This document shows, piece by piece, positions 1 through 64,000 of a stretch of 64,000 nt of DNA. Positions within the stretch are counted from its first letter, which is position 1; each line of letters opens with the position of its first letter. The DNA is taken from NCBI GenBank assembly GCA_016800925.1, contig JABCPU010000101.1, positions 1 to 64,000 on the forward strand. Direction: 5' to 3'. Origin of the DNA: Suillus spraguei. Its lineage: Eukaryota; Basidiomycota; Agaricomycetes; Boletales; Suillaceae. The notes under the pieces are model-generated. The model ran no database searches, was not told the DNA's origin, and was given only the letters and a program-made list of their open reading frames with translations. A program made the position numbers and the translations under genes.

Positions 1-239
1 GTGCGGCCAGGAGAGGAAAGGAGGGCCAAGGTCCAAACCAGAGAGAAACGGGGAGGACACAGCCAGAGCAGGCCGCCAATACTGCCTCCAAGAATGAGGC
101 CAAGGAAGAATACACTTTTGTCACATCAGACATGTGGCGGCGGCAAAGGACCTCAACTTACCGCTTGAACGCCGAGGCGCCATTGTGGACTCTGGGCCAC
201 TCCCACTTCTGTCCTGACCAGAGTGGTTCCTGAATTATG

Positions 240-1114
240 TCCCCATATCTCCCAGGAGGTCTACACTGCTGATGGCTCAACTATTAGCGCAGTAGGAAGA
301 GGTGATGTCAAGATAGACTTACCTCTTGGAGACACACGCACCTCCATTACCCTGAAAAGCGCCCTTTATGCCCCAAGATGGCTTTCACCTTAATTTCAAT
401 GAATTGAATCACTGCCACAGGTCTAGCTGTTCATTTCGAGGGACAAATGTGCAAGATACTCTCACCTGGCCCACAGTGCACAGTCATTGCCAAGATCCCG
501 CAGGTAGAGGGTCTGTATGCCATCCTCAATCAGAAAAAGGAGTACGCCAATATTGCAAAGGCAAAACTTACTGTCTGCGAGATGCACCATGTCCTGGGCC
601 ATATCTCCCAAGCTGCTGTTAAGCAGATGTTTACCAAGAGTCTTGTCAGAGGTCTGGAGCTAGACTCAACCTCCGTACCTGAATTCTGTGAAGCCTGCAT
701 GAAAGCAAAGGCCAAACGTCAGCCATTTCCCAATGCCACAAAGACCTGTGCACTTGCCTATGCCGAGATTGTCCATACCGACCTCTGGGGGCCGTCCCAG
801 ACCACCAGTTTGGGTGGTTACTCTACTATATCAGTTTCACCGACGACTATAGTCGGGAAACTAAGATACGGTTCCTCAAACTGAAGAGTGAGGCACTCAC
901 GGCATTCAAGCAATACAAGGAAAACCTTACTCGTCAGCATCCTGGTGCATGCATCTGCAAGTTGAGGTCTGATTGGGGAGGCGAATATCTTAGTGCTGAG
1001 TTTGATAAGTACCTCAGGGACCAAGGCATAGAAAGAGAGCTCACCGTGCATGACTCTCTGCAGCAAAATGGCGTGGCCGAATGTCTCAATGAGACACTGG
1101 TGGTGCATGCATGC
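240..1114 (+). pseudogene. copia protease / GAG-pre-integrase / integrase, frameshifted
   Basis: The translation shows a protease-like stretch (ADGSTISAVGRGDVKIDL) near 265-320. A GAG-pre-integrase zinc module follows at about 580-710, with HHVLGH and then FCEACMKAK, the HHCC integrase finger. The integrase core begins with IVHTDLWGP. Near 825 the frame shifts and the core resumes as FTDDYSRETKIRFLKLKSEA, followed by SDWGGEY and LQQNGVAE with the expected Asp and Glu. The reading frame also changes near 390 and a stop interrupts the segment there. The 3' end is cut by the solo LTR starting at 1,115. Confidence 0.8.
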
Positions 1115-2707
1115 TGACACGCACCAAACTGGTCTGGTGCATGGCTGACTAAGCACTACTACAGCTGACAAATAGTACCAGGACTATAATACCTCAGTGT
1201 TCCTCTATTCAGAAATCAATCCATGATGCAGAATCGAAAGTTTCTTGTTGCTCGTAAAAGTTTGCTTATTATTTCTAATTCATTTTTCATGGGTGTGTTT
1301 ATGGATGTTTGGCTACAGAAACTACTTTATAAGATTCCCACAGATGTCAGGTGACCCCAGCAAAATAATTACATAGAGTTACCCTGCAGAGAATCCCATG
1401 AAACACACTATGATTCACTCACATCATTTCTATGCATCTACAAAAAGTGCAAATTTATGCTTCAAATATTACATAATTGATATTCCTCCTAGGATAGCCA
1501 CTAATAGTCACCTGATCTCAAATTTATGCATAGCCATCAATATCCCACATAACTTCTTCTCACACCTTTGAGAATATTAAATCAACTATGACAATATTCA
1601 ATAAATAGGGTAGGTCAGCACCCCTACAAAATGTGGGAAAACAGTAGCATAGCCATTCATTTTGTCTATATAATACCCACCTTTTTGTCAATAAAAGAGA
1701 GTTTTCTCCCCCTCAGAAATATAACTGAGAGTGAAGTGTGAGCAGCACTATCAGCACACTGTCAAGAACATTGTCAACAACAGCAAGATTGGAAGTCTAC
1801 ACTGTGAGATAGCACTACCTTGAGCTCACTGTGCTCAACAACTAGCAAGACCCTGAGCTCACTGTGTCTGACAACCAGCAAGACAACAAATCTTTTTTCT
1901 CTGACAAATTCATTCTAGTTTCTTTCATCATCTTCTCTCTGTTTTCTTTCTTTCTGTTGTCTGTTTCCTTGCTTCTGTTTCTTTTGAATCTTTCTCTTTT
2001 CTTCTTTTTCTTTCATTACTGGTCTCTCTCTCTCTTTCAAAGTTTGCTGGTGCTAAGTGTCCTTGTATTTCTGATATTTGTGTTGTCTCTTTAGTCCATC
2101 TAAGGCCAGAGTAGCTTAGTGAAAGAGACTTCAGAATTTGATAGCAACACTCTATCTCGCACATCTGAGTAGCGATACTGAGTTAAGGTCTTCACTGACT
2201 GATAGACTCTAGTTATTGAAAGGGGACTTGGTATTGAAATCCAAGGACGTCCATTCCTGCTAACTGCTTAATACTCATAGTGAGTTCCTTGGCAGCAGGT
2301 TCAATAGTAAGCTAGAGATCTCTGAAGTAGTGATCAGTCTTGACCAGGGATTCTACCTGCTTGTCTGAGAAGGTGATTGTTGTAACTTCCCACAAATTGT
2401 GGTAGCACAATTGTTGCAAAACACCTGCATTCCATTGGAGAGAGTAATTGGCCAGTTACTTCTGTTTCTTAGTTTGTTCGACTTCTGTGTTTTTCTTTGA
2501 AGTTTAGTTGTTTTGAGAATCTTTGTCATTGTCCAAGAGTTTGCTGATCTCACAGAAGTGACTCATTTGCTGACCATAGCCTGGGGAACATAAACAGCCA
2601 CCCACGTACAACCACGTTATCAGTCATTGGTATTTGTCTGAATCATTGACTGTGGGGATATTTGGTTTTATAGGTGTTTATCTATAGATCATCTATCTAA
2701 GAAGACA
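1115..2707 (+). mobile_element. solo LTR of the Gypsy-1 family, inserted in copia integrase
   Basis: This 1,593-bp segment begins TGACACGCACC and ends GAAGACA. It aligns along its whole length with the two LTRs that flank Gypsy-1 (4,887-6,481 and 18,163-19,763), with scattered differences. It carries the same TATATAA box (1,667-1,673) and AATAAA-like signal just downstream. The interrupted integrase reads on directly after it. A 4-bp duplication with one mismatch (ATGC before, ATGT after) is the best target-site candidate. With no internal region present, it is best read as the product of LTR-LTR recombination. Confidence 0.88.
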
Positions 2708-3188
2708 ATGTGCCATGCTTTTGGCAAGAGATTTGCCACAATTCCTGTGGGCTGAGGCCATCAATTATGCCGCCTGGTTGAAGAATAGGGTACCTACCAG
2801 AGCAATCCCTGACGCTATGCCCTACAAGTGGGTCCATAAGGTCAAGCCGGATCTGTCTCTAGCCCATGAGTTTGGTGCCAAGGTGTTTGTGCGACTGGAG
2901 GAGGCAGGCAAGCTTGAAGCTCGGGCTGAGGAGGCCATGTATATTGGCCCAGACACTGAAAGTAAGGCTTACCATGTCTATTGGCCTGCAAGACAACGAG
3001 TCATAGTAGAGTGCTGTAGAGAAACAATCCTGCCTGGGGGGACAGGTATAAGAAGCAGGGAGCAGTATGTTCAGCCCAAAGGGCTTCTGACTAGCCAAAA
3101 CTCAAGGGAAGGAGAGAGAACAGTCAAAGACAGTGGTAATGTTCACTTCAGAAAATTAGGTATCCAGGAGCTAACTAGTGAGCTATGA
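2708..3188 (+). pseudogene. copia integrase C-terminal part
   Basis: The open frame from about 2,715 reads MLLARDLPQFLWAEA then AAWLKNRVPTRA, the standard continuation of copia integrase after the catalytic Glu. It ends with the DTESKAYHVYWP and VIVECCRET block that normally leads toward reverse transcriptase. Similarity stops near 3,030. The rest of the frame to the stop at 3,186-3,188 looks like unrelated sequence. Confidence 0.8.
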
Positions 3189-3467
3189 AAGCTGCCAAAC
3201 CAGAAAAGCTACAGAGAGAAAAGCTACACAAGAACTCAAATGAGTGAGGAGCTATGGTAAGCTGCCCAGGAACTCAATCAAAAGAGGAGCTAACAGTACT
3301 GGAACTAAGTAGAATCCTTGGTGGTACAAAGAGTGAAAGGTAAGGTGCTTATGTAATCATCAAAAGTGCAAACCTAAGGTAAGGAAAGTCCAAGTATGAG
3401 ACACCATGCAAAAACTACCTTTTCAAGCCCAGCCTGAGTTTGTCTGTCACAGCGTAATGTCATTTTT
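3189..3467. other. non-coding spacer inside the copia remnant
   Basis: This stretch separates the integrase and RT blocks and contains repeated short motifs such as AGGAGCTA and GAACTCAA. I see no coding potential. It could be a small insertion or a decayed linker. Confidence 0.5.
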
Positions 3468-4082
3468 GTGCTACCAGACATCATCATTGCACCTGATGTC
3501 CTGGACGAGGGGGAGTCTAGCGCTAACAGCAACAGCAACAATGTCAGCGCAGATACGAGTGCGAAAGCACCTACTGTCCAGTCCATCCAGTCCAACCAAA
3601 ATGCCAACCTTACCCCAGAACCATGCGCAACAAGAGCTAGACCTGCTCCTGGGTATTACTCCCACCTGCAACAGGGGGAGAGAGCTGCCGTTGCAATAGG
3701 AACTCTGCAAAAGGCATCAGAACTCGACCTCCTAGATGAAGAAGCCCATATTCACTTAGCCTTGGCTGCCACCCAGCCTGAACATACCCTACAGCAGGCA
3801 CTGAACAGTCCTGATGGACCTGAATGGCAGGAGGCGCTAGACTATGAGATAAGTCAGTTGGAGAAACTAGGGACCTGGGAAGTGGTAGATGCACCTAGGG
3901 AAGTGAACATTATCCCCTGCCATTTTGTCCTTGCCACAAAATGTGGCCCTGATGGCGAGAGACTCAAGCTGCATGCCCACCTGGTTGCCAATGGCCAACG
4001 CCAAGAGTACGGCATTAATTATTTCAAAACCTTTGCCCCAACGGCCAATATGAGCACGATACATTGTAAAGATACAACCTAA
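3406..4082 (+). pseudogene. copia reverse transcriptase, N-terminal part only
   Basis: The frame 3,468-4,082 starts with a low-complexity Ser/Asn/Thr linker, then shows the RVT_2 entry region: EWQEALDYEISQLEKLGTWE, then LATKCGPDGERLKLHAHLVA and NYFKTFAPTANMSTI. The catalytic part of copia RT, with its YxDD motif, would follow but is absent. The frame ends in unrelated sequence at 4,080-4,082. Several positions usually Arg are Cys or His (KCGP, KLHAHL), as CpG-to-TpG transitions would produce. Confidence 0.82.
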
Positions 4083-4886
4083 CCTGGGCTGTAGATAAAC
4101 TACCTCCTAAGTTAGTGTGTAAGTCTTGCGCTCCGTCTAGTCTGCTTCACTTGTGAAAACAAGAGCGTTCGACCCTAAAGGGGGATGCCTATTAGTATGG
4201 TCAAGTTCAAGTCAAACTTATGTGCAAAAGAAGTGTCGTGGTCAGTGATGATGCCACCAGAACTAGTGTTGTGTGTAGCGGTGCTACCATGGTCGAGATA
4301 CAGTTAGAAACAGTTGCGTCGAGTGAGCGATGTCGAGTGATGATATCAGCGGTAATGGGAAGTTGCGAGTGGTGCGAAGAAACAGTAAAGAAAGCTGTGG
4401 TACTTTCAGTGGTAAAGTAGCAGTGCGTGAGAAGTTCAGTCAAAATAACAGTCAAAAGTTCAGCGGTATGCCAGCGGTAACAGAGAACGAGCATGATAGA
4501 TTAATGAGCGATAAGGAACTTTAAAGACTATGTCCACTGCTGGGTAGATCCAGAGCTAGACAATAATCCTGACCTATAGTACGTGCAATGGTGTAAAATC
4601 AGGTACTGTATCGTGCGGGGTATGTGGTGCTTATATCCTAATTCGTATGTACTCAGAATGCTCTAGGCGAGATCAGTAGCGCTCGACTGTAGTAACCGCC
4701 ATATGTAAACATAGCACAAGGTGCTGCGGCACAAGGCAACATGTAATAAGGCTTGCCATGGAATCAGTGATAACGAACATAAAACAAACGATGCACCAAA
4801 TGGAGCTATGCGAATGCGGCAAGGACATGGGAGGACATCGGTATGTGGAACATGGTGCGGTAGTCGGTATGGTGTGCGGTAAGCGT
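4083..4886. other. intergenic DNA between copia remnant and Gypsy-1
   Basis: I see no gene in these 800 bases. The open frames (for example 4,220-4,420) are short and have unlikely composition. The GTGATGATG/GTGGT-rich text may be a decayed element. No LTR ends, poly(A) or inverted repeats were recognised. Confidence 0.4.
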
Positions 4887-6481
4887 TGACACGCACCAAA
4901 CTGGTCTGGTGCATGGCTGACTAAGCACTACTGCAGCTGAAAAATAGTACCAGGACTATAATAGCTTAGTGTTCCTCTATTCAGAAATCAATCCATGACA
5001 CAGAATCGAAAGTTTCTTTTTGCTCGTAAAAGTTTGCTTATTATTTCTAATTCATTTTTTCATGGGTGTGTTTATGTATGTTTGGCTACAGAAACTACTT
5101 CATAATATTCCCACAGATGTCAGGTGACCCCAGCAAAATAATTACATAGAGTTACCCTGCAGAGAAACTCATGAAACACATTATGATTCACTCGCGTCAT
5201 TTCTATACATCTACAAAAAAGTGCAGATTTATGCTTCAAATATTACATAATTGATATTCCTCCTAGGATAGCCACTAATAGTCACCTGATCTCAAATTTA
5301 TGCATAGCCATTGATATCCCACATGACTTCTTCTCACACCCTTGAGCATATTACAAATCAACTATGACAATATTCAATAAATAGGGTAGGTCAGCACCCC
5401 TACAAAAATGTGGGAAAACAGTAGCATAGCCATTCATTTTGTCTATATAAGACCCACCTTTTTGTCAATAAAAAGAGAGATTTTCTCCCCCTCAGAAATA
5501 TAACTGAGAGTGAAGTGTGACCAGCACTATCAGCACACTGTCAAGAACATTGTCAACAACAGTAAGATTGGAAGTCTACTCTGTGAGATAGCACTACCTT
5601 GAGCTCACTGTGCTCAACAACTAGCAAGACCCTGAGCTCACTGTGTCTGACAACCAGCAAGACAACAAATCTTTTTTCTTTGACAAATTCATTCTAGTTT
5701 CTTTCATTCTTTCCTCTCTGTTTTTCTTTCTCTGTTGTCTGTTTCCTTGCTTCTGTTTCTTTTGATCTTTCTCTTTTCTTCTTTTTCTTTGATACTGGTT
5801 CTCTCTCTTTCAAAGTTTGTTGGTGCTAGTGTCCTTGTGTTTCTAATATTTGTGTTGTCTCTTTAGTCCATCTAAGGCCAGGAGTAGCTTAGTGGGAGAG
5901 ACTTTAGGGGTTGACAGTGACACTTGATCTCGCACATCTGAGTAGCGATACTGAGTTAAGGTCTTCACTGACTGATAGACTCTAGTTATTGAAAGGGGAC
6001 TTGGTATTGAAATCCAAGGACGTCCATTCTGTTATCTGCTTAATACTCATAGTGAGTTCCTTGGCAGCAGGTTCAATAGTAAGCTAGAGATCTCTGAAGT
6101 AGTGATCAGTCTTGACCAGGGATTCTACCTGCTTGTCTGAGAAGGTGATTGTTGTAACTTCCCACAAATTGCAGTAGCACAATTGTTGCAAAACACCTGC
6201 ATTCCATTGGAGAGAGTAATTGGCCAGTTACTTTTGTTTCTTAGTTTGTTTGACTTTCTGTGTTTTTTCTTTGAAGTTTAGTTGTTTCGAGAATCTTTGT
6301 CATTGTCCAAGAGTTTGCTGATCTCACAGAAGTGACTCATTTGCTGACCGTAGCCTGGGGAACATAAACAGCCACCCACGTACAACCACGTTATCAGTCA
6401 TTGGTATTTGTCTGAATCACTGACCGTGGAGATATTTGGTTTTATAGGTCTTTATCTATAGATCATCTATCTAAGAAGACA
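4887..6481 (+). repeat. Gypsy-1 5' LTR
   Basis: It begins TGACACGCACC and ends GAAGACA, 1,595 bp. It contains a TATATAA box (5,444-5,450), an AATAAA signal about 20 bp later, and a long C/T-rich tract (about 5,665-5,815). A primer-binding-site candidate lies four bases after its end. Small open frames inside it are not conserved as genes. Confidence 0.9.
5444..5450 (+). promoter_or_regulatory. TATA box of the Gypsy-1 LTR
   Basis: TATATAA occurs in the same place in all three LTR copies (1,667; 5,444; 18,720) and is followed closely by CAATAAA. This is the layout expected for the U3/R promoter and polyadenylation signals. Confidence 0.55.
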
Positions 6482-6485
6482 TTAT

Positions 6486-6503
6486 TGGAGCCCACCGCGA
6501 GGG
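6486..6503 (+). other. candidate primer-binding site of Gypsy-1
   Basis: The sequence TGGAGCCCACCGCGAGGG starts four bases after the 5' LTR. It begins with TGG, the complement of the universal tRNA 3' CCA. The tRNA cannot be named by eye. Confidence 0.55.
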
Positions 6504-6604
6504 GGTGGTTTATTTTTTTTACGCTCCTCAAGCACATTCAGACCAGTCTTATTGTTGTTGACCCACACACTTTCACTAAATCATAGCCCCTATCTATTGT
6601 CATC

Positions 6605-9537
6605 ATGAATCCAACAGCAAACCCAGGTGCAGCGTAGCTGCTCAAATTCAACAAGCCGCTCCTGCAAATCCTCCAGTTGCTCCTGTGCAAGTAGTGCAAC
6701 CTTACCAAATACCTCTTATCTTACCTTTGCCAGGAGGGAAGCATGCCCCTGAGAAGTTCAAGGGTAAGTATAACCAAGTCAAGAGATTTCTTCGTCACTA
6801 TGAGACATTATGTACCCAGTACCAGATAGCCACCGATCGGGAAAAATGCGAGAATGTTACCCTGTATTGTTCATCACGTATCACTCGACTCATAGAAATA
6901 TTGCCACACTATAGAAACAATGATTGGGCTGGATTGAAGGCAGACTTTCTCAGCTTCTTTGATGCAGACAAAGATGCCAAGAGGTACAAAGTTCGCAGCC
7001 TGGTTAGCTTTGTCAACAAACACCGCACTGCCTCTATACGAACATTGTCAGAGTGGAAGAAGTATACACGAGAATTTGTTGCCATAGGAGGGTGGCTGCT
7101 TGCTAAAAATAAGATTTCGAGCAATGACCATGCCACCTATTTTTGGAAAGGGATTCCCAAGGCATTACGTGCCAAAATTGAAACACGATTAATGGCACCT
7201 ACACCCTTGAGGGATATGACCACTCCTTTCCCTTTTGAAGAAGTGTCACAGGCTGCAGAGAAAATTTTGCAACGAGATCGCTTCGATACTGATTTGGTAT
7301 ACTCAGATACTGAAGATTCAGATAGTGAAAATTCAAATAGTGACACTGACTCAGAATCAGAATCAAGTACAGACTCAGAGGAGGAGCACTGGAAGAAAGC
7401 GAAATCTTCAAAGAGAGCAAAGCACAAAAAGCACTCATCTGTGAGCAAGCCCATCGTCCGTAAGACTCGCTTTGAAGATTCCAGCTCTGAGGAAGATGAA
7501 ACTCCTATTGTCAAAACTCGCAAAGCAGTGCAAAGGCAACGTGCCAAGTCAACTTCCCATGAGGAAGTTGAGAATCTAATTCAGCAACTTGGAAGGATGA
7601 GGATAGGTGATGCTAATTATAGCACCCTGTACTACAAAGCAATCACTCTTGATCCAGCAGTAAAGGATATCATTGAAAGCCCATTAGAAAGAAAGAAGAG
7701 AGAACAAGAAATGGGAATACGAGATTCTAGATTTCCTAGTGCCAGATTCACACCAAGGAACAATGGTTTTGGAGTGAATAACATTGGGAGTAGTGCTAAT
7801 AATAGGTACCAAAGTGCTAACAACCGAAATACTAATCCTAATACTAGCTACTCTACTAACTACCCCACTAACTCATCTGCATGCTTTGGCTGTGGAGAGA
7901 TAGGGCATGGGTTAGTAGGATGTCCAGTGATAGGGAAACTACTTACAGAAGGAGCCTTGAGGAAGTCGGATAATGGAAGGATCATGTTGCCAAACGGAGC
8001 ACCCCTAAGGCGATGGGGGACAGAATCATTAGCGACAGCATACGAAAACTGGAAGGAATCAGCATCCACTCACTTTATTACATGGGCGGAGGTAGAGAAT
8101 GCGAGTGAGAGAGAGGAAGAGCGTGAAAACTGTTGGGCATTAGGATACATGAGTAATGAAGAAAGTGAAGAAGAAGTAAAGACTTACCCAGTCTATAGGA
8201 CTCCGAAGGAAGGAACGCGAAGGAGAAACGAAGTGTTTGATGGAGTCTACCCTTCGAAAGGGCGAGACGTGAGAGAAGAACTAAAGAAAGAACAGCGTCA
8301 GCGTTACGAATTAAGAGGAGATAGGATGTACGGACCTGTGGGCAGACAGCACCCTGCAAAACCAGTAGAGGGTCTGACGGTCGAGAAGCCGGCGCAGTCG
8401 AAAGCACCAGTGCCCGAGGCACGAGAAGTTAAAGTAGTAGAACCTAAGAAAAAGTCTGAATCAGTAAGTATACCCCAGGGAAACCCCAGGGAAGAACAAT
8501 GGAACATACCTCTAGGAGCAATGAGAGCTCCAGAACAAGAAGGTAAGACGCGAGAAGGAAAAGAAAGAAGGGACGAACCGAAAAAGGGAAAGGCGCGAGA
8601 CAATGCGTCAACCATACAACCTGCTGATGAGCAGGCGCGGTATGATGGACAGGACGACGACGTCGTCATGGAAGACGAACCTATGGAAAAAGTAAAGGTC
8701 AGGGAGCAGGGACGAAGGCAGGACAAGAAGAATCAAAAGGACATACCGAAGGGGAGGGAAATGCCTCAGAAGCAGGCGGATCAAACGATCGATACTCGAT
8801 CGGGTATCCGAAGATCAGAATTAGCTGATGGAATCAATGCTAAATTAGTACTAAGCCGAATACTAAACGTACCTGTAGAACTTACTGCGGGAGAGATCTT
8901 GGGCGTATCTAAGGAGTTGTCAGGGCTGTTGGCCGAGTCGATCAGACCCAAAACAATGACAAGAAAGGAAACTCACCTAGTATTTGACCCGAACGAAGGG
9001 AGTGAGAATACAGCGGAAGGATTTAACGTGATGGGAAGTTCCGAATCACCATCAAAAGGTGCGTTAATAGAATTACCAATCAAAATTCACGGGAACAGTC
9101 TTAAAGCGGTAATTGATACCGGCAGTCAGCTAAATATAGTATCAGAGCACATGTATGAGAAATTCATTAAGCTCCCGATCAATAGGAGTAAAACTTTAGT
9201 ACTACATGATGCAAATGGCGGTACAGGACATCTTAAGGGTCTGGTTTCTCAGGTACCCGTAAAAATAGGCTCAGTACTTACAGTAGCCGACATATATGTA
9301 GGGGACTCGGTCCCATTTGATATTTTATTGGGAAGGCCTTGGCAAACTCACAATACAGTATCTATACACGAGCGCCCTACAGGCACATGGCTCGAATTCG
9401 GAAATAGTCCTACTAACGACGATATATCCGAAGTGTTAGTGGTTCCTTCCAAATACGGAAAGAAGCGGGACAACGGTGCGAAAGGCTGGAGTATTACATG
9501 TGCGGGTATCGCGGCAACAGCGCAGCACACCAAATGA
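6605..9537 (+). pseudogene. Gypsy-1 Gag-protease polyprotein
   Basis: The long frame 6,685-9,537 (950 codons) encodes a retrotransposon capsid-type N-terminus, an acidic Ser/Asp/Glu region, a zinc knuckle CFGCGEIGHGLVGC (C-x2-C-x4-H-x4-C, about residue 400), a charged linker, and an aspartic protease with the catalytic triad in VIDTGSQLNIV (about residue 811) and the flap-side DILLGRPW. The natural start is probably the ATG at 6,605, 124 bp after the LTR. That ATG is separated from the long frame by a one-base loss near 6,635, because without correction it meets TAG after ten codons. Gag packages the RNA and the protease matures the polyprotein. Confidence 0.85.
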
Positions 9538-10019
9538 ATTCTAAAAATAGTACTTACCTCATTACGGGGGTAATAGAAGCATCAGATACTGACGGAGAAT
9601 CTCAGCTGCGCAAGTACAACCCACAGAGGAAATTGGTAGACATATCACGCAGAACTATAGGTAGCATTGAAGCAATAGAGGCCTTACAGTTAATAAAAAC
9701 GTTAAAGGAAAGTGTAGTTACAAGAGCTATAAAAGAAACTACAATATTCAAGGGACCTACCAGAACTCGGCCCATCATGTCTCCCATCCGTTCTATTACA
9801 CTCTTCCAGCCCAATCCGGCTATGATCGAGTACGCCGGATCTAACGCTAAGCAACCGATGGTCCACCCCGGGCATCACTCCTTTCGGCACACGGCCAACG
9901 TGCAGTTTACACATTCCATTAATGGAAATCACGAGGCTGATTACTTAGCATTGAACGCCTCGCAGTTTTCTAAAATTAGGAACGAAGCCAGGCACATCGT
10001 AGATTACGTTCCAATATAG
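9498..10019 (+). pseudogene. Gypsy-1 polyprotein, post-protease segment in a shifted frame
   Basis: A 173-codon frame overlaps the end of the gag-protease frame by 40 bases. It starts in the same codon context, so it looks like the continuation of the polyprotein after a frameshift. No domain is recognised. Its last residues, DYVPI, are followed by a two-base shift. The third frame then runs on with VVHANFAAQDVISQSGN, again suggesting one ancestral reading frame broken by indels. Confidence 0.5.
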
Positions 10020-11713
10020 TAGTACATGCAAATTTCGCCGCTCAAGATGTAATATCTCAAAGCGGCAACGTACTTATACCTGCCTTCGAGCTTCCGATCG
10101 ACGCAAGACAAATTCGATCACCTACTCCCCTTGCCTTCGCCAAGCGACTCACGCCTGGCCGTTCTTCAAAGCCTACGACGCAGCAGTCAAGCGCTCTATG
10201 GGCCTTGGCTCTACCCTCCTTCCCACTATCGACTTCAACGACCTCGCCCCACATGGCGCCTGCCGACATCTTAGAGTTCCCGGGAGCAAACACCCTCGGA
10301 ACGGCGCTTCATTTCCGGCCGCAGATCCATCAAGTGCCCTTGCGCCCAAGATATTGCCTCTTACCCCGACAACCTTAAGGACTTCAAGGACGAGACAGCA
10401 TCCCGCCGGTCCCTGGAGAGAGAAGTAAAAGAGAGTATGGGTGTAGAAGAGAGTATGAAGAGGAAGGAGGTATCTACTACAGTGTCTCTACCTACGCCGC
10501 CAGGGTATGCATCACCAGGCCCTCTCCATCTCTTCCCTCTAACACCCTGACCCAGACGCCCAAGGCTTCAGAGGCGAAGGTCGCCTCTGAAGCCACGCTC
10601 TTCCACCAAGCCCTTGTTGTCAAGACATGGCTCGTTGCCCTCAATAAAAGCGCCGCTGCGTTTGGGCACACGAAGTCGAGCTCAACGGTCCCAGAGGAGG
10701 AACTCTCGGACGACGACTTGTTCCTTGACTGCAGTAACTCTTCCTCGTCCTGTGCCGACGAAGAGGAGGACGCCGTCTTCCTGCCCTCTGCGCAGCCCGT
10801 ATCCACCAAGCTTGCTCCTCGTGCCACCCTCACGCACATCAAGAAGCTCGCAGAGGATATCTCTGACCCGTGGTCGCGTAAATATATTCCCCAGCTCGTC
10901 TCTTCCCTTACCTTTACTCAAGATGCTGAGGCGCTTGAGGAGCCCGACCCAGACAACGACATCTTCGACCGACTCGCGCCTGTCCCATTCGGCCTCTCTT
11001 ACAGCGACCAGACCTACCAGCGTCTCCCCTTCCACGGCCACTACGACCCTATCTCCTCCCAGCGTCTTACCTCCCTCTGCAAATTCCTAACCGGTATCAT
11101 GGCGTCTCATGCCGTCCGCGAGCTCGGGCTTGAGCATGCGGCGTTTTACACTACCCGCCCTAGCTGCATCTATCACTACGACACCTCGACTTACGAGGCA
11201 CACGTCCCACGAGGCAGGAGCCGCCTCTACCGTCGCATCGAGGAACTCAAGACTATGCGCTCCGCCGCACGCACCATCCTTCAGCTCACCCATGGCACCC
11301 TTACTCCAGTACAGTCCCAGGAGAGCATGCAGGATCAGATGATCCTCATCATTGTGGATGGTGTGCGCTGCATCCCAGCAACCGTCACTCGCGCTACTTT
11401 CTTCATGCAGCTATGCCCCTCTGCTAACCCACTCTTCACTCTCGAGGAGGTCGCGTTTTTGCGCACAGCTGCAGGATTTTTTAGGTTCTTTGGGCATTTC
11501 ACTCTCGCAGACTCTATTGACGACTTACTCCAAAGCTTCCTCCCTGATGAGGACGTCGTTCACACCTTACTCCAGCACTACTTACTCGACGATCTTCACG
11601 GGACGGGCGTGGAAGCTTCCACAAGCATGAACCATGTCTTGTCAGTAACAGAGTCCAAGTACGAGCGTTCCTCTCCTCGTTTTGAACGCAACGGCCCTTA
11701 CTTCTTAGAATAG
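10018..11713 (+). pseudogene. GC-rich coding block between protease and RT of Gypsy-1, unknown function
   Basis: One frame is open from about 10,018 to 11,713 except for a single TAA at 10,376-10,378, which could derive from CAA. The longest uninterrupted part, 10,379-11,713, is about 444 codons and uses mostly C or G in third positions, unlike the AT-richer gag and pol around it. It shows a Ser/Asp/Glu-rich segment, then an apparently globular C-terminal part with [26 protein letters not shown]-like hydrophobic strands and [10 protein letters not shown]. No retroviral or host domain was recognised. No ATG begins the frame and it has no clear introns. It may be a captured host gene or a lineage-specific element protein. 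The function is unknown. Confidence 0.55.
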
Positions 11714-12553
11714 ATACTGGAGAGCATCTCGAGTCTTTGGACAGCAGTAGTGTTTATGTACTAGTATATTTGTATTGTCGTGTGCTTATGCTTTTTTTTG
11801 TTACATTCTACTATAGCGGGTCTGCTTGTTCCTGTCGCCTGCTTGTCCATGTGACTGTTTGTATCCGCCTGTCTGCTTGTACTTACTGACATATGTCTGA
11901 TGCTGTCTACTGTCTGTTCCTGTGCCTATGGTACCTACTACGTATGTGTACGAAATGTATAACTACTTGTCGTCGAAAGTTTGTGCAATGAGTCTATTTT
12001 TGGCTGTATACAATTGGACCCTTAAGAATCTCGACCGATTTAGCATCAAGAATCACGCGAACACACCCCCCTTTTTTTTTAGTCAAAAGCTTCGCGCAGC
12101 TAACACATGAAACAAAACATAAGTCTTAAGCAAAACAAGAGTGTTAAAAAGCCTTAAGAACTCTATAAGTTATGAACCTATTGGTTGAACAACTAGACCC
12201 TATGAATTGTCCTATGCCACATGTTCATCTAATTCAACAAAGCCTATCCTTCAGCCAAAGAAGCTCGAAAGCTTAGATAGTTCACAAACCTGTCAAGCAA
12301 AACACGAACCACCTTGCCTGCCAGCCTTAGGGTAGTATACATAAACTAGTATAAATTTACTGGTGAAATACATATACCTAAGCAGAAACCAAACTAAGAT
12401 CAGCGGTAGTAGTCCACAAGACCCAAGATTATTACGGGAGTATTACGACATTCATTCTAGTCTAGTTGTGTGAGAAAGAATCAGGGTAGACCTATATAAT
12501 ACATTGCCAACCCAACAGCCTATACCCGGTCCGAGGAACTGAACTCCACAAGA
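11714..12553. other. non-coding spacer before Gypsy-1 pol
   Basis: The first 200 bases are T/G-rich (repeated CTGTCTGCTTGT-like text) and resemble the 3' untranslated region of the preceding block. The remainder is AT-rich with only a weak 62-codon frame. A TATATAAT at about 12,494 could be chance. Confidence 0.4.
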
Positions 12554-15500
12554 ATGCAGCAAATGGCAAAGGAGACTACGAGTTCTGGATTATATGTGCG
12601 AGCCAGTGATACCCCTATAAATTGTGAATCAGGAGGACAAAATAAGGAGGAAGAGGTAACCATATGGATTGGGAGTATCACAGAACACTTCGAGCCTGGA
12701 GACTCCATATGGACAATGACCCTAGAAGACCAAGAGAGTGATGGGCTATTTTGGATCCCTGACGATGATTTGGACAATGATCTGGACCGCCCAGGTGATG
12801 CTAGCTCACTTACCATGTATAAACGAGTAGATAAGAAGGTACGGCCTGTTCCTGGAGTGTTCCCCCAAGAAGCTCAAGTAGTTCGGCAAATCCCGACTGA
12901 CCCCTTAGCCACCCTTATACCCCTATCTCCAAATCCTCCAGAAGTGATTCCCACCAAGAAACTCACTGCAGAACGATTGGAAGCTCTCAAGATCAATTCC
13001 ACAGGATTCTTACGACCAGAAGAGGAGAAACTATTTCGACACATTATGTGGTTACACCAGGATGCATTAGCTTTTGAAGATACAGATAGGGTACTCTGAA
13101 GGAATCATACTTTTCCCCATACATTATTCCTACCATCCCACATATCCCATGGGAATATAAGAACATTCCAATTCCTCCAGGAATACGAAGCAAGGTCATA
13201 GAAGTATTGAAATTAAAGATAGAGGCAGGAGTTTATGAACCAAGTCAATCCGCATACCGATCACGATGGTTCTGTGTAGTCAAGAAGAATGGAAAGCTGA
13301 GGATAGTTCATGACCTTCAGCCACTCCAACAAGGTCACTATTCGTGATGCAGGTCTACCTCCTATTCTTGATGATTTGTGGAGCCATTTGCAGGAGCCCA
13401 GTGTTACACTGTGTTCGATTTATTTTGGGGATTTGATGCCAGGAAATTGCACCCACAAAGCAGAGATCTTACTGCATTCTTGACACCCCTGGGACTGCTT
13501 CGTATCACTTCACTCCCCACTGGATTCACCAACTCTCCTGCTGAATTTCAGAACTGTATGACTTTTGTGCTCAAAGAAGAAATTCCTGAAAAAGCCAACA
13601 TCTTCATAGATGACCTCCCTATCAAAGGACCTACAAGCATATTTCCTGATGAGCATGGTCAACCTGAAGTCCTGCCTGAGAATCCAGGCATTCGCAAATT
13701 TATTTGGCTTCATGCTCTAGATGTTCAACGAATTATGCATCGTATCAAGGAGGCCGGTGCCACATTCTCAGCCCTCAAAATTCAGCTATGCCTTCCTCAA
13801 GTACTGATTGTTGGACAAACATGTACCCCTGAAGGGAGGATCCCTGATAAAACAAAGGTAGACAAGATCCTTAATTGGCCTGATCTAAAAACCCCAAAGG
13901 AAGCTAGAGCATTTCTAGGATTATGTGGCACTGTTCGCATATGGATTCCAGGATACTCCACACTAGCCAGACCCCTGAGTGAGTTGTGGAGGAAGGACAT
14001 TGAATTTGTCTGGGATGAAAGAAGGAAAGAAGCTTTTGAAACATTAAAAAAGCTAGTTGCTTCAGCACCAGCTCTCAGATCAATTGACTATACCTCAGAT
14101 CGCCCAGTTACCTTATCAGTGGACTCAAGCTATATGGCAGCTGGGATTATCTTATCTCAAGAGGATGAACAAGGACGTAAGCGACCTGCAAGATATGGGT
14201 CATTACCCTTCAATGAGGTGGAATCCCGATATTCGCAACCGAAGTTAGAACTGTATGGACTTTACCGAGCACTCCGTCATTTCCGCCTTTACATCATTGG
14301 TGTGAAAGTTCTCCATGTGGAAGTAGATGCCAAATATATCAAAGGGATGTTAAATGAGCCTGATCTTCAGCCAAATGCAGCTATTAACCGGTGGATCCAA
14401 GGAATCCTGCTCTTCGATTTCACACTCATTCACGTACCTGCCACTAAATTCAAGGGACCTGACGCATTGTCCAGAAGAGGTTTAGGAGAAGGAGAAAGTA
14501 TTGATCCTCAAGATGATACATGGTTAGATGAATTAGCCTTATATGGTAGTACATCCCAGGCTTGTCTTAATACCATGGTCTTGGCACCAGGAAGGAAGGT
14601 ATCTTCTCAGGCAGTATTCATTGGAACAGGACATCAGGAAAAGAATCTAAGGGACATGTTCAAGTTCCTAACCACTCTAGAAACACCCTTATTCGAAACC
14701 ATCTCAGCAAAGAAGAGATTTCTGAAGAAGGCTGTCAAGTTCTTTGTGCAGAACGGAAGAATGTATAAAAAGATGCAGGATAGACCACCACTTTTGGTAA
14801 TATTTGATCCGGAGAAGCGTGCGACAATTCTCAATCAGGCACATGAAGAGCTTGGACACAGGGGTGAGGCAGCCACATGGGAAACAGTTCGGCTCCGATT
14901 TTTCTGGCCATACTTGTTTGCAGATGTACGACATCATGTACAGTCATGTCACCCCTGCCAAATCCGGAGTACCACTAAAATGCATATTCCTATCACAATC
15001 TCCACTCCCTCCACAATCTTTGTGAAAATCTACATTGATATCATGCATATGCCCCCGGCTCAAGGATTCAAGTATATTGTGTTAGCGAGAGATGACCTGT
15101 CCCGCTACGTAGAAGGACGAGCCTTAAGAGCACCCACTGCCAAGACTCTCAGCAAGTTTTTTTGGGAAGATCTATATTGCAGATATGGAGCCATAGGGCA
15201 GGTAACCACTGATAATGGGCCAGAAGTACAAGGTGCATTTTCGGCACTTATGGACAAAGTAAACATCCCACATGTCACAATCTCGCCCTATAATTCCCAG
15301 GCTAATGGAGTAGTTGAAAGAGGACATTTCACATTGCGAGAAGCACTAGTCAAATCATGTGGTGATAATCTTACGCAATGGCCTCAGAAGATCCCTCAAA
15401 CCTTATTTGCAGACCGAGTTACCACTAGTCGGGTAACAGGATTCTCAGCATTCTTCCTAATTCATGGAGTACATCCCGTATTGCCATTTGACTTGGCAGA

Positions 15501-15975
15501 AGCAACATTCATGGTAGATGGTTTCATGAGTGAAATGACCTCAGCAGATCTGTTAGCACTACGAATACGCCAGCTGGAAAGACGCCCTGAAGATTTGGAG
15601 CAAGCAGCAGAAGCATTGAAAATGGCTCGGTGTAAATCCAAAGAACAATTTGAGAAAAGATATGCTAAACGATTAAGGCAAGAAGTATACCATTCAGGTG
15701 ATTTAGTTCTAGTACGAAATACCCGAATAGAGAAAGAACTAAATCGAAAGACCAAGCCCCGCTATCTTGGCCCATATATAGTGGAGCGGAGAACTCAGGG
15801 AGGGTCATATGTATTGAGTGAAATGGATGGTACAATATCCCGACGCGGAATAGCGGCCTTCAGACTCCTGCCCTATATAACCAGAAACTCCCAGCAATTT
15901 CAAGCACTTTCCCAGGGAATTGAAGAAGCTGAAGAAGAAAACCTTGTATCAGATCCCTATGGAGACCCCGAATAG
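12554..15975 (+). pseudogene. Gypsy-1 Pol: reverse transcriptase, RNase H, integrase
   Basis: The frame 12,554-13,099 leads into RT. After a missing base near 13,090 the text continues as LKESYFSPYIIP and SRWFCVVKKNGKLRIVHDLQ. A one-base gain near 13,331 and a loss near 13,376 then restore the frame used from 13,378 to 15,975. That frame carries the RT catalytic FIDD (usually Y-x-D-D), the TPEGRIPD and ARAFLGLCG thumb region, RNase H, the HHCC finger (HEELGH then CHPCQ) and the D-D-E integrase core (IDIMH, TTDNGPE, SQANGVVERGH). The three indels make a functional enzyme unlikely without frameshifting. Confidence 0.88.
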
Positions 15976-16297
15976 TGAAACTAGTGATTCCCCACAACAG
16001 TTTAAGATTCGGCGACGGCAAGCTCGTAATAACCTACTCCACATTACTGCCAACTGGGTAGGACATGTACTAGACAAACATACTCCAGGAATTGACCAGA
16101 ACATTCTCTTGGAACCTGGAAATGCATACCTAACAGATCCTCTGAATACAGAAGAACAGAATACACTCCCTAACCAGCCTAATTGGACTTGCTCGGTCTG
16201 TGCTACCTTAGAGCGACAGGCCCAGAACATAGAAGCACGTCTCAAAGAGATCGAAAAAGCGGAGATACAATCCTGGGTAACATTCCCACTAGACTAG
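15959..16297 (+). CDS. Gypsy-1 accessory ORF A (112 aa)
   Basis: An ATG at 15,959 opens a 112-codon frame that overlaps the end of pol by 17 bases in another frame, as in compact retroelements. It begins METPNSETSD, has a basic IRRRQARN patch, a CSVCATLE Cys pair, and ends with a predicted helix rich in Glu/Lys. It is too short to assign a domain. It may be expressed by reinitiation. The function is unknown. Confidence 0.45.
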   Translation: METPNSETSDSPQQFKIRRRQARNNLLHITANWVGHVLDKHTPGIDQNILLEPGNAYLTDPLNTEEQNTLPNQPNWTCSVCATLERQAQNIEARLKEIEKAEIQSWVTFPLD

Positions 16298-16884
16298 AAA
16301 ATTTGTTATCTTGAGAAAGGTTTTACCGATGGATCACATTTCGGCAGAAGAACGCTTGTTGCAAGAAACCCAAGCTGCTTGTCTAGCTTTATTCATACAC
16401 CATATACGTTGTTCTCATTTACATTTGTTTTCAGATTACTTACTGACTATAATCACACTATGGGACTTAGGATACAAACGGCTTGTAAGGAGGCACTGTA
16501 CTACATGTTACATTTTATTCCGTTGGTTGCTGCGTGCGGAGGATCAAATAATTGAATAAAAAGGCTCCCAAACTTAAAAAGATAACTGAATCTTAATTTC
16601 GGCAGAAGATATTATGAAGTATACCTTAAAAGTTAAAATACCCTAGTGGCATTAATAAGGGACGTTACATTTCAATTACCTCCCTAAAAGGGTTAATTAC
16701 CAAACCTGTCAAACTTTCTTGACAGGTCAATCAGTGTCAAACCCTAAGGACCCTACTCAACATTTGTATAAAGGACGCTGTAAAAAGCCTTCAAGTGTCC
16801 TTAGTTCTTGCTCAACCATAGCGCTACCCACTATCACTTATCTTCCAGAAAAAAAAAAAAAATCCTTTTTTTTTGCTCACAACT
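16298..16884. other. spacer in Gypsy-1 between accessory ORFs A and B
   Basis: It contains a short frame (16,311-16,559) with hydrophobic composition and a long A-run followed by a T-run near 16,850-16,873. No gene is supported here. Confidence 0.35.
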
Positions 16885-17439
16885 ATGTACTTCCGCCAAC
16901 ATCCTACTCCTGCCATACCATTTGTGGCTTTGGACCATCGGTCCCCCATCATTTACACAAGGCCGGTCAAATACACCCGCGTATCCGACCATGAATGGGC
17001 ATACCTATATACATGCGGATGCCACCGTCGCACTCCTCTTTCACTAGGAAAAATTATAAGCATGGAGGATCAGTCACGCGATGGCTGGAAATATTCCGGA
17101 AAAATCTCGCAAGTGTTGGTGCACTTTAAAGAACACCTAGTTGTCAATGTTACTCCGCTAGACATTGACCCAGATGACCCATACCCTCGCCAACCTGTTC
17201 AGCTCACCTTGCCATTGGGAATCCTCCACCTTCCCAGACACATTCGTCTTGCACGCTTGCTCAAGAAGTGCGCCAAGCGTCTTCCAACATACACAGAGGA
17301 GATTTCTGAGATACTCAACCGGCAATTGAAAGAATTACGGGATGTGCTTGAAGGAAATGAGAGTTTTGGCACAATTGTTGAGGTGTATCAGGAGTCGCAC
17401 CAGGCATCTGGTTCCAACTCTAACAATCCCCAAAACTAG
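16885..17439 (+). CDS. Gypsy-1 accessory ORF B (184 aa)
   Basis: The frame starts at ATG 16,885 (MYFRQHPTPAIPFVALDHR), with an in-frame TTG 12 bases earlier. It has a central segment predicted to form beta strands (KISQVLVHFKEHLVVNVTP) and a C-terminal helix with many Lys/Glu. No known domain is recognised. Its uninterrupted length in an element whose pol is frameshifted suggests either recent insertion or retained function. It lies outside the standard gypsy gene set. Confidence 0.5.
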   Translation: MYFRQHPTPAIPFVALDHRSPIIYTRPVKYTRVSDHEWAYLYTCGCHRRTPLSLGKIISMEDQSRDGWKYSGKISQVLVHFKEHLVVNVTPLDIDPDDPYPRQPVQLTLPLGILHLPRHIRLARLLKKCAKRLPTYTEEISEILNRQLKELRDVLEGNESFGTIVEVYQESHQASGSNSNNPQN

Positions 17440-17637
17440 ACACATACAAATCTCTTTGCATCACATATATCATTTGACAATCGTGCTTTGACTATAGTTC
17501 TCTATGCTTCCCTTTGATCTGATACTGTATACTACCTGCGTACTTGGACTCTACATTCTTTTTAGTCAACACATTGGTTATTTGCAAATCATCGAGGACA
17601 ACAACTTCCCAAGCGTAACCATTCGTCTAGGAGAGCA

Positions 17638-18165
17638 ATGAACCGTGCAACCCGGATCGAATTGGGCTTAGAACAGAACCCCCATCCAGAGCCAGGAATT
17701 TCTCCTACTGCATATCTTCGCCTTGGAAAAATATACTCAAATGAGGAACATTTTCGAAGTCAGATGAGTATAGTAGAAAGTCAACTAGACAAATTAGGAA
17801 GTCTGCTCACAGAGCACGCCACAGAAATGCATCCCCAAGGAGATCCACATTATCAGGTAGACATAAGACCCTACTCCGGCACAAGACGGCATGGAACATA
17901 CCTTTTCCGATGGCGTTGCCCCACGTGCAACTACATTTTCAAAGTTGCACAATGGTTAAACTATGAACTGGACGACATAGAACAGGAATTGAGGGAGATT
18001 CAACAGCAAGATGCCCCTGAGGAGCTTCCTGCATTACCCTTTAACAAAATCATGACAAACCCTCTGCGATATCCATTCCCAGACACAGCAGATGAACAAG
18101 TCAATTTCTCCCACCCTGCCCCTTCACAATCGGGGACGATTGATTTCTCACTTTCCACTAGATGA
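17638..18165 (+). CDS. Gypsy-1 accessory ORF C (175 aa), Cys-pair protein ending in the LTR
   Basis: The ATG at 17,638 opens 175 codons. A possible zinc ribbon half (RWRCPTCNYIF) lies in the middle, preceded by helices containing EEHFRSQMSIVESQLDKLG and followed by DDIEQELREIQQQ, likely coiled coil. The stop codon TGA is formed by the first three bases of the 3' LTR (18,163-18,165), so the ORF runs to the very edge of the interior. No family is recognised. It may act with ORF B and ORF A, which lie in the same 3' cassette. Confidence 0.5.
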   Translation: MNRATRIELGLEQNPHPEPGISPTAYLRLGKIYSNEEHFRSQMSIVESQLDKLGSLLTEHATEMHPQGDPHYQVDIRPYSGTRRHGTYLFRWRCPTCNYIFKVAQWLNYELDDIEQELREIQQQDAPEELPALPFNKIMTNPLRYPFPDTADEQVNFSHPAPSQSGTIDFSLSTR

Positions 18166-19763
18166 CACGCACCAAACTGGTCTGGTGCATGGCTGACTAA
18201 GCACTACTGCAGCTGAAAAATAGTACCAGGACTATAATAGCTTAGTGTTCCTCTATTCAGAAATCAATCCATGACACAGAATCGAAAGTTTCTTTTTGCT
18301 CGTAAAAGTTTGCTTATTATTTCTAATTCATTTTTTCATGGGTGTGTTTATGTATGTTTGGCTACAGAAACTACTTCATAATATTCCCACAGATGTCAGG
18401 TGACCCCAGCAAAATAATTACATAGAGTTACCCTGCAGAGAAACTCATGAAACACATTATGATTCACTCGCGTCATTTCTATACATCTACAAAAAAGTGC
18501 AGATTTATGCTTCAAATATTACATAATTGATATTCCTCCTAGGATAGCCACTAATAGTCACCTGATCTCAAATTTATGCATAGCCATTGATATCCCACAT
18601 GACTTCTTCTCACACCCTTGAGCATATTACAAATCAACTATGACAATATTCAATAAATAGGGTAGGTCAGCACCCCTACAAAAATGTGGGAAAACAGTAG
18701 CATAGCCATTCATTTTGTCTATATAAGACCCACCTTTTTGTCAATAAAAAAGAGAGATTTTCTCCCCCTCAGAAATATAACTGAGAGTGAAGTGTGAGCA
18801 GCACTATCAGTACACTGTCAAGTACATTGTCAACAACAGTAAGATTGGAAGTCTACTCTGTGAGACAGCACTACCTTGAGCTCACTGTGCTCAACAACTA
18901 GCAAGACCCTGAGCTCACTGTGTCTGACAACCAGCAAGACAACAAATCTTTTTTCTTTGACAAATTCATTCTAGTTTCTTTCATCATCTTTCTCTCTGTT
19001 TTTCTTTCTCTGTTGTCTGTGTCCTTGCTTCTGTTTCTCTTGAATCTTTCTCTTTTCTTCTTTTTCTTTGATTACTGGTATCTCTCTCTCTTTCAAAGTT
19101 TGCTGGTGCTAAGTGTCCTTGTGTTTCTGATATTTGTGTTGTCTCTTTAGTCCATCTAAGGCCAGAGTAGCTTAGTGGGAGAGACTTTAGGGGTTGACAG
19201 TGATACTTGATCTCACACATCTGAGTAGCGATACTGAGTTAAGGTCTTCACTGACTGATAGACTCTAGTTATTGAAAGGGGACTTGGTATTGAAATCCAA
19301 GGACGTCCGTTCCTGCTAACTGCTTAATACTCATAGTGAGTTCCTTGGCAGCAGGTTCAATAGTAAGCTAGAGATCTCTGAAGTAGTGATCAGTCTTGAC
19401 CAGGGATTCTACCTGCTTGTCTGAGAAGGTGATTGTTGTAACTTCCCACAAATTGCAGTAGCACAATTGTTGCAAAACACCTGCATTCCATTGGAGAGAG
19501 TAATTCGGCCAGTTACTTTTGTTTCTTAGTTTGTTTGACTTCTGTGTTTTTCTTTGAAGTTTAGTGTTTCGAGAATCTTTGTCATTGTCCAAGAGTTTGC
19601 TGATCTCACAGAAGTGACTCATTTGCTGACCGTAGCCTGGGGAACATAAACAGCCACCCACGTACAACCACGTTATCAGTCATTGGTATTTGTCTGAATC
19701 ACTGACCGTGGAGATATTTGGTTTTATAGGTCTTTATCTATAGATCATCTATCTAAGAAGACA
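18163..19763 (+). repeat. Gypsy-1 3' LTR
   Basis: This 1,601-bp copy of the 5' LTR begins TGACACGC and ends GAAGACA, directly abutting the outer LTR of Gypsy-2. Differences from the 5' LTR in the compared parts are a few substitutions and small indels. No clear polypurine tract precedes it. Confidence 0.9.
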
Positions 19764-20181
19764 ACGGTCTGCTGGGAAGTTCTACAATGTCCAGAAGAGG
19801 ACAAAGCGAAAGTACAAGGAACACGTTCCGAGTACAATCAAGGGTTCGGCCTCAAAGACAAGTCTAAGAGGTTCTGCGAGAATAGAGACTAAGGCTAAGG
19901 AGTGCTTAGACTTAGAGATGATTCAAGACGACTTAGGTTGGAGACCTAAGTGAAGGAAGTTCCAGGTAAAACCCAGTAAGATTAAAGTGAAGTATACAAG
20001 CGTAGTACAACGTGCTTAAATAGGCCAATATGTGCGCACGGACCAAGAGAGACATGAGAACATAAGTGCGTATCCAAAGAAGGAAGGCAACTATAGTACA
20101 GATGCATTGAGCATATGAGTCAGAGTTACGTAATGTCCACAGTAAAGGAGAAAATGAATAGGGGTACATACGACTGTAACA
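19764..20181 (-). repeat. Gypsy-2 3' LTR
   Basis: It matches 26,921-27,338 over its full 418 bp with few differences. It shares the text ACGGTCTGCTGGG at the left and CTGTAACA at the right. Confidence 0.85.
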
Positions 20182-20184
20182 TTA

Positions 20185-20194
20185 CCCCCTTTTT
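20185..20194 (-). other. polypurine tract of Gypsy-2
   Basis: On the minus strand the sequence AAAAAGGGGG lies three bases before the TGTTACAG start of the 3' LTR. That is where second-strand synthesis would be primed. Confidence 0.65.
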
Positions 20195-20213
20195 ACATGT
20201 AAAGTCACCGACT

Positions 20214-21683
20214 TTACTCGTCCTGGTTCTCATAGTAAACAGGATCATCACTATACTCGTAATCCTCATCAGCGAAGGATCCACTCCTCATATATGCAGC
20301 TTCTTCAACACCGGCGCGTCGTTTAGAGTACCTTCTTTTCTCTGCTTGAATTCGTTCATCGTCAAGCTGTTGTTCCCAGGAACGAAGTGCGTCGTAGAAT
20401 CCGTCATCTTTCCAAGTTAACGTAAAGGGGGGAGTCCTGACTCGTCGAGGACAATAAATGGATAGATGGGTAGGTGACCAGTATCTACAAACCTTGCACT
20501 GGTATTCTGTGCAGTTCTTTTGACGATGCCCAAGTAGTCCACAGACACGACATTTCATGTTTTCATCAGGATTAGAAATGGACTTGTGTAATGGTGATGG
20601 CAAAGTGATGGGTTTGGGGCTAATGGATCTGGCGCGCTTCTTCCCTTTATTCCGTTTCATACGTCTTAAAGCAAAGGTGTTGTCGCGCCTGAGTTGCGCC
20701 TGCTGGGTGGGAGTGAGAGTGTATGCCGACGTTGGGAGGTCGGGAGTGGTTCCTCGTTCAGCAACCACAAGAAGTTCATCAGAAGAAGAAGGGGAGGTGA
20801 TGCCAAAGTCTTTTACTAAGACTGGCGAGACAGGATCCATCAGACCAAATGATGACGGGATAGACATGGGAGGGTGGATACGAAGGTCTTGAAGTCGAGG
20901 ACCAAGCACTACCAGCTCAGCGACAGGGACTCCTAATAGTTTTGCGGCCTCATGCTGTTCTTCTGTGCAGGGTTCGTATAGCCCAACGGGATGTTCATAG
21001 GTGACTGTAATGGGGGACGGTGAGGTTGGCTGTTCAATGGGAGATGGGGTTTGTGGAGAGGTTAGGTCGGCTTGCGTTTGTTGTAAATTGGTAATGGCTT
21101 CTTCGACTAAGTTTCTGGCTGCTCTGGTTTCAGTGACTGATTGCTGGATGGTTTCGATGACTGCATTGGTGAGCTGTCCGATCTCTTGGACAGCAGTACA
21201 TAAGCCAGCAAGGGCATCAATACTAGAGTACATGCGCGAAGAAGAGGGTGTTGGAATAGGAAGTGGCGTATCTTCCTGCGGAGAGGGAGGTCGAGCAACA
21301 CCTGCTTGGCGTTCAGCCACGATGTGAATAGCTTCTTCAACATCACTCTTAAAAGAACTGGGAAGCAGCAGCATAGCATAAGAACGAATGCGTTTTTGTA
21401 GATGTAGGAGGCGCTGACGATATGTGATTTCTGTGGTTTCATTGGCAGTAGCTTCGATGAGAGCGGCGGTGCAAATGATGTTGACGAGGAGTAAGGCAGG
21501 GAAGGCGCCTCTTGCGGTGAGGATTCTCTCAATTTCGAGAGCATGTCCTTCGCATAGAAGGGCGGCTTCAATGTAAGAGGTGTTGTCGATTTCAGTGGCA
21601 AGGGTTCCGTAGTTTTCTGCATCGGAGTCATAGTCATTGTTGGCAACAGTGACGGGGGTGATGTATGCAGTGGGGAAAGACAT
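20214..21683 (-). CDS. Gypsy-2 3' ORF (489 aa) with a second zinc knuckle
   Basis: This uninterrupted frame starts with ATG at 21,683 and follows the integrase gene by 57 bases. It has an Ala/Leu-rich helical N-terminal half (with LVEEAITNLQQTQ, likely coiled coil), a Pro/Ser/Thr-rich middle, a basic patch (RRMKRNKGKKRARS), a CCHC knuckle CRVCGLLGHRQKNC, then a second Cys cluster (CKVCRYWSPTHLSIYC) and an acidic tail. Knuckles of this kind bind nucleic acid. It could be an extra capsid-like or RNA-binding protein. Its intactness contrasts with the damaged pol next to it. Confidence 0.7.
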   Translation of the reverse strand: MSFPTAYITPVTVANNDYDSDAENYGTLATEIDNTSYIEAALLCEGHALEIERILTARGAFPALLLVNIICTAALIEATANETTEITYRQRLLHLQKRIRSYAMLLLPSSFKSDVEEAIHIVAERQAGVARPPSPQEDTPLPIPTPSSSRMYSSIDALAGLCTAVQEIGQLTNAVIETIQQSVTETRAARNLVEEAITNLQQTQADLTSPQTPSPIEQPTSPSPITVTYEHPVGLYEPCTEEQHEAAKLLGVPVAELVVLGPRLQDLRIHPPMSIPSSFGLMDPVSPVLVKDFGITSPSSSDELLVVAERGTTPDLPTSAYTLTPTQQAQLRRDNTFALRRMKRNKGKKRARSISPKPITLPSPLHKSISNPDENMKCRVCGLLGHRQKNCTEYQCKVCRYWSPTHLSIYCPRRVRTPPFTLTWKDDGFYDALRSWEQQLDDERIQAEKRRYSKRRAGVEEAAYMRSGSFADEDYEYSDDPVYYENQDE

Positions 21684-21739
21684 TTGGAATAGTGTTTAGT
21701 TGATAAAGTGCTGGTGCGGTTTGATTGACTGAAGGATAA

Positions 21740-24700
21740 TCAGAGGGCGTGTTGCTTCTTATAAGCATTCAAGATTCGAGCGGAGTTCTTCAAGTTCTTT
21801 TCTGGGAGCCATTCGTTATCTCCCGATGAATATCCTTTCCAGGAAACAAGATATTGTCGGCGAGTGCTGGTTCCTTTGTGAGAAAGAATTGCTTCTATTT
21901 CATATTCTTCTTCTTCTTCAATGATGTCAGGTGGTGGTTCGGGGAAGTTCGGACCGTGTACGTCTGTTTCGGTGTAGGACGATAAGATGGAAGCGTGGAA
22001 TGTAGGATAAATTTTCCACTGCGGGGGGAGTTTCAGTGTGAACGTGATGGGCGATAAGACATCGATGATCGGGAAAGGTCCGTATCGCTTTGGCGTGAGT
22101 TTCCTTGATGGGAGTTTGAGCCTAAGATTAGCAGCAGATAGCCAAACCTTATCTCCGATTTTCCATGGAATGTACTTATCTCCTCGGGATCGTTCGGCCA
22201 TTGTTTGCATTGCAATGTTATGGCAGGCGATTGCTTCTTCTCTTATCTTCTGCAAGGATCGTACTCGATCTTCTGCTGCGGGGATGGATGAATCCGGGAT
22301 AAGGTGAGGGATAGCGCGTGGTTCGTATCCCATCATCAAATAGAAGGGTGATGCATTCCTTGCATCGTGTTTTCGGTGGTTGTGGACAAATTCGGCAATT
22401 GGTAGATGTTCTACCCAATCTTCAGGGTTGTTGCGGCAATAGATGCATAGATATGTTTCAAGTCCTTGATTTAGCCTTTCAGTTTGACCATCAGTCTGCG
22501 GGTGATAAGCCATAGATGGAGCAATGACGTAGTCGAGAAGTTGGGCAAGCTCCTTAGAGAAGCAAGATAGGAATTGCAGGCCTCAATCTAAGATGACTTT
22601 GTCATGGAGTCCAAATTGTCGGTAGACGTGTTTCAAGAATAGTTTAGCAATGCCTTTGGAAGTGATGGTTTTCAAACAAGGGATAATAATTACTCCCTTC
22701 ATAAGGCCATGGTCTACCATGACCAAGATACTGTCAAAGCCCCCAGAGACAGGGAGGTCAGTGATAAGATCGACAGAGACCTGGGAAAAGGGGTGAGTCG
22801 CAGAGGAGGGGATCGGGGCAAGTGGAGGTCGAACAGGGTGTGTATCGGCTTTCATTTGCTGACAAAGGGCGCAACCCTCGATGTATCTTCGAATATAAGA
22901 GCCCATAGTGGGCCACCAAGCTTCTCATTTGATGAGTTCTTCAGTTTTGAATCTACCGGGATGGCCCGCAGTAGGATGATCATGATACCGTTTTAGGATA
23001 TCGGGACGATGTGCCGGTGGAATATAGGCACGATTCTTAAAATAGAGGATGTTCTCCTCAATCTTCCAGTCAGAGAGTGCCGATTTCATAGGGGGAAGGC
23101 ACACACCATCAAGGGCGTCGGATGCTGTCTTAAAGACAGGGTTGTCGAGGGGGTCAGAGGATGACAATACATCCTTCAGGTCAGTGTCAATAAGACGAAT
23201 GGATAGAGCATCATGGAGGAGCATCTGGTCCTCGTTATCATCTTTGCCAGAGTCATAGTCGGGCCGGCACGATAGTGCATCAGGTACTGCCAATTTGGTA
23301 CCTGCAATGTGATGCAGTTCAATGTCGTAAATAGACAAAATCAGTTGCCAACATGCTTGGCGACAGGTAAGCTTCTGTGCACTTCTAAAGTACAGAAGAT
23401 TCCGGTGATCGGTGAATACCAGGATGGGGTGCGGGTTTCCTTCAAGATAATGGCGCCATTCATTCAATGCCCGGATTACGGCAAGGAGTTCCCGATCAAA
23501 GATCTGGTAATTGCGTTCTGCGGGGTTCAAAGACTGTGAGAGATATGCACATGGGTGATAAACGCCATTCTCGTCAGTCTGCAAGAGAACTCCACCAGTT
23601 GCTACGAGCGAAGCGTCGGTAGCAATAGCAAATTGTTGGGAAGGATCAGGGTTACGGAGTACTGGTTGGGATGTAAAGCATCATTTCAGTTCTTCGAAGG
23701 TGTCCATACATTTAGTTGACCAATCAAAGACCTTATCTTTCTTTGTTAATTCGATAAGGGGTCGGGCGATATGGAGTAATGGGAAATGAACGTTCAGTAG
23801 AAGTTGCAAAAACCGAGGAAGGATCGAGCATCTTTTACAGATTTCGGAACTGGCCATTCGGAGATTCCCTTGGTCTTGGCGGTATCCATAGCAACTTGTC
23901 CGGGTGAATTATCATTCCGAGGTATTCCACTTCTTCTGCATCGAAGGTGCATTTCTCCAGTTTCAAGAACAGATGTTCTTTTCGTATCTTCATCAAAACC
24001 CGTCTTGTCCGTTCACGATGTTCTGCCATAGTTGTAGAGAAAATCAGGATATCGTTCATGTAGATAACCATCCATCCTTCATTGATTTCCTGCTGGAAGG
24101 TACGATTCATGTATGCTTGGAAAGTTGCCAGGGAATTGCAGAGGCCAAAGAACATGACATTCGGTTCAAAGAGGCCAAACTCTGTAGTAAAAGCAGCTTT
24201 CCAGCGATCATCTGGATGGATGCGAATATTGTTATAGCCAGACCGGATATCCATTTTCGTAAAGAACTGTGCATTGTGAAGGCGTGCGACAAGGGAGATA
24301 GGAAGTGGGAGCGGATAGGCGTTTTTTACCGTCCAATCATTGATGTAGCATAATCTTGACAGGGACGCAATTCTCCACTCTTCTTTCCCACAAAGAAGAA
24401 GCCACTGGCTTGGGGTGACTTCGATTCTGAGATGAAACCTCTCGCAACGTTTTCATTGATAAATGTTTTGATGGCAGTGCGTTCTTTTTCCGATAGCGGG
24501 TAAACCTTAGAGTGCGAGGGATAAAACCGGGTTTAGTATCAATTCGATGATCGATACCGGGGCGTTCAGGGGGTAGTTTGTTTAATCCGTCTTTAGCAAA
24601 GACGTCTGCAAATCGTGCAAATAGTCCGGGACCAATTCTTCGAAGGGTTTCTTTTTCTTTTCCTTCTCGTCCGTGGCGAATTCTTGAGCTTTATTACTGT

Positions 24701-25159
24701 ATTTCGGAGGGGGAAGAGAAGTTGTGGAGTAGTTGGGGAGTTGTTCGAGTCGAGAAGTTCCATCATGTGTAAGGGGTGTATCCATGGATACTTCTTCAAT
24801 GATTCTCATGCTAACTCCATCGGTATCATATTCCATGAGGAATTCTCCATCTCCAAGCTCTAAGAGGAAATTTCACGGACTTCTGGTGCGTGCCAGACAT
24901 CTTGCATTGTGTTGAATTGGTTATCATCCTCTGTTGGGATCAACGAGGGCATGGGTTCTTCTTCATCAGGGGTTTCTTCAATTGAAGTCGAAGGAGTATG
25001 TTGAAGAGTTTTCGGAGGAACATAGAACTTAGATAGTTTCGGTATGTTTGTATCTCGTCCAGGAATTTCTTCTTCCGCTTTTCTTTTCCCATACTTCTGT
25101 TCTTCTATTGGCCGTTGCTCAATAGGCTCTGGTCCATCCATATTCGGGCTCGGATTCAT
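21740..25159 (-). pseudogene. Gypsy-2 Pol: RT, RNase H, integrase, chromodomain
   Basis: Read on the minus strand: RT palm MDIRSGYNNIRI and FGLCNSLATFQ, then the catalytic box as YMND instead of YMDD; RNase H (FTDHRNLLYF); HHCC integrase finger (HDHPTAGHPGRF ... CALCQQMK); integrase core (VDLITDLPVSGGFDSILVMVDH, then MAYHPQTDGQTERLNQ); and a C-terminal chromodomain (YEIEAILSHKG, YLVSWKGY, NEWLPEKNL). In-frame TGA codons occur after EELIK and in the VILD-stop-GLQF motif, where CGA (Arg) is expected. The RT part is split between frames around 23,600-23,840. The Asp-to-Asn change alone should abolish polymerase activity. Confidence 0.88.
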
Positions 25160-25261
25160 TCTTGCGTTTTTCTACGCGGGAAATCGGTAATACTGCTCAC
25201 GGCAGTTGTATGCAGGGAGTGGGGTCTGTAGTACATGGCATTGTACTTCTGGTTCGGATCT

Positions 25262-25843
25262 TTAGGAATAGGAGGAGTAATGAGGGATTTCGGAAGTTGA
25301 GAGGCCGCCATTTCTTAGGACGGCAATTGAAGACCGGGGGTAATCGTTCTTCTTCCGATCACTATCCATATTAATTTCAATTTCATCCGATTTCGTTGTT
25401 CGAGGGAGGATGAGCATTTCAGCGGCCCAGTCTATGCTTGGGTTCATGGCGCGTAACCATGGGATTCCCAGAAGGATTTGATCCCTTCTTCCTAGTTTGG
25501 TGATATTGAATTTTCCATACATGGTTCGTTCATCAATTTTGACCACCAGGAGACAGTAGTGCGTGATCGGTCCTCCTTTGATATAGGTCCTGTCAGCAGT
25601 TGTGACTTTGAAAGGTTTGTCAAGTTTTCTTTTAGTGATTTTATGGAGCTTCACAAACTCCTCAGAAATGAAGGTTCCAGCTGCTCCGGAATCTATAATG
25701 GCGGTGGTGTCGACGGATTTTAAACGCGTACGCGAGTGAAGGGTGATGGGAACATGGAGTTCTTTTCTTTCACCTACAGCACGTACAAGTCTTAGTAATA
25801 CATCAGGAGAAAAATATGTTGAATCCTTGTTTCTCCAATTCAA
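25262..25843 (-). CDS. Gypsy-2 protease region
   Basis: The frame contains the retropepsin active site AIIDSGAAGTFISEEFV and the later ILLGIPWL motif typical of gypsy proteases. It overlaps the end of the gag frame by four bases. It has no clear ATG start of its own (MNWRNK begins at the overlap), so it is probably expressed as part of a Gag-Pol product by frameshift. It ends before a linker (24,860-25,159) leading to RT. Confidence 0.75.
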   Translation of the reverse strand: MNWRNKDSTYFSPDVLLRLVRAVGERKELHVPITLHSRTRLKSVDTTAIIDSGAAGTFISEEFVKLHKITKRKLDKPFKVTTADRTYIKGGPITHYCLLVVKIDERTMYGKFNITKLGRRDQILLGIPWLRAMNPSIDWAAEMLILPRTTKSDEIEINMDSDRKKNDYPRSSIAVLRNGGLSTSEIPHYSSYS

Positions 25844-26676
25844 AAATCCTCAACAATCCGCCTCACAGTTTCTTTGTCTTCTTCTTCTTCTTTGACTTCG
25901 GTTTGTCGGAGCGGAGTCTTCTTCTTTCTGTCAGGACAATTATGAATGCGATGTCCTGTTTTCTTGCACCCGAAGCATTGTCCCTTCTTCATGCATTCGG
26001 ATCTCTCCTGTGTCGAGATTTGATCTACAATCATTGTGTTGGAGTCACAATTAGGTGTGTATCGTGCATTTCTATAGTTCTTCTTCTTCTGCTGTGGAGC
26101 ATGACGTGCCCTCATGGCTTGAAGACGATGATGGGAATTATCGATGGAAACGCAATGCAACACAACGTCTCGGAATACTTCTGAGACATCTCCTAATGCG
26201 AAAAGCTTTGTAAGGATGCCCCAATTCAGGCCATCTTGGAAGAATTGGATCTTCGTTGCATCGTCGGTGATATGAGCCTTGGCTGCAAGTGCCTCAAAGT
26301 TGGCGATGTAGGTGTGGAGATCTCCGCTTCCTTGTTTAAGGTCCCTGAGTTTCGTGAGTGCAGTTCCTTTGGTATCCACCGGGTCGAAGGCTTCTTTGAA
26401 GCTTTTCATAAAATCCGCCATTGTTCCATAACCAACTTTTTGTCCAGAGGTGTTGGTTGATTGAGCATGGTCAAGAAATTGCCCTTTCCAGGACTTGGTG
26501 TTCTTTTCAGTCATAAAGGATGTTATGAAAATGATCTTCTGTTTGTCGGTGGTATAAAGCTTTTCGTTGATATCAAAGCATAGATTGCATGACTGGATAA
26601 ATTCGTGAGAGTTGTCACGATCTCCGTCAAAACCGATTGGCTGACCGATTTTGTATTCAAATTCTTTGGTCAACAT
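25840..26676 (-). CDS. Gypsy-2 Gag with zinc knuckle (278 aa)
   Basis: The ATG at 26,676 opens a typical retrotransposon Gag: an N-terminal capsid fold with WKGQFLDHA and MKSFKEAFDPVD, the helix LTKLRDLKQGSGDLHTYIANF, and the knuckle CFGCKKTGHRIHNC near residue 240. It forms the particle that packages element RNA. The 5' leader between the LTR and this ATG is 244 bases. The frame is intact. Confidence 0.85.
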   Translation of the reverse strand: MLTKEFEYKIGQPIGFDGDRDNSHEFIQSCNLCFDINEKLYTTDKQKIIFITSFMTEKNTKSWKGQFLDHAQSTNTSGQKVGYGTMADFMKSFKEAFDPVDTKGTALTKLRDLKQGSGDLHTYIANFEALAAKAHITDDATKIQFFQDGLNWGILTKLFALGDVSEVFRDVVLHCVSIDNSHHRLQAMRARHAPQQKKKNYRNARYTPNCDSNTMIVDQISTQERSECMKKGQCFGCKKTGHRIHNCPDRKKKTPLRQTEVKEEEEDKETVRRIVEDF

Positions 26677-26920
26677 ATTTGGCGATTCGTCTGGTGAGTT
26701 ATACTTTCTCGGTGCCTACACGCGCTGTCTTGCTGTCCATTAGGGCTTGTCTTCTGTCAGAGGGCTCCTCTTGACAATCAGTTCAGTGTACGCGTACACT
26801 AATCTGCTTATCTAAGCAATCAGGGTTCAGGGGCGAAGACTGGATAGTTGACGATCAGGTTGACTTTAATCTTTTGTTACGAACTGGGGTGGCATCACCA
26901 GCGACAGTGAAAAGACACAG

Positions 26921-27338
26921 ACGGTCTGCTGGGAAGTTCTACAATGTCCAAAAGAGGACAAGGTGAAAGTACAAGGAACGCGTTCCATGTACAATCAAGG
27001 GTTCAGCCTCAAAGACAAGTCTAAGAGGTTCTGCGAGAATAGAGACTAAGGCTAAGGAGTGCTTAGACTTAGAGACGATTCAAGATGACTTAGGTTGGAG
27101 ACCTAAGCGAAGGAAGTTCCAGGTAAAACCCAGTAAGATTAAAGTGAAGTATACAAGCATAGTACAATGTGCTTAAATAGGCCAATATGTGCGCACGGAC
27201 CAAGAGAGACGTGAGAACATAAGTGCGTATCCAAAGAAGGAAGGCAACTATAGTACAGATGCGTTGAGCATATGAGTCAGAGTTACGTAATGTCCACAGT
27301 AAAGGAGAAAATGAATAGGGGTACGTACAACTGTAACA
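26921..27338 (-). repeat. Gypsy-2 5' LTR
   Basis: Same 418-bp repeat as 19,764-20,181. In element orientation it starts TGTTACAG at 27,338 and ends CCCAGCAGACCGT at 26,921. Its outer edge is the junction with KDZ coding sequence. Confidence 0.85.
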
Positions 27339-29078
27339 GTCACCTTCTATGACATCAATTGTCAATACAACAAGCACTTTTGTGTTCGGGTGGATCGAAG
27401 CTGATACCTTGACATGGTACCGGAACTGACCATCATTCCTGGAATTGGGTTGTGGCATGTGCATGGACATCAGGACAGTTGCTATGTCCGATATGCTTCG
27501 AATTTTATTGAAGGCATTGGCTGGATTGATGGAGAGATCATGGAGACCCTATGGGCGCGTCTCAACCTGATTTCCCCTGCCGCTTGGGGAATGTCATCCC
27601 CGCACCGAAAGGAATGTCTTGATTATCAGATGAACGATTCCAATTTCTGCAAGATGATCCGCATGAAAAGGACTCTTTGCCGGAAATACAAGCTGGCGAA
27701 GAATGGCATCGCCGAAAGTGGCAAGGCTTTCGACAGACTAGATGAAGCTGCACCCGGCAATTTAAAGACACAATGGTTAGCCAGTGAGATGGTCGCTCAG
27801 TCCAAGAGAATCAGGGATCCTGCGGCGATGGATTTATATGAAATCAATATCAAGAAGGGTAAGTTGACATTCTTTGTCTCTGTGGAGCTCCGAATTCATT
27901 TTGCACTTAGCACCAAGCAAAAAGGAGATCGAGCTTAGACTACTAGAAGCAGGTAATGCCCGTAATGCAGCACCCTCTCGCAGATCTGTGGCAACATGGA
28001 TATCCATTGGGTTGGCAATTGAAGAGGCTCAAATTGCATTGCTCATTGAGGTCTGCAGAATTGGAAGACGATCAATGGAGACACAGAGATTAGATATCGC
28101 CCAGCAATGTGATCGTCTCCAAGGCCAGATAGATGAATTCACTCAGTCTGCTCTTACGCATCTGGGAGAGGGATTTGATGCAGATGATGATCCTGATGAC
28201 TTGAACATAGATATTCTTGATGATATCAATGATGACCTGGCAGATTTCACCGAGACATCTGATGCGTGGACAAACTCACCTGAGCTCACCATAATTCCAT
28301 TGCCATCAAACCTCGGGGTTGAACATTGCAGACGCTGTATGGCAGAGGATCTGATTCTGTTGGAGATGTCGCTTCATGAAGGGCAGGCCAATGATGCCCT
28401 GCACAATCTCCGCATTCACTTGTGCAACAAGGCTATCCTGTTCCGAACAACAGTTAGGCAAGCCAAATATCAAGCCCTAAAAACTCGAGCATGGTCCCAG
28501 GTGACATCAGTGCAGCAGGCAGTATCCCTACATGCCAGTATATATACAAAAACCAGGAAGCAAATGATACAACTTGAGCCAGGGCCAGACCAGCTTCAGA
28601 AATACAAACCCCTGCTTTGCGAGCAGCTCAAAATCAGCACTGCCGTCGGCGATCCAAACGCCCGAGGTCAGCAAAATGAGTCCCTCGCTTGGTTCTGGTC
28701 AGTGGAAGTCGATATGGAGGGTCCAGAAAATTTGTGGAATGAGGAATGTGAGTTTGGGCATGCTTGATATATCCCGTGGTGAGCTGACAGGACCCATCCC
28801 AAGTTTACCAAGTTCATTGGCTTCGGGCAAAGGCACTACGGGATCGATGGATGGAAGAAATATCATTGGTGCAATCAGAGATGGATTGGACGTGTAACTT
28901 TTTCTTGTGGAAGGCAACCCAATGGGGTGCCCAGATGCAGGAATTATTGTTGAAACAACTTCCAGGTCATGCATGCTATGCTGGAAGGCAGTCTCAAATG
29001 TATTCCTTACTAGCTCAGGATGCACAGGCAGCATTTCAAGACCTGCAGCCCACGTTCATCGATGGTGCACATGAATGA
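27339..29078 (+). pseudogene. KDZ transposase, 3' half only
   Basis: KDZ (Kyakuja-Dileera-Zisupton) enzymes are DDE-type DNA transposases. The open text starts at the retroelement junction with VTFYDINCQYN, holding one catalytic Asp. It continues with IIPGIGLWHVHGHQ and GEIMETLWARLN, carrying the predicted catalytic Glu, then YQMNDSNFCKMIRMKRTLCR. Two introns are clear: 27,859-27,910 (52 bp) and 28,748-28,803 (56 bp). After splicing the C-terminal block reads FYQVHWLRAKALRDRW and ends with CYAGRQSQMYSLL near the TGA at 29,076. The 5' half, with the earlier catalytic Asp and any zinc cluster, is missing. An in-frame TGA at 27,402-27,404 replaces what is probably Arg. Confidence 0.87.
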
Positions 29079-29249
29079 ATTTGTTTTGCTGATGAAACGC
29101 ATATTTGACACCCAAACATTGAGTCCCGGGAATTGTCCGGGTCAGCCCATGTCAGAGTTTGAATTTCTAATCCATCCATCAGTGACTCATATCATCACCT
29201 CTTCACCATCTGTCAGTTTCATTGCCAGCGTCACACTCTTGCATTAGCC

Positions 29250-30052
29250 ATGCCTGAAACTCCTGCATCCACATCTGGCACTCCAAATACTGGACATCAC
29301 TGGCAACCCATGAAGCTGAACCTTCAAGATATTTCTTGTACTTTGAATATGGCTGCATTGCACATCCGCGCATGTATCTCTAAATATCAGATGGAGGCTG
29401 CTAACAACCATCCCTCTTCTGCCCGGATCATGTACTTTAAAGCTGGGCTGCAATGGGAGATCAATGTAAGTGACTGATGACCGGATGACCAGCTGACTTT
29501 GGTGGGCAATGCTGAGATTTCCAACAGACATTTGTTACTCCACTCCTGCAGTACTCAGCTGCAAGGAACATCGTTTCTGTTGTTCCAAGCCCGGTCGCTC
29601 ATGTTCTGACATTGTATCCCATGCTCACCTGGAACACTGTTCCAGACCACATCTTTTCATCCCACCTATGTCAGTTTGATGATGTCGCAGCTCCGGGACA
29701 TCCATCCTGGATTATTCCCAGCTATGATACTCCATGGTGGATGGGACACACCAAAATTCCAAATGAACCATGGCAATGGGGTCAAATCATGAGGTCCTGT
29801 GTCGTTCACTACCAGCATTGGATGGAAAATGGAGTTGAGGATGATGGCTTGGTTCTTCCTGAGGAGGTAAATGACTCATCAGGCCCATCAGTGATGGGAC
29901 TTAAGATGATTCGAGCATGCCTGGTAGCATTGATGGAGGAGCAAGATGAGGGTATCCATGAGAAGATGGCAGAGGTGAAGATGTACACTTACATGCTACA
30001 GAGATTGAAGAGAGGCAGGAGAGTGGAATCCTCTTCACTGTGTTTAGATTAG
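29250..30052 (+). CDS. companion gene of the KDZ element, 238 aa, unknown function
   Basis: Two exons (29,250-29,465 and 29,552-30,052) join cleanly across an 86-bp GTAAGT...CAG intron into 238 codons. The protein starts MPETPASTSGTPNTG, has a helical middle (DISCTLNMAALHIRACISKY), a Trp-rich stretch (DTPWWMGHTKIPNEPWQWGQ) and ends in a basic, helical tail (YMLQRLKRGRRVESSS). No family is recognised. It lies 171 bases after the KDZ stop on the same strand and has no stop or frameshift. It could be a DNA-binding partner or cargo of the transposon. Confidence 0.5.
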
Positions 30053-30129
30053 AAAGGTCTTCATTTCATACATGATGTAAAATATTATATTCCGTCCAAA
30101 TGATTGTCTTGACTCCTGAATATTTTGTT

Positions 30130-31060
30130 CCGGATTTCGAGGACTGGATTTCAAGATCCGGATGTAGAGTCCTAAATCCAAAATGCTGAGTGGCGAATGC
30201 CCGAGTGCCGAGGTACTCAGAGTTTGGGACTCAATTCATGGGACTCAACTTCCAAATGGCAAGATTGCCTCACATATTTCTGAGTGGCGAGTCACGAATC
30301 TTAGGTACTGAACCCCGAACCCCAAAATTGTGGACTACCAGATTTCATGGTTTGGGGTTCAGCACTCAACATGTGTGGATCAATAACTTTCACATTATTC
30401 TGAGTGCCGAGTGCCAAGTTCCAGGTTCCGGGGCTCGGCAGTCGGCGTTCGGCACTTAACATGTGTGCATCAATATTATTCACAATGTTGTGAGTCCCAA
30501 GTTCTGGCTGTCGGGGTTCGCAGTTGGGCACTTTACATGTGGGAATCAGTATCTTTCACATTGTTCTGAGTCCTGAGTCCCGACTGCCAGCTCCCGGGGT
30601 TCGCGGTTGGGCACTCAACATATGTGGATCAATAACTTTCACATTATTCTGAGTCCCGAGTCCCGAGTTCTAGGTGCCGGGGCTTGGCAGTCGGCGTTCG
30701 GCACTTAACATGTGTGCATCAATATCATTCACAATGTTGTGAGTCCCGAGTTTCGGCTGCCGGAGTTCAGGGTTCGGCACTTACTATATGTGAATTCATA
30801 TCTTTCACATTGTTATCAGTCCCGAGTGCCGAGTGCCAGCTGCCAGGGTTCGGTGTTCGGCACTCAAAATGTGTGGATCAAAGTCTGTTGCCTCACATTG
30901 TGCTGCCTCACACTTTGCTGAGTCCCGAGTGTCAAGCCTGAATTCAGACTATTGATCATTGAGTCATGAATTTCGAGTATCAAGTCCCGAGTCCCGAGAT
31001 ACTCAGAGTTAGGGACTCAATTCATGGAACTTGACTTCCGACTTGAGTTCCAGAACTGTT
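30130..31060. repeat. minisatellite with a three-part higher-order repeat
   Basis: A motif CATGTGTG-ATCAATA-CTTTCACATT-TTCTGAGTCCCGAGT recurs at about 30,370, 30,459, 30,535, 30,617, 30,709, 30,785 and 30,868. The spacings of about 89, 76, 82, 92, 76 and 83 bp show that three diverged subunits form a ~250-bp unit repeated twice. Related flanking text (TACTCAGAGTT-GGGACTCAATTCATGG) occurs near both ends, at about 30,210 and 31,003. It has no coding potential. Confidence 0.75.
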
Positions 31061-31135
31061 GATGCTCTAATTGGTACATGGTATTCGTGTGTTGCTACTA
31101 ACATGGGTAACAACTCTTTCAACTTCTTTGATCTT

Positions 31136-32442
31136 TCACACCATGGTTAGTATGTGGCCTTCAACCCTAGCCCATCCACATGAGGGAACCCCAGCATAAA
31201 TGTGCACAGAATCCCTCATATACCATGCCCAAGCAATCCGATCCCCTTCCACTCCATCAACCCCATGTCTCACAATTCTTCCCAAAAATGCAATCATACA
31301 GCCGGAATCATACCTGAATTCCAGCTGAAGGCTTGGCATACTCATCCGAGCATTAGAATAGTCCCCCACGGTGGTGAGAATATCAAAGCATTCAGGAATC
31401 AATAAATGGTCTCGATGATTGGGGGTTTCCCGATTGGAAATGATGGAGAGGGTGTTAAACACGGATGCCCAGTACTGCAGGGTCTCTGGCATCTGTGGCA
31501 GTTCCTTGCTCAGTGCCTTATCTCCGAGGTGTGACAAGGCTTGTAACCCTGCAAAGTACTGCTGAGGATGCATGACCCTGAGTGCCGCCGATGCGATGGC
31601 TGCTGGCCTTGCAATAGCTTTCAGGATATTCTTGGAGGAGGGTCCCTTTAATGATGCAGATACCTCCAGATCTGACAGATTCTATGGGATTGGTGAGTTT
31701 GACTCCAGAAATCACCATCTCATCACATCCTACCTTGTGGCCCTGTTGAAACCATGCCGGAGATAAATTGATGCATCCAGGAGTTGACCCAACATTTTCC
31801 GAGCCCTGTTTGAACCATTCTTGATTATATCACCAATTGCCATCAGCCTTTACACTTTTTTCGAGGCTTGGACCCAGCAAATCGGTGGCCGCCCTGATTT
31901 CCTTCTGTAGGTACCATTTGATATTCAATATCCATTGAGTAACAATCTACACATTATGCACCTGGGTGGTCTCGGTCAGGGCGTCCAGGAGGTACCATGC
32001 GATGATGGTACCAGAAACATTGATAATTGTGGCAGGTTTGTCCACCAACTTTGTGCCCTCATGGCCAGGAGGACACCTCTCAAGCAACTTCTCCTCTCTC
32101 TCCTCATTATGCCCAGTGTTCTTTGGGGATATCAATTTGCTATATCTTGCAATATCAATCTGCATCTTAACTGTCATGAAGGAATTTGAATGATCAAACA
32201 CATTTTCAACATCTGCAGGAAGACCCACTGGGATTTTTATATGCCTTTATGAGTACATCAGCCAAGCAATTGCACACCATCACCAGATCAGTGTCCAGGT
32301 TTGGAGAAGGTATAACTGGTTCTCCTCCAGTCTTCTCTGCATTGAATTTTTGTTTGGTATATGCCCCTGCTTCATGAGTGACGGCCAGGGCCCAAGTGCG
32401 CCAGATTTTTATGTCACAAGTGGACATGGAAGAAGTGTTCAT
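31136..32442 (-). pseudogene. TET/JBP-like 2OG-Fe(II) dioxygenase, linked to KDZ
   Basis: Minus-strand exons can be joined across introns at 31,905-31,961 and 31,682-31,733. The product contains GCINLSPAWFQQGH, ALRVMHPQQY, and the catalytic double-stranded beta helix: FNTLSIISNRETPNHRD with the iron-binding H-x-D (31,409-31,417), DILTTVGDYSNARM, then GRIVRHGVDGVEGDR with the second iron-binding His and the 2-oxoglutarate-binding Arg. TET/JBP enzymes oxidise 5-methylcytosine or thymine in DNA, and fungal copies are often linked to KDZ transposons. The catalytic residues are present. However, a TGA at 31,830-31,832 replaces a likely CGA, and a one-base gain near 32,232 breaks the N-terminal half. 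The true start upstream of 32,442 is not visible. Confidence 0.75.
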
Positions 32443-32629
32443 GTTAGAAGTTGATATTGGGAAATCAGACGCTGAATGCTGGATGTCCAGACTTTGGTGT
32501 TAAAGGGGTGGAGATAGCGAGGATCAGATAAGGGAACCTTGGATGATGTTGGCTTTCAAAGCTGTATTATCATCCATTGCTCAATGAAATACCAGATGAT
32601 TGGAATTGTGCTGGATATCTGATATTCAT

Positions 32630-33400
32630 TTGTCGAGACCCGGGTTCAGAACTTGGCATCTCATAGGGCAACCACTTTTTGCACCCTGGTGTCCACATTC
32701 TACAAGACAATATAAGCGCCATAAAAGGCCATGTCAAGCAGAGACCCAGGTCTCAGAACTCGGAACTTGGTAAGCTTCATCTGATTTTCGGGGGTCGTAA
32801 CTGGGTGTCTTGTAGGGCAACACAAGCCTCGCACCCCGCTTTCCACATTCTACAAGACAACCTAAGCGCCATAAAGGCCATTTCAAGAGATCACTTGCTG
32901 CTCCCAGAACTTGGTATGCTTCACTCAAATTTCGGGGGTCGGAACTGGGTGTCTCATATTGACTGAATTATGTGTTGAGACCCGGGTCTCGGAACTCGGA
33001 ACTTGGTATGCTTCATCTGATTTTCGGGGGTCGGAACTGGGTGTTTTATAGGGCAACACAAGCCTTGCACCCCGCTTTCCACATTCTACAAGATAACCTA
33101 AGCACCATAAAGGCCATTTCAAGAGATCACTTGCTGCTCCTGGAACTTGGTATGCTTCACTCGAATTTCAGGGGTCAGAACTGGGTGTCTCATATTGACT
33201 GAATTATGTGTTGAGACCCGGGTCTCGGAACTCGGAACTTGGTATGCTTCATCTGATTTTTGGGGGTCGGAGCTGGGTGTCTTGTAGGGCAACACGAGCC
33301 TCGCACCTCGGTTTCCACATTCTACAAGACAACCTAAGCGCCATAAAAGGCCATGTCAAGACAGCACCTGCTGCTCCGGGAACTCAGTAACTGTGATTTA
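32630..33400 (+). repeat. tandem repeat, ~236-bp unit, about three copies
   Basis: GAGACCCGGGTCTC-GGAACTCGGAACTTGG starts units at about 32,741, 32,976 and 33,212, with a partial one at 32,635. Each unit also contains two related half-units with GGAACTTGGTATGCTTCA and GGGGTCGGAACTGGGTGT. The unit length is not a multiple of three, so the repeated small frames are not a gene. Confidence 0.8.
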
Positions 33401-33459
33401 TTACCTCCTCTGATTTGTATTATATGCAACTCCCTCAGCTCCGTCATGTCTACAATTAT

Positions 33460-33835
33460 CATACACATGGGCCCACCCGTCTATATTTTATACTGTACAA
33501 CACCCTCGGCCCACCCGTCTAATAAATATTTATATAACACTCTCGGCCCACCCATCTAATTTAATATGTGTCTGGGCCCACCCATGTATGTGATAACAAG
33601 TACCCTTCACATACCTGTCTATTTGATACACATCTACCTTGATACACCCATCTACATGATATCCAACTACCTCGGCCCATCTGTCTACCAGATATTCATG
33701 TACATCGGCCCACTCATCTACTCTACATATTCCTTGCATGGGCCCACCCGCTGTCATCAGGAATAATATTCCTCCCAGCCCATCCATCATCAACGAGAAT
33801 ATTTCTACCATGGGCCCATGGTCTGCTGGCCCGTA
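33460..33835 (+). repeat. short irregular tandem repeat with GGCCCACCCGTCTA core
   Basis: The core (C/G)GGCCCACCCRTCTA recurs roughly every 35-55 bases, alternating with AT-rich linkers. At least nine recognisable copies lie between 33,468 and 33,830, some decayed. No coding function is seen. Confidence 0.7.
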
Positions 33836-33950
33836 TCATACGGGATATTATGCACGTCCGTTCATTCATATAATACAGAGATAGTTCACTGTAATATGTG
33901 ACTTTGCGCTGGCGGCTGGTAGTAGAGTGGATTTTCAAGTTAGTGGTGAT

Positions 33951-34408
33951 GTAAAATAGACCTCACTCATAGGTTCATCACGTGACATAGTGTGACTTTT
34001 CAACAAAATTATGTATAACTCATTGTATACAAAACATGAGCAAAATCTGTTCCATAATTATGTGTGGATAGCCTGTAGCAAGCCGAGCATGTATTTTTTA
34101 TGATGTAATGTAAGAAACTGAGAGACGAGTAGACTTTATATTGTCAAAATGTCTTGAGTGCACCACCAGCCTGACAGGCATGTCACAAATGGGTCATAAA
34201 GGTAAATTTGCTACCAAAAAGCCTACTCCTCCTTCAGTTGGCCGAAAATAAAAATTCTGAGTAGACCATTTTGATATAGTAGTATGTATATACAAAATCA
34301 TGGAACAGATTTTGCTAATTCTAATTTGAAGTAAAGTTACGAGCCGAAATCATGCATTCTGGCCTCAAGTCAAATGATGAACTGGTGTATGAATGAGGTC
34401 TATCTTAC
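33951..34408. mobile_element. foldback / MITE-like element
   Basis: The ends are inverted: GTAAAATAGACCTCACTCAT at the left and the complement of ATGAATGAGGTCTATCTTAC at the right. Further inverted matches (GTTCATCA and AGCAAAATCTGTTCCAT) extend the arms to about 105 bases each, around a ~245-base centre. There is no transposase inside. No target duplication was identified. Confidence 0.6.
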
Positions 34409-35682
34409 AAATGTCTGATGTTGCATGCAGTCAACCTTCATATCACCAGTACACTCACAATAATTACATGAATCATGATTACTTGATAATAATATATTGC
34501 TGTATTTATCATTCATCAGAGCTTCAGGCTTCAAGCTTCCAGTTCGACAACTCAATGCCAACACCAACAGAGCACAATGCGGAGAGTCAAAATTGACTGC
34601 GCCGGTGCTATGCCAAGGTGTGACTCGATGTGACCATATTTTGCAGATTAGCAGTCAGACCCTGAATTTTCTCGGCTTTCATCCAACACCACACCACAGT
34701 GTCCTAAAAATGAGCAAAAATCAGATCTATGTAGAGGCAGTACAAATCTATAACACTCTAAATTTGTGGAAGATAGTATGAAGTGGTTGACGAGTTACAA
34801 AAGATTTGCTGAAAATGTTGCAGAATACCTGGAATGATAGTATCAAGAAACCCAGAGGCAGAAAGGTGGCCCTAATGGCTAGTACAGCTACTTTGGGTGG
34901 TGATGAGGGAAGCATGAATGCTTCTTCTTCAAGCCCAAAGTCTGGCAGATGTGTAAGCCTGACATCAGAACTGGGTGCAGATACATACTAAAAATCACAG
35001 CTCCCTTGCCATCATATAGCTTGATTAAATCAAGCACTGCAGAGGACTTGATGGTGAAAGAGCAGTTGCCAGTTCTCTTTTCGTGGTTGGAAAAAGGGGT
35101 TTATGCTTCAAGTTTAGGGACATTTTTGTATATGATAATGTAATTGCTCACTGGCTTCTATACATGGTTCAGAGAAACAAAGAACAATACCTTTATGCAG
35201 TACATTATGTCCTACCCCATTACTTCATTATGCATACAAGCCATGCCAAGGTCATGCATTATCCAATATGCAATATACATACAATTACATACGGAACATC
35301 GCTGGGATCCTGAAAAGTTCATGGATTATGAGTGACTGTATCTTACAATAAATTCCTCGCTGCTAGAGGCACATTTTTTGTTCACCTAGTCGCACACCTG
35401 ATAGAGGTCTGTCCTATCCAATGTCGCATACTGCTGCCAGTGCTGTCAAGGAGGAAGCGCTGCTGAATTCCAGCCTGCTTCTCATTGAGTAGTAAATCAG
35501 TGAGTATGAAAATGTGGTTACTCACCTTCCCAAAGTGCATCCTGGCAATACTGTGCACTGTAACATGACCAATCCTTTTCCTTTATCTGATGAGGTGCGC
35601 TAATCATCAATGAGTTCAACATCACTCCTCGTTCTCCATCTCTCCATTGTGCTTGACTCAGAATTCTGATAAAGAAAGCTCT
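34409..35682. other. AT-rich spacer without a supported gene
   Basis: Only short frames are present (for example 34,806-34,991 and 34,949-35,143), with no recognisable domain or convincing splice pattern. The segment may include remnants of an unidentified element. Confidence 0.4.
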
Positions 35683-35756
35683 TACAGCTGTTTTCATAAA
35701 TATGCGGAATCACAAAAGTTGAAACTCGTGCATCAGAAGTGCCCAGCCAGGACCTC

Positions 35757-36068
35757 ATGAGCACTTTGACAAATCCAGCACCAATTCAGAGTGCTTCACT
35801 GAAAGACAATGTCGTCACCATCACCCTCCATTGAGATTTAGGGCTACATTCATTGTCCATCTTGATACATACACAAAGACTACCACTGAAACTAATGGCA
35901 AAGCAAAGTCCAAGGAAGTCAAGTCTATAAAAGTCAAGGAACTTGTATTTCAAATCTCTGAGCCCAACTACCTTGAATTTCTGACTATCATCCTCGCAAA
36001 ACATTAGAAAGTCACAATACAGGGTTACTGAGAGGAAAAAGTATGGTTTAAAGTATCACGTTCATGAG
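35757..36068 (+). pseudogene. foreign coding fragment inside the Tc1/mariner element
   Basis: This segment occupies the place of the transposase C-terminus but reads better on the plus strand. From ATG 35,757 it gives SLKDNVVTITLH. After a frame change near 35,830 it reads FIVHLDTYTKTTTETNGK and then KVKELVFQISEPNYLEFLTI, with a final shift to RKSQYRVTERKKYGLKYH. The alternation of hydrophobic and charged residues looks protein-like, but no family is named. It may be a captured gene fragment. Confidence 0.35.
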
Positions 36069-36773
36069 ACTTACCACATGTTCACGCAAGAATCAGACAA
36101 AGCGCTCACTCATGACTGGTCCTTCAATAATGTCATAGGCAATGATCCCATCAAGAGTCAGTATTGGCAGGATCGAGTAGTGTTTGCCTCGCACGAAACA
36201 TTTCCTTTGGACACACCTTGGACAAAATGGTCATTACGTACCAATAGAAGCAAAGTTTGACATACCTTGTTCCAATTTTTGATCTCCCATGGCATCGAAT
36301 GATTGTTCTTTCATCTTTTGCAGCCTCATCTCCAAACATCAAAATTTCTGGGTCAGGTGCTATCTCAGCAATACTATTCATGAAAATGGCACGTAGTTCC
36401 TTGTTCCTTTCAAGAGCATATGCCAAAATACACTTGCGATTGACATGCAGTCGATGAAATGTGCAAAAAAGTGTTGGTATGGACACAAACATTCCACGGT
36501 GAGAGCATAGTTCATGTTGTAGCTCATCAAGATAGATGGTGGGACGATGACGGAGGATGGTTGTAATGAATGTGATGTTGTTGACAGTGAGGCTGCAACA
36601 CCGGTCTTGATTGCTACAGTGGTACTGTGAAACTAAGGGAAAAAGTTGCAAGACTTTGTATACGAGAGTCTTCTTGACCCCAAGCAGATGGCATTATGCT
36701 TGACAGAATGCCCACATCGACATAGAATAGGAATTCGAGCTTTTAAGTCTGCTGAAACAGTGCGTGGTGGCAT
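36068..36773 (-). pseudogene. Tc1/mariner transposase, N-terminal and central part
   Basis: The ATG at 36,773 gives MPPRTVSADLKARIP, the usual start of fungal Tc1-type transposases. A frameshifted helix-turn-helix region follows, then RPTIYLDELQHELCSHRG, NKELRAIFMNSIAEIAPDPE and the catalytic block LMFGDEAAKDERTIIR. A 50-bp GTATGT...CCAAG intron joins IGTR to CVQRKCFVRGKHYS and LDGIIAYDII. An in-frame TGA then stands where CGA is expected (RFV-stop-FLREH). The C-terminal catalytic Asp region is missing. Confidence 0.8.
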
Positions 36774-37072
36774 ATCAACTATGACAGTGAGTGTTCAGCA
36801 CTGACAGCGCGCTGTATTGCAGGCATTTCTGACGCGCGAGTTTCAACTTTTGTGATTCTGCATGTTTATGAAAACAGCTGTAAGACTCAGTTCGGCAACC
36901 AGATGTTGACCAACATTTGGCAAACCTTGTGTGAGATGTTCTTGGCTGACTATTTTGCTGAAGGTCAGAGCTTGAATGACATAGGTCGAATTTGGACTAA
37001 CCCTAGTACGCTGATTAGTATCACTATAACTTGAATACATTGTTGATTCATACTCTATGGGTCCTTCCTCCA

Positions 37073-38030
37073 ATGGATCTCCAATCAGAGCCTCCGCGTT
37101 TTGTGCCCCAACGTCCAGAAACTCGATGCCACCTCATCCAATACTCGATTCTTCTAGTCAGCATCTTAATCAGTGCTACAGCCAATGTATTAGAGTCAGT
37201 GTATGCCAAAGATCCGGAGCTGTATCATACCTCTGCTCCCTCTGGTGAAGCCTGGGTGATGGAGCTGTTGTCTGGTCACCCAGAACAAATTCAATGTGAA
37301 CTTGGCGTGCATGCGCACGTTTTTGCAGAGCTTATATCCGAGCTTTGTGTCCCTGGCCATACCAACTCCAAGTTTGTTTCGCTAGAAGAACAACTTGCGA
37401 TTTTTCTGTATACTTCAGTCACAGGCCTGTCTGTCAGGCATGTCAGTGAAAGATTTCAACACTCAAAAAATACAATTTCTCAGTAAGTACGCGCTCATAC
37501 TATTTATAATACACTGATTCATTGTATGTCCTATATAGTTATTTTCACAAAATGCTCAACATCTTCTCGTCCTCCCCCTTTATACTAACTATGTTCACTT
37601 GCCAGACAACTCTATTCCTGAAAAAAATCGCTCTAACCCTAAATTTTGGCCGTTCTTCAAAGATACTTATTGACGGTAGCCACATTCATGTGTCACCTTG
37701 TGCATTCAAATGAGGTCCCTATTGTAATTGCAAGGAATTTGTCTCCCAGAACTGCTTGTTTGCTTGTGACTTCGAACTCAGCTTTACATATGCGCTCACT
37801 GGCTGGGAGGGGTCAGCTTCAGATGCTCATGTCTATGAGGCTGCAGAGGGCCATGACCTTCGCATTCCTGCATGGAAAATACTTCCTTGCAGATGCAGGT
37901 TTTCCTCTGCGGCCTGAACTACTCATTCTGTATCATAATGTGTGCTACCACCTTGCAGAATGGGTAGCAAGCTTGTTATCCCCTCCTGCAAGGAAAAATA
38001 TATACAGGAGGCTGGCTCTCTGAGCAGCCG
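37073..38030 (+). pseudogene. PIF/Harbinger-type transposase (HARBI1-like), frameshifted
   Basis: Exon 1 (37,073-37,482) reads SLEEQLAIFLYTSVTGLSVR and RHVSERFQHSKNTISQ, the helix-turn-helix region of Harbinger nucleases. A GTAAGT intron follows. Later text gives NPKFWPFFKD, the first catalytic Asp in IDGSHIHVSP, the second in ACDFELSFTYALTGWEGSASDAH-like text, and CYHLAEWG near 37,960. At least three frame changes (about 37,580, 37,665 and 37,712) disrupt it. Element ends were not identified. Confidence 0.8.
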
Positions 38031-38960
38031 TCAGATGGTCATCTTTACTGCGCATAATCCCCAGGCCACGAGAGATGATGGTCGGTACAGTAGGAGCTGG
38101 CAGTTCAGGTGGTACGACCATATTCTTCTCAATGGCATCTGTGAGGTGATTGATACTACCTTGCATGTTCATGACAGCAGCAGCTGGAGTAATCTTTGCT
38201 GCAAGTTTTGCAGCACTGTTAACCCCCATCTGTGTGCCACCATGTGCTGATATCCGGGCCTTCTTGGGAGCCGGTAACTGGGACGACTTGGGAGCCAGTA
38301 ACTGGGATGACACCAATGTTGATGAAAGTGGGAGAGATGCCAGGAGAGTATCTGGATTGCTGGATATGGGAGTGGCACTGGTTTCTTGAGAGGAAGTCTC
38401 TGTGAGGTTGAGCAAGGTGTTGGTGCACAAACGTTTGCTGGACTGGGAGCCGCTGGCCATGTGAGTAGTAGGGGAGCTTCCATGAAGCAGAGCGCTAGGT
38501 GGCATCATTAAGTCAGGGCTCATGTCCAGCACATTGTTAGAGCAAGCGGCTCGAGCAGAGGCAGTGTCTACATCCATGTCAAGAAGGTCAAGGCCCCCAT
38601 CAATGGAATCAAGCACATCATCTGTGGTATTGACCGATGGAGCATAGCCCCTAGAACCAGGGTGCAAAGAGAAGAGCTCCTTCCACAAGCGCTGCTATTG
38701 TCCCCTAAGATCATCTGCATGTTGTCATATGGAGGCCACCCTTTGTTGTGAAAGGGGTGTATGGCAATGCATGACTTCTTGTGCATCAGTCAAATGTTAC
38801 AATAGAATTTATTATGATGACGTACCTTAGCATTAATATATGTGTCCCAAACACTGGCAGCAGCAGTGCCCTCAATTCCAGCCCCCCGCTCATTATCCCA
38901 GTGAAAACCAGATGCCCCAGGTTATGTTGAAAGAGACCTGGAGGAGGAGCAGGCACACAA
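37945..38960 (-). pseudogene. Harbinger partner protein, Myb/SANT-like
   Basis: Harbinger elements carry a second gene for a Myb/SANT-like DNA-binding protein that helps the transposase. On the minus strand the text shows NERGAGIEGTAAASVWDTYI, then NKGWPPYDNMQMILGD and VWKELFSLHPGSRGYAP, the expected trihelix/Myb order. A long Ser/Thr/Pro-rich region with a basic patch (PKKARISAHGG) follows, ending in a C-terminal helix (AAQRASLLYIFFLAGG). Frame changes occur near 38,690 and 38,800. It converges on the transposase gene, overlapping its 3' end. Confidence 0.65.
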
Positions 38961-38969
38961 ATAAACAAA

Positions 38970-39680
38970 GAAAGCGGTCTATTATATTATATTATACACA
39001 TATATGCCAAACTACTACTTATATATGAAGAGAAACCTATTGTGGTGTGGTGGTGAAGCTGCAGTGAGGTAGGGTGTGAGGATAATTGATATTGTGGAGA
39101 TTTCCAAAATGGGCGATGTTTTTGGTGTTGTGCAGTATTCCCACAGTAGGTGGGGGTGTAAGACGAATGGCCTGACAGGATCCTCCACTGATATATCAGC
39201 CCTATGTATGCACCATAGTAATCTATGTATCACACTTTCATTATAACTATAGGTATTTAATGTATCATTCTTACAGTATGGCCTGTGCACCATTGGTGCG
39301 GTTCAAGGTTTGGAACCGGTTCGGGCGGTTCAGAACCGCACCCCAGCAACTTTATCACTGTCAGACTTCTCTGTTCTAGATGTTTTGTTCGATATCACAT
39401 TTACAAAACATTTTCATTATCTAGACAACGATAACGTGATTACACCTCCTGCACGCGTCACACTAATTCCATACACTAACGAAAGCAAGCCCATCAGCAA
39501 CTCGAACTCAGTAATACTACGAGAAACGGGCTCACCCCAGCCACTGCGACATTGTCAAACTCAGTCAAAATGTCCAAGGATAGCATCTGTGTGGATGGCC
39601 ATAAGCATGTGGTATAAGGTCTGCACGTAGGTTGTAAAAGTGCTCACCAGAATTCCCCCCGGACGGGGGGGCGGAAGCGC
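38970..39680. other. AT-rich spacer with one short inverted repeat
   Basis: No gene is supported. It includes an AT-repeat near 38,980-39,000. A perfect 10-bp inverted repeat (GGTGCGGTTC at 39,295-39,304 and its complement at 39,333-39,342) encloses GGTTCGGGCGG-like text, resembling the sub-terminal repeats of DNA transposons. Confidence 0.4.
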
Positions 39681-39681
39681 C

Positions 39682-39960
39682 TTATTTGTGGACCGCTGCC
39701 CCTGCCTTGGGGACCGCTACCCCTGCCTCGGGAGGAACTGCCTTTTGTAGAGGAACCCCTTCCTCGGGAATATCTCTCTTTGCGGGGATTGCGCAGCCTG
39801 GTACAGGTGGGGCGCCAGGTGGTGGGCAAGGTGGCGGTGGGCCGTCTGGTTGTGGGCCGCCTGGTAGGTCAGGTGAGATTACTTCGATGACAGACGCAGT
39901 AACTGCGCCAGCCATCGCTATGGCAGTAATGACTACATTGGCGAGTGAAGTGAATTTCAT
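39682..39960 (-). CDS. small secreted Pro-rich protein with a dibasic processing site (92 aa)
   Basis: The ATG at 39,960 starts a basic-hydrophobic leader (MKFTSLANVVITAIAMAGAV, cut likely after TAS), so the product should enter the secretory pathway. The mature part has a Pro/Gly stretch (PGGPQPDGPPPPCPPPGAPP), two Cys, a Lys-Arg site in IPAKRDIPEE suited to a Kex2-type protease, and a tail with PLQKAVPPEAGVAVPKAGAA. A TATA box lies 40 bases upstream. Short length, signal peptide and genomic isolation among repeats fit a small secreted protein or processed peptide precursor. It is intronless. The function is unknown. Confidence 0.6.
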   Translation of the reverse strand: MKFTSLANVVITAIAMAGAVTASVIEVISPDLPGGPQPDGPPPPCPPPGAPPVPGCAIPAKRDIPEEGVPLQKAVPPEAGVAVPKAGAAVHK

Positions 39961-39999
39961 GGCTGAAACTTGATGGTGTTTCTGAGTCAAGTACGTTGG

Positions 40000-40007
40000 C
40001 TTTTATA
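40000..40007 (-). promoter_or_regulatory. TATA box of the small secreted protein gene
   Basis: TATAAAAG on the minus strand, about 40 bases before the ATG at 39,960. Confidence 0.55.
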
Positions 40008-40009
40008 CA

Positions 40010-40991
40010 CTAGTATACTAGGCGCAGCCACATAATTTGCAAATGCCAGCCCACGTACCGTGGCATAATTTTCTTGAAGGTCTCAAGCTTTGTGCTGGAC
40101 GCACTCTAGCTTTTTTTGGTACGGTTTGGCGAACGTCGGTCCGTAATGATGATTTATTCATCCAATTCACATTTGCAGGGATACGACAGACGAACTCATC
40201 TACGTTACAGAAACACTCGATACAGCGATACTCGGTGTCTGCATGATTTTGCCATCGACTACAGTATACGAGTAGCTAGGTCAGTGGTTGCGGGGTAAAT
40301 TGTGACGGCCAGCGTTTTCGAAAATTAACGTCAGGTGTGGAATACTTGCACGGAACCTTCATTTCCCAATAACACAAGTCACGAGTTAATCCTGGGCGCA
40401 TTCCTGATATTATTCAATGGACCCTGGAGTACGCAAATCATGCAAATGTGTACTTTACAGCTCCGATGAACTTACACCAATGTTCACAATGCCAGGACTG
40501 GACAACAAGAACAAGCGCAGGCTTATTGTGTGTCATGCGGGTTCTGTTATAGACGAGCTTGACTTTGCTGCGGTACTGCATAGAGACCAGTTGATTAAAT
40601 AAAAATTACAGAAGCTTGATGAACCGCTGGCATATCGTTATCCCTCAACAAATGAATGTCCGCATAGGCCAAATCTCAGATTCAGGGAACCAGCAGTCGT
40701 TGTCACCGCTGATGGTTCCGCAGCCACTGGTGTGCTGTACCTTGGACTCGTCAATGTTTTTGCAAAGGAATAACCGGACAGAGTACGTGAGTGGCACTGG
40801 CAAGAAGCGCTCATATCCGCGAGGTTGGGGACCGGAGAAACTCATTCTGGCGTTGTCAAGGTCAGAAAAACAGTAAAGATTTCAACAAATGATATTACAC
40901 ATCGTATGAGAATGGGCTGTCGCCAAAGCACCACCAGCATAGAAACCACGTACTTCCTCGTTGAGCAGCGAGAGACTGTGACAACACCTGT
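40010..40991. other. spacer without a supported gene
   Basis: Short frames at 40,417-40,602 and 40,616-40,876 have some protein-like composition (KNKRRLIVCHAGSVIDE), which could be a decayed transposase. The similarity is too weak to name. Confidence 0.35.
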
Positions 40992-41003
40992 CCCTGCAGA
41001 GTT
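40992..41003. repeat. target-site duplication, left copy (LINE)
   Basis: CCCTGCAGAGTT, identical to 41,966-41,977, at the poly(A) side of the LINE. Confidence 0.8.
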
Positions 41004-41965
41004 TTTTTTTTTTTTTTTTTTTGAATCCTTGTTTATTGTCCGTTGGGGCTAAGCCCTATGTTGGACATCTCCTACATGTATGTACCTTGGTATTTACTCT
41101 ATATATCTTATCTTGGTAGCTCTTGACAATGGTTCCGGCGTGGGCGGGAACTGTGATGCCTGTGAGGAGGCAAGCGGTTATGTTTGGTTTGGTTTCGTTC
41201 TATTATTCTCTCCTTTCCTCTTTTTCCTTGGGGGGGGGTAACATCTCCGAAAGTCTGCTCGAAGCGTCTTGTACGTGCGATGTATTTCAGGGTCGCTCTC
41301 ATTCCTTGAGTATCGTTGAGCAAGTGCTTGATATTGTATTTGCGCGGGCCTACTTCGAGATGCATGGCGTCTCTCTGTCTGGTGAAGGTGGGGCATACTA
41401 GTAGGAAATGATGTACTGTTTCCTCGTGCGCGTTGCAGTTTTCGCACTTGGCTGATTGGCTCTTCGATATCCGGTGTAGGTGTTTGTTGAGCGCTATATG
41501 ACCCGTTCTGAGCTGAAAGAGAAGCGAGCTGTGCTTCCTTGGTAACGATGCGGTTTTTGCGGCGAATTGGTTGGAAGGAGCTGACTGGTCTATGGTGCGC
41601 AGGGCGGTGAACCTTGGTGAGTTGTTTGCTATTTCCGTCGCCTCGTCCTTTATTCTGCGGTGGTATGTCTGTTTGATCGCTGACTTACTACGTGGCAGTT
41701 CCTTGGTTTCGCCGTGTTTTGTTAGCAAGGATTTCGGGAGTTCGTTCGTTCCCGATGATTTCCCTCTCGCTGCCTCTTTCGCCTGCTCGTCCGCTGCTTC
41801 ATTGCCCGGGATGCCCTTATGCCCTGGCGTCCACCTGATGATGAGTTTCCTTCCATCGTTGGCTGGGATGACCCTGCGTAGGTCGTCGTGGAACATGTCC
41901 ATCAGGTAGTGTCCCGGTTGTGAACGGAAGGCTGATGTTGCGCGGATGGCTGCCTGATTGTCTAC
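41004..41965 (-). mobile_element. 5'-truncated LINE retrotransposon (RNase H and zinc finger end)
   Basis: On the minus strand the segment ends in a run of 20 A residues, and a 12-bp target-site duplication flanks it. This is the signature of target-primed reverse transcription. Its coding part starts inside RNase H (VDNQAAIRATSAF, then IIRWTPGHKGIPGNEAADEQ). It continues to a terminal zinc finger (CENCNAHEETVHHFLLVC, C-x2-C-x8-H-x4-C) and stops at 41,108. Endonuclease and RT domains are lost through 5' truncation. The presence of RNase H fits Tad/I-like fungal LINEs. Confidence 0.85.
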
Positions 41966-41977
41966 CCCTGCAGAGTT
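41966..41977. repeat. target-site duplication, right copy (LINE)
   Basis: CCCTGCAGAGTT, identical to the left copy, at the truncated 5' end of the LINE. Confidence 0.8.
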
Positions 41978-42654
41978 AATATTCCCATGTTTATTTGTAT
42001 TTGACCTCCTGAAGTGTCCTACATAAATAGATACAGCATATATGCATGGAAACACAAAATAGGTTCACATTTTTTGGTTTCTGGGCGAATAGACTTGAAA
42101 AAATGATTCCCAGCATCTATTCAACAGTTGGAACAATGTCTCAGGATCTCAGGACCATAGGAGGATACCTTGATGCATAGTGTACCCTCCCTCTCCTGGT
42201 GGTTTACCCACTGTGATTTTTTTCTTGTAGAATCAGACCTCGACTAAGGTGAGGGGTCTATTTCTATGTATATTTGGAGTATATATATCATATAAATAGC
42301 CCATGACACCCATAGGATCCTTCTACAGGAACAAAAACATAAAAAATCGCATTTTTGACATTTTTGATGTTTTTAAGTATCTTACCCACTAACGGGGATG
42401 TCTTTACCTGTCTGGATTAGTATCACGTGAGCCCGCCCGAATAGACTCGGCAGAGTTTCTGGAGATGGGAATACGTTTGAGTTCGACAAGAGCCCTCCTC
42501 CAATGGGAGTCGGGGATTGTTACTCATTCATTCTTACTACTCACCTTCATGTACCCAGTTGATGAGGTCACGTATCAATGTCTCTCGTATTAGTATCTCA
42601 AAAGAACTAGAAGCTGCCGAGATATACACATACTGCATAATTCCGAGTGGATAA
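41978..42654. other. intergenic DNA at the repeat/gene boundary
   Basis: No gene is seen. It is AT-rich with a TTTTTGA-type short repeat near 42,350. It marks the change from transposon-rich to gene-rich sequence. Confidence 0.4.
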
Positions 42655-43436
42655 TGTCTGCTTACATTTGGCTTGCATTGTTTTTGCATTGTTTAGACTT
42701 GGCTTAGACACAATCAGCTTTATCCAAACTTACAATTTTATTCCCTACACTTACGCCAGACTCTCGGGATACGATGGTACAAGGTATAATAGGAAGTGTA
42801 AGGGCACTGGTTTACTATTGCCACTATCCAGGAGTGACTCTGACGATTGAAATTAACCTTTGCAGGAACTCGCGAAGCTTATCAAGAGCGCCAAAGTCCC
42901 AGGCAAAGGTGTCGCTGCTCTCAACTACAAGATGAGGAGCATTGTTAACCTGCTAAGTGACATAGATTACCTTATCGTAGACGTCAGAGATGAAGATTGG
43001 AAAGGAGGAAATATCAAAGGCTCTCGAAATCACCCATCTCAAAGATTCTTGTTGGATGTCGATGACCTTGTCAAGCAGACCAAGGATGTACCAATTATGA
43101 TATTCCATTGTGCACTGAGCCAGGAGCGGTATGGATGGTCCACCATATTTACCCCTATACTTATCACCTCGGACAGTGGGCCAAAGGCAGCCAGAGTACG
43201 TTCATTCCTCGAAGCGATTGCGTCATAAAGTTGAGAACAGAACAGATTTACGAAGAAACCCGCAACACCTTCCACGATGCGAATCACACTGTGTATGTGC
43301 TTCAAGGGGGCTTCGTCCAATTTGGGCAGTCGTACAAGGTAACGTTGATTTCAATCGGTTCGGAACCCTGTCACCAATCAGATATTTCAAGGATGATCCA
43401 GAGTTGGTGGAAAACTGGAGGGAGATCATTTGGTAG
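42655..43436 (+). CDS. rhodanese / Cdc25-like (arsenate reductase-type) protein
   Basis: The protein is a single rhodanese domain of the Cdc25/Acr2 type. Exons join to ELAKLIKSAKVPGKDYLIVD, then VRDEDWKGGNIKGS, the active-site loop HCALSQER (H-C-x5-R), GPKAARIYEETRN, VYVLQGGF and DDPELVENWREIIW before TAG at 43,434. Introns with good GT-AG ends lie at about 42,911-42,972, 43,129-43,177, 43,197-43,246 and 43,340-43,391. The catalytic Cys is present, so phosphatase or arsenate reductase chemistry is possible. The start is uncertain: ATG 42,655 (MSAYI) fits the family, but its splice donor would be GC or lost, so the gene may be impaired. Confidence 0.72.
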
Positions 43437-43512
43437 AATCAACTGGGGTCCTGTGACAACGGTGATAGGAAATCTGTTTGAAAAGGGTTAGCGCTGCCCT
43501 TTAGTACGCTTA

Positions 43513-44097
43513 TCAGCTTCCCCCGCTTTCATCTATGGCTTTTTCCTTCTGCTTGATAAAGCGTTTTGGCATCTCTTCAACCACCTTTTGGAGCTTACGT
43601 CGCTCTGCTTCAATATTCCTCTGGCAGACAGTCCTTTGCAAGTTGATCAGTGGAATATTTAGTGCGAATTACTCAGAGAACGCACCACGTGCCCAAGGAA
43701 ACAACCATAAAAGTCCCTACTGCCCAATGTGATCCGACGAGAAATCCTGAACGAATAACGTCGATGACAATCGGCATAAACCAGTAGGCAACGCACCAGC
43801 ACTCATGACACGGATAACTCCTACTCCAACACCACTGGCGATACCACTCATAAGACTGTTCCGAGCACATGGCATCTCGCCAAGACGTTGAAAATCATCA
43901 GCTACTGATATGCGCTAGCTTCACCAAGTTTTCAACTACATAAGAGTTGACTTGAATACTCGGGGAAGACCCACCTTGAAAGCTTCTCGCGTATCTTGCC
44001 AAAAATTACCAGTCGATTCAACTCTATAGACGGGTCTGCGGGATTCAGAAGGTTGGCCCGACGCAACTTGAGTCCCGTCTCCAGAGTCAGAGGACAT
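43513..44097 (-). CDS. COX20: cytochrome c oxidase assembly factor COX20
   Basis: COX20 is an inner-membrane chaperone that stabilises newly made Cox2 during complex IV assembly. On the minus strand the ATG at 44,097 begins MSSDSGDGTQVASG. Exons join to DDFQRLGEMPCARNSLMSGI, a glycine-rich first membrane segment (ASGVGVGVIRVMSAG), a second one (SHWAVGTFMVVSLGTW), and a charged tail CQRNIEAERRKLQKVVEEMP ending in MPKRFIKQKEKA. The MPCARxSL motif and two short membrane helices are diagnostic for the family. Three introns are inferred, the first with a weak GTCTTC donor. It is divergent from the VDAC gene with 167 bp between start codons. Confidence 0.87.
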
Positions 44098-44264
44098 GAC
44101 AAACGCTAATATTAGGTACTTGAGTTAGGCCTTCAGTTATACTGCCACCTCGGCTCGCAGCCGATTCAGAAGCCGCTGGACTTGTCACGGCTAGTTCCGC
44201 CCAAAAAGCCAGTTCCGCCTTCTCCCTTTTCTTTCAGCATACCGTCTTAGTTCACCTCTACATT
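44098..44264. promoter_or_regulatory. shared promoter region, COX20 and VDAC
   Basis: Only 167 bases separate the two divergent start codons, so the regulatory sequences must be shared or overlap. A C/T-rich stretch (44,217-44,235) precedes the VDAC start, as is common at fungal transcription starts. No single factor site is claimed. Confidence 0.5.
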
Positions 44265-45424
44265 ATGTCTCTCCCTCAACCAGTTCCCCCTTCATGGAAG
44301 GTATGGTGCATGTCGCGACTGCTGTCGATATTCTGCAACTTATAGCGTTTCAATACAGGACCTCGGAAAGTCCTCTAACGACCTGTTGGGGAAGGACTAT
44401 CCTTTCCATGGAACATCTTTGGAGGTCAAGACCAAAACGCCATCGAATGTCGCGTTCAAAGTTGGTGGAAACCGGGACTCCAAGTCTGGTGTCATCGCAG
44501 GGGACATTGAGGCCAAGTACACCGACAAGAAGAACGGCCTCGTTTTCACCGAGACGTGGACCACTTCCAATGCTCTTAAATCTCAGCTCGAGCTCGAGAA
44601 CTACCTTGCCAAAGGCCTCAAGCTTGATATCGCCACGTCATTGACGCCTGACAAGGGCCAAAAGTCAGCCTTGCTTAACGTGGTCTACAAGCAGTCTGGT
44701 GTCCACACTCGTGGCGCATTCGATGTGTTTAAGGTTCGGCGACATCGAATTCCATTCTTCTCTATCTAACATCAGGATGATGTTAGGGCCCCACCTTCAC
44801 CACTGACACCGTCTTCGGTCGCGACGGCTTCTTATTTGGTGCCGAAACTGCATACAACGTCACTGAGGGCAAGATCACTCGGTATGCCGCTGCCATCGGT
44901 TATAACGCTCCCGAGTATGCCGTGACTGTTCACGGTCTCAACAACCTCAAAACTTTCACTGCAAGCTACTACCACCGTGTCAGCGCTGATGTTGAGGCTG
45001 GTGCTAAGGCTGTCTACGACACCAAGGCAACGACTTCAGGTGTTGCTCTTGAGGTAGGCACTAAAGCGTGAGTTTAAGGCTATGTAGTTTTGGTATGGTT
45101 GGTTAGAAACCTAAACTTATCACGTACAGGTACCTTGATTCGGCTGCTTTCGTCAAGGCAAAGATCAACAACTCCGGCGTCCTCGCCCTTGGTATGTTAC
45201 TGTGGGTCTCCTGATGAGCTTTCTCTGATCACATTGGCAGGCTATACACAGGCACTACGTCCTGGTGTTAAGGCTTCCTTCGGTCTTGCCCTGGACACTC
45301 AACGCTTGAACGAAATCAGCCCTACCGGCCCAACTCACAAGGTACGCCCTTTATTGTACTTCCATCAGCATATTGATTGTCATCATCCATCTAGGTCGGA
45401 GCCAACATTGTGTTCGAGTCGTAA
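44265..45424 (+). CDS. POR1: mitochondrial outer membrane porin (VDAC)
   Basis: VDAC is the beta-barrel channel for metabolites and ions in the mitochondrial outer membrane. The ATG at 44,265 gives MSLPQPVPPSWK. After a short intron the next exon reads DLGKSSNDLLGKDYPFHGTS, followed by long runs of alternating strands (VAFKVGGNRDSKSGVIAGDI, GLVFTETWTTSN). Later exons give GPTFTTDTVFGRDGFLFGAE, ITRYAAAIGYNAPEYAVTVH and NSGVLALGYTQALRPGVKAS, and the end is VGANIVFES followed by TAA. Introns lie near 44,301, 44,733, 45,068, 45,193 and 45,342. Length and order match fungal porins of about 290 aa. Confidence 0.93.
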
Positions 45425-46545
45425 AGCCATGGCAGGTCTATAATTAATTGTGCCCTCCCGCATGATTAATGATGTTATTGCCCTACCTATACCTATTACT
45501 GAGTAGTGCACTGTGTTGCTTAGGATGTACTTGCGCTCGAATAAAATAATGGTTACTATTAGATCGAGCTAATAACCGGATGCATGTTGTGTCCTGAATT
45601 CACACTCTAGTGGGAACGTGTCTGCTCGATGTTCGTATTTCTAGCCACGAACCAATTAAATTGTAATGTGAGACACGTTGTCCAGGGATAATGCTAGTTA
45701 CCTTGAAAATGCAGGTAAATTACAACCTGTACCAAACCAATCACATGCATCAGCCGGCGCCGACGTGCTGCAACACACGATTCAGAGTGTACGTATCGTG
45801 TCATCACTCTAAGCGGGATCTTTCAGTATAATCTGACTGCGTTGATATTCGTAATCGTTGCGTAAGGAAAACCGAGTGTGATGAGCTATCAGCATCCAGG
45901 GAAAGCACATTGACGCACGCATCTATGTTGTGTTGAGTGCCCTCACCGACTGTCAATCAACTCACTCAGGCCAGCAGTTGTGCAGGTTCTGAAAAATGTT
46001 AGCAAATGCTGCAACTATGGTGAAACGCATAGCAAACCTCCTGCTCTCTTGTAGGACTTGAAATTAACCATCGATATCATGAGTCGAGTTCAAGATATCT
46101 GAACACATCAACCCAGAAACTCACACAAAAAGATCAGCCTAAGGGTTCAATGCTCCATCGCAGTTGAATTTTGCAGGTGAACAGGACGCAATTGCGTACC
46201 AACGCCAAAGTCGAGTAAGTCATAGTTTGTGACAGTTGCCGGTCAATCACTTTTTGCCATCTGTGATAAGAATTGCGATGAGAAGGTTGAGTCGAAACGA
46301 GAGGAACATGATTGGAGTCAATAGCTCGTAATGGCTCCTGCTAAGAGCAGCGGACCACGTTATGCCGTCATGGGAGCTATCCTGTGAACGGACCCAGTCT
46401 CGAGTCTCATGCAAGGTTTAATTTTGGGCCACAATACAATGATTACACGACCCTCGACCAAGATATTCTCAAAATTTTGGCTATGCCGCCTTCTTGATGC
46501 GACCCTCGAAGATCAAGTGACTTGCCACTAGTTGAATCAAGACTT
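45425..46545. other. intergenic DNA between VDAC and SDH3
   Basis: Both genes end toward this gap (convergent). I see no further gene, RNA or repeat. An AATAAAATAATGG at 45,540 may serve VDAC 3' processing. Confidence 0.45.
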
Positions 46546-47287
46546 TTACATCAAAACCAATGCGATCGTAGACACAGCCGTGGCCCCTAAGACAGCATAA
46601 CCAGCTTTATATGCCCCCTTAAGACTCAAAACTTTGAAAGCCACGTGAGTAATCATCAACAAAACAAGACATAAGCGACATACATTTACCCATGTCCCAG
46701 CCCAAGTGTCGGAGACCATTCCACAAGTGAAAACTAAAAGGTGCAGCAAGAATGACCTTGCCAGCGTACTTTACGTAATCAGGAAGCCCAGCAACGAACT
46801 CGACGATGTGAGCGCTATCGAAAGTGCCTGGGGCGACGAGGTATGCCAACGAAAAGCCATATAGGACTAGATGATATCACAATTACGCCATATTTCAGTC
46901 ATTTGTGAGGAATCAGGACATACGCGCGCTGAGTGCCCCGCCAGTTACACGGTTTGCAATCGAGCTAAGCCATGTGAGCTGAGGTTGATAGATTGTGTAA
47001 TGAGGGCTGGAAGGGCGCTTAAGACGCTGAGCATTCAGAATTTCTTCTGAAGCAGATGAAGGCAGGGACTGTATCTGCACACCACTAAAGTGCATTCAGA
47101 AATGACAATTCAAAATCACGGACATTATCTTTACCGCTTGGGAATCAGGGTACGCAAAACAGTCTGGTTTCTCCCTGTAATAAGTATGTAATTATACCAC
47201 CTTCAAGAATTATAATGCGCACTCACCAATGATTGGAGCGAACGCTACTCTCTTCGTAACAGAACCAAGCCCAATGCGAGCGGACAT
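46546..47287 (-). CDS. SDH3: succinate dehydrogenase cytochrome b subunit (SDH3)
   Basis: SDH3 anchors complex II in the inner membrane and helps form the ubiquinone and heme sites. The minus-strand ATG at 47,287 starts a presequence-like [20 protein letters not shown]. Exons give [31 protein letters not shown] (quinone-site Ser and Arg), [31 protein letters not shown] (heme-ligand His region) and [20 protein letters not shown] before TAA. Four introns of about 50-58 bp are visible, all with GT-AG ends. Three hydrophobic helices fit the family. Confidence 0.92.
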
Positions 47288-47466
47288 AATGGAAGGTGGA
47301 AAGTTGTTTTGTCGGAAACCGACGGGACAGACGGAACCGGATCGTGCGAAATACCGGGGTTTTCCAGTGTCACTTTCTGCCGGTCAGTGCTAGTAGCTTG
47401 TAACAACATTTCAGCTCCAGTACTCAAAGCGCTTTGTGATACGGTCAATTTTACCTGTGGCACGAC
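47288..47466. promoter_or_regulatory. shared promoter region, SDH3 and MON1
   Basis: The two start codons are 179 bases apart and divergent, so the promoters overlap. No TATA box is seen in either direction. Confidence 0.45.
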
Positions 47467-49780
47467 ATGACCTCAGCGCGTTCTCAAACAACTCCATCAT
47501 CTCCTGCTCATAATTTGGTGATCCCACCAGTATTACACTCCCCTGCGTCACTTTCAAATATCAAAGATCACCATTACAGCACAGGCAGTCTATCCGTGAC
47601 CACGCCGGGTCTCGAAAGTTCGGCATCATCGATAACGAATCTTGATTTGAATGACAGTATTCTTGTCCATGAGGTGGACCCAGAGGTGGACACCACCCAC
47701 AGCGAAGATACCACTGCAGTCGGCCAGATAGATGATGTAGCTGACGAAGAATCCAGGAAGAACCTACGGGATCATCTACGACGGACTTTGAGTATTCAGA
47801 GGGAGAAATCAGGTTATTTTCATCTTGATTAGTGCATACTGGCACTTCTGAGAGTGTTGCAGACACAAAGCGAAAAACTGATGAATTTCTCGAAATCAAT
47901 TCTGTGTCTCCCGACACAAGTAAGTAATGTCATGACATATATTCGTGTATCTCAAATTTGGCGTAGCTCTTGAAGGATATAGACCTCGAGAGTACTTTGT
48001 ACTCACGGACGCTGGAAAGCCTGTATTCGCCAGGTGAGGCTGTTGGCCCACTCAATGAGGTCTAATGACGATCATCACCGGTTAGTCGCCCCGATGGGAG
48101 GGACGTTGAGAATCTATCCTCTATCATGGGTATAGTTCAAGCGCTTTTGTCAGTCTTCCTCGACGATGGCGATAAGCTACGCTGTATAAATGCTGGAAGG
48201 TTACGGATAACCTTCCTGCTTCGATCTCCCTTGTATTATGTCTGCTCATCATCGTGGGGTGAGCCAGAGTCTGTCGTAAGCAGTGGTCTCGTTTTTTGAA
48301 TGTTCATTTGTGACTCGATTAATCATGAATAAGGAAGACTCGCTCACACCTCGAGTATCTACATCTACAAATATTGAGCATTGTCACAGCATCTCAACTA
48401 CGACGTATCTTCGAGCGTCGTACGAACTTTGACTTGCGCAGGTTATTGGATGGTGAGATAATTCATATCCATTATTCCTCGAAGTTTTTTGATCTTGGTC
48501 AAAAAACAGGTTCAGAACCTTTTTTGTTTTCGTTGTTAAGTCGAATGGAACTTGACCTTGCAATGGCGACTTCTTCCTTGAATTGTCTACAGTTGGACCA
48601 AAGCTTGCGAGCGCGTGTTGCTGAAGCACTGGTACCAACCTCAAAAATGAAGGTCAAACGTTCCACTACGTGTGAAAGATCGAAGTTCTAATGGGAGCTT
48701 GGTTACAGGACACCCTCTACATTATTTTAGTTGCACAGGGTCAGGTCATAACATTGGTACGACCTAAAAGGCATTCAATACACCCTGCTGGTACGCTCCC
48801 TTTATTATGAGGTCCGACCTTCATATATACTTGTTGCAGATATACACATTCTCGTTAATACTGTTTATTCCCCGTCTATTATGAATTCGCCTGCATCTGC
48901 ATCATGGATTCCAGTTTGTCTACCGAAGTTCAACCCTGCTGGTTTTGTCAACGCATATATCACTTTTTTACATCGCCCTGATACAGACCATAAATCTTAT
49001 CAGAGGGCAACACCCGAGAACAATGAAGGTGCAGGTACCACTAGTGCCAGCCATGTTGCCGAAAACAGCCGAGGTCCCACTTCACGGCACACGACTAGGC
49101 TCATCGAAGATTCTGGTATCGGACTTGTGTGCATCAGCGGCGGGGGAGAGTTCGAGACTGTGCGAGCATGGTGCAACATTGTCACTCAGGTGTGCTATAC
49201 TGTTTACCTTAGCACATTCATGTCGCTGACATTGACCGCAGAAATTGAATGATGATGGATCCCTCGATACGCTGGCCAGAGCTATCGACTCCGGGAAAAC
49301 ACGCTATTTTGCCTCCCAGCTGGCAATACCTGGATTGCGTCACTTTGTTTATAAGTCGAGGTCACATGTTCAGATTACCCTACCGGCTTTTGAGGAGCCT
49401 TATGATACTCTCGATGCGAAGCGAAGGTAATCGATCTGAGAACTCTCCATTTCTAGCGCATTCAACCATATAACATAGGATTGTCACATTGTACCAGATC
49501 GTACATGACGCGATACATGCAAAATCTGGGCAAACAGGAACCCTCAAACTGCAATACATTCGTACAGAGAACGAAATAGTCATGGGCTGGGTAAGTGTTT
49601 AGCTGCTCGATATCACTTGGTCTGATCTCGTGGCTTCAGATAACGCAACCGTTCGAATTGTATGTGGTCTTATCGCCGCGGTTACCCAAGGCCGCGGTGA
49701 TCAACGCTGCCAACGCAGTTACGCGGTGGGTGAAGAAAGAAGAAGGTCAACTTTTCCTGCGAGATGCCCCAGTCTTCTAA
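47467..49780 (+). CDS. MON1: vacuolar fusion protein MON1
   Basis: MON1, with CCZ1, is the guanine-nucleotide exchange factor that activates the Rab7/Ypt7 GTPase on late endosomes and vacuoles. The ATG at 47,467 begins a Ser/Thr-rich N-terminal region. Exons then give GYRPREYFVLTDAGKPVFA, the first longin domain (SSIMGIVQALLSVFLDD, FLLRSPLYYVCSSSWGEP), HLEYLHLQILSIVTASQLRR, FERRTNFDLRRLLDG, VAEALVPTSKM, TLYIILVAQGQVITLVRP, the second longin region (NSPASASWIPVCLPKFNPAG) and the third (RYFASQLAIPGLRHFVYKSR, FELYVVLSPRLPKAAVINAA). It ends LFLRDAPVF at 49,780. About nine short introns are needed to read it. Confidence 0.92.
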
Positions 49781-50187
49781 TTGTAGTGGATGGACGTACC
49801 AATGAGAGGCGATAGCCCTTTTACATTTATCATTCATTCACGTTGACCCGTCGAGTATTTATCTTATGACTACGAATTCTCTTCATTAATTTAAATCATC
49901 AAAAACATGTCAACTTTATTCTGACCTCTTTGTACGCATGTCAGCGTGTCTTACCCAACTTCATGACAAACTACCAGCTACGTGGGTAAGTATCAGCATG
50001 ACTCAATGCAAGCACTGGGTGATAAACGTAATTGGTGTGCATCTTCATAATATTTTTAGCTTACTCAGGTGCCTAGTGGTACACGTAGGCCTTTCTTTGA
50101 AATTAACTTACTCAGAAAACTGACGCGTTTTACCGGCATCATAGTGATCACAAAATGGTGCTGACGAGGTGCCAGACTGGAAAAATG
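49781..50187. other. intergenic, upstream of the first reductase
   Basis: No gene is seen. The right part (from about 50,095) is similar to 53,780-53,870 and belongs to the duplicated block. Confidence 0.4.
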
Positions 50188-50194
50188 TATAAAA
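50188..50194 (+). promoter_or_regulatory. TATA box of reductase copy 1
   Basis: TATAAAA 52 bases before the ATG, conserved in copy 2. Confidence 0.6.
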
Positions 50195-50245
50195 TGCTGC
50201 CAGCCTTCGGGTTCAACAACAAAAGCCTCAGTCAACTGTGCAATC

Positions 50246-51703
50246 ATGTCTAGTGAAAGAACCGCATTCTGGGCACCCCTTCCAAAGCCATCATCGAGGC
50301 TAGCGCGATATCGCGTGCTATCCCCTCATGCGGGCATCCATGTCTCGCCCTTGCAACTCGGTGCCATGAGTATCGGTGACAAGTGGGAGAAATTTGGGAT
50401 GGGTAGCATGGATAAGACATCCTCATTCAAGCTACTAGACGCCTACTACGATGCCGGGGGAAATTTCATCGACACTGCTAATAACTAGTACGTGTCGTGG
50501 CACAGTCGTCCTGAATTTGTTGTTAACGCTAACATACCTGGCAACCTCAGTCAAGATCAAAGGTCTGAAGAGATCATCGGAGAGTGGGCAGAAGAACGGG
50601 GGATCCGTGACCAGCTCGTGATTGCTACAAAGGTAACTTTGTGATTCAGTGAACTATCTATAGTTTGATGCTGATACATATGTATTCAAGTATACGACCA
50701 ATTACCAGCGCGGCAATGATGCCATTCGCCAGAAAATATCGTATACTGGCAACAACGTCAAGTCAATGCACCTCAGTGTCGAGGCTAGCTTGAAAAAGCT
50801 GAGGACTTCATATATTGACATTCTATACGTGCACTGGTGGGACTGGGACACCTCCGTCGAAGAGGTCATGAACGGTCTGCATGTGCTGGTGCAACAAGGG
50901 AAAGTGTTGTATCTCGTAAGTGTCTCCATTTCTACACTGACACCAACATCCGTTAACATCCATCGCTGGCAGGGTATCTCAGACTCTCCTGCTTGGGTCG
51001 TGTCCAAAGCGAACCAGTATGCTCGGGATCATGGAAAAACACCGTTCGTGATTTACCAAGGTGCTTGGAATGTCATGCTTCGAGACTTTGAACGGGATAT
51101 CATACCAATGGCCCGCTCCGAAGGTAAATCAACCTTGTTCTTAGCTATCTGGTCCATCAACTTACGTTCGCCCATCCATAGGTCTTGCGCTTGCCCCTTG
51201 GAATGTCCTCGCCGGTGGAAAACTGCGAACAGATGAAGAAGAGGAGCGTCGCCGGCAGACAGGAGAGAAAGGTCGCACACTCATAGATCCGAACTGGGAA
51301 CGCAACGAGACAGAGAGGGCGATGAGCGCAGCACTTGAGAAGGTCGCGAAAGAAGTCGGTGCGAAGCATATCACAGCTGTGGCCATTGCATATCTTATGC
51401 AGAAGACGCCCTATGTGTTCCCAATTATAGGTGGGCGAAAAGTAGAGCAGTTGGAGGCCAACTTGGAGTCTCTGGCAATTTCGCTAACACCCGAGCACGT
51501 GAAGTATTTGGAGAGCATAGTCCCTTTCCAACCTGGCTTCCCGTCCACATTCATTGTAAGTTATATCAACACTCTGTTGTGTCAAGTTACTGAGACCTGG
51601 AACCATTCAGGGCGATGGCAAGCAGTACAATTTTTTGACGCAACATACTGCATATTTGGAAAAACAGCTGCACGAGCAGCCTATAGTTCCAGATGTTGAT
51701 TAG
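50246..51703 (+). CDS. aryl-alcohol dehydrogenase-like aldo-keto reductase, copy 1
   Basis: The protein belongs to the NADP-dependent aldo-keto reductases of the AAD type, which interconvert aromatic aldehydes and alcohols and are numerous in lignin- and litter-degrading fungi. From ATG 50,246: [40 protein letters not shown] (catalytic Asp and Tyr), [14 protein letters not shown] (Lys), [16 protein letters not shown] (His), [40 protein letters not shown] and the cofactor-binding [15 protein letters not shown]. It ends QPIVPDVD with TAG at 51,701. Five or six short introns are visible. The full catalytic tetrad is present. The length of about 385 aa is normal. Confidence 0.9.
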
Positions 51704-52600
51704 TATGTAATTTGCACATGTATTGAGGCCTAGTGCGCCCCAGTAATTATTCTAAGCTGACATATAATCCGTGCGCACCTTATTCCGAAGCTGACGACTC
51801 GATGTACAGCACTTAAGCAACTTTTGAGCCGGGAAGCCATACGATTCGGACGACTGCTTTTGTGAGCATTCATCGGTGGGCTGGTGAGTGCTTGCTGGCG
51901 ATTATATTGATTGCTGCGGTGCATTTACGTGGTTATGCATTGCTTTATATTCCTGACGAAAACCTTTTCCTATATCCACCAAAGGACGAAACTTTTGACC
52001 CCGCGGAAGCAATTCGCATCTACCTCGCGTGCATGCTCCACCATTGATTATCGCAAGTCTCAGACACGTCGTCGAAGTACGATCTAACTCGATTGTACAG
52101 GGAACCTGCTAAACAAATACACCTAGCTACTGTATTATCCACCAACGATTTAAGGTTTAAGCCACCGTTTGGCTCCTTCCGAGTCGAATCGTTGGAGCGT
52201 TTTTAATCAGCAAACTGGTGAGACTCAGACACGGATATGGTTTTCTGAACGTTGTCTTTTTTGGCCCCGGCGAATTCGATCCTAATGTACTCAGAACTCT
52301 CTTCCGTGTTCGAGTCGGATTCGACGCAGCAAAATTTCGGCCTTTTTGGTATGGCTGAAGCACACAACTGCGATACAGTCAACTTGCTCATAATGTATAC
52401 GTTAATAGTGTATAAATCTCATTGTATCGACTTTTGGCAGTTCCGTCGTGGTATGCGGTAGACGCCCAGAAATTTATAATGTATAATGTATAGCCTTTGA
52501 AGGTCGATATACATTATGAGATATAGTCTGTACCGAGTAGCACTACTGCTGAGTCGCCGGAGGTTAATGCATAACAACAGTGTAGATGACTAATTTATAG
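51704..52600. other. intergenic between reductase copy 1 and pogo fragment
   Basis: The first 330 bases belong to the duplicated block and contain a 61-codon frame (51,862-52,047) that is broken in copy 2, so it is probably not a gene. The rest is AT-rich. Confidence 0.4.
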
Positions 52601-53123
52601 TTATTCTCTTGCCCATACAAGCGGAAATGCATCAGCTGCATGTCAAAGAACTGGGCTCGTTGTCAAAATTCTGCCTCTCCCCAAGGCACCTCAGCTTGAT
52701 ACTGTCGAACATGAATTGATGAAGTCTATAGAGGAGCTTACAACACAGAGACGGATCATTGGTGCACCACTGACTGTTGACGAGATTCTCGATCCTCAAG
52801 AAGAGAAGAATGTTGGGGAAGTAATTGCTTATGAAGATGACAATGCAATTGTTGCAGAAATTCAGCGCCAGCAAGCAATTAGGAGTGGGGAGCTGGTTGA
52901 AGTGGAATCAGATGATGAGGATGAGGATGATCCACCCAAGGTCTGTGCTATTGAACTGATTCCGCTGTGCGAAAAGCTTGAGGCGGCATGTATTGCGCGA
53001 GTTGGTGCTGATTCTTCACTCGATCTTGTTCACAAACTTCGTGCATTTCGAGCAGCACTACGGCGTGAGGAGTTGCAGAATGCGAAGCAGGCTACATTGG
53101 ACAAATTCTGGAATATCAAATAG
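52600..53123 (+). pseudogene. pogo/Tigger-like transposase, C-terminal fragment
   Basis: The text LPLPKAPQLDTVEHELMKS leads into the frame 52,716-53,123. It has an acidic DDEDEDDPP stretch, IELIPLCEKLEAACIARVG and LRREELQNAKQATLDKFW, the typical end of CENP-B/pogo-family DDE transposases in basidiomycetes. The catalytic domain is absent. It lies in the unduplicated spacer between the two reductase genes, so it inserted after or between the duplication events. Confidence 0.75.
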
Positions 53124-53866
53124 CATACTATTTTGATGTTGTACTCGCTGAATGTATTGATTCTGAACCATGTGCAAGCAGTGCGCACCGTGGAATTATT
53201 TGATAGTGTATATGTCTCATATTGTATAGAAAAGGGCCTTTCACATCGCTATACGTATGAGCAAGTCGACTGTAATTTAATACTATTGTATTAATGTACT
53301 GGAGATGGCCTGTTGCCGACTGTTAGATACGGTTTTTCCAATCATCCGGTGGATCTGCTAAGTGACACTGCCTCATCTGTTGATGAACAGTGACATCCAT
53401 AGTTTCTCATATGCCGGTGTGACTTGTATGCTGGAAAAGATGGGCGTATCTGGTAATGCGACAGAATTGGTGGGCGAACGTGTACTGCGGGCAACTGCGA
53501 AAACTTGCACTTACGATCTGCAGAAGAACCTGATCTAGTTGCAGGGATGAGTGAAGAAGTTGGCGTGAAACGGAAGTCAGTGGTCATTTGCTTGGGATGT
53601 CTTATGATCGATGGAATAGCAGGAGACTGTACCATGCATGACGCATAAACATCAGTGAGTGTCCGCTTTGGCTATGGCTATCTAGATGGCTACAAAGATA
53701 GATTGCTCAGCCATCGCGATATGCCGCGTCACCGGCGCAAACGATCAACACTCAGGCAGACTCATACGTATTACGCAGTAGGTCATTGACTTACTCAGAA
53801 AGCTGATATGTTTCTTTGGCATCAGAGTGATCACACAATTGTGCTGACGAGGTTCCAAATGACATG
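53124..53866. other. intergenic, upstream of the second reductase
   Basis: No gene is supported. A minus-strand 97-codon frame (53,342-53,635) shows no domain. From about 53,780 the text belongs to duplication copy 2. Confidence 0.4.
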
Positions 53867-53873
53867 TATAAAA
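53867..53873 (+). promoter_or_regulatory. TATA box of reductase copy 2
   Basis: TATAAAA 62 bases before the ATG. The context matches copy 1 except for a small insertion near 53,890-53,905. Confidence 0.6.
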
Positions 53874-53934
53874 TACTGCCAGCCTTCGGATAAACTGCAG
53901 TTTAACAACAAAAGCTTCAGTCTACTCTACAATC

Positions 53935-55398
53935 ATGTCCAATGAAAGAACTGCGTTCTGGGCACCCATTCCAAAGCCATCATCGAGGCTAGCGCGATAT
54001 CGCGTGTTATCCCCTCATGCGGGCATCCATGTCTCGCCCTTGCAACTCGGTGCCATGAGTATCGGTGACAAGTGGGAGCAATTTGGAATGGGTAGCATGG
54101 ATAAGACATCGTCATTCAAGCTACTAGACGCCTACTACGATGCCGGGGGAAATTTCATCGATACTGCTAATAATTAGTACGTATCGTTTCGCAGTCATCT
54201 TGGATTTGTTGTTAACGCTGACGTACCTCGCAATCTCTTAGTCAAGATCAAAGCTCCGAAGAGATCATCGGAGAGTGGGCAGAGGAACGGGGGATTCGAG
54301 ACCAGCTCGTGATTGCTACAAAGGTAACTTTGGGATTTGGTGAATCATCTATAGTTTGACGCTGATAAATACATATCATATCCAAGTACACGATCAATTA
54401 CCAGCGGGGCAACGACGCCATTCGCCAGAAAACATCATACACTGGCAACAACGTCAAGTCAATGCACCTCAGTGTCGAGGCTAGCTTGAAAAAGCTGAGG
54501 ACTTCATATATTGACATTCTATACGTGCACTGGTGGGATTGGGACACCTCCGTCGAAGAGGTCATGAACGGTTTGCATGTGCTGGTGCAACAAGGGAAAG
54601 TGTTGTATGTCGTGAGTGTCTCCATTTCCATGTTGACACCTACATTCGTTGACATGTATCACTGGCAGGGCATCTCAGATTCTCCTGCTTGGGTCGTGTC
54701 CAAAGCAAACCAGTATGCTCGGGATCATGGAAAAACACCGTTTGTGATCTACCAAGGTGCTTGGAATGTCATGCTTCGGGACTTTGAACGGGATATCATA
54801 CCAATGGCCCGCTCCGAAGGTATATCAACATTGTTCCTCATCATTTGGTGCATTGACTTACGTTCATCCATGCATAGGTCTTGCACTTGCCCCTTGGAAC
54901 GTCCTTGCCGCTGGAAAACTGCGAACCGACGAAGAAGAGGAGCGCCGCCGACAGACGGGAGAGAAAGGCCGCACGCTCATAAATCCCAATTGGGAACGCA
55001 ACGAGACGCAGAGAGCGATGAGTGCAGCGCTCGAAAAGGTCGCGAAAGAAGTTGGCGCAAAGCACATCACAGCTGTGGCCATTGCATATCTTATGCAGAA
55101 GACGCCCTATGTGTTCCCGATTATTGGTGGACGAAAAGTGGAGCAGTTGGAGGCCAACTTGGAGTCTCTGGCGATTTCGCTAACACCCGAGCACATGAAG
55201 TATTTGGAGAGCATCGTTCCTTTCCAGCCCGGCTTCCCCTCCACATTAATCGTGAGTCACATCGGCACTGTTTGTGTCAGATTACTGAAACCTGGTCCCA
55301 TTCAGGGTGATGGCAAGCAGTACAATCATTTGATGATTTCTACCGCATATTTTGAAAAGCAGCCGCAGGAGCAGCCTATAGTTCCGGATGTTGATTAG
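53935..55398 (+). CDS. aryl-alcohol dehydrogenase-like aldo-keto reductase, copy 2
   Basis: Same exon pattern as the copy at 50,246. The protein starts [20 protein letters not shown] and keeps the catalytic Asp/Tyr (FIDTANNY), the Lys (VIATK) and the His (LYVHWWDW). The C-terminal exon differs most: [20 protein letters not shown] here, against [20 protein letters not shown] in copy 1. Both end EQPIVPDVD. Introns have diverged more than exons, which points to selection on both proteins or to exon conversion. It is probably a functional paralogue with a similar substrate range. Confidence 0.9.
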
Positions 55399-55959
55399 TA
55401 TGGGTTGTTTGTAATCTGCACATGTATTGAGGCCTAGTGTTCCCCAGTAATTATTCTAAGCTGACATATAATCCGTGCGCACCTTATTCCGAAGCTGACG
55501 ATTCAATGTACAACACTTAGCAGCTTTTGAACTGGGAAGCCATACGATTCGGATGACTGCTTGTGACCATCCATCAGTGGACTGGTGAGTTCTTGCTAGC
55601 GATTGTGCTGATTGCTGCGGTCTATCTACATGGTCATAAATTAGTTTATATTCCAATGCGATGAAAACTTTTCTTATATCTATCCGTCTACGGAACGTTT
55701 GATCCCGCGGAAGCAATTCCGATGTACCTCGTGTGCATGCTCTACCTGCGCTTCACCTGCATTGCGAATCGTTGGAGTGCTCTCGTGTAGAAACGATGTT
55801 CAAGGATCGCAGTACCGAATATTGAATATGAGTCTTCTTTGACCTTATATGAAGATAGTGCCCACAATGTAAAATTCTACTACCCAAGAGATGGCGCAAC
55901 AGCTGAAATTACCACCGGTCAGTACAATCGATAAGCCTATGTGTTATTGGTAATGCCGA
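55399..55959. other. intergenic downstream of reductase copy 2
   Basis: The first 350 bases belong to the duplicated block. No gene is seen after it. Confidence 0.4.
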
Positions 55960-56347
55960 TCTCCAGTGGCCCTAACAGATGAGTAAATAGGTAATGAACC
56001 CCAGAAAGAACCTCACCCGCTCCTCTGCTCTCCTCTTTTTGCCTCGTCGCTTGGTCAATCTCCGCTTGACATCGAGCCAGTTCCTCAGCCTGTCCTTCCA
56101 TCCTCGACTGTAAAGATATATGGGTGAACGGCACAACTGATCTGGGAGAAGACGCACCTGCCATACTTCTTCTTCCTCTTCTCTTCTGCCGCATTCTCGA
56201 TATGCGCACACTCGATGTGATAGATATGCAAGGATTCTCCACGCTGTCTGCCTTGTCCATCTTGAACCCAAGATAATCCGCGCTCTGCGTTGTCTCGAGG
56301 CAATTAGGAGCTTTTGAGGGCCTCCCGGGTAGCCTGAGTGTGCGCAT
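55960..56347 (-). CDS. possible small hypothetical gene
   Basis: On the minus strand, text with coding-like character reads RPSKAPNCLETTQSADYLGF and KMDKADSVENPC. A GTGCGT...TTACAG intron (about 56,107-56,157) follows, then SRMEGQAEELARCQAEIDQA and a second possible intron (56,022-55,978) before ITNNT and TAG near 55,949. No ATG is certain and no family is recognised. The Glu/Arg/Gln-rich helix could be coiled coil. Confidence 0.35.
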
Positions 56348-57021
56348 ACCAATAGCATTGGCATTGATACAGATTATATGTTGGAAAATGGAGATGAAAT
56401 CATCGAGATAAGAAAAATACTTGAATTGGTCGTGTGATCTGGATAGATAGCCTATCTATCCAGAACATACCATCAATTCAACTACCAACTTGAACTCGAT
56501 GGCAGAACCAATATTGATGGGGGGGGGTGAAGAGGGAATTGCGAGGGTTGGAGAAACTGATGGTCAGACGATGTAGAAGCCACGAACAATTCGCTCCATA
56601 CTTGAAGCCTTTTTGAGGACATCGTCATTGCAACACGAGGCAAGCAGTAGCTGTATATTTATGGAAGGAACGTGGTCACCCTGTTTCATGTTGATCATGG
56701 TGCACTTCGAAAATCGGGCCGGCGCCTGGACATTCGGGTCACCTTGACTCTGAATCATTGACGCTATATATATCGTTTGGCCATCACATCGGAAAAAACA
56801 TTGCATCGCGTTTCTCGCGCGTCGTCGATGATCGTGTTTTCGTCAACGCAGTGTTCTTGCATGCATGTGTGTTACAATGCAATCCCTCAACGTCTCGATT
56901 ACTTTGCATTCACTTTGTCATTCGGCGTCACAACCTCATTTTCTCCCTTTCTTCTTACCACAATCCATGCTGTGGCTCCATGGGACCCACAAAGAATAAA
57001 CGGTCACCATGTTGGTATATG
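56348..57021. other. intergenic, possible small minus-strand ORF
   Basis: A minus-strand frame 56,564-56,806 (80 codons, MIQSQGDPNVQAPARFSKCT in its middle) has some protein-like composition but no domain. Otherwise I see nothing. A run of nine G's lies at 56,520. Confidence 0.3.
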
Positions 57022-57999
57022 TCAGGGGAAGTCAACACGCGAAGGTCGCGGGATGGTAATCCCCGCCGGTGGATCCCAGACACCGAGTTCCTTCTTCATC
57101 TCGTCTAGATCCTGTTCCCATCTCTCTTCCCAATACACTGCAAGCAAGCACCTCGCATGACTCCCGCACCTCGCAGCCCAAGGGACAAATTCCCCCCAAA
57201 GTCTGGCTCGTTGATGTGGCTTAAGTCTTATTGAGGCTCCCAGGGATAATGCAGTCATGGGGAAGCCTAGATTCGTAAACTCAAAAGCTTTGAGCGCAAG
57301 TTCGGGAAGGGCCGAGACTTTAAATCCAAAGAGGGCGTGGTAGAAGTCGTGCGTCTCGCGATAGCGCTGCATGACATATGCAAGCTCTGGGTCATCGATA
57401 TAGTGCACCTGGGTCCTTAATAGTGAGTATCTGGTATCCACAACCTGGTATAAAAACGACCCTACCGGATCTCGAGAATCGGGTGTGACTTTGCAAGTAT
57501 CAAGCCACCCCACATAAGCAGCTCCAAAGGTGTTCTCTGGAAGGGACCGCAACTTATTGAAGTCCAAAGTCCGCGAATTGATACGTGGCCTTTCTTTGAG
57601 AATGCGCCGACCCTCTGGAGACTCCAGCATTATATCCCTCAACTTTACCAGAGTTGGCCCAGCCGTAGTCTCTCCGCAAGCTGCAACCATGTCTATAAGA
57701 CTTGTCAGTCAAATGTACTTACTATAAAAGATTAGGAAGTGCTTGCCCGCGCGACGAGTGTCTATGAGAGACATGAGTGCAGAGCCAACTGCGAGAAATC
57801 CACTTTCAAACGGGGTGAGTGGTATGTGACCAGGATACGCTGGTTGAAGTCGGGGATTAGTGTGAACAGAGCGTGACTTTCCGTTGGTAGCACGGGATGA
57901 AGTCGGAGCTGCCAGTGCGACGAAGGAGCGAGCTTGGTTCGTGTTAATTATGCTGTCCCATCGATGAGTTTTACGATACAAAGCATGCATTTGATTCAT
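57022..57999 (-). CDS. COQ4: ubiquinone biosynthesis protein COQ4
   Basis: COQ4 is a matrix-side protein needed for the coenzyme Q biosynthesis complex. The minus-strand ATG at 57,999 begins [16 protein letters not shown], a basic presequence-like region, then [20 protein letters not shown] and LIDTRRA. An intron with a GC donor (GCAAGC...TTATAG, about 57,749-57,693) leads to [12 protein letters not shown]. The second exon holds the metal-binding motif [10 protein letters not shown] with the downstream Glu (ALKAFEF), plus [15 protein letters not shown] and [14 protein letters not shown]. It stops at 57,022. Length and motifs match the family. Confidence 0.92.
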
Positions 58000-58255
58000 T
58001 CGTGAGTGAGCCACAATGCGCATTATAGGGGAAAGGGGTGTACATATCACTGACATGTCAAAGTGGTTGGTTGGTTGACTTCCAAGTCTCAAGCTGACGA
58101 GCAGTGGGACCCTAACCCTACATCTGGGTTATACCCGAAATGGGGATCATGAAAACTCTGCAGTGGAGCCAAACGACCACAGGCCAAGCAAAGCAAAGCT
58201 GCACAGTGTCCACTGTCCACATCCACGAAAGCGTCGAAGGTCCACATCGAGCGAG

Positions 58256-58262
58256 TATAAAA
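58256..58262 (+). promoter_or_regulatory. TATA box of the zinc-finger gene
   Basis: TATAAAA 84 bases before the ATG at 58,346. Confidence 0.5.
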
Positions 58263-58345
58263 CACCACCGATTATTCTTCATGGAGTATCTCACTAGCCT
58301 CGTCTTTGCCTGCTTTTCTCTACGTCCCCTGCTTTTACTTTTGTC

Positions 58346-59741
58346 ATGTCGAGTTCAGAATCAACTACTATCACGATCGTCGATGTATTCGACGACTCCA
58401 AGGCAAACACTCGTAGATATGCCACCTTCCTCCCCTCTCAAATTTTACAGGGGATGTCATTCATGAATTTCGATGACGAGGATTCCGGTTCCGATGCAAG
58501 CCTTGACACCGATTCCGTATCCTCATGGAAATTTTCTTCTGGACCTGTGACATGTGTTGCAGACCCCAAGCCAAGCAACGGCGTTCTGTCCGAAGCTCAG
58601 GAATTCGTCAAGAAATATCGAGAGGAGCGCGATGGAGGTCATAGAATCATCCAGGAACACCTACACCAGCCTGAGAGAATCGAGGACCAAGGGACTGGAG
58701 ATGTTGGCCCCCTCAATACTGACAAGGAACTCCCTACTGTTCCTAACAACAGGGATTCGACATGCACCCATGCCGTAACTGACGACGGACAATCCACGAT
58801 TGATCTCGAGAAGCATCCCGAACAAGAGATTCCTCTAATTCACCATGACCCGGAAGGCGTAGCGCAGGCGGTAAGCACTACTCACACCCCATGCTACTTC
58901 ATACTCACATTTTTACAGCAGCTTCAGGGATTGGAAATGGTCCAGGCTGGTCGCTGCACTCCTGGAGGCACGATCCGCTGTCAACGTCCTGGATGCACTG
59001 ATGTCCTGCGCGATCTCGAAGCGCTCAAATTCCATTTGCACATCCACAACATTGGCGATATGTCCGATGTCATCAGCGTTTTGTCCGCACACACCCAAAA
59101 GGCAAAGGAGCCTGGACAGTCTTCCACGGAGTCTTCGCCACTTAACACATCCTCGAGAAAGGTTCGCAATCGCTCCAAATCGTTTATGGATGTGGACGTT
59201 ACATCGGGCCACTCATGCGACACACACCCAACGCGAAAGGTCCATGCGAAGGACCATTGTTCACCGTCCCGCGGCCGAAAGCCCAGTGCCACCCATAATA
59301 AATCAAATGCATCGCACACGCGAACGAAGCTGCTTGATCCGTCGATACCCCAAACGCTTGGGCGACGCAGCAACAGGAGCGCCATTCGCGCCGGACTCGA
59401 TGATGTCGGCCATCATGACAGCATTGCGATGGTCCTTTCCCGCCCTGCGTCGCCTGTACACGGCGCTAAAGAACCTTTGAGTTCCGACATGAACATGTCT
59501 GTTGATTTTCTGAACAAAAGCAACGTACTTTCCCCTCCTGCGAGTCCGACCCTTAGAGGAAAGGAAGTGTCTCGTGCCACGAGCCCCAAACGAGCGTTCA
59601 GCCCGGCTAGAGCTCTCAGTCCCATCCGAGGTATGTCTTACCTTTGCATTCTTGCTGTCCGATTAGTTAATGTTTCGATGTCTCGCAGACCGTCTTCGAC
59701 GAGTGCTTTCATTTGGATGCTTGAATGAGTGCGGTGAATAA
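58346..59741 (+). CDS. single C2H2 zinc-finger protein with Ser/Pro-rich tail
   Basis: From ATG 58,346 the protein has an acidic Ser/Asp-rich N-terminus (FDDEDSGSDASLDTDS). A single C2H2 finger follows, CQRPGCTDVLRDLEALKFHL plus HIH, fitting C-x4-C-x12-H-x3-H. A long basic Ser/Pro-rich tail with repeated SPxRxxSP motifs (ATSPKRAFSPARALSPIR) comes next. Two introns are inferred: 58,871-58,918, which is in frame, and 59,631-59,688. Splicing the second gives an end DRLRRVLSFGCLNECGE and TAA at 59,739. The finger could bind DNA or protein. The SP repeats are likely phosphorylation sites. No orthologue is named. Confidence 0.65.
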
Positions 59742-60314
59742 TTCATGTCAGATACATTTAGTTCTTCAACTCGTCTTCATTTGTTTGTACTATAATACAT
59801 CATGTTACAAGTGGGTGCCGCTGCGCGGCTCCCAGATTATCCCTAGACTAATAGCCAAATATCTGACTTTCTGGTTCAATTCATCGATTCTGCTGTAATT
59901 ATTCTGAATGATGTAAAGTGAGTTTAACGAACTACAGAAACAGAACAAGATCTATCGAGGGTGGTAGTTCGTCGCCGGTAGAGAATCTCTGTAACGCCCC
60001 AACTCAGGGTATAAAAGTCTAGTTCAGTGAAACTGGTGGTAATTGGGCGGACGCAGACAGAGATAACAATATGGACCCGCAAATGACGCAGTATAATCTT
60101 ACGGTACAAATTGTGCAGACGAGACGACCTAGTTTCCCTTTCCGGCTTGCACAGCGCAAGTCCTTGAATAGTCAGGATGCACACCGCACTTTGGTTTTCT
60201 GTGACAATGCTAAAGTCAGAACGACAGACTGTCGCCCAGGAATGTAAACTAACGTTGCACATGTCCTAGCACAGTAAGAATGATGTTGGGATTTCGGTTT
60301 CTGCCGGCACAAAG
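59742..60314. other. intergenic, convergent 3' ends
   Basis: The zinc-finger gene and the membrane-protein gene both end here. No gene or repeat is seen. Confidence 0.45.
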
Positions 60315-61696
60315 TTAGTGGGAGAAGTTACTGACTGCAATACCTGTGGGAACAATGGAAAAACGCTGTGACGCTTGGAATCGAGGTCGAGTTTCCAAGG
60401 TTGGTGTTGAAAGGTTGATGGGTGACATAGCGTGGCTGCATGACACTACTTCAACGATACGACATGCGCGCCGAGTATTGGCATGCAGACAACCGGTAGC
60501 GAGTTCTTCGTCATATATATCTGCGTTGAAAAAGGTAATGACCTGAAATACGTGATGAAGGGGAGACTCCGGAGGATATGATATGTAAGGCAAATGTAAC
60601 ATACCTTGATCAAGAGCGAAAATTGAATAGTTTTCTGAATCTTCAAGCTTCAAGGTCTGTGTGCCCAAATTAAATGCGACATCAAATGCTGCCCCTCGCG
60701 TCTCCAACACGACCTTTTTCGTGGATGGCAATACCCTGGGGACATGAGAGAATGCTGTAGCTGATGTCGGACTAATATGTGTAACTTGAGTCAGTCGATC
60801 AAAACACCATCGACTCAGACACCATCGAATTATAAGGTAAAGTCTACAATGATAGAATGGTCAAGATATCAAATAAAAATATAAACGATGCAAAGAGAAC
60901 TGCTTCAAAGGCACGTGCACTGTACCACAGTGCCAAGCAAATATCTACCTGAGTGATTAGACAAGTGAGGTTACAATAAACATAAGGGTAAGTTTGCGAC
61001 AATAAAAACGCAGTGAACCGCCTGGAGTGCGAGAAATTCTGTATGAGCAATGAGATTTGTAAAGATTAATCGCTATGATAAATTTCACTTACCCGGACAG
61101 CACCCCTAGAGGAATTAAACAAGTCGAGCAAACGGCAGGCATTCCAAACGCCAGACATCATACCTAAATTGTATATGAATGATGAAATGCGAGAATATCT
61201 ACGGGATACGAACCAAAATAAAGAAGGAAAGCTGACCAAAACTCAGATGGCCTGCGGTTGCGAGTATCCTTCATCACAGATCTAATCCATGCAGAGCTTC
61301 CCAATGTGGTGATGATCCATAAGGCTGCGCAGCCGCCGACCGTGTACAGGAGGCGTTTGAAAAGGCGTCTTCCCAGCTTCTTTCGTCTCCTATTTGCGTT
61401 GCCTCTTCGAGCTCGACCCACGATGTTCCCACGATTGAGAGACAAACTGATTCGGAGACGGCCATAATTAATGTGTCAGGGACGGCGGCAGGTGACTCAC
61501 CATCATTGACCGCCCTCTGTCGATCTCCGAGTTCGGACTGCTGAGGATGGATTGGCTTAACAGGTGGGTCAGCGCCAGTCTCGGCGGGTGTCTCAGGGCT
61601 GGAAACGGTGGTAAGGTTCTCGTTCTCACGCTGATTCTGTCCTTGATTGGTGTTGAACTGTTCTATTTGTGGTGATTTAGACGTGAAGGTACTCAT
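60315..61696 (-). CDS. multi-exon membrane protein, unknown family
   Basis: From ATG 61,696 (MSTFTSKSPQIEQFNTNQGQ) a Gln/Asn/Pro-rich head is followed, after an intron, by ARRGNANRRRKKLGRRLFKR, a very basic stretch. Then comes a hydrophobic helix (LLYTVGGCAALWIITTLG), SEFWSAFLLYFG, and after another intron GVWNACRLLDLFNSS. A further exon gives VDICLALWYSARAFEAVLFA and SFIFLFDILTIL. A phase-matched intron (GTAGAC...ATTAG, about 60,848 to 60,774) leads to VLPSTKKVVLETRGAAFDVA, then VITFFNADIY, ending GIAVSNFSH with TAA at 60,315. Two or three membrane segments are likely. The five-intron model keeps one frame throughout but is by eye only. The function is unknown. Confidence 0.55.
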
Positions 61697-63343
61697 GGTT
61701 GAATGCGAGCATTGTGTGGAATCTATGTAGATGATGGAGGTTGGTTGAAAGATGTTTTGAGTCTCCGATCCGCCTTATATTGGAATTGACATCCTATTTC
61801 TGTGGAGTGATTACCACAAACCGACGATGCTGGTCAGCTTCGGGGCACCGCTCGTACTCATCATATTCATGAGGACTGTCAAAGGTTACTTTGAACGAAT
61901 TTGGTGGATCGAACGGCTCCCTGAAGCCTTACTCGTTGTCGTGCTCTCTGCAAGTATGGCCCCGTCTTGTTTTCGGTCCTATCTGACTGGTTTGCATGAT
62001 TATTTCATGCTATCTGCGTTGGGACGAAGAACGTGTCGATAACCTCGGCATAATACCTATCAAGACCGGCGGTCATTTCTTCAGCTTTCCGCTGAAATAA
62101 TCAATACGCTACATCAGAGGAACGACTTTGACTGTAATATATGCGCATAATTTCCTTCGAGAGTGCATTTATTAACATCAATCAGTTTGATAACTATTAC
62201 TTATGGGTTTCTTGAATGTATCGCTGCAACGAAACAGAACGCCGATCGTTTTGCAGTCCGAACCGTGAACTCGTGCCAGCATTTGACTCGATCTTGAGGT
62301 TGAAATTAATGGCCATGTTAGTGCGCGCACGCAATCGGCTTCCCTTTTGACTGTCGGCGTAACACATCGTTTGTCACATTCTTCTTTCTTCCGTGTCTAC
62401 ATTACCTGCCAAGATGTGTCTTGGCCTGTGTGTGTACCTTTCGTTTCCCCTTGGTCTGCCGCTGACTTGTCTTCAAGATCTGCCTCTTTGTTATAGAACT
62501 GTCCGGTGTGCTAGGCTGTCTTGTATAGTCGTAGGGTGCTGACGACTGGCATCAAGGATTGAAGCTTGGAGTGAACTCACGATGGTGTTCCTCACTTTCT
62601 CGCTCGGAATTATTGTCGGCTTTATCATTTCTTTGCTGCTGGAGCCTTGTTATCAAGCATTCCTCACACACACAAATGATTATACTGGTCATCGCCTATA
62701 ACATTTTTATGCGCTCAGACAGTGTTGCGGGGATGCATTCCTGGCACCGATTAATGGGGGCCAATTGGTGACGATCCGGGCGCTGAAGATATTCCTGATA
62801 TATTAATCATTCGTATCAGAGAGAACTTGAACTTAAAGTGTACTTCTATCATCTTATCGAATGCCGCCAAAGCTTGATAACATACCACCACAGCACACGT
62901 TTTTGGAGACTGGAATTGTATGGTTCCGAAAGACCTCACCCTTCAGAAGAGCCCGCAAGTATACTAGTATTACGACATGACAATATCTTCTTACCGGTTC
63001 TCTGATCGGCGAGCACGTCGGGGAAATGGCTGGCTCCAGGGCTACTCTACCGTAACGTCTCTGATGCGGCCGCTTTCCGCAGAGATCGCTACTTCTTGTT
63101 GGAATGCCTTGGGAACACGTTGCACACCCCAGCGCTCTTTATCCGAATCTTATGTAGTATCAGAAGCTCAGAACATAGTGATCGACAGAATTAAAGCTTT
63201 GTTATTCTGTCGTCATGTTGGTTTTCTTGTTTAGCGTGACGTCGGTCGCCGTCCTATGAAAACTTTCCTTTTTAGGACCACATCAAACTGTTTTCATTTC
63301 TCTAAACCGTCCGTTGCCGTCCGTAAGTGCTTCCTCGAGCTCG
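61697..63343. other. long intergenic region upstream of mS41
   Basis: It contains the divergent promoters of the membrane protein and mS41 genes. Frames at 61,827-62,042 (71 codons, hydrophobic) and 62,977-63,234 (85 codons) lack domains and are probably chance. Confidence 0.35.
62582..62701 (+). CDS. possible 39-aa single-pass membrane miniprotein
   Basis: An ATG at 62,582 opens 39 codons: MVFLTFSLGIIVGFIISLLL is a complete predicted membrane helix, followed by a short polar tail ending TGHRL. It has no neighbours on the same strand within 400 bases. Small size and lack of family make it a weak call. Confidence 0.2.
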   Translation: MVFLTFSLGIIVGFIISLLLEPCYQAFLTHTNDYTGHRL

Positions 63344-63929
63344 ATGTTGAGGATTTCGTTGTCCAAGGTTGCATTGTCTCGCCCTGTCTTCTCTTCTATT
63401 CAAAATGCTCAGAGTAGAACAGTTGTTACAACAGTGACAAGTAACGTTTCCCAGAGGGCCGACGTTCCAAGTCCAAGAGGTCTTATTGTCAAACACCTGC
63501 TTTTACTTGTTATACTTACCAGCTTAGCGGCAGGCAAAATATCTACGCCCCAAGACTTTCTTAAAGCCATTGGTCGTTCGTCGGAGACCAAAATATCCGT
63601 AGACAGTTGGGACGCGTTATGGCGTACATCAGGATGGGACATGAAGAATGCTGGGTTAAGCATTCAAGACCGAAGGTTCGTAACTCCTTGCCTATGTTGT
63701 TCTTTGCCCCATACGCAAAGGCAGATATATTCTTTGGTGCATGGAAAAGTTCAGGCAGAACCAGCCGATAGAAGAGTTTGCCCATGAGGAGAGAGCCAAA
63801 AAGAAAATACGGGGGTACGTACAGCTTTAATTTCCAATAAAACCTTTGTCTGATGGAAAGGTATTGTTGATCAGTCGAGGACCTGCTGTTCAATTCGGAA
63901 AGCGCATTCGCTCGCGGAGAGACCGGTAG
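63344..63929 (+). CDS. FYV4: mitochondrial small ribosomal subunit protein mS41 (Fyv4 family)
   Basis: mS41 is a fungal mitoribosome small-subunit protein with an IGR-motif (SAM-like) domain. ATG 63,344 gives a basic, Ser-rich presequence (MLRISLSKVALSRPVFSSIQ). After an intron the IGR domain reads KISTPQDFLKAIGRSSETKI and WDMKNAGLSIQDRR. The next exons give YILWCMEKFRQNQPIEEFAH, EERAKKKIRG and GRGPAVQFGKRIRSRRDR before TAG at 63,927. Three introns of about 50-60 bp (63,479-63,530, 63,675-63,723, 63,819-63,873) have GT-AG ends and matching phases. The basic C-terminus suits rRNA binding. Confidence 0.9.
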
Positions 63930-64000
63930 TTCCGTACCGTACTTTGATCAGCGTTCTACTCATATTCTGACAACCTTTGTTCAAATCGCGTTAAAATTGC

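What the first reader, a model, noticed from the sequence alone, without database searches (positions are those of the whole stretch)
27339..32442. KDZ transposase linked to a TET/JBP-like DNA dioxygenase and an unknown companion gene
Within 5.1 kb lie a KDZ transposase remnant, a 238-aa uninterrupted gene on the same strand, and a convergent gene with the TET/JBP signature (NHRD for H-x-D, and RHGVDGVEGDR for the second His and the Arg). Linkage of fungal TET/JBP genes to KDZ elements is established knowledge. Here it suggests a transposon that carries its own 5-methylcytosine oxidase. The identity of the dioxygenase rests on motifs I recognise, not on a search.
Basis: partly seen in the sequence, partly recalled or inferred. 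Interest (0 to 1): 0.8.

Follow-up and report, generated by a model that had tools for sequence, protein, structure and literature searches.

The report
Decayed mushroom transposon with demethylase gene
This stretch is a broken copy of a large jumping gene, common in the mushroom Suillus spraguei, that carries a transposase, a TET-type DNA-demethylating enzyme and a small unknown protein; transposons of this kind were already known, but the unknown protein looks undescribed.

Summary
The window lies in a genome that matches the Suillus spraguei assembly. At 27339-33900 it holds the right-hand 6.6 kb of a 17-18.5 kb DNA transposon of the KDZ superfamily: transposase C-terminus, a 246-aa companion gene in two exons, a tandem array, a convergent TET/JBP gene closest to CcTet, and the right terminus. 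The genome has 279 left-end and 293 right-end matches. Three full-length copies carrying all three genes have perfect 7-bp target duplications; 102 of 149 listed companion copies have a convergent TET within 4 kb (about 2 expected). The window copy is probably dead: its left ~10.6 kb are missing and its TET gene has a premature stop. TET-bearing KDZ transposons are published (Kojima 2025), so the kind is known. What looks new is the companion: a predicted helical protein without Pfam, PDB or BFVD match, found in 19 Suillus species and, among hits with an organism name, nowhere else. Copies of the TET-bearing element decay strongly at CpG; against a gypsy family this gives no sign that the enzyme spares its own copies, but a small TET-less KDZ sample points the other way.

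The parts
19758..27338 (-). gypsy-type LTR retrotransposon that cuts the KDZ element; complete LTR 26875-27338, left LTR 19758-20181 lacking about its first 37 bases
   Evidence: LTR pair 95.6% identical; TGTTACG at 26875 and CTGTAACA ending at 27338
27339..29078 (+). C-terminal part of the KDZ transposase gene (5' part missing)
   Evidence: PF18758 E 1.9e-15 at 27405-27938; tail aligned to P0085; C1231 copy has the missing 5' exons
29250..29465 (+). companion gene, exon 1 (72 codons)
   Evidence: tblastn with P0001, 89% identity
29528..30052 (+). companion gene, exon 2 with stop
   Evidence: tblastn with P0001, 94% identity
30349..30881 (.). tandem array between companion and TET gene; related units occur in the left half of other copies
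   Evidence: Tandem Repeats Finder periods 76-249; BLAST to left-half pieces
31136..32442 (-). TET/JBP dioxygenase gene: first exon 32442-32230, catalytic exon 31681-31136; premature in-frame stop at 31830-31832
   Evidence: PF12851 E 3.6e-16; CcTet E 5e-23; exon layout by tblastn with P0120 and P0121; stop
32741..33384 (.). subterminal tandem repeat, period 236, 2.7 copies
33741..33900 (.). right end of the element; imperfect terminal inverted repeat with the left end of other copies
   Evidence: edge shared with C703, C305, C493, C397, C337; inverted match of 33741-33891 to the left end in C625, 73.5% over 151 bases, and of 33741-33852 to that in C1231

Best explanation
It is a truncated copy of a large (17-18.5 kb) cut-and-paste DNA transposon of the KDZ superfamily, Kyakuja-like by its 7-bp target duplications, which has multiplied in Suillus spraguei. 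A complete copy carries, from the left end, a leftward gene of unknown function, the KDZ transposase, the companion, a tandem array and the convergent TET/JBP gene. Shown: gene content, ends, duplications, linkage, abundance. Inferred: the transposase acts on the two ends; the dioxygenase oxidises 5-methylcytosine (perhaps also 6-methyladenine, as CcTet does) on transposon DNA and so counters silencing; the companion is an accessory of one of the two. Likely history of the window copy (inference): an LTR retrotransposon inserted into the transposase gene, then a deletion took the outer edge of its left LTR and the left ~10.6 kb of the element.
For: Pfam KDZ and Tet_JBP over their cut-offs; CcTet as best solved relative; 23 of 24 other scored loci match both left and right parts of 27300-32600; end patterns hit 279 and 293 places, reversed controls 0; 4 of 21 end pairs with perfect 7-bp duplication and 1 with 6 of 7, three of the four full-length with all three genes; 102 of 149 companions with convergent TET, about 2 expected; TET exon N/S 0.51 in frame against 1.03 and 1.26.
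Against: 16 of 21 end pairs show no duplication, so many pairs are rearranged or not one insertion. The left terminus is GAG, not the CA reported for Laccaria Kyakuja. No expression or methylation data. CpG decay is strong in the TET-bearing copies, which does not favour protection of the element in cis.
Confidence: 0.92

Rival explanations
1. The companion is not a gene of its own but a C-terminal exon of the transposase, joined by splicing.
For: The Suillus decipiens gene model P0085 (609 aa) runs from transposase tail into companion; both lie on one strand 170 bases apart.
Against: A stop closes the transposase frame at about 29078 and an ATG opens the companion at 29250; database models of 237-246 aa begin there as separate proteins in several Suillus species.
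Confidence: 0.15
2. The dioxygenase is a host gene family that merely sits beside KDZ elements, not cargo of the transposon.
For: 48 of 150 listed Tet_JBP matches have no listed companion within 4 kb (both lists are capped).
Against: TET lies inside the terminal edges, between 7-bp duplications, in C236, C337 and C427; orientation is the same in 102 of 102 linked pairs.
Confidence: 0.03
3. The dioxygenase serves silencing or host regulation (marking transposons with oxidised cytosine) rather than escape of the element.
For: A study of Laccaria and Coprinopsis discusses 5mC oxidation as a possible suppression mechanism on transposons (PMC8889193, passages); CpG decay in TET-bearing copies is as strong as in a gypsy family.
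Against: The gene is carried and kept in frame by the element itself, which fits a benefit to the element.
Confidence: 0.2

Closest known systems
TET+ Kyakuja DNA transposons of Agaricomycetes (Kojima 2025, PMC12730594)
   Same: KDZ transposase with an AG-type TET/JBP gene in one element, 7-bp target duplications, host in an order (Boletales) where that paper reports TET+ Kyakuja.
   Different: Left terminus GAG instead of CA; imperfect terminal inverted repeats (the paper says Laccaria Kyakuja have none); companion gene not described in the main text parts seen.
CcTet of Coprinopsis cinerea (PDB 7vpn, 7w5p, 8jkk)
   Same: Same domain; H-x-D, second His, Arg and the Asp337 position conserved in the window copy.
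   Different: At the Gly331 position the window has Leu (Ser in the consensus of 30 Suillus proteins); window copy has a premature stop upstream.
TET+ PHISTA and IS3EU elements of rust fungi (Kojima 2025)
   Same: TET-bearing transposons that also carry a further gene (a third protein; an alpha-kinase).
   Different: Other transposase superfamilies and other accessory proteins; not compared by sequence here.

Membership tests
KDZ superfamily | KDZ transposase domain over the Pfam cut-off | tested here: met
   57.6 bits, cut-off 26.6; other exons in C1231 copy 93.6 bits
Kyakuja | 7-bp target site duplications (8 bp in Zisupton and Dileera) | tested here: met
   4 of 21 end pairs 7 of 7, one 6 of 7
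Kyakuja | 5'-CA..TG-3' ends and no terminal inverted repeats, as given for two Laccaria families | tested here: not met
   right end TG, left end GAG; imperfect inverted repeat of about 150 bases. So filed as KDZ, Kyakuja-like, not as Kyakuja
Kyakuja | place in the transposase tree | not tested
   no named Kyakuja sequences were at hand
TET/JBP dioxygenase | Tet_JBP domain with H-x-D, second His and Arg | tested here: met
TET/JBP dioxygenase, AG type | Asp337-position Asp and Gly or Ser at the Gly331 position | tested here: inconclusive
   Asp present in the window and 21 of 30 copies; Gly331 position Leu in the window, Ser in the Suillus consensus
TET/JBP dioxygenase, AG type | oxidation of 5mC (and 6mA) in DNA | not testable with these tools
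   needs the protein

The most novel reading that the evidence does not exclude
The companion is the founding member of an element-borne accessory protein family, arisen or captured in Suillus, that works with the TET dioxygenase or the transposase (for instance by steering the enzyme to element DNA) and has travelled with them through the genus.
Probability: 0.35. Interest if true: 0.55.

Novelty: new member of a known kind. Interest (0 to 1): 0.36.

Why it matters
Whether transposon-borne TET enzymes defend the element against DNA methylation is open. S. spraguei offers a dense test bed: hundreds of element ends, many TET copies with intact or substituted catalytic residues, and a strong CpG decay signal that probably records methylation. 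The first look here gives mixed evidence on protection in cis. The companion is a concrete candidate for an unknown partner of such enzymes.

Tried and rejected
Chance adjacency: rejected by linkage. Simple nested insertion with the rest of the transposon left of the retrotransposon: rejected; left-half pieces of copies C1231 (L045, L042, L039) and C305 (L047, L044) match the window only at 27339-27944 and, in repeats, at the array and the right end, as far as the rows printed show (at most 12 rows printed per piece). Frameshift in the TET gene near 32230: rejected, no indel there in the 27 copies that span it and the frame change is an intron border in P0120 and P0121. Fold of the companion: two AlphaFold2 models (pLDDT 60.7 and 65.1), helices only; no Foldseek match with E <= 0.001 in PDB or BFVD; no NCBIfam family over its cut-off. 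Selection on the companion within the genome: inconclusive (N/S 0.83 in frame, 1.02 and 0.63 in shifted frames, 21 copies; 4 of 21 show an in-frame stop, bases inserted relative to the window left out); its N/S and stop count, run in the wrong frame, were dropped. The companion part failed. Iyer et al. 2014 is not in the library. Supplements of Kojima 2025 could not be read. Gene A (leftward gene of the left half, not in the window) gave no Pfam family over its cut-off and was not searched further. No tree was built.
Full report
What is there. The window is contig C14 of an 86.2-Mb, 1256-contig genome. It is most likely Suillus spraguei: the companion protein is 93% identical to BDR07DRAFT_1485979, and contig lengths listed for BDR07DRAFT proteins (for example 133519, 83043, 368440, 315765) equal lengths of contigs of this genome (C345, C483, C403, C492). 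Pfam finds the end of a KDZ transposase at 27405-27938 (+) and a Tet_JBP domain at 31136-31681 (-), both over the cut-off. The best solved relatives of the latter are CcTet entries, E 5e-23, with aligned H-x-D, second histidine and arginine.

The element. A DNA search with 27300-32600 scored 25 of 1126 candidate loci. Besides the window itself, 23 of the other 24 match both its left and right parts, the main left-part matches at 91-94% identity; the 24th, C323, matches only up to query base 3606. Right of the TET gene the match to a second copy stops at 33900, and copies in C703, C305, C493, C397 and C337 stop at the same letters with differing flanks. The left end was found by walking outwards in C1231, C625 and C305. 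The two ends form an imperfect inverted repeat (73.5% over 151 bases between the C625 left end and window 33891-33741). Patterns from the two ends, up to 3 mismatches, hit 279 and 293 places, 0 for the reversed controls (only the first 100 places of each are listed). From these lists I chose by eye pairs facing each other; of 21 pairs seen with both flanks, four have a perfect 7-bp duplication (C236, C337, C427, C336), one has 6 of 7 letters (C481), 16 have none. C236, C337 and C427 are 17-18.5 kb long and each carries KDZ, companion and TET; C336 is 9.6 kb and its content was not looked at. The left half, absent from the window, holds the rest of the transposase and a leftward gene without a Pfam family over its cut-off.

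Linkage. Of 149 companion copies listed (150 of 434 candidates scored), 102 have a Tet_JBP match (150 of 197 candidates scored) within 4 kb, every one downstream and on the other strand; about 2 would be expected by chance. Likewise 102 of 150 Tet_JBP matches have a listed companion. I did not sort the 47 and 48 without partner; contig ends, decay and the capped lists may each contribute. In other species, 21 companion entries share species and contig length with a TET entry, in 10 of the 19 species with a companion; on contigs of a megabase this is weak, but some have consecutive locus numbers, for example S. lakei 1835752 and 1835753, S. cothurnatus 1383075 and 1383076, S. paluster 1087731 and 1087732. 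For that count 13 of the 120 listed TET rows were left out: those of S. brevipes and S. ampliporus and one without organism name (counted). These two species have TET entries but no companion hit, so the companion may not be universal among Suillus TET elements.

The companion. It has 246 aa in two exons (29250-29465, 29528-30052). A single-sequence search gave 84 proteins at E <= 1e-3, a profile search 119 at E <= 1; every hit with an organism name is Suillus, six carry none. No Pfam family reaches its cut-off in the window's open frames or in 10 relatives. AlphaFold2 predicts helices only, at low confidence, and Foldseek finds nothing with E <= 0.001. Transposase tail and companion are fused in one S. 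decipiens gene model (P0085), so a joined product is not excluded.

State of the window copy. The transposon is cut at 27339 by an LTR (26875-27338) of a gypsy-type element whose left LTR lacks about its first 37 bases. The left half, about 10.6 kb in C1231, has no collinear match in the window, so a deletion after the insertion is the simplest history (inference). The TET gene has a premature stop at 31830-31832; 22 of 30 copies compared are open at that codon, 8 including the window are not. The catalytic exon and the companion are open. This copy therefore probably makes neither a working transposase nor a full dioxygenase.

Selection and decay. Among 30 copies of the TET exon, changes outside CpG are depleted at nonsynonymous sites (N/S 0.51, against 1.03 and 1.26 in shifted frames); 3 of 30 have an in-frame stop. 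CpG sites change by transition 22.6 times as often as other C/G sites in the TET exon and 30.9 times in companion exon 2 (a ratio that does not depend on reading frame); a gypsy piece gives 3.3, with subfamilies and older copies mixed in. In 9 of 30 TET copies the Asp337-position residue is Asn and in 10 of 30 the Arg is Gln; the three iron ligands are kept in 30 of 30. At 95-98% pairwise identity, CpG changes make up 50.5% of differences among TET copies (273 pairs), 36.1% among companion copies (160 pairs) and 50.3% among gypsy copies (6 pairs); at 90-95% they are 32.3% (128), 32.1% (1) and 37.5% (41); above 98% they are 53.7% (33), 52.6% (49), and, in a KDZ family taken as TET-less (no TET was looked for beside it), 65 of 75 differences (6 pairs of 4 copies). 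The last figure is against my reading, though that family is also richer in CpG (o/e 1.04 against 0.62 and 0.38). Pairs are not independent and the control samples are small. I read the whole as no clear sign that carrying TET spares the element's own copies, not as proof that it does nothing.

Known or new. Kojima 2025 (PMC12730594; outline, text parts 1-4 of 7, figure legends and find passages seen) describes TET-bearing transposons in 11 lineages, including Kyakuja in five orders of Agaricomycotina with Boletales among them, 7-bp duplications, CA..TG ends and AG-type enzymes close to CcTet. The kind is thus known. Iyer 2014, the origin of the KDZ-TET link, was not readable. Four library searches (30 of 71 papers listed, 20 of 332, 15 of 65, 15 of 32) listed no paper on such an element in Suillus, and the held main text of Kojima does not contain the word Suillus; its supplement could not be checked, so the claim that the companion is undescribed is provisional. 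PMC8889193 and PMC13297926 were seen as passages only; the latter calls transposon-encoded TET/JBP dioxygenases yet to be functionally characterised. The role of Gly331 and Asp337 is taken from Kojima's text and the abstract start of PMC11040006 (listing only).

Noticed in passing
G000, listed end matches: Ends facing each other lie from about 4.4 to 20.8 kb apart (paired by eye), so shorter, possibly non-autonomous versions may exist besides the full-length element.
   Followed up: no
C540, C594 left flanks and C493 right flank: C540 and C594 share one left flank ending GAATGTC, and C493's right flank begins GAATGTC: perhaps the two sides of one insertion separated by exchange between copies.
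   Followed up: no
L048, L046, L082-L083: Copies of the same LTR family border or host the element elsewhere: C305's left end is cut by one, C625's copy sits beside gag and LTR sequence of it, C336's copy has flanks that read like the LTR (by eye).
   Followed up: partly
window 1-8000, 12001-20000, 28001-40000 against 40001-64000: CpG observed/expected is 0.28-0.49 in these transposon-rich stretches and 0.84-1.00 in the gene-like right part.
   Followed up: partly
window 50664-51699 and 54369-55398: Two near-identical open frames that look like tandem copies of an aldo-keto reductase gene (name recalled, not searched).
   Followed up: no
window 37643-38020: Weak DDE_Tnp_4 match, E 0.019, below cut-off: a possible Harbinger-like remnant right of the element.
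   Followed up: no
S. brevipes and S. ampliporus proteins: These species have TET entries but no companion hit; a comparison of their elements could date the gain or loss of the companion.
   Followed up: no
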